From Prorocentrum cordatum (taxonomy: Eukaryota > Sar > Dinophyceae > Prorocentrales > Prorocentraceae): a DNA stretch of 64,000 nt. Shown one piece after another: positions 1 through 64,000 of the stretch (positions within the stretch are counted from its first letter, which is position 1; the number at the start of each line of letters is the position of its first letter). Location: assembly GCA_963575745.1 (NCBI GenBank), contig CAUYUJ010004780.1:236812-300811 (forward strand), in the 5' to 3' direction. Position numbers and translations under genes: made by a program. The notes under the pieces were generated by a model. It had not been told where the DNA came from. It saw only the letters and a list, made by a program, of their open reading frames with translations, and ran no database searches.

Positions 1-66
<66 letters not shown>

Positions 67-181
67 CCTCCTGCTCCTCCTCCTCCTGATCCTGATCCTC
101 CTCCGCCTCCTGCTCATCATCATCATCATCAGCATCAGCATCAGCATCAGCATCATCATCATCATCGTCATCGTCATCGTC

Positions 182-254
<73 letters not shown>

Positions 255-258
255 CCAT
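1..258. repeat. (CAT)n trinucleotide microsatellite with interruptions
   Basis: Almost pure CAT repeat, interrupted at about 64-200 by CCT, GAT, CAG and CGT variants. No coding role can be supported. A second, purer tract of the same triplet lies at 56561-56651. Confidence 0.97.
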
Positions 259-260
259 CA

Positions 261-860
261 CCATCCCGCAGTTTCTGTGAGCTCAATCCAAGCCGATTCG
301 GGTGAGATTTGCTGGCCATTTTTGGGGGCCCGCAGTTTCGGCGAGCCGCGGAGATTGCGGGCATTTTTGTTCGTTGGCCCGCAGTTTCTGGGAGCCCAAT
401 CCAAGCGTTTCTGGTGAGGAGATTTGCGGGCCATTTTGTTTTGGCCCGCGTATTCTGGGAGCCCAATGCAAGCGTTTCGGGTGAGGAGATTTGAAGGCAA
501 TTTGTTTGCCCCGCAGTCTCTCGGAGCCCAATCCAAGCCGATTAGGGTGAGGAGATTTGCGGGCATGTTTTGTTGTTGAACCGCATTTTCCACGAGCCCA
601 ATCACAGCCTGTTTTTATCCTTGGAGGGAAAGGATTAGCGGGCAATGTTTTGGCCCGCAATTGGCGCGAGCCGAGGAGATTTGCGGGCTACTTTGTTTCG
701 GCCCGCAGTTTCTGCGAGCCCGATCCAAGCCGTTTCGGGTGAGGGGATTTGCGGGCAACTGTTTCTGGCCCGTCCGCGAGCCCCATCACAGCCTTTCATT
801 TTCTGCTTGGAAGGGTGGGAATTGCGGGCCATGTTTGTTGGTCCGCAATTGGCCCTCCCC
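261..860. repeat. Degenerate hairpin-forming minisatellite
   Basis: About nine diverged units of 48-74 bp, each starting near CGCAGTTTCTG, continuing through GAGCCCAATCCAAGC and GGTGAGGAGATTTG, and ending in a GCGGGCCA ... TTGGCCCGC inverted repeat around a T-rich loop. Every unit could therefore extrude a short hairpin. Frames across it are repeat translations, not genes. Confidence 0.8.
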
Positions 861-1004
861 ACCCTTCACGGACGAACCATATTTTGGGTCCCCGCGCGAA
901 CCTCGGCAAACCCAGCCAGCGCACGGGTGGAAGCAAACAGACCGTGGGGAGACAAATCATGCGCCACAAATCAGCACTTGTTTCTGGAACCTGCCGGCCT
1001 CGTG

Positions 1005-1087
1005 TGATGAGATAATGTGTTGATTAGCAACAAGATCTCTTTTCATCTTGAGCCAAAATAGGTACACGGAGGAGGGTGTCAGAATCA
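1005..1087 (-). repeat. Element 1 3' LTR (83 bp)
   Basis: Identical over 83 bp to 8275-8357, and starts TG and ends CA. On the element sense strand it contains ACCTATTTTGGCTCAAG at 1047-1063, matching the 3' end of the dinoflagellate spliced leader. It is preceded by TCCGT, as in the leader. Confidence 0.97.
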
Positions 1088-1097
1088 CTCCTCCTCG
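1088..1097 (-). promoter_or_regulatory. Element 1 polypurine tract
   Basis: The minus strand reads CGAGGAGGAG immediately upstream of the 3' LTR, the place where plus-strand DNA synthesis is primed in LTR elements. Confidence 0.65.
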
Positions 1098-1331
1098 GGC
1101 CTGGCCGCCAACCCGGCCAGGCACGACATACGTCGTACGCGGGCGCGTCCAAGCCGACACGCCCATCTCCACGTCACACGCGGGCGCGTCCAAGCCGACG
1201 CGCCCATCTCGTCAGCCAGGCTGCGGCCATGCCGCGAGCCCCTCACTTCACCCGTCCGGTGCGATCATACCGCCACCGGCGGAAACTCATCCAGCCCCAC
1301 AGGTAGCGGAGCATGGATTCGATCCACTCCT
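1098..1331 (-). other. Element 1 3' untranslated region
   Basis: Non-coding sequence between the pol stop and the purine tract. It holds an inverted repeat CCTGGCCG / CGGCCAGG near 1100-1121, and two copies of a roughly 44-bp unit containing GCGGGCGCGTCCAAGCCGAC at about 1139-1210. Confidence 0.6.
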
Positions 1332-4300
1332 TCACTTGATATCCTTCTGGGTCGAACTCGGTGCCCGATCCCAGATGTTGAGCGTCGCCATGTGTCTCCT
1401 CAAGAGAGATCCACCCACGCTCTTGGTCAGCACGTCCGCGACATTGTTCTTACCAGGAACCGCGGCGATCGAGAGGTCGCCCTTGCCCACGCGCTCCTGG
1501 ATCCACAGGTATCGGGATTGAACATGTCGCATCTTCCCGAGACCTCGCCGTTGGACGTGGCCCCGGGCCGCCGATGAGTCTGAGGCGAGCTCCACCTTCA
1601 GGTCCAGCCCCCAATCTGCGAAGAGGCTGTGTAGACCCAGGCCCACGCTCCCGCCCTTCACCAGGGCGTAGTACTCGCTCTCCCCACTGCTCAGAGAGAC
1701 CGTCGACTGAAGATTACTGCCGTGCTTGATGACGTGATGCCCCAGCATCGCCACGAAGCCTCCGGTACTTTTCCGAGTGACTGCGCAGCCCGCATGATCG
1801 GAGTCCACGTACACTCGGATCTTGTCGAACATCTTCTGCTCCGTGAAGACCGTCACCGTACTGGGATGCCGCTTAAGGTAGCGGCCAACCCTCTTGAGCA
1901 TGAGCCAACTCGCCTCCGTCGGCGTCTGCATGGACCTGGCGAGCGTCTTCGATGCCTCTGCCAAGTCCAGCCTGTCCTGAGACAGGTAGGCTACCCTCAT
2001 GGTGAGGGATCGGAAGCGCGAAGCTTCCGCCGTTCCCAGCGCCGCCGACTTCGCGTCCATCATCTGCTTGTCGGCGCTGCGCTTCTCCATCGGCGTGTCC
2101 ACGCCGTTGGCCTTGCTGAGACCCAGCTCGTCGATCACGATCTCTGCGTGCCGCTTGTCCGGCTCGATCATCGCATGCCGGCAGGGTCGGCCACCGCCAG
2201 GCGGAACTCCCGCACTGACCTCGATGACCCGATTCAGGAAGACCGCCTGCTTGTCGTCGCCCTCGTCGAAGCCGAGGTTCGCAGTCTTCTTGAACTCGTA
2301 CTTCTTGCCTAACGTGGCTTCGAAGCTGTCGATGTCCTGCTGCTGAGCCAGCACCGCGAAATCGTCGCCGTGCCCCAGCAGCCTCGTCTCGTCCACCTCC
2401 TTGTAGAAGACCGCTGGGCATGACACGCCCGCCTTGTAGCCGTGTTCCTCCAACAGCTCCGTGTAGTCGCCCTGCCAGATCTTGCTGGCGTCCTGCGTGC
2501 CGTACCAGGACTTGAGGAGTAAGCCACACTTGTCCTCACCGTACTCCTTGCGACTCTCCTCCTCCAGCTCCACGAAGATCCTCCGCTGCGCCTTCCCGTA
2601 GAAGTGCGCCCTGCTGATGTCGAAGAAGCCGATCTTGAAGTTGCCCGGCTTCCTGCCCTTCCTGCGAAGCGACTCCTGAATGTGGAGCGGTGCTTCCCGC
2701 GTCCACGTGACCATCAGCGAGACCAGCGACCGCATGGCCTCCAGCGGAGGCATTGCCGAGAAAACCTCGGACGCCTCCAGCTGCTCGTCAGGACGCTTCT
2801 TCGCCTTGATCTCCTTCACGACGAGCCTGCTCCTGTAGTTGGGCCTCTCCGCGTCACCCTTGTTCGCGTCGACCCACTTGAGTGGGATGGGCGGACGCCC
2901 AGTCTCAGCGAAAGCCTGAGACCTCGGGACGATCTCGATCAGCTCCTGCTTCTTGACCCACTCGCGCTCGACCGCGCGAGCCTGGGCCACAAGGCCCGCC
3001 TCCAGGTAGCCGCCATTGACGTCGTCCCAGTAGCTCGTCCAGTCCCCGGGCGGCACCGCCGCGTCCACAGGGACTGGGCCCGACTGCTGCACCTGGGCGG
3101 TGCTGAGCTCCCCCACGTCATTCAGCGTGTCCTTGAGCTCCTCCAGCACCGCCTCCACCAACTTCGGTGGATAGACCTTCGCAAACCGCGCGATGCCGCC
3201 CACGAGCGTGATGTGGCGATGCCACTCCGCGCGTCCGTCCACATTGCTGCAAGTGCCCTGCAGTCTCCGGGCTAAGCCTGGGTGGTTGGTGACCCACCCG
3301 GTCTCCTTGCGCACGAACTCCTCCTGGCCACTGCGTGGGTTCGTGAGCTTCATGCCCCACCGACACATGGGGCCTTTGACCGTGAAGACTCCTGGATGCG
3401 CGACCAGCTCCTTGACGATGTCCTCATTCCACGATCGCGCGCTCCAGGGATGCTCATGCAGGAAGTACCTGCCTGGCTTCCTGAGCTGACGCCAGTAGGC
3501 GTCGACTGCCACCTTCAGGTGGTGTCTGGCCTCCTCCATCTCAGCCGCCTCCTGCTCATCGGTCCTGAACTTGGCGCTCAGGCCCCTCAGCAAGCTGAAC
3601 TTCTCGCATGGAGGGGACCCTGTGAGCAGGATGGGATCCATCCGCTCCTGCTGCTCCTCGAGCTCCTTGACATCCTCGGGTCGCCGCAAGTCCCACGGCG
3701 CCCCGTCCTCCTTGAGTTCCTCCAGGTCCGCCGCGAAGCCCGGGCGCAGCTGAAACTCCGCCGCCCGAGCCGAGAACCGATGTGGCGAGTGCACCTCTGC
3801 CACGTCCACGGCGCCCAGCTGCAACGCCGATAAGGCGATGCTGTCCACCTCTTCGTCGGCGATGTCCACGCCGACGCTGGCCCAATGGCCGCTGACCTGC
3901 TCGCGAACGAGCGGAAGCAACTCCGCCTTCGCTCTCGTCAGCACTCCGAGCTCGACCAGCTCGATCGACGCCACGTCGAGAGCGAGCACCCGCATGTGTC
4001 TCCCCTCACTGGCGTTCCACACGACTGCCACTCCAGCTGGCAGCTGAGGTCCCTCCGCTGGCGCCGGCTGCGCCGCGAGATCCTCCATGTCCACCGGTAC
4101 CGGCACGTCTGCCGGCTGTGGATCACCGCGCTCGAGGGCCTCCGGCACGTCATCCGGGGCCACCTCCGCCAAGCGCTTCAGCCGCGACCTGGTCGCGGTC
4201 ATGTCGACATCCTCGGCGGCCTCTGCCGCTCTCACTGCTCCCGAACTGGAGCTCGCTCCTCCTGAAGGAGCCGCCACGCCGGAGCCTGATGCTCCCGGCT

Positions 4301-5816
4301 GGCTCTCTCGCATGCGCGCCGCTGCGGCTGGCGCTGCTGCCGATCGGCTCGCGGCCGGCGCCGACGCCGCCGCTGCCACCGGCTCGGTGATCCTCCGAGC
4401 CGTCTTCGGCGGAGGGGTCCCTGCCGCGGCCGCTGCCGCCGGGCGGACTCTGGCCTCTTGGCCCTGCCTCCGCTCTCGATACTGGCCGGTCCTCTCCCGG
4501 CCTGCCTCCTCAGCGTCCAGCGCTTCGAAGATTCTCTTGCTGCACACCGCGTTGTGCGCATGGCCAGCCAGCACCTTGCCGTGCTTGGCGATCGAGACGC
4601 ACCCTGGGCATCCCGGCGTTGCGCCCAGCCGCTCGACGTCCGCCTTGAGAACGTACATCCTCCTCGGCGCCTGCGGCTGCGGCGGCACCACCACAATCGG
4701 TGGCGGACCGGCCTCTCCCGGTCCGACGATGGCTCGCGGCGCACTGGCCGCACGCGGAGCCACGTCCCACGGCAGGCCCTTCAGGCTGTCCCAGCCCGCC
4801 GTGATCCACTTCTCGCTCTGCGGCAGGCTGCGAAAGCCGACCGCCTTCTTCACACCGTCGCTCGTGATGACCATCATCGAGCCGTCGCGCGGGTGGTGGC
4901 CGATGTAGCGAGCCTCCACCATCTGCTCCTCCAGCGCGTTCTTCCTCGCGCGCTCCCCGGCGAACCGCACCATCAGGCGCTCACCGAAGAGCGGGACCGG
5001 CTTCCTCCACTGCCGTCCCGTGAGCCGCTGAAGAGCGGTCTTGCCGTCCTGGCCGCGCCTGTATCGGTTGATCACCGCCGCGGCGTGCTCCGGCAGGTGC
5101 GCTAGCACTGGGTGCTTGTCCTCCACCTTGACACCCAGCTTGGACTCCAGGTCCATCTTGAGCGCTCGCACCTGCTTCTTGATCTCGCGCACCGTGACCT
5201 CGATCTCCCCATTGGCCTGATGATCGGCCGGTGCCGACTCCTGTGGAATGGCCTCGAGGCCAGGAACCTCCTCCACCGCACGCCTCTTGACCAGCAGGAT
5301 CGCTGGCTCGCCGTCGGACTTGTTGACGATCTTCCTGTAGCCCAGGATCCGTAAGAAGCGTGCGAAGAACTTGATGGCGTAGGCGTCGTCGCCCTTCTTC
5401 TCCACGAATGTCGCTGCCATCATCTTCGAGCGTCGATCCCTAAGGACCAGCATCGGCATGGTGTCCGCGTCGTCCTGGCCCATGAAGGCGTAGTCGGACG
5501 AGACCACCGGCACCGCCGTCTCGTCGTCCTCCGGTGCGCGGAGATGCGGCTGGCCTTGGCCCTTTGCCGCAATACACACGCGACACCAACTGCGGTAGGT
5601 CGCGTGTCCCATCGCCTCGTGCTCGACGATCTCCCTCTGAGAGGGCTCGTGAGGTGCCTTCAGCACCCTCGGGCGAGCCTCCTCCTCGCCCTCGTCGGCC
5701 TGCTGTCCATCAGGAGCAGCTGGCAAAACGTCGGCCGCGGCAGCTGCCGCTGGCTGAAAACCCGGCGGTCTCATGTCGGAAGGTCCCGACCCCGCCGCTG
5801 CCACCCCTGCAGCCAA
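1332..5816 (-). CDS. pol: Element 1 Pol: integrase, methyltransferase-like module, RT, RNase H
   Basis: Pol of a copia-type element, 1494 codons from a TTG at 5816; the first ATG in frame is at 5774. Integrase: zinc site H66, H71, C78, C81, then D108, D168 and E204 with exactly 35 residues between the last two. A Cys/His module (C403, C406, H421, C425) follows. Residues about 675-895 resemble a cytosine-5 DNA methyltransferase, with a motif I-like strand, GSPPCEKFS (C737) and FLHEHP (E788). RT spans about 977-1200 with D1066 and the GHGDD pair D1151/D1152. RNase H has D1338, E1379, D1413 and D1461. The frame overlaps the gag end in the -1 register, so a Gag-Pol fusion by frameshift is likely. 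All catalytic residues of integrase, RT and RNase H are present. Confidence 0.93.
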   Translation of the reverse strand: MAAGVAAAGSGPSDMRPPGFQPAAAAAADVLPAAPDGQQADEGEEEARPRVLKAPHEPSQREIVEHEAMGHATYRSWCRVCIAAKGQGQPHLRAPEDDETAVPVVSSDYAFMGQDDADTMPMLVLRDRRSKMMAATFVEKKGDDAYAIKFFARFLRILGYRKIVNKSDGEPAILLVKRRAVEEVPGLEAIPQESAPADHQANGEIEVTVREIKKQVRALKMDLESKLGVKVEDKHPVLAHLPEHAAAVINRYRRGQDGKTALQRLTGRQWRKPVPLFGERLMVRFAGERARKNALEEQMVEARYIGHHPRDGSMMVITSDGVKKAVGFRSLPQSEKWITAGWDSLKGLPWDVAPRAASAPRAIVGPGEAGPPPIVVVPPQPQAPRRMYVLKADVERLGATPGCPGCVSIAKHGKVLAGHAHNAVCSKRIFEALDAEEAGRERTGQYRERRQGQEARVRPAAAAAAGTPPPKTARRITEPVAAAASAPAASRSAAAPAAAARMRESQPGASGSGVAAPSGGASSSSGAVRAAEAAEDVDMTATRSRLKRLAEVAPDDVPEALERGDPQPADVPVPVDMEDLAAQPAPAEGPQLPAGVAVVWNASEGRHMRVLALDVASIELVELGVLTRAKAELLPLVREQVSGHWASVGVDIADEEVDSIALSALQLGAVDVAEVHSPHRFSARAAEFQLRPGFAADLEELKEDGAPWDLRRPEDVKELEEQQERMDPILLTGSPPCEKFSLLRGLSAKFRTDEQEAAEMEEARHHLKVAVDAYWRQLRKPGRYFLHEHPWSARSWNEDIVKELVAHPGVFTVKGPMCRWGMKLTNPRSGQEEFVRKETGWVTNHPGLARRLQGTCSNVDGRAEWHRHITLVGGIARFAKVYPPKLVEAVLEELKDTLNDVGELSTAQVQQSGPVPVDAAVPPGDWTSYWDDVNGGYLEAGLVAQARAVEREWVKKQELIEIVPRSQAFAETGRPPIPLKWVDANKGDAERPNYRSRLVVKEIKAKKRPDEQLEASEVFSAMPPLEAMRSLVSLMVTWTREAPLHIQESLRRKGRKPGNFKIGFFDISRAHFYGKAQRRIFVELEEESRKEYGEDKCGLLLKSWYGTQDASKIWQGDYTELLEEHGYKAGVSCPAVFYKEVDETRLLGHGDDFAVLAQQQDIDSFEATLGKKYEFKKTANLGFDEGDDKQAVFLNRVIEVSAGVPPGGGRPCRHAMIEPDKRHAEIVIDELGLSKANGVDTPMEKRSADKQMMDAKSAALGTAEASRFRSLTMRVAYLSQDRLDLAEASKTLARSMQTPTEASWLMLKRVGRYLKRHPSTVTVFTEQKMFDKIRVYVDSDHAGCAVTRKSTGGFVAMLGHHVIKHGSNLQSTVSLSSGESEYYALVKGGSVGLGLHSLFADWGLDLKVELASDSSAARGHVQRRGLGKMRHVQSRYLWIQERVGKGDLSIAAVPGKNNVADVLTKSVGGSLLRRHMATLNIWDRAPSSTQKDIK

Positions 5817-5854
5817 TGCCGCAGGGGACCGCGGTATTGAGTCTTCCAGTGGAC

Positions 5855-7801
5855 TTACGCCAAGGGCTGCCTCCTGGGGACTGTCCTCTCGAAGATCTCC
5901 AGCAGCTCCTCCTTCGACTTGCTGCTGAGGAGCTCCACCAGCTCGGACTTCGACTTCGCCGAAAGTCCCTCCTCGAGAGGAGCAACCGAGCCATGTTGGC
6001 CCTTCTTGAGGTAGAAGTTGTAGACTCCCTGCTCACGATAGACCGGCAGCATCTGGTGCTTCGCCGTCTTCGCCTCCTTCTCCAGCATGTCTACCACGCG
6101 CTTGCCGATTGGGCTCTTCTCGTGGAATATCCAGCCGCCATTGCGGCCTAGGAATGAACACTGTCCAGCTCCTGCTGCCTGCCCCACCGAGATCAACGGC
6201 TTGTGCACGTTCGTCACGCGTCCCTTGAGCGCTCTGAGCACTCCGTACTCGTCCTCCGCCTTGAGCTGCAAGCTGCCCTCGTCCGGGACGAGCTCACCAC
6301 TGGCCGTGCGATACGTGCTGCCGTTGCCCTTCATTCCCGTCGGCGGCGCGAAGCTCCGAGGGAATGCTGAGACAGCTGCACCGCTGTCCCAGTTGAACTT
6401 CATCCAGTCGTCCTGCACGAAGGGGGAGAGGTCGACCGCCGCTACGCCGCGGCCGTTGCCGCTGGCGAGCTCCAGGCAGTCCAAGCTGCCCATGTCCAGA
6501 GCGGCGACCTCCGCCTCAGGCTCCTCCTCCAGGCTGCCTGCCGCCTTGCCGCCGGCCTTGCCGCCGCGGCTGCCACCTTTACCACCAGCGCTTGCCCCCG
6601 TTGCGGATCCAGTTCCAGCCCTCGTACTCGATCCCTGCTCTTTCCTCCAGCATTCGGATGCCTTGTGGCCCCATCTCTCGCAGTTCCGACAGTAGCCGTC
6701 GAAGCGCACGCCGGTGCTTCGGGGTGCCATGTGCCCTGAACCACGGCCCGAACCCGTCGGGGATGTGCGGGAGCCTGAGTATGATCCGCTCGTCGATTTG
6801 CTCTTCCCCTTCGGCTCCTGGGTCTTGCCTTTCCCTTTGCTCTTGCCGTCCTTGCCCTTGCCTTTGCCTTTTCCTTTCGGGGCTCCGAACGATCCGACGT
6901 CCATGTCGTCCGGATGATGCGCCCGTGCGCGGATCGATGGCTCCTTGATCTTCACGCCTGTCCGAGCCTCTACGATCGTCATTACCTCGTTCAGGCTGTC
7001 CTGGAACGTCACGAGCCGATGCTTGTTGAGTACGAGGTGGTTCTCGATGTCCTGAGGCACGAGCATCTCGAGGGCCGCCATCTTGATATCCTCCGGCAAC
7101 TCGGCCAGCCCGTCTTCTCCTTGGCGGCGTTCGTACTTGCCTATCTGCTGGATCCACTTCTCTCAGGCGGACCCCAGCTCCTCCGCGTTGCACTTCGGAG
7201 GCGAGATGATCGACCTCAGGATCAGCCTCTTCCTCGGACCTGTCGTCGGGTCCCACCTGCGGTGAAGCTTCCGCCAGGCCTCGAGACCGTTCCCGTCGGG
7301 TGCGCCCGTCACGAGGTCGTTGCTCTCGCTGCCGTCCGCCGTCGTGCTGATCAGCGCCGCGTACAGCTGGTTGATCTTGGTCTCCAGCTCTGGTACTCCT
7401 CCGTGCGCCTCCTGTGCCCCTTCGATCGTCACGGGGCGTTCGGCTTCTGCCGCCCACCGGAGAACAGGACGGAAGCTCTCTCCGTACACGCCTATCACGT
7501 AGTTCTCCATCTTGCGGTTCCAAGCTCCGAACTTCTCCTGATCGTCGCCTAGCGTCGTGGGCCTGCCGATCCCCTTCGTGTCGACGAGACCGGGTGCGGC
7601 TCCTCCCGCGTTCGTAGCGCCTCGGATCTGCTCGCCCATGCGCTCGATCGCCTGCGGGATCGCCGCGAGGCCTCCTGCTACTTGCTGCTGAAGCCGTTGA
7701 TTCTCGTTCTCCAGCCTCCTCATCTCGTCGACGGTCTGACTCATTCGGGCTGCGAACTCCTGCCTCAGTAAGTCGAACTGCTGCCGAACTTGCTCGTCCA
7801 T
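5855..7801 (-). CDS. gag: Element 1 Gag-protease, interrupted by one in-frame TGA
   Basis: ATG at 7801. The first 212 residues form a coiled-coil-like N-terminus and capsid-like region. An in-frame TGA lies at 7163-7165, and the same frame then runs on without a break to a TAA at 5855-5857. The second part carries a Gly/Lys-rich basic stretch, a CCHC zinc knuckle (CRNCERWGHKASEC, about residues 371-384) that would bind element RNA, and an aspartic protease with NWDSGA (Asp about residue 472). The TGA lies in sequence that reads as good protein on both sides, so it is either read through or a recent nonsense mutation. A short overlap with pol follows, with CCCC near 5876-5879 as a possible -1 slip site. 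Confidence 0.88.
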
Positions 7802-8254
7802 GTTTGACTGCGTGTCTCCTGGCGAGCTCCTCCTTGCTCTCAGCTATCTCCTGCCTCGTGCGCTCGAGGTCTATGATCTGATCCAAGACCTCCTTCTTTG
7901 CCTCCTCGATGGCGCCCGACGAATTCTCCGACGGGTGGTCCTCGATATACGCGAGGTCGTGCAGCTTGTTGCCTGTGTCCTTCAGGCCGTGTTTGAACTG
8001 AAGCTGACGGCGTCTATTCTCAACCGCTGCGTCGCTCCTCTGGCCGCGCCTGCGGCCGCTCTTCCCAGCTCCTGCCGGTCGACTCCTCCCGGACTCTGCC
8101 GGTGGTCTCCTCTCAGCTTCTGCCGGTGGCCCGGCCGCTGCCGAGCTTGGTGCGGCTGATGCCGCTCTCTTCCAGCCTCGGGTCTCAGCCCACGCGCCTT
8201 GCCAACTCGCCGTGGCGCCCGCGCGCGCCAAGGCCCTGGTGGGTTGGCAACTGA
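7802..8254 (-). other. Element 1 5' leader
   Basis: Untranslated leader between the primer binding site and the gag ATG, about 450 nt. A long frame across it (6579-8303) is an Arg/Ser-rich shadow of gag in another register and is not called. Confidence 0.55.
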
Positions 8255-8274
8255 GTGGCCAGCTCACGCTACCA
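8255..8274 (-). promoter_or_regulatory. Element 1 primer binding site
   Basis: The minus strand reads TGGTAGCGTGAGC directly after the 5' LTR. TGG pairs with the CCA end of a tRNA, and TGGTAGCG equals the start of the yeast Ty1 site for initiator tRNA-Met. The tRNA identity is therefore inferred as initiator Met. Confidence 0.75.
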
Positions 8275-8357
8275 TGATGAGATAATGTGTTGATTAGCAA
8301 CAAGATCTCTTTTCATCTTGAGCCAAAATAGGTACACGGAGGAGGGTGTCAGAATCA
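8275..8357 (-). repeat. Element 1 5' LTR (83 bp)
   Basis: Exact copy of 1005-1087, directly followed on the minus strand by the primer binding site. The spliced-leader-like stretch lies at 8317-8340. Immediately after CTCAAG comes an ATG opening a 15-codon frame that ends in a TAG within the primer binding site. Confidence 0.97.
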
Positions 8358-8362
8358 TCGTG

Positions 8363-9512
8363 AGACAGCGCCCGGCAGAGAAAGACGACATACAGCACAC
8401 GACAGGGAAACGGCAACACAAACAACACAAACACACATTTCCGCAGGCCCGCGCGGGCTTCTCGGGTCGGCGCCGCCCCCCTCCCTGGCCATCGCTCGGA
8501 CGTCCATTCTCAGTGTTTTGTTTCGGTTTCGTGCGTGTTTTTTTTCGCCAAATTAGCAAGGATGCTCCTCGATGGTCCTCGCCGAAGGAAAAATGCACAC
8601 GTCCGAGCGATGCCAAGCCTCCTCACACCCTCTCCCTGGCGCTTGGAGCGCGCCCGCGGAGACGGAGGCGCCGCTGGGAGCGCCCTCCGCCGCTCGTCGT
8701 CGTCGTCGCCGTCGCCGCCGTCGTCGCCGTCGCCGTCGGTGTCGTCCTCGTCGTCCTCGTCGCTCGTCGCTGGTCCTCAGAACATGTCAGCGCCAACGTG
8801 TGCTCGTCCACCGAAGCGGTGCCATGAGGGCCGACACAGGCTGCGTGCTGTCGGTGAAGCTAGGCAGGGTACGTAAGCACACCCTGGGCTGACATGCGTC
8901 CTACGGATCATCGAGTGGGTGACCCAACCGCGCCGACCGAAGAGACCACCCTGGACCTACGAGAGTCTGCCTTCATGCCGTGTCTTGTTCATCCCCTCGA
9001 GAATGATGGGGGCCGCCCACATGAGACCCGAATAGATGGGATCGGAGGATCGCGCCGCATCGCAAATGCATCGGCGACATCGGGACGACAAAAGATCTCG
9101 CTACAGCTTCTGCAATCGCCGATGCATCGGCGATGCGTCGCGATCCCCCGACCCCATCTGTCGGGGGTTGCCACATACCTCCCTTGCCCAAGGGGTCCCC
9201 AGCTTTTCCCGCCACTTTGAGGCCCCAGGGGTGCTCTGGAGGCCATCTGGGCATCCCTGGATAAAATGGGGGCCACCACGGACCGGGGCCATTTTTTTTG
9301 CAACACCGGAAGCTGCCCAGGCCCCACCTGCTGGCCATCGCTCGGACGGCCTGGGCGAGAAGGACCTTCGCCCCTTTTTCGCCCTCGGCGGCGGCATCTC
9401 GCCGACGGGGCTCCCCCTCCTCGCGCGCCGCCCGCTATCTGCGCCGCGCCGGGCCGCGCGAGGATCTCAGCGCCGGCCCATGCTCCTGGGGGGGAACGCC
9501 CAGCGCCCTCCC
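8363..9512. other. Unassigned non-coding sequence
   Basis: No gene can be supported. It has CGTCGTCGC-type simple sequence at about 8690-8765, and the phrase TGGCCATCGCTCGGACG occurs twice (about 8487 and 9342). The short frames here lack any recognisable domain. Confidence 0.5.
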
Positions 9513-9612
9513 GCCCGGCAAGGCCGGCAGGGCCGGCAGGGCCGGCAGGGCCGGCAGGGCCGGCAGGGCCGGCAAGGCCGGCAGGGCCGGCAGGGCCGGC
9601 AGGGCCGGCAGG
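9513..9612. repeat. 9-bp minisatellite (GGCAGGGCC)n
   Basis: About eleven near-perfect copies of a 9-bp GGCAGGGCC unit, with two GGCAAGGCC variants. The Gly/Ala/Pro-rich frames across it are repeat translation. Confidence 0.95.
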
Positions 9613-10084
9613 ACGCATTTTCAGTCTCTTTTTTTTTTCCAAATCGTCATGTCCGATTGAATTCCTCATTGAACCCTATTCAAATTCACGTAGAACCCAT
9701 TGGATTTGGAATATACTTCAACTCTTTGAATTTCAATGTGCATCCTATTCAAATGGATTTGAATTATCTTAATCTCGGATCTGCTCCGTGTCTGTTGGCA
9801 CTCCCAAAGGTTCTCTTCAAATCCAATTGGAATTCTTCAGATCTGGGATCTGCCCCATTCATATCAGATTCCTATTTGAGTCCTATTCAAATCTAGTTGA
9901 AAATCTTTGGATAGGAGGAGGAGAAGGAGGAAGAGGAGGATGAGAAGGAAGACGGAGCAGGAGGGAGGATGAGAGGAGGATGAGATGAGAGGAGGAGGAG
10001 TGGAGAAGAGGAGTGGAGCAGCGAGAGCGGTTCCTGTTCGAAGCCTTTGAAGGCCGAAAGGCCGCCATACCCATCCAGTCTGGC
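9613..10084. other. AT-rich segment followed by a polypurine tract
   Basis: 9650-9900 is locally AT-rich and built from degenerate CCTATTCAAAT / TTGAATT phrases, unlike its GC-rich surroundings. 9903-10018 is a GGA/GAG polypurine stretch. No gene seen. Confidence 0.6.
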
Positions 10085-10575
10085 GCCCTCGAGACATCCC
10101 CCAAGTTTGCAAAACCAGCGTCTCGCTCGAGACATCCTCAACACATTATGAAAAACAAGCGTTTCGCTCGAGACATCCGGTCAAAATCCAAGGACATCCT
10201 GGCAAAACAAACAAAGTAGTCGAGACATCCTCAAAATTCATGCGCGCGGGACGCGGCACGCGCGAGACATCCTTGGAACTCCTGCGAGCGGGACACGAAA
10301 ACAAGCATTTCGCCTGAGACATCCTCTGAAGTCTGCTCCCCCACGAAGCCCCCGCTCGAGACATCCCCAAATTTTGCAAAACCAGCGTTTCCCTCGAGAC
10401 ATCCTCAACAAACTATGTAAAAAAAGCGTTTCGCTCGAGACATCCTGCCAAAATTCTAAGAAATCCTGACAAAACAAGCGAATTAGTCGAGACATCCTCG
10501 AAATTCCTGCGCGCGGGACGCGGCACGCGCGAGACATCCTCGGAATTCCTGCGCGCGGGGCGCTTTTCCGCGTCG
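10085..10575. repeat. Family A repeat (GAGACATCC minisatellite)
   Basis: Units of 38-52 bp, each beginning CGAGACATCC and often preceded by AAGCGTTTCGCT, which holds the small inverted repeat AGCG/CGCT. Several distinct unit types alternate in a fixed order (CTCAACAAATTATGA, TGCCAAAATTC, CGAAATTCCTGCGCGCGGGACG), giving a higher-order unit of about 270 bp. Confidence 0.85.
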
Positions 10576-10742
10576 CGGTCGGGGCTCCAGACCCCGTTAT
10601 TTGTCGAGGATTCTGCGAAAAACGCTCCGCACCCTCTTTTTTACGAGGGAAGACGGGGGTCTGCGGACCCCGTTTTTTGTAGAGGATCCGAGATGGGGGG
10701 CGCACTTTCCTCGAGCGGGCACGCACGAAACGCACTTTTTCT
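10576..10742. repeat. Family E repeat
   Basis: About 170-bp dispersed unit running from CGGGGCTCCAGACCCCG through TTTTTACGAGGGAAGACGGG and GGATCCGAGATGGGGGGCG to GCACGCACGAAACGCAC. Other copies lie at 44915-45083 and 46076-46255, and one split by element 2. Confidence 0.8.
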
Positions 10743-11115
10743 AACATGAAAGGAATATAGAGATGTACGCTAACTGATTGGGTGACGGGCAAATTTAACG
10801 CTGAGTGTATCGATCTTGATGTACCCTGCCGAGGTCTGTGCTGTGCTGCACCGTGCTGAATTGCGATGTGCCATGCCGCGGTTGTGCTCTAGAGCGTCGT
10901 TGATCGAGTCTTCCTTTGCATCCGAGTCCTGACCGAACTGATCTGGATCTTGAGCTCGAGCTGCCCGAACACATAGTAGCTGCCCCAAAGCTAATTGACA
11001 GGGGGACATGCCAGGAGGACGCGCCGCGGAACGTCGCAAGGGACGCGCCAAGCGACGTGCCAGGGGACGTGCCATGGGGTCGCACCGTAGGACGTGCCAA
11101 GGGGACGCGCTACGG
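10743..11115. repeat. Family C repeat
   Basis: About 400-bp unit: CATG leader, TGTATCGATCTTGATGTACC, GTGCTGTGCTGCACCGTGCTG, CCGAGTCCTGACCGAACTGA, AGCTCGAGCTGCC, ending in a short-period GGGACGTGCCA / GGACGCGCC minisatellite. Long frames in it change register with each copy and are not genes. Confidence 0.85.
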
Positions 11116-11985
11116 AACTTCCTGCGCGCGGGACGTGGCACGCGCGAGACATCCCCGGAATTCCTGCGAGCGGGACGTGAAAACAAACATTTCGCCTGAG
11201 ACATCCTCTGAATTCTGGCCCCCCACGAGGCCCCCGCTCGAGACACCCCCCAAGTTTGCAAAACCAGCGTTTCGCTCGAGACATCCTCAACACATTATGA
11301 AAAACAAGCGTTTCGCTCGAGACATCCAGTCAAAATCCAAGGACATCCTGGCAAAACAAACGAATTAGTCGAGACATCTTCGAAATTCCTGCGCGCGGGA
11401 CGCGGCCCGCGCGAGACATCCTTGGAATTCCTGCGAGCGGGACACGAAAACAAGCATTTCGCCTTAGACATCCTCTGAATTCTGCCCCCCCACGAAGCCC
11501 CCGCTCGAGACATCCCCAAATTTTGCAAAACCAGCGTTTCGCTCGAGACATCCTCAACAATTTATGAAAAACAAGCGTTTCGCTCGAGACATCCTGCCAA
11601 AATTCTAAGACATCCTGACACAACACGCGAATCAGTCGAGACATCCTCGAAATTCCTGCGCGCGGGACGCGGCCCGCGCGAGACATCCTTGGAATTCCTG
11701 CGAGCGGGACACGAAAACAAACATTTCGCCTGAGACATCCTCTGAATTCTGCCTTCTCACGAAGGCCCCCGCTCGAGATATCCCAAAATTTTGTAAAACC
11801 AGCGTTTCGCTCGAGACATCCTCAACAATTTATGAAAAACAAGCGTTTCGCTCGAGACATCCTGCCAAAATTCTAAGACATCCTGACACAACAAGCGAAT
11901 CAGTCGAGACATCCTCGAAATTCCTGCGCGCGGGACGCGGCACGCGCGAGACATCCTCGGAATTCCTGCGCGCGGGGCGCTTTTC
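11116..11985. repeat. Family A array, three higher-order units
   Basis: Same GAGACATCC units as at 10085, in about three tandem higher-order copies with small differences. It runs straight into family E sequence at 11986, which element 2 interrupts. Confidence 0.85.
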
Positions 11986-12070
11986 CGCGTCGCGCTCGGG
12001 GCTCCAGACCCCGTTATTAGTCGAGGATTCTGCGAAAAACGCTCCGCACAATTTTTTTTACGAGAGAAAA
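11986..12070. repeat. Family E repeat, left half, interrupted by element 2
   Basis: Family E sequence up to ACGAGAGAAAA. It resumes at 18437 with CGGTGGTCTGCGGAC, so the element 2 insertion split one repeat copy. GAAAA (12066-12070) is the left target duplication. Confidence 0.85.
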
Positions 12071-12125
12071 TGTTGATGGTTTTTACTTGGACCAAGGGGC
12101 TACAGATTAGCATGTACAGTCAACA
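12071..12125 (-). repeat. Element 2 3' LTR (55 bp)
   Basis: Identical to 18377-18431. The sense strand contains GTAGCCCCTTGGTCCAAG (within 12086-12106), which aligns to the spliced leader with transitions and one gap. Confidence 0.97.
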
Positions 12126-12131
12126 CGCCTC

Positions 12132-12163
12132 CAAGATGCAGGCGAGCGCATCGCCTTGCATCT
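12132..12163 (-). other. Hairpin in element 2 3' untranslated region
   Basis: AAGATGCAGGCG pairs with CGCCTTGCATCTT with a single bulged base around a 7-nt loop, just upstream (in element sense) of the 3' LTR. It could be an RNA structure for 3' end formation or packaging; this is inference only. Confidence 0.45.
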
Positions 12164-12342
12164 TCTCTGTACTGCGGCTCGAGCCTCCGTCTGAAGGCTC
12201 AAGCTCAAGCCAAAGCGGGCGCCCCCGCCGTGGCTCCCGCGCGCCCGCGCCCGACGCGCGCCCTCGGCTCAAAGGAGCGGCCTCTGGCCGCGCCCTCACC
12301 CGTCTTGGGTGGCCCTCAAAGGGTCTTGCATTCGGCTCGGAC

Positions 12343-15300
12343 CTACCCCGTGCTGCTGAGAAGCGCGCCTAGGTGCGAGCCTAGACTCGCATCCGAGCGA
12401 AACGCTCGGATAGGCACTCTGCTTGGAACCAGCCGCGCGGCCCACGCCGCTGCAGCCAGCCCCTCACTGCTGGCCATGTGCTGGCCGCCGTCCCTCGACA
12501 GACGGACGATGAGGTCCGCCTTCAAGCCGCTCACTGGCAGCTTCCGCCACCTGAGCTCCTCCTTGAGCTCTGCCACGGTGGCCTCAGCCAGCATCTTCCC
12601 GAAGTACTCCGAACCGAGGTCTCGCCCTTCGGCGACCCGCTCAGGCGCAGCTATCGCCGCTGCCCGAGAAACGACATGCCCCTCAGGCGCGTCCTTCGAC
12701 GCCGCCTCGGGCCTCGCCGTGCCGTCGGCCTGCGGGGCAGCCCTCGCCGCTCCCGCTGGTGGGGCAGCACTCGCCGCCCTAGATGAGAAGAGCTGCACCG
12801 CCCCTCTCGTGCACACAACTGCGCCCTTGACCGCGAGCACCAGCACGATGATGAACACGATCATGGCGAGAACGATCGAGCCGATGTTCGACTCGACCTC
12901 GTCGTCAGCGGCCGTGGAGCACTGCTTGTCTCCGTGCTCGGCCGCCTCCGTGAAAGTGACGCCCACGCCCGCGGCGAGCCCCTTGGTCAGAAGCCGCAGG
13001 TTGGACATCTCCAGCAACTTGAGCACCCGCTTGCCGTCCAGATGCTTGGTCCCCAAGTCGCTCCTGTTGCTCTCCGTGTCGACTCGCCCGAGCTGTAGCT
13101 CGCCGAGCCTGACTCGTTCCTGCACCCACAGGTCTCGTATCTGTAGATGCCGTACTTTGCCACTGCCGATCCGCGTCGCGATCGCCCTGCCTGCATTCGA
13201 GTCGCTGTGAACCTTCGACGCGACCTCGATGCCACACTGCTGGTAGAACTGCCGCATCATGATCGCACTCGCCGCGCCTCGGCCGATGGCGTAGAACTCG
13301 GCCTCTCCGCTGCTGAGCGCGACGACGGGCTGCGATGCCACCTGGGTCTCCAGGAGGTGGCTGCCAAAGAAGCCGTACACGGAGCTGGTCGATTTCCTCG
13401 TGATCTCATCCTCTGCCCAGTCCGAGTCCGTCTCGTAGAGAACCTCCTTGGGCATCTCCTGCTTCTCGTAGAACCACCCGAGCTCGCGCCGACCGTGGAG
13501 ATACCGCACGCACCGCCTCAGCCTAAGCATGCTGATGACTGTGGGCTTCCCCATGTCCGTGAGGATCACCTTCACCGCGAACTGGATGTCCGGCCTGTCT
13601 ACCGCCGCGTAGTTGACGAGCCCCGCGACCTGCTGGTAGAGCTTCGCCTCGTCGTGTGGAAGTGGATCCAGCGCCTCCCGGACGCTCTTGCCCGTGGCCT
13701 TGCTCCCAGGCGTGTCCGCCGGCTTGCACTCCGTGAGGCCCAGCAGCTCCACGCACCTCGTCACGTGCTTCGTGTCGCCGATCCAGACGAACCCCTTGCC
13801 CGTCCACCTGATCTTGCGCTTGAGGTATGGGAGCTCGCGAACGCCATCCGGCCCGACACGACCGATGCACTTGACGTCCATGCTCGCCATCAGCTGCTGG
13901 CCCAGGACATCCAGGGACTCCTCCTCGCCCTCGGTCAAGATGTCGTCACCGTGGATCGCCGAGGTCATGTCCAAGAGAGGCTCGTGGTACACGCCCGCCG
14001 CCACCGCGATGCGCGTCCAGTTGTTCTTCTTGAACACCCCGGCCACGTACTCCTGCCAGGCCTGGGCCGCCTTGCGCGTGCCGTACATGGCCTTCCGGAG
14101 CTGCCGCACGTACCCGTCTCTCCTAAGTCCTGGAGGCGGGATGACGACGATCCACTCGTCGAGGTCGGCGTGGAAGAACGCCACGTGGACGTCATGCACC
14201 GAGAGATGCCTCCGACCCTTCTTCGTCGCCGCCAAGGAGACGATCGCCCTGACGATGGCGATCGGCGGCGCGCCCGCGTTGCAGTCCTCTCGGCCGTACG
14301 TGTTGATCTCCATGGCGACGCCTCGGGACCGGACGAAGGGGTTGCCGTCCTTGGTGCGCAGGTCCTCGACCCACTTGAAACGCACCACCTTGCCCCGGCT
14401 CTCGGCCACGCGGACCTCCTCGAAGACGCCGTGTCGCCGCATCTCCTCGATCTCGGCCTCGCGCCCGCGCCTGACCAGGTCCCTGGGGAGCTCCTTCCCG
14501 CTCCTCGCGTCGCACACGTGCTTCTCCGTGTCTGGCAGGACCGTGATCGCCGCCGGCTCGACGGAGCTGACCTCGAACATCCCGATCTCCAGCGGCTCGC
14601 AGCTCTCGATCTCCGCGACCGTCTCGAGCTCCTCGTGGGACTGCTGGTCCAGGCCTTCGTACGTGCAGGGATTGATCTCCACGAAGGCCCCGACTGCGAG
14701 CGACCCGACTGTGATCGCCGCTGTCTGGCGCGGCCTCTTCGCCGACGCCTCGCCCTGGTCGTCGCGAGGCGCCATGCTGGCATCCCCGGACGATCCTGGC
14801 CTGCCGTCTCCAGCCCCAGCCGCTGGCCCCGGCGCGGCTCCCGCCGCCGCCGGCGTCGGCGCAGCCCCCGCCGCTGCCGACGAGGGCGCGGCCTCCGCCG
14901 CTGCCCTGGCCATCTCTTCCTTGCGCAGCTCGTTCTCGATCCTCTTCCGGCACTCCTCGCTGTGCGATCCCATGCCTGTGACGCACCTCGGGCACATGGG
15001 GGTCCAGCCGTACTTGTCGATCAACGCCCTCGTGATGTACGTCGACCTCAGCCCTGCGCCTCCTGGCCCCGCGGGCGGCGCCGGCCCGACCATCGCTGGC
15101 GGCACCAGCGCCTCCGGGCCCGCAGCCGGTAAGGCCACCGGCGGTGGTGGAGGTGGCGGCATCAGCCGCTGCTGGTTCGGCTCCACCTGGGGCGCTCCCG
15201 TCGGCACGATGCCGATCTGTGGAGCCCGGTGCATGTCCCACGGCACCCCAGCGAACTTGTCCAGCTCCTCCAGCACGAACCGCTCGCCCTCCGGTCGCCG

Positions 15301-18126
15301 TCTCACCGTGCGCACCCTCGTCGTGCGCGTTGGACCCGCCACCAGGTGCTCGTCCGAAACCTCTGTCTTGCCCAGCCACACCGCCGCGTGCCACCGAGGC
15401 TGCAGCTTGGAGGTCGGCGTGGGGTCCCTCGCCCAAACGCACTCCGCGAAGTTGACGAGCTCGCCCCGATACGGCCTCCCCTTGAGCACCTCGTAGGTCG
15501 TCTTGCCGTTGCCGTGCACCGTGAAGCGGTTGAGCTGCCAGCCAGCGTGCCGAATGAGCCAAGGTAGAAGCCCATGCTCGGCTGGGAGCTCCCGCTTGTA
15601 GTTGTCGCCCACCGAGAACAGCAGCGCCCTGATCTGCTTGCCGAGCTCCTCGTTGGCGCGCTCCACTCCACCGACTCCTTGATGGTTAGCCCGCTGAGCT
15701 GACTCGATCATCGTGGGCGCCTTCCGCTGAGCCTTGATCTCCCTCGCCAGGGCCGTGATCGACGCCTCCTGGTCGTGCTTCAGCACGATGCGATCCAGCC
15801 CCCAGTTCTCAATGGTGGCGACCGCTGTCTTGACCATGTAGGCGTCGGTACCCTTCGGCCCCATGATGCCATGAATAGCTTGGGAGTTCATGTGCACCAT
15901 GTTGAGGATGCTCAGCTGGCCCAGGAAGTAGTAGTCGATCTGGACCTCGTCGCCCGTGCGCTCGTGCCCGGCCTTGTAGTGCGGGTCGTCCGTGAACTTG
16001 GATCTGACGCACACCCAGCACCAGGACCTCGCCGGAATGTGCACCAGCTCGTGCGTCCTCTGCTCGGCCAGGCTTGGCTTCACCGGATCCTTCTTGACTC
16101 GAACTGGCACGGACTCCTCGAGCACTGCCTGCGCTGCCGGCTCGCTCGCCTCGGCCTGAGCGCGGGTCGCGGCAGCCCCTCCGCCGCCGCCGCCCTGGAG
16201 CGCGGCCCTCGCCGCTGCCCTGGACGCGGCTGATGCGCCGCCGGGCTCGCCTCCTGGCTCCTCGCCCCGCACCGGCATGACGAGCGAGTTCTTGACGCCT
16301 TCACCGTACCTGTCCATCTTGAGGTAGAACAAGTCGTTGCGCCTGACCAGCGGCACGGCGTCTGGGTCCGAGAACTCGATCGGCTTCGGGATCATGTAGC
16401 TCCCGCTCGGCGTGAACACCCACGACGTGCCCTTGTCGACCGCCTGCGACACGCCCAGCACCGGCCTCTTGACGTCGGCGACCTTGTAGTCCACCCCGAT
16501 CTTGTGCCCGTCCTTCGCGTACGTGACGAAGCGCTCGCCGTGGCACGGGATGTCGTCGCCGCTCGCTCCGACCAGCCTGATGCGCTCGCTCAGGTCTCTG
16601 AGTGTCTCGTGGGCCCCGTGACTCGGCGGGCACACCGATCGCGCAGCACCCGAATCCACCATGACCCAGTGCTCATTGATACCGATGATCTCCTTGCTCT
16701 CGAACGTCTCGTGCTCGTCTGCTGCCCCTGGCCGGCTCAGCTGCTCGATCGGGCTGGCCCCGACCAAGAATGGCTGCCTCGGCTGCTCGTGCTCGTTTGA
16801 CGCCTCTGGCTGGCTCAGCTGCTCGGTTGGGCTGGCACCGACCAAGAATGGCTGCCTCTGCTGCGCGTGCTCGTTTGACGGCCCGCTCGAACGAAGGTGG
16901 ATCGCTGTCGTCGCTGGTGCTGAGGGCGTCGCTGCTGCTCCACTCGATAACGACTCTTGCCCTTCTTCCAGCTCGATCGCGAGGCACCACAGTGGCTCTG
17001 CCCCGCTTTCGGTCGCGATCGCCATCACCGGTGCCGCGCTCCCCGCGGCGCTCGCCGCTGGTGGAGCTCCCGTCGGCCTCGACTCCTGCTCGACCGCGTT
17101 GGTGCCCTTCTTCTTCTTCTGCTCTGCGAGGAACTTCCTGCACTCGCTCTTGACGTGACCGGTCTTGTGGCAGTGGAAGCACCGTTTCTCGGCCCTGTCC
17201 TTGGCCGCCTGGCTCCTCTGGTCCGTGGAGTTGTCGCCGCCCTTGCCCTTCCTGCCTTTGCCTTCCTTGCCCTTCTTTCCTTTGCCCTTGTCGCGCTCGC
17301 GCCTCGCCTTCTCCACCGCGCTCGTGTCCATCGGAACTGGTGGCGGCACTGCTGAGATGGCGCTCCTCGTCGAGATCACCATGTGCACCTCGTTGCGCAT
17401 GAGCTCCCACGTGACTAGCCTCGACGCGTTGTGGACCAGGTGCGCTCGAAGAGCTTCGTCCTGAATCCCCCGCTGAAGGATCGCCATCTTGATCCTGTCC
17501 CCAATCCTCTCGTGGCTCTGGCTCTCGTACTTCGTGACCTTGAAGTCGAAGTCCGCCAGCATCCCCACGATGTTGTCCTCTGGGAACTGGAGCGCGATCA
17601 GCTCTTGCAGCAGTCCTGCATGGCGACCGGGTCTGTCGGGCTCGCACATGTCTTGTAGTGTCCTCCAAGCCCGATACCCTTCTCCGACGCCGACTGGCTT
17701 GATGAGCTGCAGTGCGGCTCCTTCCAGCAGCAGGACGAGGATGAAGTACAGCTGGCGACTGCGCTGACTCGCTCCCTCCTCCAGGAGCCTCGCGTTCCTC
17801 ACCTCTTCCAGCGGGAACGTCATGGCTGCTGTCAGCTCGTTGGCCATCTGCTCGTCGAGGGCCCCGAGGTACGCGAGCATCATGAAGCTCCACCCTGGCC
17901 ACTCGTCCTCGCTGCCTCCGAACGCCTTCGGCTTCGCCAGAAGCCGAGTGTCCACCAGATCCTGTGGCGCGGCCCTCGCCGCTGCCACGGGCCTGCTCGC
18001 GGCGGCGCCTGCGCTCGCTGCTGCTGACTCCGCCGCCAGGGCGCGCTCCTCGGCAGCCTGCACCCGTTGTTCGGCAGCCTGCAACGCTCCCTCGAGCGCC
18101 TGGAAGCGTCGCTCGATCTCTTCCAT
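12343..18126 (-). CDS. gag-pol: Element 2 Gag-Pol polyprotein with C-terminal membrane segment and SAP motif
   Basis: One 1927-residue frame from an ATG at 18126. In order: coiled coil (1-40); capsid-like Gag (about 60-260); Lys/Gly-rich stretch; zinc knuckle C316, C319, H324, C329; a duplicated 30-residue linker around NEHxQxRQPFLVGASP (about 417-470); protease D491-SGA; integrase zinc site H692, H696, C703, C706 with D731, D785 and E822; Cys/His module C1045, C1048, H1055, C1059; RT (about 1245-1410) with D1312 and HGDD D1394/D1395; RNase H D1567, E1608, D1642, D1690. After RNase H comes a hydrophobic segment (about 1748-1772), an Ala-rich linker, and a SAP-like helix-turn-helix (about 1850-1880, with VAELKEELRWRKLPVSGLKA). 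There is no stop or shift between Gag and Pol, so their ratio must be set some other way. The C-terminal extension is not part of standard copia Pol. Confidence 0.95.
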   Translation of the reverse strand: MEEIERRFQALEGALQAAEQRVQAAEERALAAESAAASAGAAASRPVAAARAAPQDLVDTRLLAKPKAFGGSEDEWPGWSFMMLAYLGALDEQMANELTAAMTFPLEEVRNARLLEEGASQRSRQLYFILVLLLEGAALQLIKPVGVGEGYRAWRTLQDMCEPDRPGRHAGLLQELIALQFPEDNIVGMLADFDFKVTKYESQSHERIGDRIKMAILQRGIQDEALRAHLVHNASRLVTWELMRNEVHMVISTRSAISAVPPPVPMDTSAVEKARRERDKGKGKKGKEGKGRKGKGGDNSTDQRSQAAKDRAEKRCFHCHKTGHVKSECRKFLAEQKKKKGTNAVEQESRPTGAPPAASAAGSAAPVMAIATESGAEPLWCLAIELEEGQESLSSGAAATPSAPATTAIHLRSSGPSNEHAQQRQPFLVGASPTEQLSQPEASNEHEQPRQPFLVGASPIEQLSRPGAADEHETFESKEIIGINEHWVMVDSGAARSVCPPSHGAHETLRDLSERIRLVGASGDDIPCHGERFVTYAKDGHKIGVDYKVADVKRPVLGVSQAVDKGTSWVFTPSGSYMIPKPIEFSDPDAVPLVRRNDLFYLKMDRYGEGVKNSLVMPVRGEEPGGEPGGASAASRAAARAALQGGGGGGAAATRAQAEASEPAAQAVLEESVPVRVKKDPVKPSLAEQRTHELVHIPARSWCWVCVRSKFTDDPHYKAGHERTGDEVQIDYYFLGQLSILNMVHMNSQAIHGIMGPKGTDAYMVKTAVATIENWGLDRIVLKHDQEASITALAREIKAQRKAPTMIESAQRANHQGVGGVERANEELGKQIRALLFSVGDNYKRELPAEHGLLPWLIRHAGWQLNRFTVHGNGKTTYEVLKGRPYRGELVNFAECVWARDPTPTSKLQPRWHAAVWLGKTEVSDEHLVAGPTRTTRVRTVRRRPEGERFVLEELDKFAGVPWDMHRAPQIGIVPTGAPQVEPNQQRLMPPPPPPPVALPAAGPEALVPPAMVGPAPPAGPGGAGLRSTYITRALIDKYGWTPMCPRCVTGMGSHSEECRKRIENELRKEEMARAAAEAAPSSAAAGAAPTPAAAGAAPGPAAGAGDGRPGSSGDASMAPRDDQGEASAKRPRQTAAITVGSLAVGAFVEINPCTYEGLDQQSHEELETVAEIESCEPLEIGMFEVSSVEPAAITVLPDTEKHVCDARSGKELPRDLVRRGREAEIEEMRRHGVFEEVRVAESRGKVVRFKWVEDLRTKDGNPFVRSRGVAMEINTYGREDCNAGAPPIAIVRAIVSLAATKKGRRHLSVHDVHVAFFHADLDEWIVVIPPPGLRRDGYVRQLRKAMYGTRKAAQAWQEYVAGVFKKNNWTRIAVAAGVYHEPLLDMTSAIHGDDILTEGEEESLDVLGQQLMASMDVKCIGRVGPDGVRELPYLKRKIRWTGKGFVWIGDTKHVTRCVELLGLTECKPADTPGSKATGKSVREALDPLPHDEAKLYQQVAGLVNYAAVDRPDIQFAVKVILTDMGKPTVISMLRLRRCVRYLHGRRELGWFYEKQEMPKEVLYETDSDWAEDEITRKSTSSVYGFFGSHLLETQVASQPVVALSSGEAEFYAIGRGAASAIMMRQFYQQCGIEVASKVHSDSNAGRAIATRIGSGKVRHLQIRDLWVQERVRLGELQLGRVDTESNRSDLGTKHLDGKRVLKLLEMSNLRLLTKGLAAGVGVTFTEAAEHGDKQCSTAADDEVESNIGSIVLAMIVFIIVLVLAVKGAVVCTRGAVQLFSSRAASAAPPAGAARAAPQADGTARPEAASKDAPEGHVVSRAAAIAAPERVAEGRDLGSEYFGKMLAEATVAELKEELRWRKLPVSGLKADLIVRLSRDGGQHMASSEGLAAAAWAARLVPSRVPIRAFRSDASLGSHLGALLSSTG

Positions 18127-18356
18127 ACTTCAGATCGAGCTTCTCGTCGAACTTCCTGCTCCTCAGGATGTCTGCCTTGTTCGACCTAGAGCCTCGCTTC
18201 GTCTTCTTCTTCTTCGGCGGCGTGCTGGGCTAAGAAGGGCCGGCTGGCGCGGCCCCCGCCGCTGCCAGCCGCCAGGGCGCGGCCCTCGCCGCTGCCCTAT
18301 TGCTGGCGCGCGTGCGCGCCGCGGGTGGCTGGAAGGGAAGCGGCGGCGGGAACGAA
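18127..18356 (-). other. Element 2 5' leader
   Basis: About 230 nt of GC-rich leader between the primer binding site and the start codon. No confident upstream frame. Confidence 0.55.
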
Positions 18357-18376
18357 CCCACGCCGCTCCGCTACCA
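18357..18376 (-). promoter_or_regulatory. Element 2 primer binding site
   Basis: The minus strand reads TGGTAGCGGAGCGGCGTGGG right after the LTR. Its complement continues on the plus strand as GGGAACGAACCCACGCC then CGCTACCA. This resembles a tRNA 3' end including an A-rich T loop, as in initiator tRNAs, so an extended match to initiator tRNA-Met is inferred. Confidence 0.75.
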
Positions 18377-18431
18377 TGTTGATGGTTTTTACTTGGACCA
18401 AGGGGCTACAGATTAGCATGTACAGTCAACA
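18377..18431 (-). repeat. Element 2 5' LTR (55 bp)
   Basis: Exact copy of 12071-12125, abutting the primer binding site. At 55 bp it is shorter than usual LTRs by several fold. The spliced-leader-like stretch is at 18392-18412. Confidence 0.97.
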
Positions 18432-18524
18432 GAAAACGGTGGTCTGCGGACGTCGTTTTTTATCGAGGATCCGAGATGGGGGGCGCACTTTCCTCGAGCG
18501 GGCACGCACGAAACGCACTTTTTC
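18432..18524. repeat. Family E repeat, right half
   Basis: Continuation of the copy split by element 2. GAAAA at 18432-18436 is the right target duplication. Confidence 0.85.
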
Positions 18525-18762
18525 AAAGAAAATCAGCACTTTACCTCGTTATTTACGCAAAATAATTTCGCCGGCCCTCTTCAAGTCAAAACCGGAGATA
18601 AACCCACTAAAAGAGAACCCTGGGCCGGCGCCCTTTCCGGGAAAAATCAGCACTTTACGTCGTTATTTACGCAAAATAATTTCGCCGGCCCTCTTCAAGT
18701 CAAAACCGGGGGTAAACCCACTAAAAGAGAACCCTCGGCCGGCGCCCTTTCCGAGAACAAAA
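18525..18762. repeat. Family D repeat, two tandem copies
   Basis: Unit of about 115-120 bp: TTTACCTCGTTATTTACGC, AATTTCGCCGGCCC, CTTCAAGTCAAAACC, ACCCACTAAAAGAGAACCCT, GCCCTTTCCGGGAAAAA. Other copies lie at 20342, 39778, 42985, 44688, 47025, 48410 and 50248. Confidence 0.85.
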
Positions 18763-18984
18763 CATGTGCAGCATGGTCACGTTTTCACGATACCCAACTG
18801 GGCGACACCTCACGAAACATCCCCCGAGACACCCCGCGAAACATCCCACGAGACACCTCACGAAACATTCCACGAGACACCTCACGAAACATTCAACGAG
18901 ACACCCCGTGAAACATTCCACGAGACACCCCACGAACAGGCAACCACTCAACCAGACACCCCACGAAACATTCCACGGGGGTGC

Positions 18985-19305
18985 GACTGGGTGTGGTCGT
19001 GCTGGGGTGTGGTCGTGCTGGGGTGTGGTCGTGCTGGGGAGTGGTCGTGCTGGGGTGTGGTCGTGCTGGGGGGTGGTCGTGCTGGGGTGGGGTCGTGCTG
19101 GGGGGGTGGTCGTGCTGGGGGGTGGTCGTGCTGGGGCGTGGTCGTGCTGGGGCGTGGTCGTGCTGGGGCGTGGTCGTGCTGGGGTGTGGTCGTGCTGTGG
19201 TGGTCGTGCTGGGGTGTGGTCGTGCTGGGGTGTGGTCGTGCTAGGGTGTGGTCGTGCGTGCTGGGGTGGGGTCGTGCTGGGGTGTGGTCGTGCTGAGGTG
19301 GCCCG
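18985..19305. repeat. 16-bp G-rich minisatellite (TGTGGTCGTGCTGGGG)n
   Basis: Roughly twenty units of TGTGGTCGTGCTGGGG with point variants and small indels. The GGGG runs recur every 16 bp on one strand. Confidence 0.95.
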
Positions 19306-19579
19306 CACCCTGTGATTTATCGATCGGGATTTCAACATGATGGACCCACGAACCCGGAAAGGGATATAGACATGTGGAGCATGGGCACGTTTTCACGATA
19401 CCCAACGGGGCAACACCTCACGAAACATCCCACGAGACACCTCACGAAACATCCCACGAGACACCTCACGAAACATTCCGCGAGACACCTCACGAAACAT
19501 TCCAGGAGACACCCCGCGAAACATTCCACGAGACACCCCACGAAACATTCCACGACGACAGGCAACCACTCAACCAAGG

Positions 19580-20070
19580 CGGTGTGGTCGTGCTGGGGAA
19601 GTGCGTGGTCGTGCTGGGGCGTGGTCGTGCTGGGGCGTGGTCGTGCTGGGGCGTGGTCGTGCTGGGGTGTGGTCGTGCTGTGGTGAGGTCGTGCTGGGGG
19701 TGTGGTCGTGCTGGGGTGTGGTCGTGCTGGGGTGTGGTCGTGCTGTGGGGGTGGTCGTGCTGGGGGGGGTCGTGCTGGGGGGGTGGTGCGTGCTGGTCGT
19801 GCTGGGGGGTGGTCGTGCTGGGGCGTGGTCGTGCTGGGGCGTGGTCGTGCTGGGGTGTGGTCGTGCTGTGGTGAGGTCGTGCTGGGGTGTGGTCGTGCTG
19901 GGGTGTGGTCTTGCTGGGGTAGGGTCGTGCTGGGGTCGGGTCGTGCTGGGGTGTGGTCGTGCTGGGGTATGGTCGTGCTGGGGTGGGGTCGTGCTGGGGT
20001 GGGGTCGTGCTGGGGTCTGGTCGTGCTGGGGTGTGGTCGTGCTGGGGTATGGTCGTGCTAGGGTGGGGTC
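19580..20070. repeat. 16-bp G-rich minisatellite, second array
   Basis: About thirty units of the same 16-bp repeat, ending in CGTGCATTTCGCTCGAGACATCC, where family A begins. Confidence 0.95.
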
Positions 20071-20476
20071 GTGCATTTCGCTCGAGACATCCTGCCAAAA
20101 TTCCAGGAAATCGTACAAAAACAAAGGAATTAGTCGAGACATCATCGAAATTCCTTCGCGCGGGGCGCTTTTCCGCGTCGCGGTCGGCTCTGCAAAACAA
20201 GCGTTTCGCTCGAGACATCCTCGGCAAACTCTGCGGAGCAAGCGTTTCGCTCGAGACATCCTCAACACACGAAAAAGTGGCCCGCACCCTGTGATTTATC
20301 GATCGGGATTTCAAAAACAAGCGTTTCGCTCGAGACATCCTCAAATTTTAATTCGCCGGCCTCCTTCGACCTCGATATTTATCAGGGAAAAAATTCGCCG
20401 GCCTCCTTCAAGTTGGCACCGGGGGACAGGTTTACCCACTAAAAGAGAACCCTGGGCCCATGCCCTTTCCGGGAAA

Positions 20477-21445
20477 AACATGATCGACCCACGAACCCGG
20501 AAAGGAATATAGAAATGTAAGGCATTGCAACGTTTCAAAGACACCTGATTGGGCGACGGGCACATGCAATGCTGAATGTATCGATGATGATGTACTGTGC
20601 CGAGGGCTGTGCTGTGCTGGGCCGTGCTGAACTGCGATGTGCCATGCCGCGATTGTGCTCTATATAGCGTTGTGGATCGAGTCCTCCCTGGCATCCGAGT
20701 CCTCACCGAACTGATCTGGATCGTAAGCTCGAGCTGCCTGAGCAGATGGTAGCTGCCCCAGAACTGATCGACAGAGGGAACATGCTAAGAGGACGCGCCG
20801 CGGAACGTCCTAAGGGACGCGCCAGGCGACGTGCCAGGGGACGTGCCATGGGCACGCACCGCGGGACGTGCCAATGGGACGCGCTACGGAACGTGCCAAT
20901 GGACGTGCCGAGGGACGTGCCAGGGGACGCGCCGCGCAACGTGCCAGGTAGACTCGCCACGGAACGCGCCAAGGAACGTTTTAAGGTGCATAGTTGAGTG
21001 TATCGATCTTGATGTACCGTGCCGACGGCTGTGCTGTGCTGGGCCGTGCTGAACTGCGATGTGCCATGCCGCGATTGTGCTCTATATAGCGTTGTGGATC
21101 GAGTCCTCCCTGGCATCCGAGTCCTCACCGAACTGATCTGGATCGTAAGCTCGAGCTGCCTGAGCAGATGGTAGCTGCCCCAGAACTGATCGACAGAGGG
21201 AACATGCCAAGAGGACGCGCCGCGGAACGTCCTAAGGGACGCGCCAGGCGACGTGCCAGGGGACGTGCCATGGGCACGCACCGCGGGACGTGCCAAGGGG
21301 ACGCGCTACGGAACGTGCCAATGGACGTGCACCGCGCGACGTGCCAGGGGGACTGGCCACGGGACGCTCCGAGGCTGCAATGCTAAGGGTGTCGATATTG
21401 ATGTACCGTGCCGAGGGCTGTGCTGTGCCTGGGCGACCTGGAAGC
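20477..21445. repeat. Family C repeats, two tandem copies
   Basis: Starts with CATGATCGACCCACGAACCC, then two copies each of the TGTATCGATC...GTGCTGTGCTGGGCCGTGCTG section and of the GGGACGTGCCA minisatellite. The two copies are nearly identical from the CTCTATATAGCGTTGTGGATC phrase onwards. Confidence 0.85.
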
Positions 21446-21825
21446 GTGAAAACACGCGTTTCGCTTAAGACGTTGTCAGCACATCCTCATGCTAGACATC
21501 CGCCTGGCAACCTGGACACAAACAAGCGTCTCGCTCGAGACATCCTCAACAAATCTTCATGCTAGACATCCGCCTGGGCGACCTGGACACGTGAAAACAA
21601 GACTCTGGTTCGAGACATCCCCAACAAATCCTCATGGTAGACATCTGTCTGGGCCACCTGGAGGCGTGAAACCAAGCGTCTCGCCCGAGACATCCTCAAG
21701 ACCTGGGCACGTGAAAACAAGCAATCCACTTGAGAGATCCTCAGAATTCAGGTCCCCAGGAGAGGACAATCTATAACACAAAACAAGCGTTTCGCTCGAG
21801 GTATCCTCAACAAATTCTGCACATG
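21446..21825. repeat. Variant family A array with CTAGACATCCGCCTGG units
   Basis: Four units of about 60-75 bp combining GAGACATCCTCAACAAATC with a GCTAGACATCCGCCTGGGCG / ACCTGGACACGTGAAAAC section not seen in other family A arrays. Confidence 0.75.
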
Positions 21826-22304
21826 ATCGGCCCACGAACCCGGAAAGGAATATAGAACTGTAACACATGGCAGCGTTTTCAAAGACATCGGGTTCGATCT
21901 TGATGTACCCTGCCGAGGGCTGTGCTGTGCTGCACCGTGCTGAATTGCGATGTGTCATGGCGCGATTGTGCTCTATAGCCTCGTGGATCGAGTCATCCTG
22001 TGCATCCGAGTCCTGACCGAACTGATCTGGATCTTAAGCTCGAGCTGCCTGCCCACATAGTAGCTGCCCCAAAACTAATTGACAGGGGAACATGCAAGGA
22101 GGACACGCCGCGAAACGTCCAAAGGGATGCGCCAGGCGACGTGCCAGGGGACGTGCCATGGGGTCGCACCGCGGGACGTGCCAAAAGGACGCGCTACGGA
22201 ACGGGCCAATGGATGTGCCACGGGATGTGCCAGGGGACGCGCTACGCGACGTGCCAGGGGGGCTCGCCACGGGACGCGCCACGGAACGTGCCAAGTTGCA
22301 ATGC
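21826..22304. repeat. Family C repeat interrupted by element 3
   Basis: A family C copy running up to CAAGTTGCAATGC, where element 3 begins. AATGC (22300-22304) is the left target duplication, repeated at 31186-31190. Uninterrupted copies elsewhere read CAAGTTGCAATGCTGAGTG. Confidence 0.85.
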
Positions 22305-22456
22305 TGAGAGTCTGCCCAGGCGGGCAGGGATCGCTGATAAGGATGCTTTATACCCTTGATCCAAAAAGGGCGCCCTGTGAACGCGTGCGCTGCTGTAGAA
22401 ATCAAGATAAGAACAGATACTACACACACGCCTGCTAAATACCCGTTTCTCTGACA
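22305..22456 (-). repeat. Element 3 3' LTR (152 bp)
   Basis: TG...CA boundaries. It differs from the 5' copy by an AG duplication near its start and three transitions. The sense strand has GCCCTTTTTGGATCAAG at 22355-22371, resembling the spliced-leader 3' end. Confidence 0.95.
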
Positions 22457-22809
22457 CCCCTCCGTGACCATCGAGGTCTGTCCTCGTAGGGCACAATCCC
22501 GGGCAAACGGGGGGATCGGAGACAGAAGCGGCGGAACTTCGTCCTGACCCAAAAAACGATGCGGGGCTAAGCTTCATTAGACAGAGAAGAAAAAACAAAT
22601 GAGATAATGAAATCCACTGCCCTTCAAGATGGAAAATCTTCCAAGGAATCGGCAGAGCGGGTGCCTATACAGGCGTGCAAATATGGAGCTATAAAACACA
22701 GGGCGGTACCTAGCTAGGCTAGGGCGTAAACGAGACGAATGCGAAACCAAACGGTGCGTGGGAGAGGAGGAGGAGGAGGAGGAGAAGGAGGGAAACGAAA
22801 ATCGGGGGA
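22457..22809 (-). other. Element 3 3' region with purine tracts
   Basis: Non-coding. GGAGGGG directly upstream of the 3' LTR (plus strand 22457-22463) is the likely polypurine primer. Plus-strand GGAGGAGGAGGAGG at 22758-22792 makes a pyrimidine tract just after the pol stop. Confidence 0.55.
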
Positions 22810-25800
22810 CTACCCCTCCGCATCGCCTGGCCGGGCCTTGCGGGCTCGGCGCGCCTCACCAGCCGCTGCCTTGGGAGCGAGCATCTCCTCCGTCTGTGCC
22901 AAACACCACCAGCGGCCCTCGGTCAGCCGCTCGAGCAAGAAACTCCTCTCAGCCTCGGCCTTCGTCAGAGCGTCCGCGATCATTAACTTCGTGTCGATCC
23001 ATCTGACTCGTATCCTCCAGTCATCACCCTCTCGCTCCTGCTTCAGCACGTCATGGCCGAGCAGCTGACGGATCTGGGCCATCAGAATCCGTACCCTCTT
23101 GTCAGCGGGCTGACCACCATCCTTCTCCAAGGAGGTGACGAGGCCGTTCGCGTCCGTCAGCAGCAGCAGGTGCTTGCCGTCGAAGAACGGGTCGAACTGG
23201 TAGGACGAGTAGCCGGGGTCGGAGATCTCGGCGATCACATGCTTGAGGAACTCCGCGCTCTCGGCCGTCGTCAGGAAACCGTTGCATTCAGCTGCGAGCG
23301 ACCCGCGAACCGCTCGCTTGATCGTCGCACTAGCCCATTCCAGCGGATGGATGATCGCGGCGGCGTCCATCTCGAGGTCGGGCGACGCCATGCCGATGAT
23401 GTAGCCGCACTGCGACTTGACCTTCTCGCCCAGCGTCAGGTCATCGATGTTGCCGTGGCTGCTGTCGCCGCAGCCGAACACGATAGCGCTGTCCCAGTCC
23501 AGGCGGGACGAGAACACCAGCTTGAAGTCGACGTCGTCCTTGGCCATCTTGATGGCACGATTCACTGCAACGACGTCGCGGATCTTGGGGCCACTCATAG
23601 ACTGAGCCCCAAGCGAAGCGTGGAAGGCCAGGTCAGGGCGCGTCTGCCGCGCTACCCAGCCAAGCGACCCAACACCGCTACGGAGGGCAGAGATCTCCTC
23701 CGGGGTGAGCGGCGCATTGGGCTTGCGCCGGCGGTGTGGCTCGAGGGCGATGTACTCCAGCGCCTCGACCGTGGCGGCCTGGCCGATCTTGATGTCGAAG
23801 GTCTGGCTGTCCTGCTCCACGACCTTGCCGCAGTACCTGAACGTGTCGGACTGGAAGGAAAAGTGAATCTTGTCCCTGATGATCTCCATCACGCGCTCGA
23901 ACTGCTCGCCCGCGCCCGCGACGAAGAGGTCGTCGACGTGCGTGCACAGCAAGCCGATGAGCTTGCCCAAGCTGTCCCTGAGCATGAACAGGCAGGGCTC
24001 GTAGATGGACTCGCGCCAACCCTGCTCCACGAGGATGGCGCGCAGATGCAGCCACCACTGCCTGCCCGCGTCCTTGGTGCCGTAGATGGCGCCGCGAGCG
24101 CGCATGTAGGACCCCTCCGGAACTCCAGGTGGTGGAGGACGAGGAGCTCGAAGAAGCAGAATGCGCTCAATGCCCTTGGACTGCAGGTAGGCCGTCGCAG
24201 CATCAGCCGCCCTTACCTGCCACCGATGGGAGGCAGCGTAGCTGGCGACCAGGTGGAAAGCCAAAAGGCTGGCAGTAGGAGCGTCGCCTCGGATATCATC
24301 TCCTCGTTCCTGGCAGCCCTGCACGACGAGCCGACTCTTGGCAGCGAGCGGGATGTCGTCATAGGTCTGCTTGGGGTTGCGCTTCTTGGCGTTCTTGTCC
24401 GTGTGAACCCAGCGCGTCCCAACCGGGGAGGCACCCCTGTTGAGGAGCTCCTTGGCCTGGTTGGAGCTCAGCACCTCGACGGCCTGGAACTCGGTCCAGC
24501 TGCGCCACTCCTTGGCCATGGCCTGGTCGAACTCCTTCCTCTGCTCTGGGGCGAGATCTTGAAGTCTGATCTCGGAGCGGACCGCGCCCTTGGTGAGGTA
24601 GGCGAACTCGACGGTGTCATTCGTGCCCACGTCCTCCTCGGTGTGGACGAAGATGGTCTCGACCGCGGTGATGCCACCAGGCAGAGGCCGGCGAAGGCGA
24701 GCATCGCGAAGAGCAAGACCTCTGACGTCGATGTCATCGATCACGATGCCCGTCTTGATGTCTCTGGTGATGCGGCGAAGCACCTTGGACCAGCGAGGGC
24801 CACGCATGTCCGTGGCGATGAACTTCTTGATGCCGTAGTCGGTGCGACGCCACTCGTAGGCGACAGCCAGGTCCGGCTTGTAGTCGCTGGTGAAGAACAC
24901 TTCGTGAAGGGCATCCTCCATGACGCGGGACCCCTCCTCCACGTAGCCCTGGAAGGTGCGAGGCTTCTTGGTAGAATCCCGATCCAGACGCTCCGGATCG
25001 CGCATGGCTCTGTCCAGCTGGGCAAGCGGCGGGCCTCTGCGCTTCTCCCCGCGCTCCAGGCCCACGCCCATCTCGTCGTCCGGGGGCACCGGCTTGTCGA
25101 TAGCCTCGTCGTCAGGGGGCACCGGCTTGTCGATAGCCTCCTGGGGTACTCGAGGATCGACCCGGTGACCTTTAACTTCGGAATAAATGCCGGGCTCGCC
25201 CGGGCCGCACGAGCGCGGCGGCCCCTCTGCCTCTGGGAGCCCCGGGCGTGGTGGCTCAGGAACCACAGGAGGAGGCTGATGCTGAGCTGGTGGTGGTAGT
25301 AGTGTGTCGTCAGTCTCCTGAATAATTGGAGGTGCTTGTTGTGGTACTTCGTGTGATGCCTGTTGTGGTACTTCGTGCGCCGGCTGTGGAGGGTCGACCC
25401 GCTGCTGTGGTAGATGGTCCTCGGTGTTGAACTCGTCGAGGTCGAAATTTGCATCAGGTCCTGGCCCGGCAGATCCGAGCGCGCCCCCAACCACCCCTCG
25501 GTGACCAGCCGCGCGCTGTTGCGGCCTGGGCATCGGGGCGGGCGAGGCTGCCGCCGTGTCGGCCCGGATGTCGATGTAGTGCCTGGCCCCCTTCAGCGAC
25601 CGGAGGGACAGCAGGTCCGGGTTCACGTAGGTGTGCATGGCGAGCAGCTCGTCCTCGGAGGCGAACCTGAGCGACTCAGGGGCTGCGAGCACGGTGGTGT
25701 GTCCATAGCGCAGCCACGCTGCATGGGCCAGCGTGCCGACGGGCTCGTCGGTGTCGCGAGAGAGATGGCGAGGGTCGCGCACCTCATGCCCGATAACCCG

Positions 25801-28071
25801 GGCCGGCCCAAACCAGCGGCGCGTGACCTCGGGGCTCTCGCCGACTCGGGTTTGCGACCGGCGGAAGTACACGATGGCCCCAATGTTGAAAGGGCCTCGG
25901 CTAGGCCGCGCCTTGCGCAGGATGGCGCGCTTGACGCGGTCGTCGGAGTCGAGGCGGACGTGCGCGATGCGGGCCGCCTCGCGCAGGGCCATGGTGCGGG
26001 CCATGGCAGACTGTGGGTCGAGCGACGCCTCGATGACCTCCAGCCGCTGCGCCTCGTCGTCTTGCAGGAGGCTTCCTGGGGCGCGGGGCCCGTGCGACCC
26101 CAAGACCAATTGCGAAGGGGAGAACCCCCCGCGCCGGCCCAGCTCGTTCTTGACCTGGGTCACGATGGAGGCGGTCTCCTCGACGTCATCCAGCCCTGTG
26201 ACCTGGGAGTCGGCGACAGTGCGTCGCCAGATCTCCTTCCAAATGCCCCCGTGGCGCTCGCACTTGCCGATGAGGTGCGGCGTCTCCAACGGGGCCAGGT
26301 CGACCTGCACGCCGTGCGCCTTCGCGTTAGAGGCGAAATCCTTCATCCACTCCTTGCCCAGGTCCACCGTGAGCTTCTCTGGGTAGCCAGCCCACGGGGT
26401 CCAGCTGGTAGTGAACGCCTTGGTAGTGGCACGCGCCGTCGGTGATCCACGAGCCGGGCCCATGCAGCACGCGACTTGGAAGTTCGTGCCCTCGCAGATA
26501 CAGTTCATAAAGAAATAAGGGGTCCCGGCAGCGTCGTAGGCGTGGCAGGTGTCCAGCTGGATGGCGTAGTTGAACACGTACTGACCTGGCAACCGCGAAG
26601 GTCGTGGGGCGCGCCGACGAATGGCGTCGCCACAAGCGTCGCAGGAAAAGAACTCCACGTACTTCAGCACCTCCGGCTTGACTCCTCGGCGCCTCAGCAG
26701 CCTGGTCAGCGTCACGTTCGAGCAGTGGTGGAAGTTGACGTGGAGCTGGCGGATGGCCTTCCTGACCTCCGGCGGGGCCTCCAGCCATCGCCTGCGCCGC
26801 TCGGCCTCCTGAGTGTTGGTGATGGGGCCGAGCTGAGCGGCCTCTCGGGCTCGCTCGCCGTCGGGATCGACGGCTGGCGGAGGTGGTGGCTCCCCCACAG
26901 CTTCTTGGTCAGCTGGAGGAGGAGCAGGCTCAGGCGCGTTCGGGTCCAGCGGTGGCGCTGGCGGCGCCATGGCTGCCCGGTACGGGTGCCCCCGCAGCCT
27001 GGTCCGTCGTCGTAGTCGAACTGGCCCACGAAGGTCTGGACCGTCCTCTGCTGGGAACTGCCAGTCAGTGTCCGTGGCGTTGTCGACGATGGCCTGCTGT
27101 ACGATGCTGCGGGCGACGATGTGGTTGAGCTCCTCCGGCCACTCGGCCGCTTGCAGGGTGCGCGGCCCGAACTTGTTGCGGCCCTTGAGCTGATCGTGCT
27201 GGGTGCAGCTGCACTTCTTGTCGGAAAGGGCCTCGACCAGCGTGTCCATGGTGGTAATGATCATCATGGGCTTGCGATGAGCCAAGCCTGACTCAGCATC
27301 GCGGTGCCCTGCCTGGCAGCCGTCGAAGGTGACCTTCTTCAGCATGCCCTTGTCCAGGAGAGAACGAATCCTTGACATCTCCGGCTGGTCGAAGGCCTCG
27401 GAGCCCTGGGGATGCTCCAGCGCCACGTGGAAGCCCCTCCGCACTCGGCTGTCCACTGAGGAGTCCACCTGCCTGAGAATGGGGCGGTTCGCCTCGCGCT
27501 TGGCCAAGATCTTCCTCTCGGACTCCGGGCACCGGGCCATGTTGAATCTGCTCCAGTTGCCCCGCGGCGAGCAGGGGTGCGAGACCACGAGGCAGTACGG
27601 CTCCTCGTTGGTGATCTCCGCGTCGCACCTCTGCCTGCCCAGCCTGGTGGTAGCGTCCCAGCCCGTGTGCTTGTCCAGCGGGACGCCGACCGAGAGGCCC
27701 ATCGCGGCCATGATCACTGTCAAACCCATCTGGCCGGCGTAGGTCTGCTTGACCCACGTCCGGGCACCGGCAGGCAGCCGGGCCTTCGGCGGATGCTTCT
27801 CCACGACGGCCTGCACCACCTCGTCCTGCACGGCGATGGCCTGCAGGGAATTCTCGAGCTTCTTGGACTTCTTGTTGGTGAGGTTGCGCTTGCCGCCCCA
27901 CTCGATGGCCTCGGCGGCGAAGACGTCCGGTCCGTAGTCGTGGTCGACGACCGTCTGGAGGCACTCGTCGTCCGTAGTCTCGCCGATCTCGATGTCCAGG
28001 AAGCTGGGGAGAGGCTCAGCCGAGCTCTCCTCGATGAAGGTGATGCCGACGTGGAATTGCTCGGGGAAGAA
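22810..28071 (-). CDS. pol: Element 3 Pol: methyltransferase-like module, integrase, RT, RNase H
   Basis: No ATG start is used: the frame overlaps the gag end and is entered at about 28061-28072 (TTTCTTCCCCGA), +1 relative to gag. The reading on both sides, EDHHLEF then FPEQFHVGITFIEESS, joins smoothly. Numbered from the GTG at 27831: residues about 30-225 form a methyltransferase-like module with HPCSPRGNWSRF (C87) and VALEHP (E139). Integrase has H364, H368, C397, C400, D427, D490 and E525. A proline-rich linker contains a doubled IDKPVPPDDE. RT spans about 1136-1330 with D1210 and THVDD (D1300/D1301). RNase H follows, with GCGDSS, AECNG, TDANGL and DALTK. The module sits before integrase, unlike element 1. 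No internal stops. Confidence 0.92.
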   Translation of the reverse strand, partial: FFPEQFHVGITFIEESSAEPLPSFLDIEIGETTDDECLQTVVDHDYGPDVFAAEAIEWGGKRNLTNKKSKKLENSLQAIAVQDEVVQAVVEKHPPKARLPAGARTWVKQTYAGQMGLTVIMAAMGLSVGVPLDKHTGWDATTRLGRQRCDAEITNEEPYCLVVSHPCSPRGNWSRFNMARCPESERKILAKREANRPILRQVDSSVDSRVRRGFHVALEHPQGSEAFDQPEMSRIRSLLDKGMLKKVTFDGCQAGHRDAESGLAHRKPMMIITTMDTLVEALSDKKCSCTQHDQLKGRNKFGPRTLQAAEWPEELNHIVARSIVQQAIVDNATDTDWQFPAEDGPDLRGPVRLRRRTRLRGHPYRAAMAPPAPPLDPNAPEPAPPPADQEAVGEPPPPPAVDPDGERAREAAQLGPITNTQEAERRRRWLEAPPEVRKAIRQLHVNFHHCSNVTLTRLLRRRGVKPEVLKYVEFFSCDACGDAIRRRAPRPSRLPGQYVFNYAIQLDTCHAYDAAGTPYFFMNCICEGTNFQVACCMGPARGSPTARATTKAFTTSWTPWAGYPEKLTVDLGKEWMKDFASNAKAHGVQVDLAPLETPHLIGKCERHGGIWKEIWRRTVADSQVTGLDDVEETASIVTQVKNELGRRGGFSPSQLVLGSHGPRAPGSLLQDDEAQRLEVIEASLDPQSAMARTMALREAARIAHVRLDSDDRVKRAILRKARPSRGPFNIGAIVYFRRSQTRVGESPEVTRRWFGPARVIGHEVRDPRHLSRDTDEPVGTLAHAAWLRYGHTTVLAAPESLRFASEDELLAMHTYVNPDLLSLRSLKGARHYIDIRADTAAASPAPMPRPQQRAAGHRGVVGGALGSAGPGPDANFDLDEFNTEDHLPQQRVDPPQPAHEVPQQASHEVPQQAPPIIQETDDTLLPPPAQHQPPPVVPEPPRPGLPEAEGPPRSCGPGEPGIYSEVKGHRVDPRVPQEAIDKPVPPDDEAIDKPVPPDDEMGVGLERGEKRRGPPLAQLDRAMRDPERLDRDSTKKPRTFQGYVEEGSRVMEDALHEVFFTSDYKPDLAVAYEWRRTDYGIKKFIATDMRGPRWSKVLRRITRDIKTGIVIDDIDVRGLALRDARLRRPLPGGITAVETIFVHTEEDVGTNDTVEFAYLTKGAVRSEIRLQDLAPEQRKEFDQAMAKEWRSWTEFQAVEVLSSNQAKELLNRGASPVGTRWVHTDKNAKKRNPKQTYDDIPLAAKSRLVVQGCQERGDDIRGDAPTASLLAFHLVASYAASHRWQVRAADAATAYLQSKGIERILLLRAPRPPPPGVPEGSYMRARGAIYGTKDAGRQWWLHLRAILVEQGWRESIYEPCLFMLRDSLGKLIGLLCTHVDDLFVAGAGEQFERVMEIIRDKIHFSFQSDTFRYCGKVVEQDSQTFDIKIGQAATVEALEYIALEPHRRRKPNAPLTPEEISALRSGVGSLGWVARQTRPDLAFHASLGAQSMSGPKIRDVVAVNRAIKMAKDDVDFKLVFSSRLDWDSAIVFGCGDSSHGNIDDLTLGEKVKSQCGYIIGMASPDLEMDAAAIIHPLEWASATIKRAVRGSLAAECNGFLTTAESAEFLKHVIAEISDPGYSSYQFDPFFDGKHLLLLTDANGLVTSLEKDGGQPADKRVRILMAQIRQLLGHDVLKQEREGDDWRIRVRWIDTKLMIADALTKAEAERSFLLERLTEGRWWCLAQTEEMLAPKAAAGEARRARKARPGDAEG

Positions 28072-30784
28072 ACTCGAGGTGGTGGTCCTCGGGCATTGTC
28101 AGCGCCGCCCACTCGGCCATCTCGTAGCTCTCGTTCGGCAGGTCAAGGAGGTTGACCGCCGGGTGGCCCACCTTGGTGTGGTGGAGCTTCAGGTTGTAGA
28201 CGCCGATGTTGGCGAAGTCGGCGACATCGCCCTCTGTGGAGAGCCGCATGCTCAGCCCGAGCTTGGTGAGCATGTCCCTGCTGAGCAGCATCGGGCAGTC
28301 GCCCGGCACCTCGCACGACAAGATCTCGCCGCACTTCCCGCCGATGCTCACGGGAAAGCGAACCGCCGTGGTGCTCCTCGTGCGGCCGCCGACCCCTCTG
28401 AATGTGCGGGAGGTCGGGGTCTTCACTACCTGAAGACCGCGCCTCGCGAGCTTACGCTCGAAGGCTGCCCGCCACGACTCGCCGTGCATGGTGCGCGTGC
28501 AGCCAATGTCGATGATGGCGAGCATGGCGTCGGCGTCGTTGTCGTGTGCCGAGAAGGCGTTGCCGGTAGTGGCGACCATGACCGAGCTCTCGTAGGTGGA
28601 GATGACGTCCGGCTGATGGATGTTGGGCTGAACCGGGATGGTGAAGCCACCGGCGTTGACCTCCATCCAGTCGTTGTCGGCGGGGAGCCTCCTCTTGTCG
28701 CTGTCGATCATCTGCTGCGGGGCAGCGTTGAACTTGCCACGCGCGATCTTCACGATGGCATAGAGGAAGTACGCGTAGCGGTACAAGTGGAGGTTGATCT
28801 CCTCCGCCTCGGGGTCCAAGACCTGGTCCAGAGCCCACTTGTTATACCAGATGAGTGCCGGGTCGGACGCTGCATCCTGGAAGGTTCGCCCCTTGTGCGT
28901 GCCGAAGTTGATGACCTCCGCTGGGTACGGGACCGGGTTGAGCTGGTCGACGCCATCGAGATCCGGGAACTCCACCAGCTCGATGCTGTGGTGGAGCGGG
29001 ATGCCGTACAGGAAGGCCAGCTCCGGTCCCGGCTTCGGCTCGGGGTCGCCCTGGGCCAGGTCGACCTTGATGATGCGCTTCTCGGGTGTAGGTGGTGCGG
29101 CCGGTGCTGATCCAGTAGCACTCGGCCTCGTAGAACTGGCCGCAGACGCGGCCGCCGGTGTAGGTGCACGTGGTCTATCGCTTCCTGCAGCCGGCCGGCC
29201 GAATAGCCGCTTCTTGCCGGTAAGGCGTCGCGCCGCGGGCGCCGCCGCCCGTCTCCTCGAATACGTAGACGGGAGGCGACCCTGAACCATCAGGGTGTCG
29301 ACCACCATGGCGATCCGCTTCGCGAACTCCTTGCGGAACAGGAAGCGGCCCCACTTCGTGCCCATCAAGACCGTCATGTAGTAGCTCCACAGCTCAAGCC
29401 CCTTGTTGCGGTGGGCGAGCGTGAAGTGGCGGTCGCACTCCCTGCATGCGATGTACCTGGTGGTCTTGTTGGCGCCGCGGACGACCTTCTCGCAGGCGTC
29501 GTCGGTCACGTGCTCGCAGGCGCGCTCCATCTCGCCCTTCAGAACCATGAAGACCTCGGACGGAGCGCTGTCGTCGTCGTTGTCTCCGTACTCCTCGAGC
29601 GTAAAGTAGTTATGAGCGGGCTTCTTGGCTGGAGACGCCGATGTAGGCTTCCGGCCCGACCGACGAGGGCAAACATCATCGCCCTGCCAGTGCCCGAACT
29701 GGTGGCAGTCGGAGCACTGGGTCCGCTTCTTCAGGTTGGCGATGCGCTGCCGGCGAGCGTCGCGCTGTCGGTCGTCGTAGCCGGGGACAGCGCTACTCGA
29801 ACTGCTGCTGCCACCTCGCCCCGCGGGCGATCTGCTCGGCAATCCCCTGCCGCCTCCACGGCGGCCTCCCTTCCCACCGGTCTTGCCACGACCGTGGAAG
29901 CTCGAAGTCACTCGCCTAGGCGGCCTCTTCTTGTTGAAGATCTTGTTGCGACTCTGCAAAACGAGGGCGAGGGCTTCGGCCTCCTCGGGGCCAAGCTCGT
30001 CGAGGTTCTCCGCGACGTAGTTCTCGATGTCGAACTCGTCGTCCTCGCCGTGCTCGTACTCCTCCTCCTCGCCCTGGTAGTAGCCGTCCTCGTCCTCGTC
30101 CTCGTAGTAGACGTTGTCGAGCTCCGACGGGTTCTCGTCCTGGTCCGACGCGGCGTAGGCGTAGGCAGACCGCTCTCGGCGATCCGCGCGTCGGTCCTGA
30201 TGTCGATGTACCGCTGGGTACTGTGCCCTCAGAGCGTACTCGATGCCTGCTAGCTTGTACTCGTTCTTGTTGGAGGCGAGGACCGCGGCCTGCTCCTTCA
30301 TACTGATGCCGCAGAACCTGAGGATCAGCGCGGCCTGGATGTCTTCCGAGATCGTTGTGCTAGCGCTGACCTCCTGCAACTCGGCGAACTCCTTTCGCCT
30401 CCTCGTCACATAATTAGCCATGGACTCGTTTCGATCACGCCAAACCGAAGAGCCATACAGAGCCTTGTCGAAGATCTCGGTGCTACGGACGGGCGCGATG
30501 TCTTGAACCTCCTTCTTCAGCGTCATCAGAAAGAGGGCGAGCCCATCTGGCTTGGACTCGCCGTACTCGTCAGTTGCGATCAGCTCGTCGTGCTTGAGCT
30601 TGCGCACAGCCTCGTATGCTGGACCAGACAGGCCAGAGCGCAAGTGCAGGGCCGTCGCGGCCTGCTTCGACTTCTCGCCCGTCCTGCCATGGTAGAGGTC
30701 CCAGGCGCGCTCCTCATATTCGTTGAAATACTCTGGCTGCCCGGCGTACTGGGGGATGCCATTCCTGTCCAGCTCGATGGACAT
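28016..30784 (-). CDS. gag: Element 3 Gag-protease
   Basis: ATG at 30784, 922 codons. The N-terminal half is capsid-like, with an acidic Asp/Glu/Tyr stretch, a basic Gly/Arg stretch, and a zinc knuckle CSDCHQFGHWQGDDVC whose last spacing is five rather than four residues. A second Cys/His site, CRECDRHFTLAH, follows. Near the middle, FGTHKGRTFQDAASDP...YNKW resembles the small ExoX C-terminal/DUF3820-type motif. The protease has MLAIIDIGCTRTMHG, where the usual Asp-Thr/Ser-Gly is Asp-Ile-Gly, so its activity is uncertain. The end overlaps pol, which lies in the +1 register. Confidence 0.88.
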   Translation of the reverse strand: MSIELDRNGIPQYAGQPEYFNEYEERAWDLYHGRTGEKSKQAATALHLRSGLSGPAYEAVRKLKHDELIATDEYGESKPDGLALFLMTLKKEVQDIAPVRSTEIFDKALYGSSVWRDRNESMANYVTRRRKEFAELQEVSASTTISEDIQAALILRFCGISMKEQAAVLASNKNEYKLAGIEYALRAQYPAVHRHQDRRADRRERSAYAYAASDQDENPSELDNVYYEDEDEDGYYQGEEEEYEHGEDDEFDIENYVAENLDELGPEEAEALALVLQSRNKIFNKKRPPRRVTSSFHGRGKTGGKGGRRGGGRGLPSRSPAGRGGSSSSSSAVPGYDDRQRDARRQRIANLKKRTQCSDCHQFGHWQGDDVCPRRSGRKPTSASPAKKPAHNYFTLEEYGDNDDDSAPSEVFMVLKGEMERACEHVTDDACEKVVRGANKTTRYIACRECDRHFTLAHRNKGLELWSYYMTVLMGTKWGRFLFRKEFAKRIAMVVDTLMVQGRLPSTYSRRRAAAPAARRLTGKKRLFGRPAAGSDRPRAPTPAAASAASSTRPSATGSAPAAPPTPEKRIIKVDLAQGDPEPKPGPELAFLYGIPLHHSIELVEFPDLDGVDQLNPVPYPAEVINFGTHKGRTFQDAASDPALIWYNKWALDQVLDPEAEEINLHLYRYAYFLYAIVKIARGKFNAAPQQMIDSDKRRLPADNDWMEVNAGGFTIPVQPNIHQPDVISTYESSVMVATTGNAFSAHDNDADAMLAIIDIGCTRTMHGESWRAAFERKLARRGLQVVKTPTSRTFRGVGGRTRSTTAVRFPVSIGGKCGEILSCEVPGDCPMLLSRDMLTKLGLSMRLSTEGDVADFANIGVYNLKLHHTKVGHPAVNLLDLPNESYEMAEWAALTMPEDHHLEFLPRAIPRRHHLHRGELG

Positions 30785-31015
30785 CTTCAGGAGGATGTGA
30801 AGGATGATGAGCAGCAGCGTCCTTGCACAGGTAGGTGCCCTCGGCCAGCGCGGCGGAGGGTGCGTCGTCGTGGGCTGCCACGACAGCCGCGGTGGTGACC
30901 GCGGCGGCGGAGGGGAGGCGCGGCGACCTCCGGCGGCGGCGCTGGCCGCTGCCTGCCGCGGAGCGCCCGGGCGCGGCGGCCCAGCCCAGCGGCCTATGAT
31001 GCGCAGGTCCCGGAG
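30785..31015 (-). other. Element 3 5' leader
   Basis: About 230 nt, GC-rich, between the primer binding site and the gag ATG. Confidence 0.5.
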
Positions 31016-31035
31016 CTATCGCGCTCCGCTTACCA
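31016..31035 (-). promoter_or_regulatory. Element 3 primer binding site
   Basis: The minus strand reads TGGTAAGCGGAGCGCGATAG directly after the LTR. It matches the element 2 site except for one extra A, so probably uses the same initiator tRNA primer with a one-base bulge. Confidence 0.65.
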
Positions 31036-31185
31036 TGAGTCTGCCCAGGCGGGCAGGGATCGCTGATAAGGATGCTTTATACCCTTGATCCAAAAAGGGC
31101 GCCCTGTGAACGCGCGCGCTGCTGTAGAAATCAAGATAAGAACAGATACTACACACGCGCCTGCTAAATACCCGCTTCTCTGACA
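31036..31185 (-). repeat. Element 3 5' LTR (150 bp)
   Basis: 98 percent identical to 22305-22456. The spliced-leader-like stretch lies at 31084-31100 and is followed on the sense strand by GGTATAAAGC. Confidence 0.95.
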
Positions 31186-31511
31186 AATGCTGATTGTATC
31201 GATCTTGATGTACCCTGCCGAGGGCTGTGCTGTGCTGCGCCGTGCTGACTTGCGATGTGCCATGGCACGATTTTGCTCTATAGCCTCGTGGATCGAGTTC
31301 TCCTTTGCATCCGAGTCCTGACCGAACTGATCTGGATCTTAAGCTCGAGCTGCCGGAACACATAGTAGCTGCCCCAGAGCTAATTGACATGGGGGACATG
31401 CCAGGAGGTCGCGCCGCGGAACGTCTCAAGGGACGCGCCAAGCGACGTGCCAAGGGACGTGCCATGGGGTCGCACCGCGGGACGTGCCAAGGGGACGCGC
31501 TACGGAACGTG
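31186..31511. repeat. Family C repeat, right of element 3
   Basis: Begins with AATGC (target duplication) and continues CTGATTGTATCGATCTTGATG, completing the copy interrupted by element 3. It ends in the GGGACGTGCC minisatellite and the CGTGCTGGGG join to family A. Confidence 0.85.
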
Positions 31512-31780
31512 CTGGGGAAAAGCGTTTCGCTCGAGACATCCAGTCAAAATCCAAGGAAATCCTGGCAAAACAAACGAAGTAGTCAAGACATCCTCGAAAT
31601 TCCTGCGCGCGGGACGCGGCGCGCGCGAGACATCCTCGGAATTCCTGCGAGCGGGGTGGAAAACAAGCATTTTGCCTCAGACATCCTCTGAATTCTGGCC
31701 CCCTACGAGGCACCCGCTCGAGACATCCCCCAAGCTTGCAAAACCAGCGCTTCGCTCGAGACATCCTCAACAAATTATGA
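31512..31780. repeat. Family A repeat, left flank of the tyrosine-recombinase element
   Basis: GAGACATCC units ending CTCAACAAATTATGA at 31780, where the recombinase element begins. Family A resumes on the other side at 38569 with ATTTTGCAAAACCAGCG. Confidence 0.8.
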
Positions 31781-31892
31781 ACAGCAACCAGGCGGACGAT
31801 GGATGCCAGACAATTTTATGAGAACTCCGACCGCCCCAAGGCCTAGGGCGAGACACGGGATCACAGGCCAGATGACAGCATAGGAGATCCCC
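31781..31892 (-). repeat. Split direct repeat B2 (terminal)
   Basis: Second copy of B with the internal deletion. It forms the outer end of the element next to family A. A 46-bp unique stretch (31893-31938) separates it from A2. Confidence 0.88.
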
Positions 31893-31938
31893 AGACAGTG
31901 CAGCACAAAGGATGCAAGCGACAGGGGGGGAGGGAGGG

Positions 31939-32042
31939 AGAGCTTGAGCCGCGTGCCACGGATAGCACACGGGACTGTGAATTCTCACATGCGGCATCCT
32001 TGCGGCCAGACCCTCCTGTGCTTACAGATCTAAGATCATACA
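31939..32042 (-). repeat. Split direct repeat A2
   Basis: Second copy of A, directly adjoining B1. The spliced-leader-like stretch is at 31943-31962. Confidence 0.9.
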
Positions 32043-32180
32043 GCACAACCAGGCGGACGATGGATGCCAGACAATTCTATGAGAACTCCGACCGCAGGCG
32101 ACATCAGCCATCCATCCCGGGCCCCAAGGCCTAGGGCGAGACACGGGATCACAGGCCAGATGACAGCATAGGAGATCCCC
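32041..32180 (-). repeat. Split direct repeat B1
   Basis: About 140 bp, from CAACCAGGCGGACGATGGATG to CATAGGAGATCCCC. It contains a 26-bp internal stretch around AGGCGACATCAGCCATCC that B2 lacks. Confidence 0.88.
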
Positions 32181-32367
32181 CGAATCCCGCAGGACTGACT
32201 GGGCCACCAAGGCCGGACCAAAAAGTCAAACTTAAACGAAACACAGTGGTCGCCCAAAGCCCCCAAGACGCACCAACAGGCAACAGTGTCAACACCCCCC
32301 AAGAAGATCGGTACCAGCGGCAAGCCGACCATCAGGGAAGCACACGACGCTGCTACCTGCCAGGCAG

Positions 32368-33210
32368 TTAGACATCGAGTCCAGAGGCGAGGGCCCACAA
32401 ACGACGAAGAGACATTCGCATTGACCCATTGATCATTAACTTCGCAACGGTCTGAGCCAGTCTCGGCGGATACGAGGCTGCTAAGGCGGTCCAGTTCTTG
32501 CCGCCAGGAGCCTTCCCAGTCAAGACAATGTGTGGCTTCTGGGTCCTACTGCACAGGCCGTGGCGACAATTGCAGTTCTTCTGGAGTGAGTGGAGAAAGG
32601 GAGAAAGCCAGGCAGAGATACGAGTGGGCTTCATCCATCGGGTGCCATATTGACACATGTGAAAGACAACTGACTGATGCAAAAGTTTCTGGCACAGCTG
32701 CAGCATGCGGGGCGCAGACCAAAGCTGGGACAGGGCTGGGTTCTCGATATATACTGGAAAACCGCACTTGATGCACAAATCAACTATTCGGCAACTGGAC
32801 GTAAAAGTGGCATTCCCTGCCGCTAGCCGTCCTTGTTCGGCCTGTGAGAGTAGGGCGGCAGGGGCGCCCATCGGGTGGTCGCGCGAGCGAAGTGGATGAC
32901 GGAGGGCCCTGCTCCAAGACGTGCTAGGGGTTCCCAAGAACACCCCCGAGACACATCCACTAGAAATCCACCCCCGAACAAGTTTGATGAAAACAGGGTG
33001 CAGGTGATCCTCACCAGCCGAGTTTTAAATCCAGGTCAAGGGCAGAAGCGCCCGGGCCCCGAAGGGCCTCCGACAAGGACCCAGACCCGGCAAACAACTC
33101 ACGAAACAAACGATACTGAGACGGATTATGGGACCCTTTCCCCCTACTTATCTCCTCCTTAAATCGGCACTGCAGGTGGGCTCGAATCTTAGAGGCGATG
33201 AGGGAGTAAG
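32368..33210 (-). pseudogene. Methyltransferase-like domain of the recombinase element, frameshifted
   Basis: It starts in the RT register with YRLFRELFAGSGSLSEALRG, a clear SAM-binding motif I, and LDLDLKLGW, then hits a TGA at 33011-33013. Shifting by one base at about 33014 restores EDHLHPVFIKLVRGWISSG (33012 down), GVFLGTPSTSWSRAL (motif IV-like), VYIENPALSQLW (motif VI-like Glu) and a C-terminal part with SYPPRLAQTVAKLM. The catalytic position of motif IV is Ser (AGC) instead of the expected Cys. Frame break plus Ser make it inactive as it stands. The fold assignment rests on motif order and is not search-tested. Confidence 0.68.
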
Positions 33211-33216
33211 AAGGTC

Positions 33217-34458
33217 TCACTGGTGGCTTCTGTGATCTCCTGATGGGCGCAGCCTTCGGGCCGCTCGCACCGCCGGCACACACGTCGCTGGGATGAGGTG
33301 ACTGATGCTGGCCTCCAGGGTCCCGCCTGCCATGACCACCGTCCAGACATGTTCCAACATGAGATGTCCGAGACGAAGTACGTCGCCGTGCACCGAACTG
33401 ATTTCCGACAACAGCTTTGTCTCCTTGCCGTAACGTTTCAAACTCTTCACGGATGCCCACCTGCCTCGAAGCTGCACCTGGAACGCGCCCCTTCGGCGAC
33501 TGAGCAAATCGTCCGACGCACCCCCGCGGCGGAGGCAGCACAGGTGGTCCGAGACCTGGGGGGGGGCCAGGAGGCTGAGGCAGCGGCTGTACTTCGGCCT
33601 CAAGGCCCCGACCGCGAACGACCACAGGCAGGCGTCGGCGTTCGTCGTCGATCGGAGGTACTCCAAGGCTGGCACCAACCACGGGCCCATGTCGATCAAC
33701 ACACTCTCGTCGTGGAGACCCGTCTTCCCGGGAATCAACGATCCCACGTCGTGAAGCAGTAGCCCCCAATGTCGATATGGTGCCCCCGCCGCAGGCGAGG
33801 GTGGGATGAGGTTGCGGCCCTTCCACTTGAACGTCTCGCGGGGCCTCAGGTAGGCAACGAACGACAGCGCGACCCAGACCGCCATCCAGGGCGCACCCGC
33901 CTCCACCAGCAGCAGGCACACGGCCATGGCAACCGCCTTCGGCAATGGCAGCCGGGTCCCCGCAGGCACTCTCCGCTTCCGCGAGATCGAGGCGCGGGCA
34001 GCCCTCGGCCACTGCAACTTCCACTGCCCCCGCGAGCTCGGGTAGAGATGCGCGAGGCTGGCCAGCAGCTGCGCGCCGTGGTCGGACGACGCGCCGCGGT
34101 GAAAGCAATCGTCCGTGTATTGGGCTAGGATCACATCCATCTCCTCGACGTTGTGCCGGTCCAGGCCCCGCTTGGTGCAAAAATCCAAGAAGGCCGTCGC
34201 AGTTTTCTTGTAGAGGGCCTCCGTCACTGGGCGGATCGCAATCTGCTCGAGAACCGCGAGGGATCCCAAGGGCTCCCGCTCCGCGGTCAGGCGCTGGGCG
34301 GCGGCAACGCGCGTCTCGCGCTGTGCCCTGGCCCGCTCCTTTGCCCTCCCAGGCGCGGCCCGCGGCGTCGCCCTCGGGCGGCAGGCGGCGCGCCGCGCGG
34401 AAGCCTGAGAACCATCCGAGATGGCCGCGGGAAATGCGATCTGACGGGTTCCCCTCAC
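33217..34458 (-). CDS. Tyrosine recombinase of the recombinase element
   Basis: 413 codons from a GTG at 34458, in a register different from RT; it would need a +1 shift from RT-RNase H. The N-terminal SAM-like helical part (about 65-160) is followed by the catalytic domain: R205 in AYLRPRETFKWKG, K245 as a possible active-site lysine, R310 in CCLRRGGASDD, W334 in RGRWASVKSLKRY and the nucleophile Y343. The W-x8-Y spacing is typical. The usual His two residues before the second Arg is a Cys here. It would integrate a circular DNA intermediate without target duplication. Confidence 0.82.
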   Translation of the reverse strand: MRGTRQIAFPAAISDGSQASARRAACRPRATPRAAPGRAKERARAQRETRVAAAQRLTAEREPLGSLAVLEQIAIRPVTEALYKKTATAFLDFCTKRGLDRHNVEEMDVILAQYTDDCFHRGASSDHGAQLLASLAHLYPSSRGQWKLQWPRAARASISRKRRVPAGTRLPLPKAVAMAVCLLLVEAGAPWMAVWVALSFVAYLRPRETFKWKGRNLIPPSPAAGAPYRHWGLLLHDVGSLIPGKTGLHDESVLIDMGPWLVPALEYLRSTTNADACLWSFAVGALRPKYSRCLSLLAPPQVSDHLCCLRRGGASDDLLSRRRGAFQVQLRGRWASVKSLKRYGKETKLLSEISSVHGDVLRLGHLMLEHVWTVVMAGGTLEASISHLIPATCVPAVRAARRLRPSGDHRSHQ

Positions 34459-36659
34459 TGGGGATCCAGCGAACGTGCAGACGACATCCTGAAGCCAATG
34501 ACAACGAGGCCAGCTTCAACATGACTGACTGGAGGTGAACTGATTTCGCTCGGCCCTTGCAGCAGGCCAAAGCCAGGCACGCGTTATCGACGAGGGCAAC
34601 CACTCGCCGCCCCACGGCAGCACCAGCGCGCAAGATGTGCTTGTAGGCCAACGCGAGGGCCTCACCCTCTAACTGCATGATATCGGCGTCGTAGCCCACT
34701 CGAACGGCCAAGACATCCTTCCAATCCTGGGGCCCCATGAGGTCCGCGGGGATCTCATCGAAGAGCAGGGGGTCCACGTCCATGAACCCATGGGGCAAGT
34801 AGTCCGGCGGGCGGGCGGCAGCCTCCGCGTTGACGACGTCCCGAGAGTCCTCGAAGTCCCCAGACTCCCGAAGTGCATTGAGGCGAGCCTTCTCCGCACC
34901 CTCCACACGATATCTCACTCTCTCGCTTACTCGGCCAATCTCTGCAACCTGATCCTCAGAAAGTGAACGATGGCATACTCCAAGACCGAACTCTGAAGCG
35001 TCCGAGGCACAGATCTGCGGATGCCACCCTGCACACATATCCGTCGTGAGGAGAGGGAGAATAGCAACAATCCTACGAAGCTCTAGCGCCACCTGAGGCC
35101 AGAGGGGGGTCACCACATCCTTTGCCGTCTCAATGAACGCGTAACACGCATTCAGGATGGCCAAGGCTTCACGACGGACCATCGAGGACCACGTTATATG
35201 GCCAACAATCACTCCGAGCAAAGCACCGCTGGCAGAACCCCTGGCCAAAAGGCGCTCAATGGCGAAGCGCAGGCGCCAGAGATTCCGAGGCTTCACAGAC
35301 AACCAGCGGCCGGCGACGAGGGAGAGCCCGAGAAAGGTCGAATCCCTAGACGGCTCACAGACTTCATGAACGAGGAGACCAACAGATCTGAGCCTAACGC
35401 TAATCTGGTCAAAAGCAGTCTTCACATTTTTCTGAGACTGGCCTAGCACGAGAAAGTTATCAACATAGCCCGCAGCAGCCGCGTCATCGGCTGTCCTAAA
35501 CGCGACGCCGGGCTCACCGTCAGATATGACGAGACTCGGGCTGAAGCCCGCCTCTTGGATAGCGTTTCGCATCGCAGCCTGGCAAAAATGAAGAGCCCAA
35601 GAGAAGCCCATAGGCATCACAGTTATGCACGGAAGGAGGGCCTGTCCCGCCATCTGAGGAACACCCTCCAGACCAAAGGACATGAGTAAACCCGAATCGA
35701 TGGGTGGCAAAGAGAACCATTCTCTCATGTCGGCTGGAAAGCGCACGTGATAAAAGGCACGCTGAACATCACCTGAGGCAGCAAGACAAGGGCCGCCTTT
35801 CGATTCGATGGCAGAGAAAGCGGAAGCCGAAGGGAGTCGAGTAGAGAGAGGGGAGTTGAAATAACAATTGGCAACTCTAGTGTCGAAAATGAGACGTAGT
35901 TGATCGGACTTCTTAGCCGCGCATCTTAGCCACGCAGAACACTCCAAGAAGGCCCTTCCTTCCCCGCGCAGGTTGAAAGCTTAACATCCCACGCCGGGCC
36001 AGGCAGGCCAGAAAGTCAGCGTAAGTAGAGGGGGAATGAGCGAAAACAGGGTCGATATATGCTCCTTTGGGACAGGCCTCCTGCACCGAAACCTGGGCCT
36101 CAGATGCTGGCCTCAGCATGTGCGATCTCCAATCCTTAAGCCAAGAAGAATCGGCCTGTGAGAGCAAGCGATGTAGGCCAACAGGGGCCGCACCCTCATC
36201 AGGCCACGCAGCGAGGTCACGCGAGTAAGGACGGGCGGGGCCCGCATCCCCATACAACGAATGGTTGCTCAGAAGCTCGCTGAGGGCTCCCTGAGCAAAT
36301 CCCGCCTCGCTGAGAGGAGGGCCCAGACGACAGTAACAATCACCGAAGCGATCGAGCACTCTTTTCTGAGCAAGAGAAGCGGGGGCTGGCGCGGCCTCCT
36401 TATATCCTGACATCTGGTTGAGGGCCTTCGCAGCATCGCTAGCCCAACTGACTAAATGCTGGAGGCGAAGGCGGCGACGGCGCACGGCCCTGCAGACGCT
36501 CGCCGGAGCATCGGAGCAGGGGCCGAGGAGAGGACGCGGGAAAACATCTCTCTGCCGATAGTCGCCAACAGAACGGGGAGTCAAAAAGTCGCTCGAGCCC
36601 CGGCCCCCAACTCCCGAGCTCGGGGGTAGATCACGTCCCATCGCCGGGCCCTGTGCCAT
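34440..36659 (-). pseudogene. Reverse transcriptase-RNase H of the recombinase element, frameshifted
   Basis: Two frames: ATG at 36659 to a TAA at 35913, then the +1 register from 35947. The join is explained by a 13-bp tandem duplication (35911-35936). After it the text runs RLIFDTRVANCYF (fingers), SGDVQRAFYHVRF (motif A Asp), PMGFSWALHFCQ (motif B) and GYVDNFLVLG (motif C, Asp-Asn rather than Asp-Asp). RNase H follows: ASDASEFGLG, LEGEALALAYK, ALVDNACLALACC and RWIPSEGNPSDRISRG. This is the RT type of DIRS-like elements. The frame continues as a shadow across the recombinase. Confidence 0.85.
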
Positions 36660-37460
36660 CCTTGCCGCCTTTCTTGGCCAGGGCCCGCTCCTCTCGCGCC
36701 TTGCGGCGCTCCTCGGCGATCTGGAACTCCTTCGAGAGTTGATCCTACACGAAATCGGCCAGCTGGGGGCTCACGCACACACGTCCTCGAATCATGTCCG
36801 TCCCCATGTACAGATGGTTGTCGGCCACACTGTCCGACCCCCCAGCCAGCCTATCACGGTCTCGTTCTTCCTGCGCTTGAATCACACGGCACAACGATTC
36901 GGCGCTCGCCAGGTTGGTGACCATGAGCTGATCGTAGAATATCATCTGCTCCAACATCCGACAAGCTCTCTCGTGTTCGTCGACCCCCACATCGGATGAC
37001 GACAACTTGGCCTCGGTCCGAAATCGCATATGGCGGCCCATGGGGCTTCCTCCACTCTGTTCCATGAACTTCAGCACCCATAGGACGGTCCGTGGGCCTC
37101 GAATTGGCCAGTCTGACCACGCGTCCTCCCGCATCATCAAGATGGCGTCGCGGAAGGAACGGTAACGGCTGCCCTGCGTGTCGAGGGCGCTGGTGCCCTG
37201 AGGCGCCGCGGGGGCAGGTGCGGCACCGGGGGGCGGGGCCGCGGCGGCTGCAGCTGGCGCCAGGGCCGGAGCTGGAGCCGCCATCGCGGGGGCGCCCGCG
37301 AGAGCCACAGGGCCCGCGGCGCCCGCGGGGGCCAAGCCTGGAGCAACGGCTGCTGCTGGCGCAGGTGGCGCCACAGCAGGAGGCAACAGCCCCCCCCCCC
37401 GGCCCCGCAAGGGCGGCTCCCCCAGCGGCCAGCGCGGCCACGGGGACGAGCCCTCCACCC

Positions 37461-37489
37461 GGTGCTAGGCCATCCGATGGCCTAGCACC
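37461..37489. repeat. Perfect inverted repeat containing a TAG stop
   Basis: 13-bp arms GGTGCTAGGCCAT and ATGGCCTAGCACC around CCG. The in-frame TAG of the upstream frame lies in one arm. Confidence 0.9.
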
Positions 37490-37490
37490 A

Positions 37491-37539
37491 GGTGGAGCAG
37501 GTGGCGCGGCCGATGATCGGCCGCGCCACCTGCTCCACC
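37491..37539. repeat. 49-bp perfect palindrome
   Basis: 24-bp arms beginning GGTGGAGCAGGTGGCGCGG, with a single central G, adjoining the smaller hairpin at 37461-37489. In the encoded protein it falls in the Gly/Ala-rich linker. Confidence 0.92.
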
Positions 37540-38054
37540 GCCTGCCGCAAGCGCACCTCCAGGCGCTGCGGGTGCGGGTGCGGCCAGGGCCGCCGCTAGG
37601 CCAGCCACACCTCCGGCAGCTCCGCCTCCGACGGCCCCGACAGCTCCGGCAGCGGGCATCGGCATTCCAGCGAAACCTGCACGGCCGACTACGTTCACCG
37701 CGAAGCCTGGGCGCAACGGCAAGCCAAGGCGAACTGCAGCAGCATCTCGAAGTCCCTGCATCGCCGCAGGCAGCGGCACATTCCGAAACCTGTGCACGTG
37801 ATCAGCTCCGATGGGTCCAGCGTCCCGGCCGAGCGCCCCGCCCTCCAAGATCGCGAACTCCTGGATGTCGCCTCCTGCTGACAGATCCTCTTCGTATTGA
37901 TCACTGTCCGGGGTTAGAATGCTGATGATCGGCTGGGCCCCAGGAGGAATCACGAGGATGATCCTTTCATGCCAGATCCGAGGCCCACCCACTCCGTAAG
38001 GTACGGCGATCACGTCGCCCTCCTGCAAGCCCACGTGGGCCAAGGGATTCGCCA

Positions 38055-38429
38055 TCAGCTCACACGGTGAGCCGCCTGACTGCGGCTGCGAAATCGAGCG
38101 GCCTGCTCACGGGCGATGTCCTCGATCGAAGGGGGGATGCCTATCTTGGGCGCGTCGCCAGCGCTAGCCTTCCGGTCGTAGCGGCGCCCAGCCGCGAAGC
38201 CGGCCGCGCCCACGAGGCCCAGGCCGAGCACGAACCACACCCAAGGGAACGGGCAGCTGCACTCCGCGTGCACCAGCTCCTTCGCAGCCTCACCTGGGCC
38301 GCACACCAGCTGGGGCGAGCAGTAGCAGTCGGGGCAGGGCGGCGGCGGCCGCGACAGCCCCCAGACCACGGCAGCCGTCTGCGCCGCCCGCGCTACCTCA
38401 GCCGTTAAGGCCTCGGCCAGCGCCTGCAT
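38055..38429 (-). CDS. Small single-pass membrane protein of the recombinase element
   Basis: ATG at 38429, 124 residues; the frame stays open up to the A1 repeat. The N-terminal part is Ala-rich. It is followed by a Cys-rich stretch (CPDCYCSPQLVCGPG, then ECSC), one hydrophobic segment (WVWFVLGLGLVGAAGFAAG) and a positively charged cytoplasmic-like tail. The stop overlaps the next start as TGATG. I do not recognise a named family. Position and size suggest a structural or envelope-like accessory protein, which is inference. Confidence 0.6.
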   Translation of the reverse strand: MQALAEALTAEVARAAQTAAVVWGLSRPPPPCPDCYCSPQLVCGPGEAAKELVHAECSCPFPWVWFVLGLGLVGAAGFAAGRRYDRKASAGDAPKIGIPPSIEDIAREQAARFRSRSQAAHRVS

Positions 38430-38464
38430 GCGCGCGCGGGGCTCTGGGACCGACCACCCCCTCA

Positions 38465-38568
38465 AGAGCTTGAGCCGCGTGCCACGGATAGCACACGGGA
38501 CTGTGAATTCTCACATGCGGCATCCTTGCGGCCAGACCCTCCTGTGCTTACAAATCTAAAATCATACA
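38465..38568 (-). repeat. Split direct repeat A1
   Basis: 104 bp, matching 31939-32042 with two differences seen near the outer end. In element sense it contains TCCGTGGCACGCGGCTCAAG (38469-38488), resembling the spliced leader at both ends. Confidence 0.9.
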
Positions 38569-39009
38569 TTTTGCAAAACCAGCGTTTCGCTCGAAACGTC
38601 TTCAACAAATTATGAAAGACAAGCATTTCGCTCGAGACATCCTGCCAAAATTCAAAGACATCCCGCAAAACAAACGAATTAGTCGAGACATCCTCGAAAT
38701 TCCTGCGCGCGGGACGCCGCACGCGCGAAACATCATCGGAATTCCTGCGCGCGGGACGCTTTTCCGCGTCGCTGTCGGCTCTGCAAAACCAGCGTTTCGC
38801 TCGAGACATCCTCAACAAATTCTGAAAACAAGCGTTTCGCTCGAGACATCCCCAACTCTGCAAAACCAGCGTTCCGCTCGAGACATCCTCAACAAATTCT
38901 AAAAAACAAGCGTTTCGCTAAGGACATCCTCGAACATTACACTACACCCGCGCTCCCAGGGCCACGATCCCTCGTAAATTACGCTACGTCAGCGCTCCCA
39001 GGGCCACGA
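38569..39009. repeat. Family A repeat, right flank of the recombinase element
   Basis: GAGACATCC units, then two copies of GCGCTCCCAGGGCCACGATC at about 38950 and 38990. Confidence 0.8.
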
Positions 39010-39225
39010 TCCCTCGTAAGGGCTCCTGGGCCCTCCTGGGTCTTCCTTGGACCTCTTGGGCCCTCCTGGGCTCTCCTGGAGCCTCCTGGAGCTTCTCCTG
39101 GGCCCTCCTTGGGCCCCCTGGTGCCTCTTGGAGCCTCCTGGGTCCTCCTGGGCCCTCCTGGGCTCTCCTGGGCCCTCCTGGGCTCTCCTGGGCTCTCCTG
39201 GAGCCTCCTGGGCCCTCCTGGGCGA
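39010..39225. repeat. CCTCCTGGG / CTCTCCTGG short-period minisatellite
   Basis: Roughly 9-15 bp units of GGGCCCTCCTGGGCTCTCCTGG type. Minus-strand frames appear collagen-like (GGPRRAQEGPG), but that is the repeat. Confidence 0.92.
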
Positions 39226-39515
39226 AGTCAAGGTCCGAAAACACATGGGACTTGCCACATTTCTGAAATTCGGTGCCACCCCTCACGCAGGTCGGCGGGG
39301 TCAGGATCCGAAAACACAGGGGATTTGCCACATTTCTGGAATTCCGTGCCACCCCTCACGCAAATCGGCGGGGTCAGGGTCCAAAAACACAGGGGATTTG
39401 CCACATTTCTGGAATTCCGCGCCACCCCTCACGCAGATCGGCGGGGTCAGGGTCCAAAAACACATGGGATTTGCCACATTTCTGAAATTCGGTGCCACCC
39501 CTCACGCAGATCCGG
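39226..39515. repeat. 73-bp tandem repeat, four copies
   Basis: Period 73 bp measured from GGATTTGCCACATTTCTG at 39321, 39394 and 39467. Each unit contains GTGCCACCCCTCACGCAGATC and GGCGGGGTCAGG. Confidence 0.95.
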
Positions 39516-39777
39516 GATCCAAAAACATATGGGATTTCTGCTATTTCCGAACTTATGCAACTTCAAGAGTCCAAAACTCCGTTCCCAGCGCCGTTCCGGA
39601 GGCCGTGGCACCTCGTTATTCATCGAGCGAACGCGTTTACCTAGTTTTTTATCTTTAAAATCGATGTCGGAAAAAAGTGGACTTCACCTGTGAAATATCG
39701 AGGTTTCCTTAAAGGCAGTAAAATTCCAAGAACACGATCTGCGTGAGGGGTGGCGAAAATTGCCTTCGTCCTCATAA
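39516..39777. other. Unassigned sequence
   Basis: No gene or tandem structure seen beyond a degenerate last copy of the 73-bp unit at its left edge. Confidence 0.5.
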
Positions 39778-40215
39778 TTTTAATTCGCCGGCCCCCTTCG
39801 ACCTCGTAATTTATCGCACAAGAAATTCGCCAGCCCCCTTCAAATAAAAACCAGGGGGTAAACCCACTAAAAGAGAACCCTGGGCCCAGGCCCTTTCCGG
39901 GAAAAAACAAGCGTTTCGCTCGAGACATCCTCAAATTTAATTCGCCAGCCCTACGCGACCTCGTTATTTATCACAAAAGAAATTCGCCGGCCCTACAGCC
40001 GTCAAAACGGGGGGGAAACCTAGTTAGAGAGAACCCTGGGCGTACGCCCTTTCCGGGAACAAGCTTTTCGCCTGAGACATCCTCAAATTTTGATCCGCCG
40101 GCCCACCTCGACCTCGATATTTATCAAGGAAAGAAGCCGCCGGCCCACCTCAATTGAGGCACCAGGGACAAATTTACAAACTAAAAGAGAACCCTGGGCC
40201 TACGCCCTTTCCGGG
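39778..40215. repeat. Family D repeat, three copies
   Basis: Three diverged units with AATTCGCCGGCCC, AAAACCAGGGGGTAAAC, CTAAAAGAGAACCCTGGGC and CCTTTCCGGGAAA, separated by short family A pieces. Confidence 0.85.
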
Positions 40216-40629
40216 AAACATGATCGACCCACGAACCCGGAAAGGAATGTAGAAATGTAACGCATGGCAACGTTTTCAAAGACACCTGATTGGGTGACGG
40301 GCAAGTGCAATGCTGATTGTATCGATCTTGATGTACCGTGCCGAGGGCTGTGCTGTGCTGCACCGTGCTGAATTGCGATGTGCCATGCCGCGGTTGTGCT
40401 CTATAGCGTTGTGGATCGAGTCTTCCTTTGCATCCGAGTCCTGACCGAACTGATCTGGATCTGAAGCTCGAGCTGCCTGAACACAAAGTAGCTGCCCCAG
40501 AGCTAATTGACAGGGGGACATGCCAGGAGAACGCGCCGCGAAACGTCCCAAGGGACGCGCCAGGCGACGTGCCAAGGGACGTGCCATGGGGTCGCACCGT
40601 AGGACGTGTCAAGGGGACGCGCTACGGGA
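40216..40629. repeat. Family C repeat
   Basis: Full family C unit starting CATGATCGACCCACGAACCC and ending in the GGGACGTGCCA minisatellite. Confidence 0.85.
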
Positions 40630-40798
40630 CATCCTCAAAATTCCTGCGCGCGGGACGCGGCACGCGCGAGACATCCTTGGAATTCCTGCGAGCGGGACAC
40701 GAAAACAAGCATTTCGCCTGAGACATCCGCCCCCGCTCGAGACATCCCCAAATTTGGCAAAACCAGCGTTTCGCTCCAGACATCCTCAACAAATTATG
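40630..40798. repeat. Family A repeat (short)
   Basis: Four GAGACATCC units joining two family C copies. Confidence 0.8.
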
Positions 40799-42445
40799 AA
40801 CATGATCGACCCACGAACCCGGAAAGGAATATAGAAATGTAAGGCATGGCAACTGTTCAAAGACACTTGATTGGGCGACGGGCAAATGCAATGCAGAATG
40901 TATCGATCTTAATGTACCATGCCGAAATCTGTGCTGTGCTGCGCCGTGCTGAACTGCGATGTGCCATACCGCGATTGTGCTCTAGACAGCGTTGTGGATC
41001 GAGTCTTCCTTAACATCCGAGTCCTGACCGCATTGATCTGGATCTTAAGCTCGAGCTGACTGAGCAGATGGTAGCTGCCCCAGAACCAATCGACAGAGGG
41101 GACATGCCAGGAGGACGCGCCGCGGAACGTCCCAAGGGACGCGCCAAGCGACGTGCCAGGGGACGTGCCATGGGCACGCACCGCGTGACGTGCCAAGCGG
41201 ACGCGCTACGGAACGTGCCAATGGACGTGCCGCGGGACGTGCCAGGGGGCGCGCCACGCGACGTGCCAGGGGGACTCGCCAAGGGACGCCCCAGGAAACG
41301 TGCCAAGTTGCAATGCTGAGTGTATCGATCTTGATGTACCATGCCGAAATCTGTGCTGTGCTGCGCCGTGCTGAACTGCGATGTGCCATGCCGCGATTGT
41401 ACTCTAGATAGCGTTGTGGATCGAGTCCTCTTTGCATCCGAGTCCTGAAACACATAGTAGCTGCCCCAGAACTAATCGACAGGGGGACATGCCAGGAGGA
41501 CGCGCCGCAGAACATCCCAAAGGACACGCCAAGCGACGTGCTAGGGGACGTGCCATGGGCACGCACCGCGGGACGTGCCAAGGAGACGCGCTACGGAACG
41601 TGCCAATGGACGTGCCGCGGGACGTGCCAGGGGACGCGCCACGCGACGTGCCAGGGGGACTCGCCAAGGGACGCCCCACGGAACGTGCCAAGTTGCAATG
41701 CTGAGTGTATCGATCTTGATGTACCATGCCGAAATCTGTGCTGTGCTGCGCCGTGCTGAACTGCGATGTGCCATGCCGCGATTGTGCTCTAGATAGCGTT
41801 GTGGATCGAGTCCTCTTTGCATCCGAGTCCTGACCGAACTGATCTGGATCTTAAGCTCGAGCTGCCTGAACACATAGTAGCTGCCCCAGAACTAATCGAC
41901 AGGGGGACATGCCAGGAGGACGCGCCGCGGAACGTCCCAAAGGACACGCCAAGCGACGTGCCAGGGGACGTGCCATGGGCACGCACCGCGGGACGTGCCA
42001 AGGAGACGCGCTACGGAACGTGCCAATGGACGTGCCGCGGGACGTGCCAGGGGACGCGCCACGCGACGTGCCAGGGGGACTCGCCAAGGGACGCCCCACG
42101 GAACGTGCCAAGGAACGTGCCAAGTTGCAATGCTGAGTCTATCGATCTTGATGTACTGTGCCGAAGTCTGTGCTGTGCTGCGCCGTGCTGACTTGCGATG
42201 TGCCATGCCGCGATTGTGCTCTATAGCCTCGTGGATCGAGTCCTCCTCTGCATCCGAGTCCTGATCTGAATCTTAAGCTCGAGCTGCCTGAACACATAGT
42301 AGCTGCCCCAGAGCTAATTGACAAGGGGACATGCCAGGAGGACGCGCCGCGGAACGTCCCAAGGGACCCGCCAAGCGACGTGCCAGGGGACGTGCCACGG
42401 GCACGCACCGCGGGACGTGCCAAGGGGACGCGCTACGGAACGTGC
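40799..42445. repeat. Family C tandem array, four units of about 390-430 bp
   Basis: Four head-to-tail family C units with TGTATCGATCTTGATGTACC at about 40900, 41320, 41707 and 42138. Units two and three are nearly identical, and one unit lacks the GACCGAACTGATCTGGATCT phrase. The short-period GGGACGTGCCA tract makes up about half of each unit. Confidence 0.9.
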
Positions 42446-43439
42446 TGGGGACAAGCGTTTCGCTCGAGACATCCTGCCAACATCCTCAGAATTCCTGCGC
42501 GCGGGGCGCGGACGCGCGAGACTCCTGAAATTCTTGCGAGCGGGACGTGTAAACAAGCATTTCGCCTGAGACATCCTCTGAATTCTGAGGCCCCCCACGA
42601 GGCCCCCGCTCGAGACATCCCCCAATTTTGCAAAACCAGCGGTTCGCTCGAAACGTCTTCAACAAATTATGAAAGACAAGCATTTCGCTCGAGACATCCT
42701 GCCAAAATTCAAGGAAATCCTAGCAAAACAAACGAATTAGTCGAGACATCCTCGAAATTCCTGCGCGCGGGACGCGGCACGCGCGAAACATCATCGGAAT
42801 TCCGGCGCGCGGGGCGCTTTTCCGCGTCGCGGTCGGCTCTGCAAAACCAGCGTTTCGCTCGAGACATCCTCAACAAATTCTGAAAACAAGCGTTTCGCTC
42901 GAGACATCCCCAACTCTGCAAAACCAGCGTTTCGCTCGAGACATCCTCAACAAATTCTGAAAAACAAGCGTTTCGCTAGGGACATCCTCAATTTTTAATT
43001 CGCCGGCCCTACGCGACCTCGTTATTTATCGCAAAAAAAAATTGCCGGCCCTACAGCCGTCAAAACCGGGGGGAAACCAACTAAAAGAGAACCCTGGGCT
43101 CAGGCCCTTTCCGGGAAAAACAAGCGTTTCGCTCGAGACATCCTGCCAAAATTCTAAGACGTCCTGACAAAACAAGCGAATTAGTCGAGACATCCTTGAA
43201 ATTCCTGCGCGCGGGACGCGGCCCGCGCGAGACATCCTTGGAATTCCTGCGAGCGGGACACGAAAACAAGCATTTCGCCTGAGACATCCTCTGAATTCTG
43301 GCTCCCACGAAGCCCCCGCTCGAGACATCCCAAAATTTTGCAAAACCAGCGTTTCGCTCCAGACATCCTCAACAAATTATGAAAAACAAGCGTTTCGCTC
43401 GAGACATCCTGCCAAAATCCTAAGAAATCCTGACAAAAA
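42446..43439. repeat. Family A arrays with one family D unit
   Basis: Family A at 42446-42985, family D at 42985-43120, family A at 43122-43439. Confidence 0.85.
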
Positions 43440-44818
43440 CATGATGGACCCACGAACCCGGAAAGGGATAAAGACATGTGCAGCATGGTCACGTTTTCAC
43501 GATACCCAACTGGGCGACATCTCACGAAACATCCCACGAGACACCCCGCGAAACATCCCACGAGACACCTCACGAAACATTCCACGAGACACCTCACGAA
43601 ACATTCCACGAGACACCCGAAACATTCCACGAGACACCCCACGAACAGGCAACCACTCAACCAGACACCCCACGAAACATTCCACGGGGGTGCGACTGGG
43701 TGTGGTCGTGCTGGGGTGTGGTCGTGCTGGGGTGGTCGTGCTGGGGAGTGGTCGTGCGTGCTGGGGTGTGGTCGTGCTGGGGGGTGGTCGTGCTGGGGGG
43801 GTGGTCGTGCTGGGGGGTGGTCGTGCTGGGGGGGTGGTCGTGCTGGGGCGTGGTCGTGCCACCCCGCGAAACATCCCACGAGACACCTCACGAAACATTC
43901 CACGAGACACCTCACGAAACATTCCACGAGACACCCCGTGAAACATTCCACGAGACACCCCACGAACAGGCAACCACTCAACCAGACACGCCACGAAACA
44001 TTCCACGGGGGTGCGACTGGGTGTGGTCGTGCTGGGGTGTGGTCGTGCTGGGGTGTGGTCGTGCTGGGGAGTGGTCGTGCTGGGGTGTGGTCGTGCTGGG
44101 GGGTGGTCGTGCTGGGGGGTGGTCGTGCTGGGGGGGTGGTCGTGCTGGGGGGTGGTCGTGCTGGGGCGTGGTCGTGCTGGGGCGTGGTCGTGCTGGGGCG
44201 TGGTCGTGCTGTGGTGAGGTCGTGCTGGGGTGTGGTCGTGCTGGGGTGTGGTCTTGCTGGGGTAGGGTCGTGCTGGGGTCGGGTCGTGCTGGGGTGTGGT
44301 CGTGCTGGGGTATGGTCGTGCTGGGGTGGGGTCGTGCTGGGGTGGGGTCGTGCTGGGGTCTGGTCGTGCTGGGGTGTGGTCGTGCTGGGGTATGGTCGTG
44401 CTAGGGTGGGGTCGTGCATTTCGCTCGAGACATCCTGCCAAAATTCCAGGAAATCGTACAAAAACAAACAAATTAGTCGAGACATCATCGAAATTCCTTC
44501 GCGCGGGGCGCTTTTCCGCGTCGCGGTCGGCTCTGCAAAACAAGCGTTTCGCTCGAGACATCCTCGGCAAACTCTGCGGAGCAAGCGTTTCGCTCGAGAC
44601 ATCCTCAACACACGAAAAAGTGGCCCGCACCCTGTGATTTATCGATCGGGATTTCAAAAACAAGCGTTTCGCTCGAGACATCCTCAAATTTTAATTCGCC
44701 GGCCTCCTTCGACCTCGTTATTTATCAGGGAAAAAATTCGCCGGCCTCCTTCAAGTTGGCACCGGGGGACAGGTTTACCAACTAAAAGAGAACCCTGGGC
44801 TCGAGCCCTTTCCGGGAA
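43440..44818. repeat. Composite satellite block 2
   Basis: Leader at 43440, 24-bp array (43520-43690), 16-bp array (43695-43860), a second 24-bp array entered without a leader (43860-44010), 16-bp array (44005-44418), family A (44410-44690), family D (44688-44818). Near-identical in order and sequence to block 1. Confidence 0.87.
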
Positions 44819-45490
44819 AAACGAATTAGTCGAGACATCCTCGAAATTCCTGCGCGCGGGACGCGGCACGCGCGAGACATCCTCGGAATTCATGCGCGCG
44901 GGGCACTTTTCCGCGTCGCGGTCGGGGTTCCAGACATCGTTATTTGTCGAGGATTCAGCGAGAAACGCTGCGTACCTGGTTTTTTACGAAGGAAAACGGG
45001 GGTCTGCGGAAACCGTTTTTATTGAGGATCCAAGATGGGGGGCGCACTTTCCTCTAGCGGGCACGCACGAAACGCACTTTTTCAACATGATCGACCCACG
45101 AACCCGGAAAGGAATGTAGAAATGTAACGCATGGCAACGTTTTCAAAGACACCTGATTGGGTGACGGGCAAGTGCAATGCTGATTGTATCGATCTTGATG
45201 TATCGTGCCGAGGGCTGTGTTGTGCTGCACCGTGCTGAATTGCGATGTGCCATGCCGCGGTTGTGCTCTATAGCGTCGTGGATCGAGTCTTCCTTTGCAT
45301 CCGAGTCCTGACCGAACTGATCTGGATCTGAAGCTCGAGCTGCCTGAACACATAGTAGCTGCCCCAGAGCTAATTGACAGGGGGACATGCCAGGAGGACG
45401 CGCCGCGAAACGTCCCAAGGGACGCGCCAGGCGACGTGCCAAGGGACGTGCCATGGGGTCGCACCGTAGGACGTGCCAAGGGGACGCGCT
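44819..45490. repeat. Families A, E and C in series
   Basis: Family A 44820-44915, family E 44916-45083 (with GAAGGAAAACGGGGGTCTGC, an empty-site counterpart of the element 2 target), family C 45084-45490. Confidence 0.82.
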
Positions 45491-46255
45491 ACGGGACATC
45501 CTCAAAATTCCTGCGCGCGGGACGCGGCACGCGCGAGACATCCTTGGAATTCCTGCGAGCGGGACACGAAAACAAGCATTTCGCCTGAGACATCCTTTGA
45601 ATTCTGGCCCCCCACGAAGCCCCCGCTCGAGACATCCCAAATTTTTGCAAAACCAGCGTTTCGATTGAGACATCCTCAACAAATTATGAACAACAAGCGT
45701 TTCGCTCGAGACATCCTGCCAAAATTCTAAGACATCCTGACAATACAAGCGAATTAGTCGAGACATCCTCAAAATTCCTGCGAGCGGGACGCGGCCCGCG
45801 CGAGACATCCTTGGAATTCCTGCGAGCGGGACGCGAAAACAAACATTTCGCCTTAGACATCCCCGGGTCGAGACATCCCCAAATTTTGCAAAACCAGCGT
45901 TTCGCTCGAGACATCCTCAACCAGTTAAGAAAAACAAGCGTTTCGCCCGAGACATCCTGCCAAAATTCTAAGACGTCCTGACAAAACAAGCGAATTAGTC
46001 GAGACATCCTCGAAATTCCTGCGCGCGGGACGCGGCACGCGCGAGACATCCTCGGAATTCCTGCGCGCGGGGCGCTTTTCCGCGTCGCGGTCGGGGCTCC
46101 AGACATCGTTATTCGTCGAGGATTCAGCGAAAAACGCTCCGTACCTTGTTTTTTACGAAGGAAGACGTGGGTCTGCGGACCCCGTTTTTTGTCGAGGATC
46201 AGAGATGGGGGGCGCACTTTCCTCGAGCGGGCACGCACGAAACGCACTTTTCAAA
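45491..46255. repeat. Family A array followed by family E
   Basis: GAGACATCC units to about 46075, then a family E unit to 46255. Confidence 0.85.
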
Positions 46256-46319
46256 ATTACCCTGGCGATGGACCCAACCATATGCAGTTACGAGTGCCGC
46301 ATAGCAGGTTGAACGAATG

Positions 46320-46910
46320 AGAGGGAGCTCCCTATGGGGCCACGAAACGTGTGAGGGGTGTGCCGAAATGGGTGCGGAGCCGCCATGCGGACGCAGCCAC
46401 TGGGGCCCTCGGTGGAGCTCCCTATGGGGCCACGAAACGTGTGAGGGGTGTGCCGAAATGGGTGCGGTGCCGCCATGCGGACGCAGCCAGTGGGGCCCTC
46501 GGTGGGGCTCCCTATGGGGCCACGAAACGTGTGAGGGGTGTGCCGACGTGGGTGCGGTGCCGCCATGCGGACGCAGCCACTGGGACCCTCGGTGGAGCTC
46601 CCTATTGGGCCACGAAACGTGTGAGGGGTGTGCCGAAATGGGTGCGGAGCCGCCATGCGGACGCAGCCACTGGGGCCCTCGGTGGAGCTCCCTATGGGGC
46701 CACGAAACGTGTGAGATCGTGTGAGGGGTGTGCCGAAATGGGTGCGGAGCCGCCATGCGGACGCAGTCACTGGGGCCCTCGGTGGAGCTCCCTATGCGGC
46801 CACGAAACGTGTGAGGGGTGTGCCGAAATGGGTGCGGTGCCGCCATGTGGACGCGGCCACTGGGGCCTTCGGTGGGGCTCCCTATGGGGCCACGAAACGT
46901 GTGAGGGGTG
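46320..46910. repeat. 90-bp tandem satellite, about seven copies
   Basis: Period 90 bp from GAGCTCCCTATGGGGCCACG at 46325 and 46415. Each unit also contains GTGTGAGGGGTGTGCCGAAA and GGAGCCGCCATGCGGACGC. One copy is interrupted near 46715 by a short duplication. The period is a multiple of three, so long frames occur on both strands without evidence of a gene. Confidence 0.95.
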
Positions 46911-47124
46911 GGAGGAGGGAGGAGGGAGGAGGCGGAGGAGGAGGAAGGAAGGAAGGAGAGGAGACGCGGGGCACCGTCTCTTCAAAACGAGGACCCACCA
47001 CCACAGGATGGTTGGGAACAATTCAGCACTTTACCTCGTTATTTACGCAGAATAATGTCGCCGGCCCTCTTCAAGTCAAAACCGGGGGTAAACGCCCTTT
47101 CCGGGCCCACGCCCTTTCCGGGAA
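46911..47124. other. Polypurine tract, short unique stretch and family D unit
   Basis: GGAGGA tract at 46910-46955, about 60 bp unassigned, then family D from 47025. Confidence 0.7.
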
Positions 47125-48535
47125 AAACATGATGGACCCACGAACCCGGAAAGGGATAAAGACATGTGCAGCATGGTCACGTTTTCACGATACCCAACTG
47201 GGCGACATCTCACGAAACATCCCACGAGACACCCCGCGAAACATCCCACGAGACACCTCACGAAACATTCCACGAGACACCTCACGAAACATTCCACGAG
47301 ACACCCTTTGAAACATTCCACGAGACACCCCACGAACAGGCAACCACTCAACCAGACACGCCACGAAACATTCCACGGGGGTGCGTGGTCGTGCTGGGGT
47401 GTGGTCGTGCTGGGGTGTGGTCGTGCTGGGGAGTGGTCGTGCTGGGGTGTGGTCGTGCTGGGGTGTGGTCGTGCTGGGGGGTGGTTCGTGCTGGGGGGGT
47501 GGTCGTGCTGGGGGGTGGTCGTGCTGGGGGGGTGGGTGCTGGGGCTGGTCGTGCACCCGCGAAACATCCACGAGACACCTCACGAAACATTCCACGAGAC
47601 ACCTCACGAAACATTCCACAGAGACCCCTTTGAAACATTCCACGAGACACCCCACGAACAGGCAACCACTCAACCAGACACGCCACGAAACATTCCACGG
47701 GGGTGCGACTGGGTGTGGTCGTGCTGGGGTGTGGTCGTGCTGGGGTGTGGTCGTGCTGGGGAGTGGTCGTGCTGGGGTGTGGTCGTGCTGGGTGTGGTCG
47801 TGCTGGGGGGTGGTCGTGCTGGGGGTGGTCGTGCTGGGGTGTGGTCGTGCTGGGGTGTGGTCGGGGGCGTGGTCGTGCTGGGGCGTGGTCGTGCTGGGGC
47901 GTGGTCGTGCTGGGGTGTGGTCGTGCTGTGGTGAGGTCGTGCTGGGGTGTGGTCGTGCTGGGGTGTGGTCTTGCTGGGGTAGGGTCGTGCTGGGGTCGGG
48001 TCGTGCTGGGGTGTGGTCGTGCTGGGGTATGGTCGTGCTGGGGTGGGGTCGTGCTGGGGTGGGGTCGTGCTGGGGTCTGGTCGTGCTGGGGTGTGGTCGT
48101 GCTGGGGTATGGTCGTGCTAGGGTGGGGTCGTGCATTTCGCTCGAGACATCCTGCCAAAATTCCAGGAAATCGTACAAAAACAACAAATTAGTCGAAACA
48201 TCATCGAAATTCCTTCGCGCGGGGCGCTTTTCCGCGTCGCGGTCGGCTCTGCAAAACAAGCGTTTCGCTCGAGACATCCTCGGCAAACTCTGCGGAGCAA
48301 GCGTTTCGCTCGAGACATCCTCAACACACGAAAAAGTGGCCCGCACCCTGTGATTTATCGATCGGGATTTCAAAAACAAGCGTTTCGCTCGAGACATCCT
48401 CAAATTTTAATTCGCCGGCCTCCTTCGACCTCGTTATTTATCAGGGAAAAAATTCGCCGGCCTCCTTCAAGTTGGCACCGGGGGACAGGTTTACCCACTA
48501 AAAGAGAACCCTGGGCCCACGCCCTTTCCGGGAAC
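47125..48535. repeat. Composite satellite block 3
   Basis: Leader, 24-bp array (47200-47385), 16-bp array (47380-47560), 24-bp array (47560-47700), 16-bp array (47705-48135), family A (48135-48410), family D (48410-48535). Confidence 0.87.
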
Positions 48536-48561
48536 AAACCCAAACGAAAACGCCTCCGAAC

Positions 48562-50385
48562 AACATGATGGACCCACGAACCCGGAAAGGGATATAGACA
48601 TGTGGAGCATGGACACGTTTTCATGATACCCAACTGGGCAACACCTCACGAAACATCCCACGAGACACCTCACGAAACAGCCCACGAGACACCTCACGAA
48701 ACATTCCACGAGACACCTCACGAAACATTTCACGAGACACCCCGCGAAACATTCCACGAGACACCCCACGAAACATTCCACGACGACAGGCAACCACTCA
48801 ACCAAGGCGGTGTGGTCGTGCTGGGGAGTGGTCGTGCTGGGGTGTGGTCGTGCTGGGGGGTGGTCGTGCTGGGGGGTGGTCGTGCTGGGGGGGTGGTCGT
48901 GCTGGGGGGTCGTGCTGGGGCGTGGTCGTGCTGGGGCGTGGTCGTGCTGGGGCGTGGTCGTGCTGGGGCGTGGTCGTGCTGGGGCGTGGTCGTGCTGGGG
49001 TGTGGTCGTGCTGTGGTAAGGTCGTGCTGGGGTGCGGTCGTGCTGGGGTGTGGTCTTGCTGGGGTGGGGTCGTGCTGGGGTGTGCTCGTGCTGGGGTGTG
49101 GGTCGTGCTGGGGTGTGGTCGTGCTGGGGTGTGGTCGTGCTAGGGTGGGGTCGTGCTGGGGTGGGGTCGTGCTGGGGAGTGGTCGTGCTGGGGTGTGGTC
49201 GTGCTGGGGTGGGGTCGTGCTGGGGTGGGTCGTGCGTGCTGGGGTGGGTTCGTGCTGGGGTGCTCCGCACCCTGTGATTTATCGATCGGGTCGTGCTGGG
49301 GTGTGGTCGTGCTGGGGTGTGGTCGTGCTGGGGTGTGTCGTGCTGGGGTGTGGTCGTGCTGGGGTGTGGTCGTGCTGGGGAGTGGTCGTGCTGGGGTGTG
49401 GTCGTGCTGGGGGGTGGTCGTGCTGTGGTGGGGGTGTCGTGCTGGGGGGTGGTTGTGCTGGGGCGTGGTCGTGCTGGGGCGTGGTCGTGCTGGGGCGTGG
49501 TCGTGCTGGGGTGTGGTCGTGCTGTGGTGAGGTCGTGCTGGGGTGTGGTCGTGCTGGGGTGTGGTGCGTGCTGGGTGTGGTCGTGCTGGGGTGTGGTCGT
49601 GCTGGGGTGTGGTCGTGCTGGGGTGTGGTCGTGCTGGGGCTGTGGTCGTGCTGGGGCGTGGTCGTGCTGGGGGTGTCGTCGTGCTGGGGGGTGGTCGTGC
49701 TGGGAGGTGGTCGTGGGGCGTGGTCGTGCTGGGGCGTGGTCGTGCTGGGGCGTGGTCGTGCTGGGGTGGGGTCGTGCTGGGTGTGGTCGTGCTGGGGTGT
49801 GGTCGTGCTGGGGTGTGGTCTTGCTGGGGTAGGGTCGTGCTGGGGTCGGGTCGTGCTGGGGTGTGGTCGTGCTGGGGTGGCTGGGGTGGGGTCGTGCTGG
49901 GGTGGGGTCGTGCTGGGGTCTGGTCGTGCTGGGGTGTGGTCGTGCTGGGGTATGGTCGTGCTAGGGTGGGGTCGTGCATTTCGCTCGAGACATCCTGCCA
50001 AAATTCCAGGAAATCGTACAAAAACAAACGAATTAGTCGAGACATCATCGAAATTCCTTCGCGCGGGGCGCTTTTCCGCGTCGCGGTCGGCTCTGCAAAA
50101 CAAGCGTTTCGCTCGAGACATCCTCGGCAAACTCTGCGGAGCAAGCGTTTCGCTCGAGACATCCTCAACACACGAAAAAGTGGCCCGCACCCTGTGATTT
50201 ATCGATCGGGATTTCAAAAACAAGCGTTTCGCTCGAGACATCCTCAAATTTTAATTCGCCGGCCTCCTTCGACCTCGTTATTTATCAGGGAAAAAATTCG
50301 CCGGCCTCCCTCAAGTTGGCACCGGGGGACAGGTTTACCTACTAAAAGAGAACCCTGGGCCGGAGCCCTTTCCGGGAAAAACCCA
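48562..50385. repeat. Composite satellite block 4, longest 16-bp arrays
   Basis: Leader at 48565, 24-bp array (48640-48790), 16-bp array to about 49260, a short GATTTATCGATCGGG piece, a further 16-bp array (49285-49978), family A (49978-50250) and family D (50248-50385). About seventy 16-bp units in all. Confidence 0.87.
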
Positions 50386-52600
50386 GCGGGACCCCCAAAC
50401 CTCCCGGGAGCCTCGACAAAGCTCCAAAAGGCCGCCACATGAGCCGCCAGCAGGCCCCGAAGATGCCCGCATAAGCGCCAGGAGGTTTCAGAAGTGCTCG
50501 AATGAGACCACCAAAGGCCCTCGATAATCCCCAAAGACACCCCCGGGCTGCACGAGGGGGGCCTCAAACGTTGTCCTTGATATCCTCCTCCTTGTCCTCT
50601 TTCCTCTCACCGTCGTCGTTATCTATGTCATCATCCAACCGCGACGTCACGCCGGGAGCATCTAGCTTCACGCGCAACATGTTTCAGTGCTCCCTCCCGA
50701 GACGTGCAGGATATGTGAGCCCCATGAGCGGAGCAGCGACTGCGCGGCGGCCACTCCTCCCACGCACCCGGATACTTGAAGGCATCCCATGCGCGCGACG
50801 GCGTCCAACAAACAGCCAGCACGCGCCCAGGAAACTCTGACGAGGTTTCAAGACGCCCACAAAGCCTCACTTCTCCTGGGGGTCGGAGGAATGGCGTAAG
50901 CCTCTTGAATCTGCTCATCCACCTTGGTCTACCGATTATCGACGCACTCTTTTCCGCTGCCGCAGGGTTTAGGACGAGGAGGGGAAATCTCCGTGTGGGG
51001 GGAAACACAAACGTCCTCATCATGCTCCTTCTTCTCCCTCTCCGTCTCCCTCTCAGTCTCCTCCGCCGCCGTCGTTTTCTTCTCCTCCTCCTCCTTCTTC
51101 CACCGCCTCCTCCTCCTCGCATTCCCTTTCCTGTTCCTCGGGCCAGGGATGACATGCGTTGTTCAGTCATTGTGCTTCATCGTCCTGAGTCCTCCTCTCC
51201 TCCACCCTCCCTGTCCCTTCTTGCGGTTGCTCATCTCTCTTGCAGTTGCTCCTGTCGCTGCTGCTCCGCCTCCTCCGACCCGCCCCCTTTTCCAGGCCTT
51301 CGCAGTCTGATCAAAATCGATCCCGCTGGACCCCTCTAGGACGGGGCTAAGACGAGGGCAAATCCGTTCCAGAGCGTTCCAGAATGCTCTCAGAGCGTTT
51401 CAGAACGCTCTGAGAAGGCCGCGGAGCCCGATACATCCTCCAGAACCTCCTACTCTCAGAGATTCTCGACTCATCCTCACCCGATGTCCTCCTCGTCCTG
51501 GCTTCGCCTTACCCTCCCTGGGGCGGAAGCCGCGCCCAGCCTTCGGCGACAGGGGGGGCGCCCTTCTCCCCGTCGCTCTTCTGGCCAGATGCCAGTGCTG
51601 GGCCGCCTCCGTCCCCCCGCCGGCTCCAACTTCCAACGCTTCACTCAGGGGGGGCGATGCACGGGGGGGGAAGCGAGAGGTGCACGTCTCGGGCCGCAGA
51701 GGCGCCCTTCTGGGGCCCGAGGAGCCCCTTCAGAGGCCCTTCTCTGCAGCCCTCGCTGCCCCCCTATTCATCGCCCCCCCCATTGCGCGACGCCCCACAT
51801 TCTCCTCCGCCTCCCCTTCCCAGGTCCTCCCCAAGCCCAGCGAGCTGGTGGTGATGTTCTGCAACTTGTCCATGTCCAGCTCCTTCAGCATGTCGCGCGT
51901 GTCGGGGTCGACCTCGGCAGCGCCGCGACGCGAGCCCAGAAAAGCACACCGCCAAGGGTGGACTAGGGATGCGCGAACAGGAAAAATCTGCCGACCCGGC
52001 TTGCAAGGGGTGCGAAGGCGTGTGATATGATCGGATGTCTCCCTCCCCCTTTCCCCCTCCCGTGGGGCCAAAATCGAAGTAGAGGGGGGGGGAGCGGAAG
52101 GGAGGGTTCGAGCTCGCTAACGCACCCCAGGGATTCTCCCGAGCGCCCAAAGAGCTCCAAGACGGCCCAATGAGCGCCGAGACGATCCGAGAGTGCGTCG
52201 AGACCGAGGTCGTCCGCCGCCGCCCCGCCGCAGACGAACGGGAGGTGGCTGTCCACGCACGCGAGGTCGGCCACCGTCGCGGCCGCGGGCTCGGCGGGAG
52301 CAGCAGCCCGCGCGCAGCTCCTCCTCCCCCTCCTCCTCGTCCGCCTCGTCCGCCTCCTCCCTCCCTCCGTCCCTCCTTTTTCCGTCCCTCCGTCCCTCCG
52401 TCCTTCCGTCCCTCCGTCCCTCCTTCCCTCCGTTCCTCCGTCCCTCGGTCCCTCCGTTGCTCCGTCCCTCCGTCCCTCCGTCCCTCCGTCGCTCCGTCCC
52501 TTCGTCTCTCCGTCCCTCCTCCTCCTCTTCCTCCTCCTCCTCCTCCTCTTCCTCCTCCTCCTCCTCCTAGCCGTTCTGGCCCAAATTCTTTGGGCTTGCA
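50386..52600. other. Unassigned, with pyrimidine-rich tracts
   Basis: No gene can be supported. It contains CT-rich stretches at about 51020-51120 and 52316-52570 (CTCCGTCC/CCTCCTCCT), and at 51365-51415 several AGAGCGTTCCAGAA-type phrases forming the inverted repeat CAGAGCGTT / AACGCTCTG. Arg/Gly/Glu-rich minus frames at 51764-52639 come from the tract. Confidence 0.5.
52362..52520. repeat. 8-bp minisatellite (CCTCCGTC)n
   Basis: About eighteen units of CCTCCGTC with CGTTGCTC and TTCCGTCC variants, merging into CCTCCT repeats. Confidence 0.92.
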
Positions 52601-52709
52601 AGTGCCGTCTTCAGAGCGGTAATCGCACTTGCGGGTCATTTTGGCTCGTTACGACTCAGTTTGCGGGATCTCAACCCGCCGTGTGCAGTGAGCTCCTGGA
52701 GGAGCGTTC

Positions 52710-53630
52710 ATGGTGGATCCAGATGTCCTACCAGGCCCGAGGGAGCCGAAGTGGGGCTGTCACAGTTGCGGCCGCAATGCGAACTTCGCGAGCCGCATCA
52801 GGTGCCAGTGCGGGCAGTCAGCGCCGCGCAGCATCGTCGACAGGGCGAAGAAGCGGGCGGAGGAGCACAAGCAGCAGTTGGTATCAGGTGGTGGCAATGT
52901 GGTGCAGCGCCCTCCGCGTGGTGCTTGGGCTCGCGGCCCTCCTGTACATGACACAGGCGTCACCAAGCAGCTCAGCCAGCTTCAGAAGCAGATGCATCAG
53001 TTTGTCAAGCAGTTCGGAGCCGCAGGTGGTGGTCACCGTCGGCAGCCTGACGCAGCAGCCGCCAGTGGTGACAGTAATGTGGACTCGCCCGCTGATGATG
53101 CAGGTCGGCAGCTGCTGGCACGTATCAAATCGCTCGAGGCCACCCTCAATTCAGTTCGGAATGATGATGCATTCCCGTCAGCAGTCAAGGAGACGCTGGA
53201 GAAGGAGCTCAAGGATGCGAGGGCTCAACTCAACAGCCAGAAGCCGTCGCTCTCGCGCCACACGGCGCTGGGGCACAAGCTGCAGCTGACCCAGCAGAAG
53301 CTCGAAAAGCAGGATGGGGACATCAAGGTGCAAGAGGCCCTCATCAAGGCAGCGCAGGAAGAGCTGGAGGCCATGCAGGCCAAGGCTCGCGAGCTGCGCG
53401 TGGAAGTGGAGGCCACGAAGGTGGAGCTGCAGGTGACCATGTCGAAGGTGGTCCCTCCCGTGGCCCCGTCCTTCGAGCTCAAGGCCGAGGCGGTGCAGAG
53501 CGACCCCGAGGTGCTCCTCGGCCGCGCTCGGCAAGTACAAGGTGCTCTTGCAGGCTCAGCTTCAGGCAGAGGCTGCACAATCCCAACCTCCTCCCCCTCC
53601 TGCTTCAGCGGGCCCCGCCCAGGAGAGTAA
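52710..53630 (+). CDS. LINE ORF1: zinc finger and coiled-coil protein
   Basis: ATG at 52710. Residues 13-35 read KWGCHSCGRNANFASRIRC then QCG, a RanBP2-type-like zinc finger with a Cys-x-Cys end. A long coiled coil follows at about 130-250 (Leu/Lys/Glu/Gln-rich heptads), as expected of a LINE ORF1 RNA-binding protein. After about 53520 the sensible protein continues in the +1 register (LGKYKVLLQAQLQAEAAQSQ), so the last 35 or so residues of this frame are probably read out of register after a one-base insertion. Confidence 0.72.
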   Translation: MVDPDVLPGPREPKWGCHSCGRNANFASRIRCQCGQSAPRSIVDRAKKRAEEHKQQLVSGGGNVVQRPPRGAWARGPPVHDTGVTKQLSQLQKQMHQFVKQFGAAGGGHRRQPDAAAASGDSNVDSPADDAGRQLLARIKSLEATLNSVRNDDAFPSAVKETLEKELKDARAQLNSQKPSLSRHTALGHKLQLTQQKLEKQDGDIKVQEALIKAAQEELEAMQAKARELRVEVEATKVELQVTMSKVVPPVAPSFELKAEAVQSDPEVLLGRARQVQGALAGSASGRGCTIPTSSPSCFSGPRPGE

Positions 53631-54948
53631 GGTGGGAGGAGGTAATGATGGCAGTGAGCATGCCAAGATACCCGTTTTAGCAGATATGGATTTGGACGAT
53701 TTGGATACAGAAGGTGCTGAGAAGATGTTCATGGCCGCTCAGGCCGCGGGCCCAGACAACAAGCGTGCTTTCGAAGATATGGTCAAAATCTGGGGATTAA
53801 GGCCAAGAAACAAAAGTGTGGGTGACACTATGTTCCAGCGCCCTGCTCCCAAGTGTTGTGGGATCCCTCTCTCGTGCGCAGGCACCCCCGTTCCACCTCT
53901 GAAAGGGTCGCCGCGCAGGTCGAGTACTGACAGTCAGTACCTTGTAGAGAGTTTCAACGGTTCGTGCTGGACGACTCTCAAACGGCGCCTTCGAGAGAGT
54001 TCGGCAGTTCTTATTTGTGCGCAGGAAGTGGGCACAAGCTCCGATTTTGTTGGCAGGGCTACTGCCAAGGCGCGCAGTCTTGGATGGCATGCGCTGTTCG
54101 CGCCCAGTTACTCCAACCCCGACACAGGTAAGAAGTCTGCAGGTGTTGCTGTTTTTGGACGGTTGGGTATTAGCCTCAGGTGGCCGCCAGAAGGAGATGC
54201 TCCCATTGCCCCACACAGGCTCATGAAGGTCCTCGTGGATTTCCCTGGGTGGCCTACTATATTTTTGTTTTCTGTGTATTTCAAGTCGGCGGAAGGACTC
54301 AGTGAGTTCAACCTCGATCTGATGGCCAAGTTAGGTCGTGCTGTAAGTGACCCTGCTCATTCGGTCATCGCGGGAGATTGGAATATGACCCCCGACGTCG
54401 TTGAGAGCTCAGGGTTCGTGCGTAAGCTGGGTATGCTCCTCATGGCCCCCACAGCGCCCACTTGCAGAAGCCCGACCTCCAGTTCGATTATTGATTTCTT
54501 CGCTTCGGGCGCTGGTGTAGCTAGACTGATTTCGGGAGTGCAAGCCGACATGCAGTGGGATATCAAGCCACATCGCCCCGTTGTTTTACAGGTTCGGCCT
54601 GATGCTCTTCAGGTCAAGCAGTTGATTTATCGCAGTCACCTCAAGTTGCCGCTTGAGTTACCTTTCGGTCCAGGTCCAGAGCCAGGATGCTGGGAGGGTG
54701 CTCTGCATCAGGCAGCGTATGCCGTCGCTCTTGCACGTCACAGCCCTGCTGATGAGGCCTGGACTAGTCTGAATGCTGCCTGGACCACGTTCGTGGACTG
54801 CGCCGAGTTGGAGCTAGTTCTATTCCTGGGCACCGAGGCCAAGATTTTGGGAATGAGGGGACAGTCGATAAAAGCTTCCTGGGCTCCTGTGTTCTATCGT
54901 CCCAAGCATGCGGATGGCCAGCTCCAAGTCTGCTCAGGATGGCGATGA
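53542..54948 (+). CDS. LINE endonuclease domain
   Basis: The frame opens at a GTG at 53542, continuing ORF1-type coiled coil and an acidic stretch (DMDLDDLDTEGAE), then an endonuclease/exonuclease/phosphatase fold. Visible motifs are VLICAQEVG (metal-binding Glu), VIAGDWNMTPD, SSIIDFFASG and KPHRPVV (catalytic His). This enzyme nicks target DNA for target-primed reverse transcription. A TGA at 54946-54948 ends it, but the same frame continues directly into the RT segment, so the original ORF2 was joined. Confidence 0.8.
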   Translation: MLLQAQLQAEAAQSQPPPPPASAGPAQESKVGGGNDGSEHAKIPVLADMDLDDLDTEGAEKMFMAAQAAGPDNKRAFEDMVKIWGLRPRNKSVGDTMFQRPAPKCCGIPLSCAGTPVPPLKGSPRRSSTDSQYLVESFNGSCWTTLKRRLRESSAVLICAQEVGTSSDFVGRATAKARSLGWHALFAPSYSNPDTGKKSAGVAVFGRLGISLRWPPEGDAPIAPHRLMKVLVDFPGWPTIFLFSVYFKSAEGLSEFNLDLMAKLGRAVSDPAHSVIAGDWNMTPDVVESSGFVRKLGMLLMAPTAPTCRSPTSSSIIDFFASGAGVARLISGVQADMQWDIKPHRPVVLQVRPDALQVKQLIYRSHLKLPLELPFGPGPEPGCWEGALHQAAYAVALARHSPADEAWTSLNAAWTTFVDCAELELVLFLGTEAKILGMRGQSIKASWAPVFYRPKHADGQLQVCSGWR

Positions 54949-56054
54949 CTTTATCACGCGTTTGCCGAGTTTGTGCAGACCACCGCCAGCGCCGCAGATG
55001 GCGAGGCCCAGACCTTGACCCTTCAGGTTTCGTTGCAGCACTCCTGTCCTGGGGAAGGCCTCAACATCAGACTGGATGCGTCTTTGAAGGAAATGAGGGC
55101 CCTTGCGGCAGAGTGGCGTCTAGGCCATCCCCAGATGCAGGAGTGGCGCGATAGAGCTGAGTATTTTCTGGATACGGTTCAAGAGGACCTCTCGGATGCC
55201 AATGACAAGGGGGAGAAGCTCCATCAACAGTCTTGGGGCGAGTGGCAACAGAAGGCTCTAGCAGGCTCTGCGAGGCTCATGCGCAGGTGCACCAAGCTCC
55301 AGAAAAAGTGGCAGCCCACAGTTACCCAAGTGGCCCCAGGGATCTACCCATCGGACCCCGTCAAGCTCCTAGAGGCCGAAGCTGCTCACCTTGGAGGCTA
55401 CTGGAAGGCACAGGTAAGACCCCCAGAGCCGTGGATACCTGACAGAAGCTGTTTCCCCCGAGCTTGTCCTGATCAGATTCGGTCGGCATCGAGGTCTTTC
55501 AGTGTTCACACGGCCCAGTCGCTTGACGGGCTGCACGTGCGCCACTTCAGCCTCCTCAGCGATGCTGGTCTGGAGGTGATGTCTCTTTTGTTCGAGGCGG
55601 TCGAGCGCCTCGGGCTGTTCCCGATGCAGCTGCTGTGGATGCTGCTGTGGATGCTGCCGAAAGGCGGTCTTCGGCCCATCTTACTCCTTGCTGCACCAGT
55701 TCGTATCTGGGAAAAGTTGAGACGGCCTGAAATTGATGATTTCCTGGTTCGGTCCCATAGGGCCTACTGGTCCTTCGGGGAGGGGCAGTCTTCAGAAGCA
55801 GCGGTGTGGCAGCAGAGCATGTTGGCTGAAGAAGCCCAGTCCCAGGGCAAGGTCATCGCAGGCTTCATCTGGGATGGTATGAAATACTATGAATATGTTA
55901 GGCTCTCCTGGCTCCGTGCGCGTGCCGAGTACTGGGGGGTCCCGCAGGTGCTCGTCAAGACCCTGTATAACCTCTGGAGGAGCCCGAGGATACTAAGGTT
56001 GGGAGCCCATCACAGTCCTCTTCCTCTTTTCGCGGAGCCGGGATTACCAGCAGG

Positions 56055-56060
<6 letters not shown>
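54949..56060 (+). pseudogene. LINE reverse transcriptase, truncated after motif B
   Basis: Same frame as the endonuclease, following an in-frame TGA. Recognisable are the RT N-terminal region, LDGLHVRHFSLLSDAGL, LPKGGLRPILLLAAPVRIW (motif 2-3 region) and GFIWDGMKYYEYV (motif A; Asp codon 55872-55874), ending at LPAGD near motif B. The (AT)n tract then replaces motif C and everything downstream. Confidence 0.75.

Positions 56061-56093
<33 letters not shown>
56056..56093. repeat. (AT)n microsatellite at the LINE break
   Basis: About 18 uninterrupted AT units, beginning at the GAT codon of LPAGD. Confidence 0.97.
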
Positions 56094-56094
<1 letters not shown>

Positions 56095-56560
56095 CAAGTA
56101 CGGACGCTTCTAGGCGGCCAAGCAGCGTCAGCTGTATTTAGCAGCGGTCATGGGGCCAGCGGGGCCAGTCTGCAGAAGCGCGATTTACGATTTTGAACCA
56201 CATCTAATGAACTTGACTGCGTTTGGGTTGAACCATAGAGAACAAACAAACTAGTTCGCAACGGCAATGGGTTTGATGTAAAATCGGGACAACATCGATT
56301 GCGTCCAACGCGAATCGGACGAAACCGATGGAAACTCGCATACATGAGCCACGTCCTCAGGAATGGCCCATAAATCGGAACCAAAACGCGTGAACATGTT
56401 TGTGGTGTTCGCAACGCTTTGCGAAACCACCACAATGAGCAACATCACTGGCGACGGTGCCTGATTCCAAACACGCCCGCACGCATTTGAATGTAATTCG
56501 GGCGAAACCACTGCCGCACCCCAGCGAAGAACCACACCCTTCGTGCCGATAGGCAAATCG
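56094..56560. other. Unassigned sequence
   Basis: No gene, repeat or RNA recognised. It may be LINE-unrelated flank or a remnant beyond the break. Confidence 0.45.
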
Positions 56561-56587
56561 CATCATCATCATCATCATCATCATCAT

Positions 56588-56650
<63 letters not shown>

Positions 56651-56651
56651 A
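56561..56651. repeat. (CAT)n microsatellite
   Basis: About 30 CAT units with one AAT interruption. Confidence 0.97.
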
Positions 56652-57059
56652 CGCCCTTCTGGGCGGAGTGAGCGAACCACAATGTAACCGTAACTGCTGA
56701 CCACATATTTATTCACCATGCCAACCAGCAAAGGCGGTCGCAACCATTCTCAAAGTACCACGAGCATGCGCCCCCTCCCCAAACAAGAAACAACAGAGGA
56801 GGAGGACCAGAAGGAGGACGCGGAGGCTAAGGACGGGAGGCAGAGAAGGAAGAGGAGGAGGAGGACGGTAGGACCAGGATGAGGAGGATAAGGAGGAGGA
56901 GGAGGAGGAGGAGGAGGAGGAGGAGGAGGAGGAGGATGCCTCCTCCTCCTCACACCTCGTTGCCTGACATCCCTTGGCTGCTCTTCTCATCTTCCCGTGG
57001 CTCTGGCCGCGGGCTAGCTTTTCCCTCCCTCGGACAGCCCGTCCGCGATGCCAGCGCCA
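56652..57059. other. Unassigned flank with GGA/GAG polypurine tract
   Basis: GGA-rich purine sequence at about 56795-56938, switching to CCTCCTCCTCC at 56938-56951. This purine-to-pyrimidine order could fold back. Confidence 0.6.
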
Positions 57060-57295
57060 TGGGAGATGGCGGCGGCGACGCTTGCGGGTGGCTCTGGATC
57101 GCTAGCCACCCGTACCCGGCCCTGAGGATGCACAGTGCAGGTTGCACTGGTGCGCTGGCGACGCTCCCCCGGTTCGAGTGGCTGGAGCGCATGGTCTCCA
57201 ACAGCGGCCTTGACAGTTCGATATTGGATCGGAGTCGTCGGAATTCACAGCCAGTTGTTCCTTTTACGGTTCGATGTTCCACTGGGCGGCAAAAG
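57060..57295 (+). CDS. Possible exon of an unrecognised gene
   Basis: In the frame of the long open stretch 56879-57664 the text SHPYPALRMHSAGCTGALAT, then LPRFEWLERMVSNSGLD and SSILDRSRRNSQPVVPFTV, looks protein-like with mixed composition. The flanks at 57296-57480 and 57580-57660 are purine and pyrimidine simple sequence, suggesting intron. No domain recognised. Confidence 0.3.
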
Positions 57296-57665
57296 GGGGA
57301 GGAACAGGAGGAAGAGCAGAAGGAGGAGGAGGAGGAGGTAGGGAAGAGGACGAGGAAGAAACCGAGGGCCTCAGGTGGAGGAGGAAGGTTGGGCCAGGAG
57401 GAGAAGGAGGAGGACATTGAGGAGAGGAAGAGAAGGAAGATATGGATGAGGAGGAGCAGGAGGACGATGCGGCCATCCCCATTTGCACCGCGAGGTTTGG
57501 TCTGCGTGGGCCAGGGGCTCGTGGCCATGGACCCGTGCGTGCTCACGCCGTGGTCAGAGCAGGACAGCCGGGTCGTCGTCGCCCTCCTCTTGCTCCTCAT
57601 CCTCCTCTCCCCCCTCTCCCTCCCGCCGCTGCCCCTCCCCTCCTCCCTCTGTCCTCCTTCCTGAT
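57296..57665. repeat. Polypurine tract then polypyrimidine tract
   Basis: GGA/GAG-rich 57296-57470, mixed sequence 57471-57580, CTC/CCT-rich 57581-57665. The two tracts are complementary in type and could pair as an imperfect hairpin. Confidence 0.65.
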
Positions 57666-57679
57666 CCTCCTACCATGCT

Positions 57680-57935
57680 CCCCAGAGGAGCGCGCGTTGC
57701 ACATGTACTTCCAGCGCCCTGGTGATTGCTATAGTGTTCGGATTCGTTCTTGCAAGCCCACCACAGACGACATGAAAATATATTTCAGAATGAGCTTGAA
57801 AGGCGAGGAAGGGATTGGACCGCTGTCGTTGAAACATCCCCTTTTCGTTCCACATTTTGGTGCGCAACCCTTGGTTTCCGACGGCGGTGGGGCATGCCGG
57901 CCTGAGGCCAACTACGGGCTATTCAACCCCACCCG
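57680..57935 (+). CDS. Possible exon of an unrecognised gene
   Basis: The frame starting EERALHMYFQRPGDCYSVRI continues RSCKPTTDDMKIYFRMSLKG, then GPLSLKHPLFVPHFG, with balanced composition unlike the surrounding CT-rich sequence. It ends at a CTC microsatellite (about 57955-58025). No family recognised. Confidence 0.35.
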
Positions 57936-58181
57936 CTTCCTCGACCCCTCCCTCCTATTCCTCTTCCTCTCCTCTCCTCCTCCTCCTCCTCCTCCTCCTC
58001 CTCCTCCTCCTCCTCCTCCTCCTCTTCAGCCAGCCCATCCATGAGGGGGGATCTCCAGATCCGAGGGGGTGGGGTATATGAACGAAGAGGTTTCCTGGCT
58101 ACCGCCATCCCCCCTCGGGGAGCCCCATCCACTCGTTCACCCAGCCTCCCCACCTGCTGATCCCTACAACGTTTTCGGGCC

Positions 58182-58514
58182 TTGGGGGGGCCTGGAACGA
58201 ATCCTGAGGTAATCACTGGCAGAGGGGCCCACGTTCCTTGCCTCGTTCTTCCAGACCCTATCGTGCGCATGATCTTACATGGTAGCTGGCACGACCTTCT
58301 TGTGTTACATCGTTGGCATGGTTCGGCAGGGGTTGAAGAGATCATCGAGGGCTGGCCTCTACTCCAGCACCGCAGACCTCCCTCCCACGTGGACTTCCGC
58401 CCGTTGGCCGCGCCAGACCTCAGCCCTGCGACGCTCGAATTCCTGGCGATGCGAATCAAGACTTGGGCTCACCGCTGGTGCGCTTCTGCAGTACCGGCCG
58501 AGGTGCCGCGTTAA
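58182..58514 (+). CDS. Possible exon of an unrecognised gene
   Basis: 110 codons with protein-like text (AHVPCLVLPDPIVRMILHGSW, HDLLVLHRWHGSAGVEEI, SPATLEFLAMRIKTWAHRW), ending in a TAA at 58512-58514. It is bounded by simple sequence on the left and a GGA tract (58675-58740) on the right. Confidence 0.35.
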   Translation: MGGPGTNPEVITGRGAHVPCLVLPDPIVRMILHGSWHDLLVLHRWHGSAGVEEIIEGWPLLQHRRPPSHVDFRPLAAPDLSPATLEFLAMRIKTWAHRWCASAVPAEVPR

Positions 58515-58761
58515 AGCGTGCCCTGCCCTCAGGGCCCTCACCCTCGGGTCTACGGCGCAAGCACTGTTAGGGGAACTAAAGCATTCATCAAATCAAACGC
58601 CAGGGGGTCCGAGGACGGAGGATGAGGACCCCCTAGATTCTCCGCCAGCGTGGACAAGTGAATCGCAGGACGAGTGGGGAGGGGGAGGGGGGAGGAGGAG
58701 GAGGAGGAGGAGGAGGAGGAGGAGGAGGAGGAGTAGGCGGACGACGAGAAGGGGACGGATA

Positions 58762-59754
58762 ATGAATGAGAGGATGATGGCGAACGTAATGGTAATGGAT
58801 TGCGACCTCCCAGAGGCCATCGACGAGCTTGATGACGACATTGGCCGTGCTGATTTCGCCAGGGCCACTGAGCTTGCCGAGGTCGGTGGCGCTGTCCACA
58901 CATTGGAGAACTGGGCAGCGCTGCTGAGGGGTTGGTTTGCCCCTTCTCATGCTGGCGACGACCAGCCCGGGGCCTCGCGCGGTGGTGCTAGGTTTGCAGT
59001 TGATGCGGAACGCATGCTTCACTACATCCGCTGCATTGGTGCAGTGAACATCAGCTCAGATAGGCTCCACACGACACTTGTGCACGCGGTGCGGGCAGCC
59101 TTGCCAGTACCGATATCGCAGGGTATCATTCGCAACCTCAGCTCCAGAGCTTGCCAACCTCCAAATGGGCGGACATTGCGGCGCTACAAGCTGGTTCTGG
59201 ACATTGCGTTCATGTTATCTTCTCAGGCTCTCAACCGACAGAATGAGTCGGTCAGGTACTTGTGGGCTGACTCGTCGCCTAACAAATTTGCAGACTGGCT
59301 CTGGTTCGAATGCCATTCAATCAAGCATGCAACACTTTTGGATGTATTTGACGCTGCCGTCACGATCCAATCATCGGAAGCCCAACATATTCTCAAAGAC
59401 TTGGCCGCAGGGGTTACTTCTAATGCCACACCATGCAGAATCACAGATGTCACAAATGCGTTGCGATTGCTGTCTTCGGAGATTTCCCACCACATCTACG
59501 TCCCGCAGGCTTTGGGTCTCCGAGCAACCAACTTGGCCCACAAAGCTTCGGCAATGCTGCGGAGCTTGGCGCTGGAGTGCCCAACTTGGCCAGAGCTGCG
59601 ACGGCATACGGCATCAGTTGCATCCGTGACAACGGACCTCGGTACCGAGACTGGCCTGCCATGCTTCACAGGGGATCTCAGATCGGTCCTGCCTCCATCC
59701 ATGGTGTTTGATCGCATGGAGGTCGACGCCGAGTGCGATTGCGAGGACCGATGA
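58762..59754 (+). CDS. Unrecognised protein, N-terminal part of a probable split gene
   Basis: ATG at 58762, just after a GGA microsatellite; 330 codons to a TGA at 59752. Composition is normal for a folded alpha-helical protein. It includes LRRYKLVLDIAFMLSSQALN, WADSSPNKFADWLWFECHS and, near the end, VASVTTDLGTETGLPCF. The Asp-Leu-Gly-Thr-Glu phrase recalls first-Asp motifs of some transposases, but that is only suggestive. In another register an acidic run DDNEEEEHEEVDG follows the stop. It may be joined by splicing to 60361-63203, with TTGCAG at 60355-60360 as a candidate acceptor. Confidence 0.5.
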   Translation: MNERMMANVMVMDCDLPEAIDELDDDIGRADFARATELAEVGGAVHTLENWAALLRGWFAPSHAGDDQPGASRGGARFAVDAERMLHYIRCIGAVNISSDRLHTTLVHAVRAALPVPISQGIIRNLSSRACQPPNGRTLRRYKLVLDIAFMLSSQALNRQNESVRYLWADSSPNKFADWLWFECHSIKHATLLDVFDAAVTIQSSEAQHILKDLAAGVTSNATPCRITDVTNALRLLSSEISHHIYVPQALGLRATNLAHKASAMLRSLALECPTWPELRRHTASVASVTTDLGTETGLPCFTGDLRSVLPPSMVFDRMEVDAECDCEDR

Positions 59755-60360
59755 CAACGAAGAGGAGGAGCATGAGGAGGTGGATGGTGCGGGAATCAGT
59801 CAATTGGTGTCGTTCTGAGTGGTCAAGCCCTGGAGGCCTGAACCACTCCTTTCTCTCTGGGGCGACTTGGGCGACAAGTGATTGGCCGTCTGGCGGTCGT
59901 GAGACCTTGGATTTCTGAAACATCTTGGCCCCATTAGAGAACATGAGCTAGAGGCTAGAGGATGATATTGATGTCTCCCCCCGCGCGCCCGCCCCATCCG
60001 CCCGAAGGACGTCGTCTGCAGTGCTGGAGCAGATGCAGCGCCACCTGCGTCTATGGACGCCGACAGCGGGCTTGAGTATTCAAACGCTTGCGCGTTCCGC
60101 GAGCCCCGGGAGGATACATGGCGAGCGAGGGAGTGGTGTTTGTCTTTAGGCAGTGCACATGCACATAGCTGTCTACAGACTTGTATGAGTAGATCGAGGT
60201 AACGATGGAGCTCAATGTTGGTAAGGTGAGGGCGTGTGGCGTGGCGCGAACGGGAGCGAAGGATATAGAAAGTGACGCACGCAATTTTGAATTGCCTGCT
60301 CGAAGCCCGCCCCTGAAGGCGGGCTCGCGGATTTGTTACCTAGAGCGTTGCCAGTTGCAG
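59755..60360 (+). other. Probable intron or spacer between two coding blocks
   Basis: No open frame of note. It ends with CCAGTTGCAG, a plausible AG acceptor. It contains GGTAAGGTGAGG at about 60220. The donor was not identified with confidence. Confidence 0.4.
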
Positions 60361-63203
60361 GGATTCAGCACATCATATACAATCTGTTGCAGGAGGTGCA
60401 TACATCGATCGACTGCTGGGGAGAGCATTGGGGTCGTCTGAAAAACATGGAGGGGATACTCAATGACACTGGACGGAGACAACGGTTCATCGCCACTTGC
60501 ATCACCGGCACTCCGATGTCTGACTACGCTGAGAAGTTGGAGGCCTTTAACCATTCTTTGTACGAATCCCGCTGGCATGAAGTTCACAATTTTGTCAAGG
60601 CTGTGTATCCGCTCATGACTTTACTCACAATGACGTGGGACCCAATGCGGTTTGACGCTAAGGCCGAGAAGGATTTCGATCCTGATATGTTTTCTGAGAC
60701 TCTCCGCAGCCATAGCTTCAGAGGCTTCATGGCCCTCGTCCTCAAGTTGGATGCGATACCAGAGGTGCTCGCATCGTGGGCGGAGGGTTGCAGATGCCAC
60801 GAGTCGATGTTCATTGGTAAAACGTTGTTTCATAGGCGAGAAGTACTGGCGTGCCACTTTGGACCGCATTGTTGCTCGTGCCCGCTTGCAGGTAAACGAG
60901 CGCCTGAGCTGGCGTCGGGTCACATCGTCCAAATTTTGGACGACTCGTCCCGGAGAGGGGCCACTGAACTAATGTCAGAGTTGTCGTTTATGTGCCGCGA
61001 CGACGTGGATGCCATACTTCGGTCGTGGTATTCAGCCACTGCTCACTTGAGGCTTGTTCTTCGAAGCAAGACTGACTTCTGGCAGCGGTTGCCGTGGCTT
61101 CTCTGCGGTCTGGCCCATCCAGATCCAGTCATTGCCAAGCGGGTCGCCAACGACATTGTCCATTCTGTGAACGTGACGTGTGATGAGCGTGTGCACCATC
61201 GACTCACGATCCCCTTCATGTTTGACGGTCGTTTCCATGATGATTTGTGCCGCTTTGCAGATGGCAGTGGCTTGAAAACGTTGTCTGCAGCGTTCCAGAG
61301 AGAGATCGCGATGCTACGATTCGTGCCCATTGCAGAGACGACGATCGAGGGGAAGCACGCGGTCCTCACCAAGGCAAGGAAGAAGGTGTCCAGATCTGGT
61401 GCTGTCGTGGCCAGCCTTTCCAACAGGATGCCTCTGTTGGAATCCAAATTATGCGCGGAGGAGGGTACAGATCGGCCGTTCTTCAAGCTCCTCTTGGATC
61501 AGTTTACGAGGGCTCGTCATCTTGCCAATGTGCCTGCGCTACTGGGCCTGCAGTGCTTTCCAGAGATCCAAAGTGCATTCAATCGGCGAGCTGCCACGAA
61601 GGACGTTTCATCATATTTGGAGAAGCCTCTTTCTCGAGTTATCTACAGGCTCGACCTGGGATCGCAATACCAAGATCTGTCCACGGCGAAGCTTGACAAC
61701 GAACGGAGGGCAAAGCAGGAGACTGCGCGACAGTTGCAGGCCCTCGGGGATAAGCCGAAAGAGCCGATCAGCTACGATGGGATGTTGCGCGCTGCCATAC
61801 TTGATCATTTCAGGAAGCTTGGTGCACCAACGGGTGCATATTCTTTCGCGCTGGGCAACGGCGCACACATCCAGACACTGGGGAGCTATTTCTGCCAGGC
61901 ACCTGGACCAGCGAGACGGATGGAAGGCCCTGACCCATTGATGGATGTGGACGGTGAACTGCCCGCAGAACGTGATGATGGCCACGGACTTGTATTTTTC
62001 AGAGTCGTGAAGATGACGCCGTCGTCAAACAAACTTCTGCGGATGCCAGCCGGGAGTCGCGCAGCCCTCCGAGATACGCACGTGGCTGTCACAGAACACA
62101 GGATATCTCGGAAGGTCAACAATGACACGTTCATCATACATGCTGACTCTACTCACAACGATGTTGCACTGATTCATTCCTTTGGCACTCACGTGAACGT
62201 TCTGGAAGCAACCTTCACCCGCTGGGCGATAGACCCACGTGCACGATATATTGTTGAGGGCGTCAGTGCCAGCGCGTCCGATGCCGTGACCTGTTTAGTG
62301 GAAGCTGGCGCCTTTCACGTGAGCGACGGCCGCGTCCCTGCCCCGACCTTCAACTACGACAATGCATCTGTCGCTGAGTTGATGGCCATCGGCGCTGTGG
62401 AAGAGGATGACAGTGGATTCTACCTTACAGAGCGCGGGCTGAATCATTTGCAAATATTGTGGCAAGTGAAGCAGTGCGGGCTGGTGTGTGACTGCCGCCA
62501 CGACATTCCCGTCGAGACATTCACGAGTTACGAGTTGATGAAGATGCTGGAAGATCAGGGATTCAGGTGGAAACAGTTGCCTGCTAAGGAGAAGGACCGC
62601 CTGGCCTTGGGGGGCTACGCGCCTGACCGCGAGAAAATGTGGTACTCGATCTCCAACGCGGTGACCCCAGCCCTGTACAAGTACATGATTTGCTTATTGA
62701 GCGTTGATCGTATTATAGCCGATGGTAAGTACTCCGAGATTCCACACTACGCTTCAGATGGCCACTACCTCGCCATTCTGGAAGGGCGCGACTATGAGCA
62801 GCCGAAGTTCGGGAAGAAGAGGCGCCATCCAACCTTGCTCGATCACGGCGGCATGGAGCTTGACGGTGAACTTCCACTGGCGTTGCCCGCCAGGCGACCC
62901 CGGGCTACAGGCGGTGGCGCCAAGCGGCTCAAGGCCGAGGCAACGTTGGCGCTTGCAGCCGGCGATGCCGACGACAGCATCGGCGACGCCGACGTGGAGG
63001 GCAGCGACGAGAAGTCGGAGTCCGACCAGATTGACGGCGGCGCTGATTTGGCAGATGATAAAGGTGACGCTTCGGGAAAGCTTAGAATATGTTTGAGCGG
63101 CTGTGGGAGGGAGGGGCAGGAGGAGGCAGGACCACGAGAGGAGGTGAGAGGTTGTAGAAGACGGTCGGACGAGGAGCAATGCAATGAGGAGGAGGGAAGA
63201 TGA
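60361..63203 (+). CDS. Unrecognised large protein, C-terminal part of a probable split gene
   Basis: A 956-codon frame (open from 60333) with no stop. The text is balanced and protein-like throughout, with IAETTIEGKHAVLTKARKKV, CRHDIPVETFTSYELMKMLE, MWYSISNAVTPALYKYMIC and YSEIPHYASDGHYLAILEG. A basic KKRRHP patch and a long Ala/Asp/Glu-rich acidic tail (from about 62930) follow. I recall related unnamed proteins being repeated in dinoflagellate genomes, but cannot name the family. The Glu-Gly-Lys-His phrase could belong to a transposase-like core. The last 40 or so codons after DASGKL are purine-rich and may be intron or 3' UTR. Confidence 0.55.
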
Positions 63204-63410
63204 GCAAGACTGATGAGGAGCAAGCTAGCACGGGCGGCAAGGCGACGGAGGATTGAGGACAAACATAAACCACTCCCTCACATCCCTCATCCACCTTACG
63301 GTGGGGGGCAGGGGGCAGGGGGGGGATCCTCCTCCTCCCTTCTCCCCCCTCCTCCTCCTCCTCTTCCTCCTCCTCCTCCTCCTCCTCCTCCTCCTCCTCC
63401 TCCCCGTGGC
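63085..63410. repeat. GAG-rich tract followed by (CTC)n microsatellite
   Basis: Purine-rich 63105-63200 and pure CTC/CCT 63328-63403, again in purine-then-pyrimidine order. Confidence 0.75.
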
Positions 63411-64000
63411 CGTGGGCTGTCACCGTGGCCGTCGTCGCCTCCGTCGCCGTCGCCGTCGTTATCAGGGGAGGGGGGGTCTTCCCCTCCCTTTCCTCCTCAG
63501 CCTCGTCCTTCTCTTCTTGTCCTCGCCCGCCTCGTCCTCCTCTTCCTCATCCCACACGTGGCTGCAAACAGGTGTGTTCCCACTTGGGTGTGCCCCCCCA
63601 CGCCCCAAGACCAGGTGACGACGAGTGGCTCGAGGAGGTCGGCGGCTGCCCAACGCCAGAGCCTCCGGACGACCCACCTGAAGACCCCCCCCCCGGGAGC
63701 GGCGGCGGCGACCCAGGCGGAGACGATGGCGGTGCTGGAGGACCCTGGTCGCGAACCTGTTGTCTCCGCCACCCTCCCCAAACTCCTTACTCAGAGGGTA
63801 AGATACAGTCACAAACCCTAGTAAGGACGTCCAAGGGTCTTGCGTTCTTACCTTCCGTACTCACTATAGACGTCGACTGCACCTGAGACACGTTTGAGAA
63901 GGGATGCGAGCAGGAACGAAGAGGATGGAGGAGCGTCGTGCGATTACGAGCGAGGGAAGTATGCACCACCCCTCAGGAGATCCTGGCGGTGCTCGTCCTG
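63411..64000. other. Unassigned, possible further exon
   Basis: CGTCGCC and CCTC simple sequence to about 63560. At about 63618-63750 one plus frame reads DDEWLEEVGGCPTPEPPDDP then PEDPPPGSGGGDPGGDDGG, an acidic Pro/Gly stretch that could be coding. Nothing firmer can be said. Confidence 0.35.

Follow-up and report, generated by a model that had tools for sequence, protein, structure and literature searches.

Slamovits and Keeling reportedly described relics of the dinoflagellate spliced leader (DinoSL, here also SL) in dinoflagellate retrogenes in 2008. Relic leaders at the 5' ends of retrogenes are well known from the available text of PMC12014239, PMC7245778 and PMC3229502, and the leader is printed in the accessible part of PMC7245778 as DCCGTAGCCATTTTGGCTCAAG. 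Dinoflagellate Ty1/copia elements, as described in the excerpts available from PMC6050394 and PMC3942190, have a copia-type reverse transcriptase, long terminal repeats (LTRs), 5-bp target duplications and a primer site. An LTR element with an acceptor site for the leader SL1 is Cer1, a gypsy-type element of C. elegans, itself an SL-bearing host (excerpts of PMC3315495). The elements E1, E2 and E3 reported here resemble the dinoflagellate Ty1/copia elements in the features named, with a putative primer site, and were found in the window, the whole 64-kb stretch of Prorocentrum cordatum DNA that was analysed. The LTR of E1 contains a segment derived from the SL.

Structure of the copia-type elements

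E1 is a Ty1/copia-type retrotransposon with identical LTRs and the following features.

8275..8357, minus strand: 5' LTR of E1, 83 bp, TG..CA, 100% identical to 1005-1087, CACGA target duplication on both sides
1005..1087, minus strand: 3' LTR of E1, 83 bp, identical to the 5' LTR
8317..8340, minus strand: SL-like segment in the 5' LTR of E1, TCCGTGTACCTATTTTGGCTCAAG, from the DinoSL comparison and LTR shuffles
1047..1070, minus strand: the same 24 bases in the 3' LTR of E1, from the repeat comparison
8262..8274, minus strand: primer-binding-site-like TGGTAGCGTGAGC, adjoining the end of the 5' LTR of E1
1332..5816, minus strand: pol ORF of E1, 1494 aa, copia-type reverse transcriptase (RVT_2, E 9.5e-12)

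Elements E2 and E3 lie on the same strand.

18377..18431, minus strand: 5' LTR of E2, 55 bp, 100% identical to 12071-12125, target duplication TTTTC
12071..12125, minus strand: 3' LTR of E2, 55 bp, with the SL-like segment at 12086-12105 from the repeat comparison
18392..18411, minus strand: weaker SL-like segment in the 5' LTR of E2, CTGTAGCCCCTTGGTCCAAG (LTR shuffles, p 0.0075-0.11)
12343..18126, minus strand: gag-pol ORF of E2, 1927 aa, with RVT_2 and SAP domains (Pfam)
31036..31185, minus strand: 5' LTR of E3, 150 bp, with SL-like CCTTTTTGGATCAAG at 31084-31098; 98% identical to the 3' LTR over 149 bp
22305..22456, minus strand: 3' LTR of E3, with the SL-like segment at 22355-22369 from the repeat comparison; target duplication GCATT
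22810..27831, minus strand: pol ORF of E3, 1673 aa (RVT_2, E 9.8e-17)

All three elements have TG..CA terminal direct repeats with 5-bp target duplications (CACGA, flanking both LTRs, in E1; TTTTC in E2; GCATT in E3) and encode a copia-type reverse transcriptase scoring above the PF07727 (RVT_2) cut-off. The repeats of E3 differ at their ends, the 3' LTR having CTCTCA and the 5' LTR CTCA. Directly after the 5' LTR stands TGGTAGCG or TGGTAAGCG in each of the three, with TGGTAGCG as the putative primer site of E1, and the TGGTA at this position is presumably a primer site for initiator tRNA; the window holds no tRNA gene for comparison. Pfam detected no integrase domain in the pol of E1-E3, even at E 5, and several Prorocentrum cordatum relatives of the E1 pol, among the matches listed, bear the name 'Integrase catalytic domain-containing'. 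In one alignment, the E2 and E3 pol ORFs shared 31% and 19% identity with that of E1. The E1 LTR showed no unusual folding (z -0.85).

A 546-aa region of the E1 pol is 100% identical, over its full length, to an NCBI Prorocentrum cordatum protein, which identifies the window as dinoflagellate DNA. Proteins of this species fell into at least 20 clusters for the E1 pol (91-100% identity over 40-100% of the query, in the best 120 of 251 matches), at least seven for E2 (93-100% over 22-71%) and at least seven for E3 (86-97% over 19-68%). Since several clusters match each element, each family is multi-copy. More distant pol relatives, among the matches listed in the E1 and E3 protein searches, were metagenome, Symbiodinium and Amphidinium proteins. 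None of the 38 listed relative proteins had a match of more than 80% identity reaching into the LTR.

Further domains were observed in the coding regions. The C-terminus of the E2 gag-pol carries a SAP domain (residues 1850-1876, E 4.1e-7), which is also annotated in six of seven close Prorocentrum cordatum relatives of E2. The E1 pol has a domain (3096-3779, minus strand) that precedes the reverse transcriptase, bears PPC and HEHP motifs and has a confidently predicted fold (pLDDT 92.5). The best 12 Foldseek matches of this domain in the PDB were all C5 cytosine methyltransferases, although the matches were weak (best E 2.8e-3, none at or below 0.001; C5 methyltransferase TM at most 0.37). 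The Symbiodinium copia elements, as described in the available text of PMC5890265, are without such a domain. Large tandem and dispersed satellite arrays, with units including 16, 90 and about 267 bases, surround the elements at 18700-22400 and 38500-50400 of the window.

Spliced-leader sequence in the terminal repeats

A preliminary description of this DNA placed SL sequence at 8317..8340 inside the E1 LTR, with 13 consecutive bases of the SL 3' end and a 5' CCGT phrase matching, and the observation was confirmed. The segment TCCGTGTACCTATTTTGGCTCAAG is read there on the minus strand and again at 1047-1070, so that both members of an identical LTR pair with intact ends contain it. Within the segment, ATTTTGGCTCAAG is exactly the last 13 bases of DinoSL. 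Local alignment of the segment with DinoSL gave 17 identities in 19 positions, and 19 of 21 are obtained if, by eye, the 5' CC is read across a 2-base GT insertion. The exact 13 bases begin directly after the CC at SL positions 8-9, and the 5' part of the E1 copy is imperfect. The last 12 bases of the SL, TTTTGGCTCAAG, were found four times in 64 kb with at most one mismatch (0.24 expected), a count reached in none of 100 shuffles, and all four matches sit on the sense strand of the E1 and E3 repeats. When 15 bases were used and up to three mismatches allowed, five matches were present in the window against 1.65 expected, the fifth lying outside the elements. The real score of the E1 LTR was equalled by 0 of 5000 shuffled LTRs and, in a separate set of 4000 shuffles under each of four scoring schemes, again by none. 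The antisense control of E1 gave p values of 0.249-0.72 with LTR shuffles, and p was at least 0.249 in the antisense controls of all four elements. The SL-derived segment in the E1 LTR is certainly real.

The wider claim, that the other terminal-repeat elements show the same and likewise hold a leader copy within the LTR, stood in part. The matches in E2 and E3 are weaker and, as in E1, confined to the sense strand. With shuffled LTRs, the four scoring schemes gave p values of 0.022, 0.024, 0.11 and 0.0075 for E2 and of 0.0185, 0.011, 0.0097 and 0.011 for E3; when the leader was shuffled instead, the values were 0.051, 0.040, 0.18 and 0.0155 for E2 and 0.0075, 0.0025, 0.0020 and 0.0015 for E3. 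Both elements have mismatches to the SL within its last 13 bases, despite LTR pair identities of 100% in E2 and 98% in E3. An SL-derived segment in the LTRs of E2 and E3 is likely, not certain.

The claim failed for the fourth element, E4, which had been grouped with the others as a further terminal-repeat example.

31785..38568, minus strand: E4, split-direct-repeat (DIRS-like) element, with A1 at 38465-38568, A2 at 31939-32042, B1 at 32046-32183 and B2 at 31785-31895

E4 was rejected as an LTR element, its repeats being arranged A-B-A-B and not as simple terminal direct repeats, and strand transfer of the kind that LTR elements use would have no place in E4. The full plan is A-coding-B-A-B (A1 and A2 94% identical over 118 columns, B1 and B2 79% over 138), which is also that of the Symbiodinium DIRS elements in the available text of PMC5890265; E4 differs from DIRS in that no tyrosine recombinase was shown in it. 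Its RVT_1 match of 27.4 bits is under the cut-off of 29.6. The resemblance to the SL is weak and consists solely of the 8 bases GGCTCAAG near the end of the A repeat (p 0.23, 0.11, 0.035 and 0.096 in the four schemes with LTR-type shuffles). An ORF of E4 (32368-32943, minus strand) may hold a piece of the methyltransferase-like module of the E1 pol (22% identity over 112 columns, E 0.018 in a single comparison).

Acceptor context, proposed mechanism and rival explanations

The SL-like segment is preceded by 17 bases of LTR in E1, 20 in E2 and about 87 in E3, and ends at LTR offset 41 in E1 and 40 in E2. Directly past its CAAG end the LTR continues with ATGAAAAGAG in E1 and TAAAAACC in E2. Since 17-20 bases are too short for a usual promoter, read-through transcription with a trans-spliced 5' end is the natural reading for E1 and E2; the roughly 87 bases of E3 do not force it. 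No AG stands in the E1 LTR before the one closing the SL copy (AG is absent from 12% of random 39-mers), and in E3 several AGs stand earlier than the segment. A CTRAY motif lies upstream of the segment end in E1 (CTGAC, 32 bases) and E2 (CTAAT, 21 bases), the background being 6.5% for this post hoc comparison, and none was found ahead of the E3 segment. In the 35-base stretch leading up to the AG, the pyrimidine content is 71% in E1, 60% in E2 and 54% in E3, compared with a random 90th percentile of 63%. The E2 segment retains an internal GTAG, the AG of which is a second possible acceptor because retrogene relics lose their first seven SL bases to a new leader (available text of PMC12014239).

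The best explanation, to which we assign a probability of about 0.4 from the sequence features, is that E1, and less surely E2 and E3, is a short-LTR copia element in which a copy of the host SL starts R and trans-splicing would restore matching RNA ends. E1 and E2 would be nearly or entirely without a promoter of their own and would depend on read-through for transcription. Splicing of the host leader to the AG closing the SL copy would then produce an RNA 5' end, SL plus U5, that matches the LTR and carries a perfect leader. This RNA would keep an SL copy in its 3' LTR as well, the landing place at which minus-strand strong-stop DNA would pair and, after transfer, be extended. If reverse transcription stopped inside the SL, only the 3' part of the leader would be re-copied, which would fit the exact last 13 bases of E1; full re-copying would leave every new LTR with a perfect SL, and the imperfect 5' part of E1 counts against it. 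About 70% of the full-length cDNAs of SL type from Polarella start at SL position 2 or 8, and the authors suspect that the 5' selection bound methylated cytosines at those starts (available part of PMC7245778); the text available from PMC12014239, a later paper, describes 5' truncation during library preparation. If reverse transcriptase also stops in the cell near SL positions 8-9, we infer that re-copying of part of the leader would produce what is seen in E1. For E2 and E3, with mismatches inside the last 13 bases in LTR pairs of complete or near identity, the idea that the leader is renewed from the true SL was rejected; these elements may have left the SL-renewal mode, may use the segment differently or may match by chance. 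It is doubtful whether a whole class of promoter-poor LTRs exists in which host SL RNA would supply the 5' end of R in each cycle and the LTR copy would serve strand transfer, an arrangement on which separate copia lineages would have converged. In such a class the LTR would depend on the host leader as an essential component that in part renews itself.

Among the rival explanations, an SL-derived segment in E1 only, with no general pattern and with chance resemblance in E2 and E3, would be compatible with the single-element values given above, which reach 0.11 for E2 (0.18 with shuffled leaders) and about 0.019 for E3. Against it stand the joint tests. Fisher combination of E2 and E3 over the LTR shuffles gave p values of 0.0035, 0.0024, 0.0086 and 0.0009 in the four schemes, and the summed score of the two was equalled by 36 shuffled leaders out of 20000 tried and by 9 out of 20000 21-mers drawn at random from the window; for the sum of E1, E2 and E3 the counts were 0 of 20000 in both cases. 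The best ungapped motif common to the three sense LTRs, obtained without use of the SL, was TTGGCTCAAG, TTGGTCCAAG and TTGGATCAAG at width 10 (p 0.008, from 500 shuffles at this width and uncorrected for the five widths tried). This motif coincided with the SL 3' end at four of the five widths (10, 12, 14 and 16, with p 0.008, 0.014, 0.098 and 0.012); the p value at width 14 and the different motif on top at width 8 (p 0.15) favor a segment restricted to E1. Chance was rejected for all three LTRs jointly by the LTR shuffles, the de novo motif and the pseudo-leader sums, and restriction to E1 is considered improbable.

It is also conceivable, but unlikely, that the segment is a fossil: an SL-tagged element RNA would once have been reverse-transcribed, and the leader, fixed in a master LTR, would have been copied passively with no role in strand transfer, much as in the leader relics of retrogenes. 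SL relics are common in dinoflagellate genes according to the available text of PMC7245778 and PMC12014239, and the imperfect 5' part of E1 and the mismatches of E2 and E3 look like decay. However, three distant pol lineages share the SL 3' end, which would require repeated capture or constraint, and the near-equal LTR offset of the segment in E1 and E2 also argues against passive descent. Quite improbable is a function outside R, whether the segment, through its SL-type TTTT box, served as a promoter element or was simply a conventional 3' splice acceptor. The idea that this box could drive transcription is passed on in the available part of PMC12014239, TTTT is found inside the segments of E1 and E3, and the E1 context is acceptor-like, but TTTT is absent from the E2 segment and likeness to GGCTCAAG is needed for neither role.

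Should the trans-splicing explanation be true, a leader copy in the LTR would be a simple answer to how RNA ends stay matched in SL-splicing hosts. It would explain the expression of elements with about 20 bases of U3 and would link copia elements directly with the process by which SL-tagged RNAs are reverse-transcribed into dinoflagellate retrogenes. With every SL-bearing LTR, a trans-splicing acceptor would move about the genome.

Related sequences and comparison with known systems

Searches of a viral contig collection, from which the genome of the window may be excluded, with E2 as query and with three alignment profiles returned no relatives. The pattern TTTTGGCTCAAG-N(5-35)-TGGTAGCG was found there in seven stretches with four distinct contexts, which were rejected as relatives and read as probable chance matches in ordinary sequence. 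A copia profile search of genome contigs yielded two loci, distant copia pieces in bacterial MAGs, and neither contained TTTTGGCTCAAG, TTTTGGnTCAAG or GGCTCAAG. One of these loci (L002, NHEN01000147.1; the other is L003), from a Verrucomicrobiaceae MAG, shows direct repeats about 6.5 kb apart encoding a copia-type reverse transcriptase and is probably eukaryotic contamination. As a separate observation, GTAGCCATTTTGGCTCAAG occurred in a single record of the viral contig collection, IMGVR_UViG_3300045993_001077 (L001), with complete 21-base SL copies on the minus strand at 2746-2766 and 2893-2913, 147 bases apart. The contig has 22% G+C, and after one SL copy comes a 254-aa ORF whose G+C is visibly higher and which had no Pfam match above the cut-off; this has the look of host cDNA, tagged with the SL, that a protist (giant?) virus has captured.

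No description of an SL inside an LTR was found in the literature searched, a scope outside which most subscription papers lie, and this silence is weak evidence for novelty. The passages at hand do not address how LTR elements in SL-splicing hosts keep matching RNA ends, and neither 'LTR' nor 'retrotransposon' occurs as a word start in the main text of the Prorocentrum cordatum genome paper (PMC10666404). E1 and E2 differ from the dinoflagellate Ty1/copia elements in the excerpts of PMC6050394 and PMC3942190, where very short LTRs (83 and 55 bp) together with an SL-like segment are not described. By analogy, Cer1, the nearest functional precedent, argues against the proposed mechanism: SL1 is found only on its spliced 2.4-kb mRNA, the 8-kb genomic RNA is not trans-spliced, and the available excerpts of PMC3315495 make no mention of an SL copy in the LTR. 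The E1 segment resembles the DinoSL relics (DinoRL), SL-derived genomic DNA that arose through reverse transcription of trans-spliced RNA, and the 15-base relic CCATTTTGGCTCAAG is matched at 14 of 15 positions by E1, at 13 of 15 by E3 and more weakly by E2. In the available text of PMC12014239 and PMC7245778 no role in replication is proposed for these relics, which sit at the 5' ends of genes, whereas E1, a mobile element, has its segment within each of its two LTRs.
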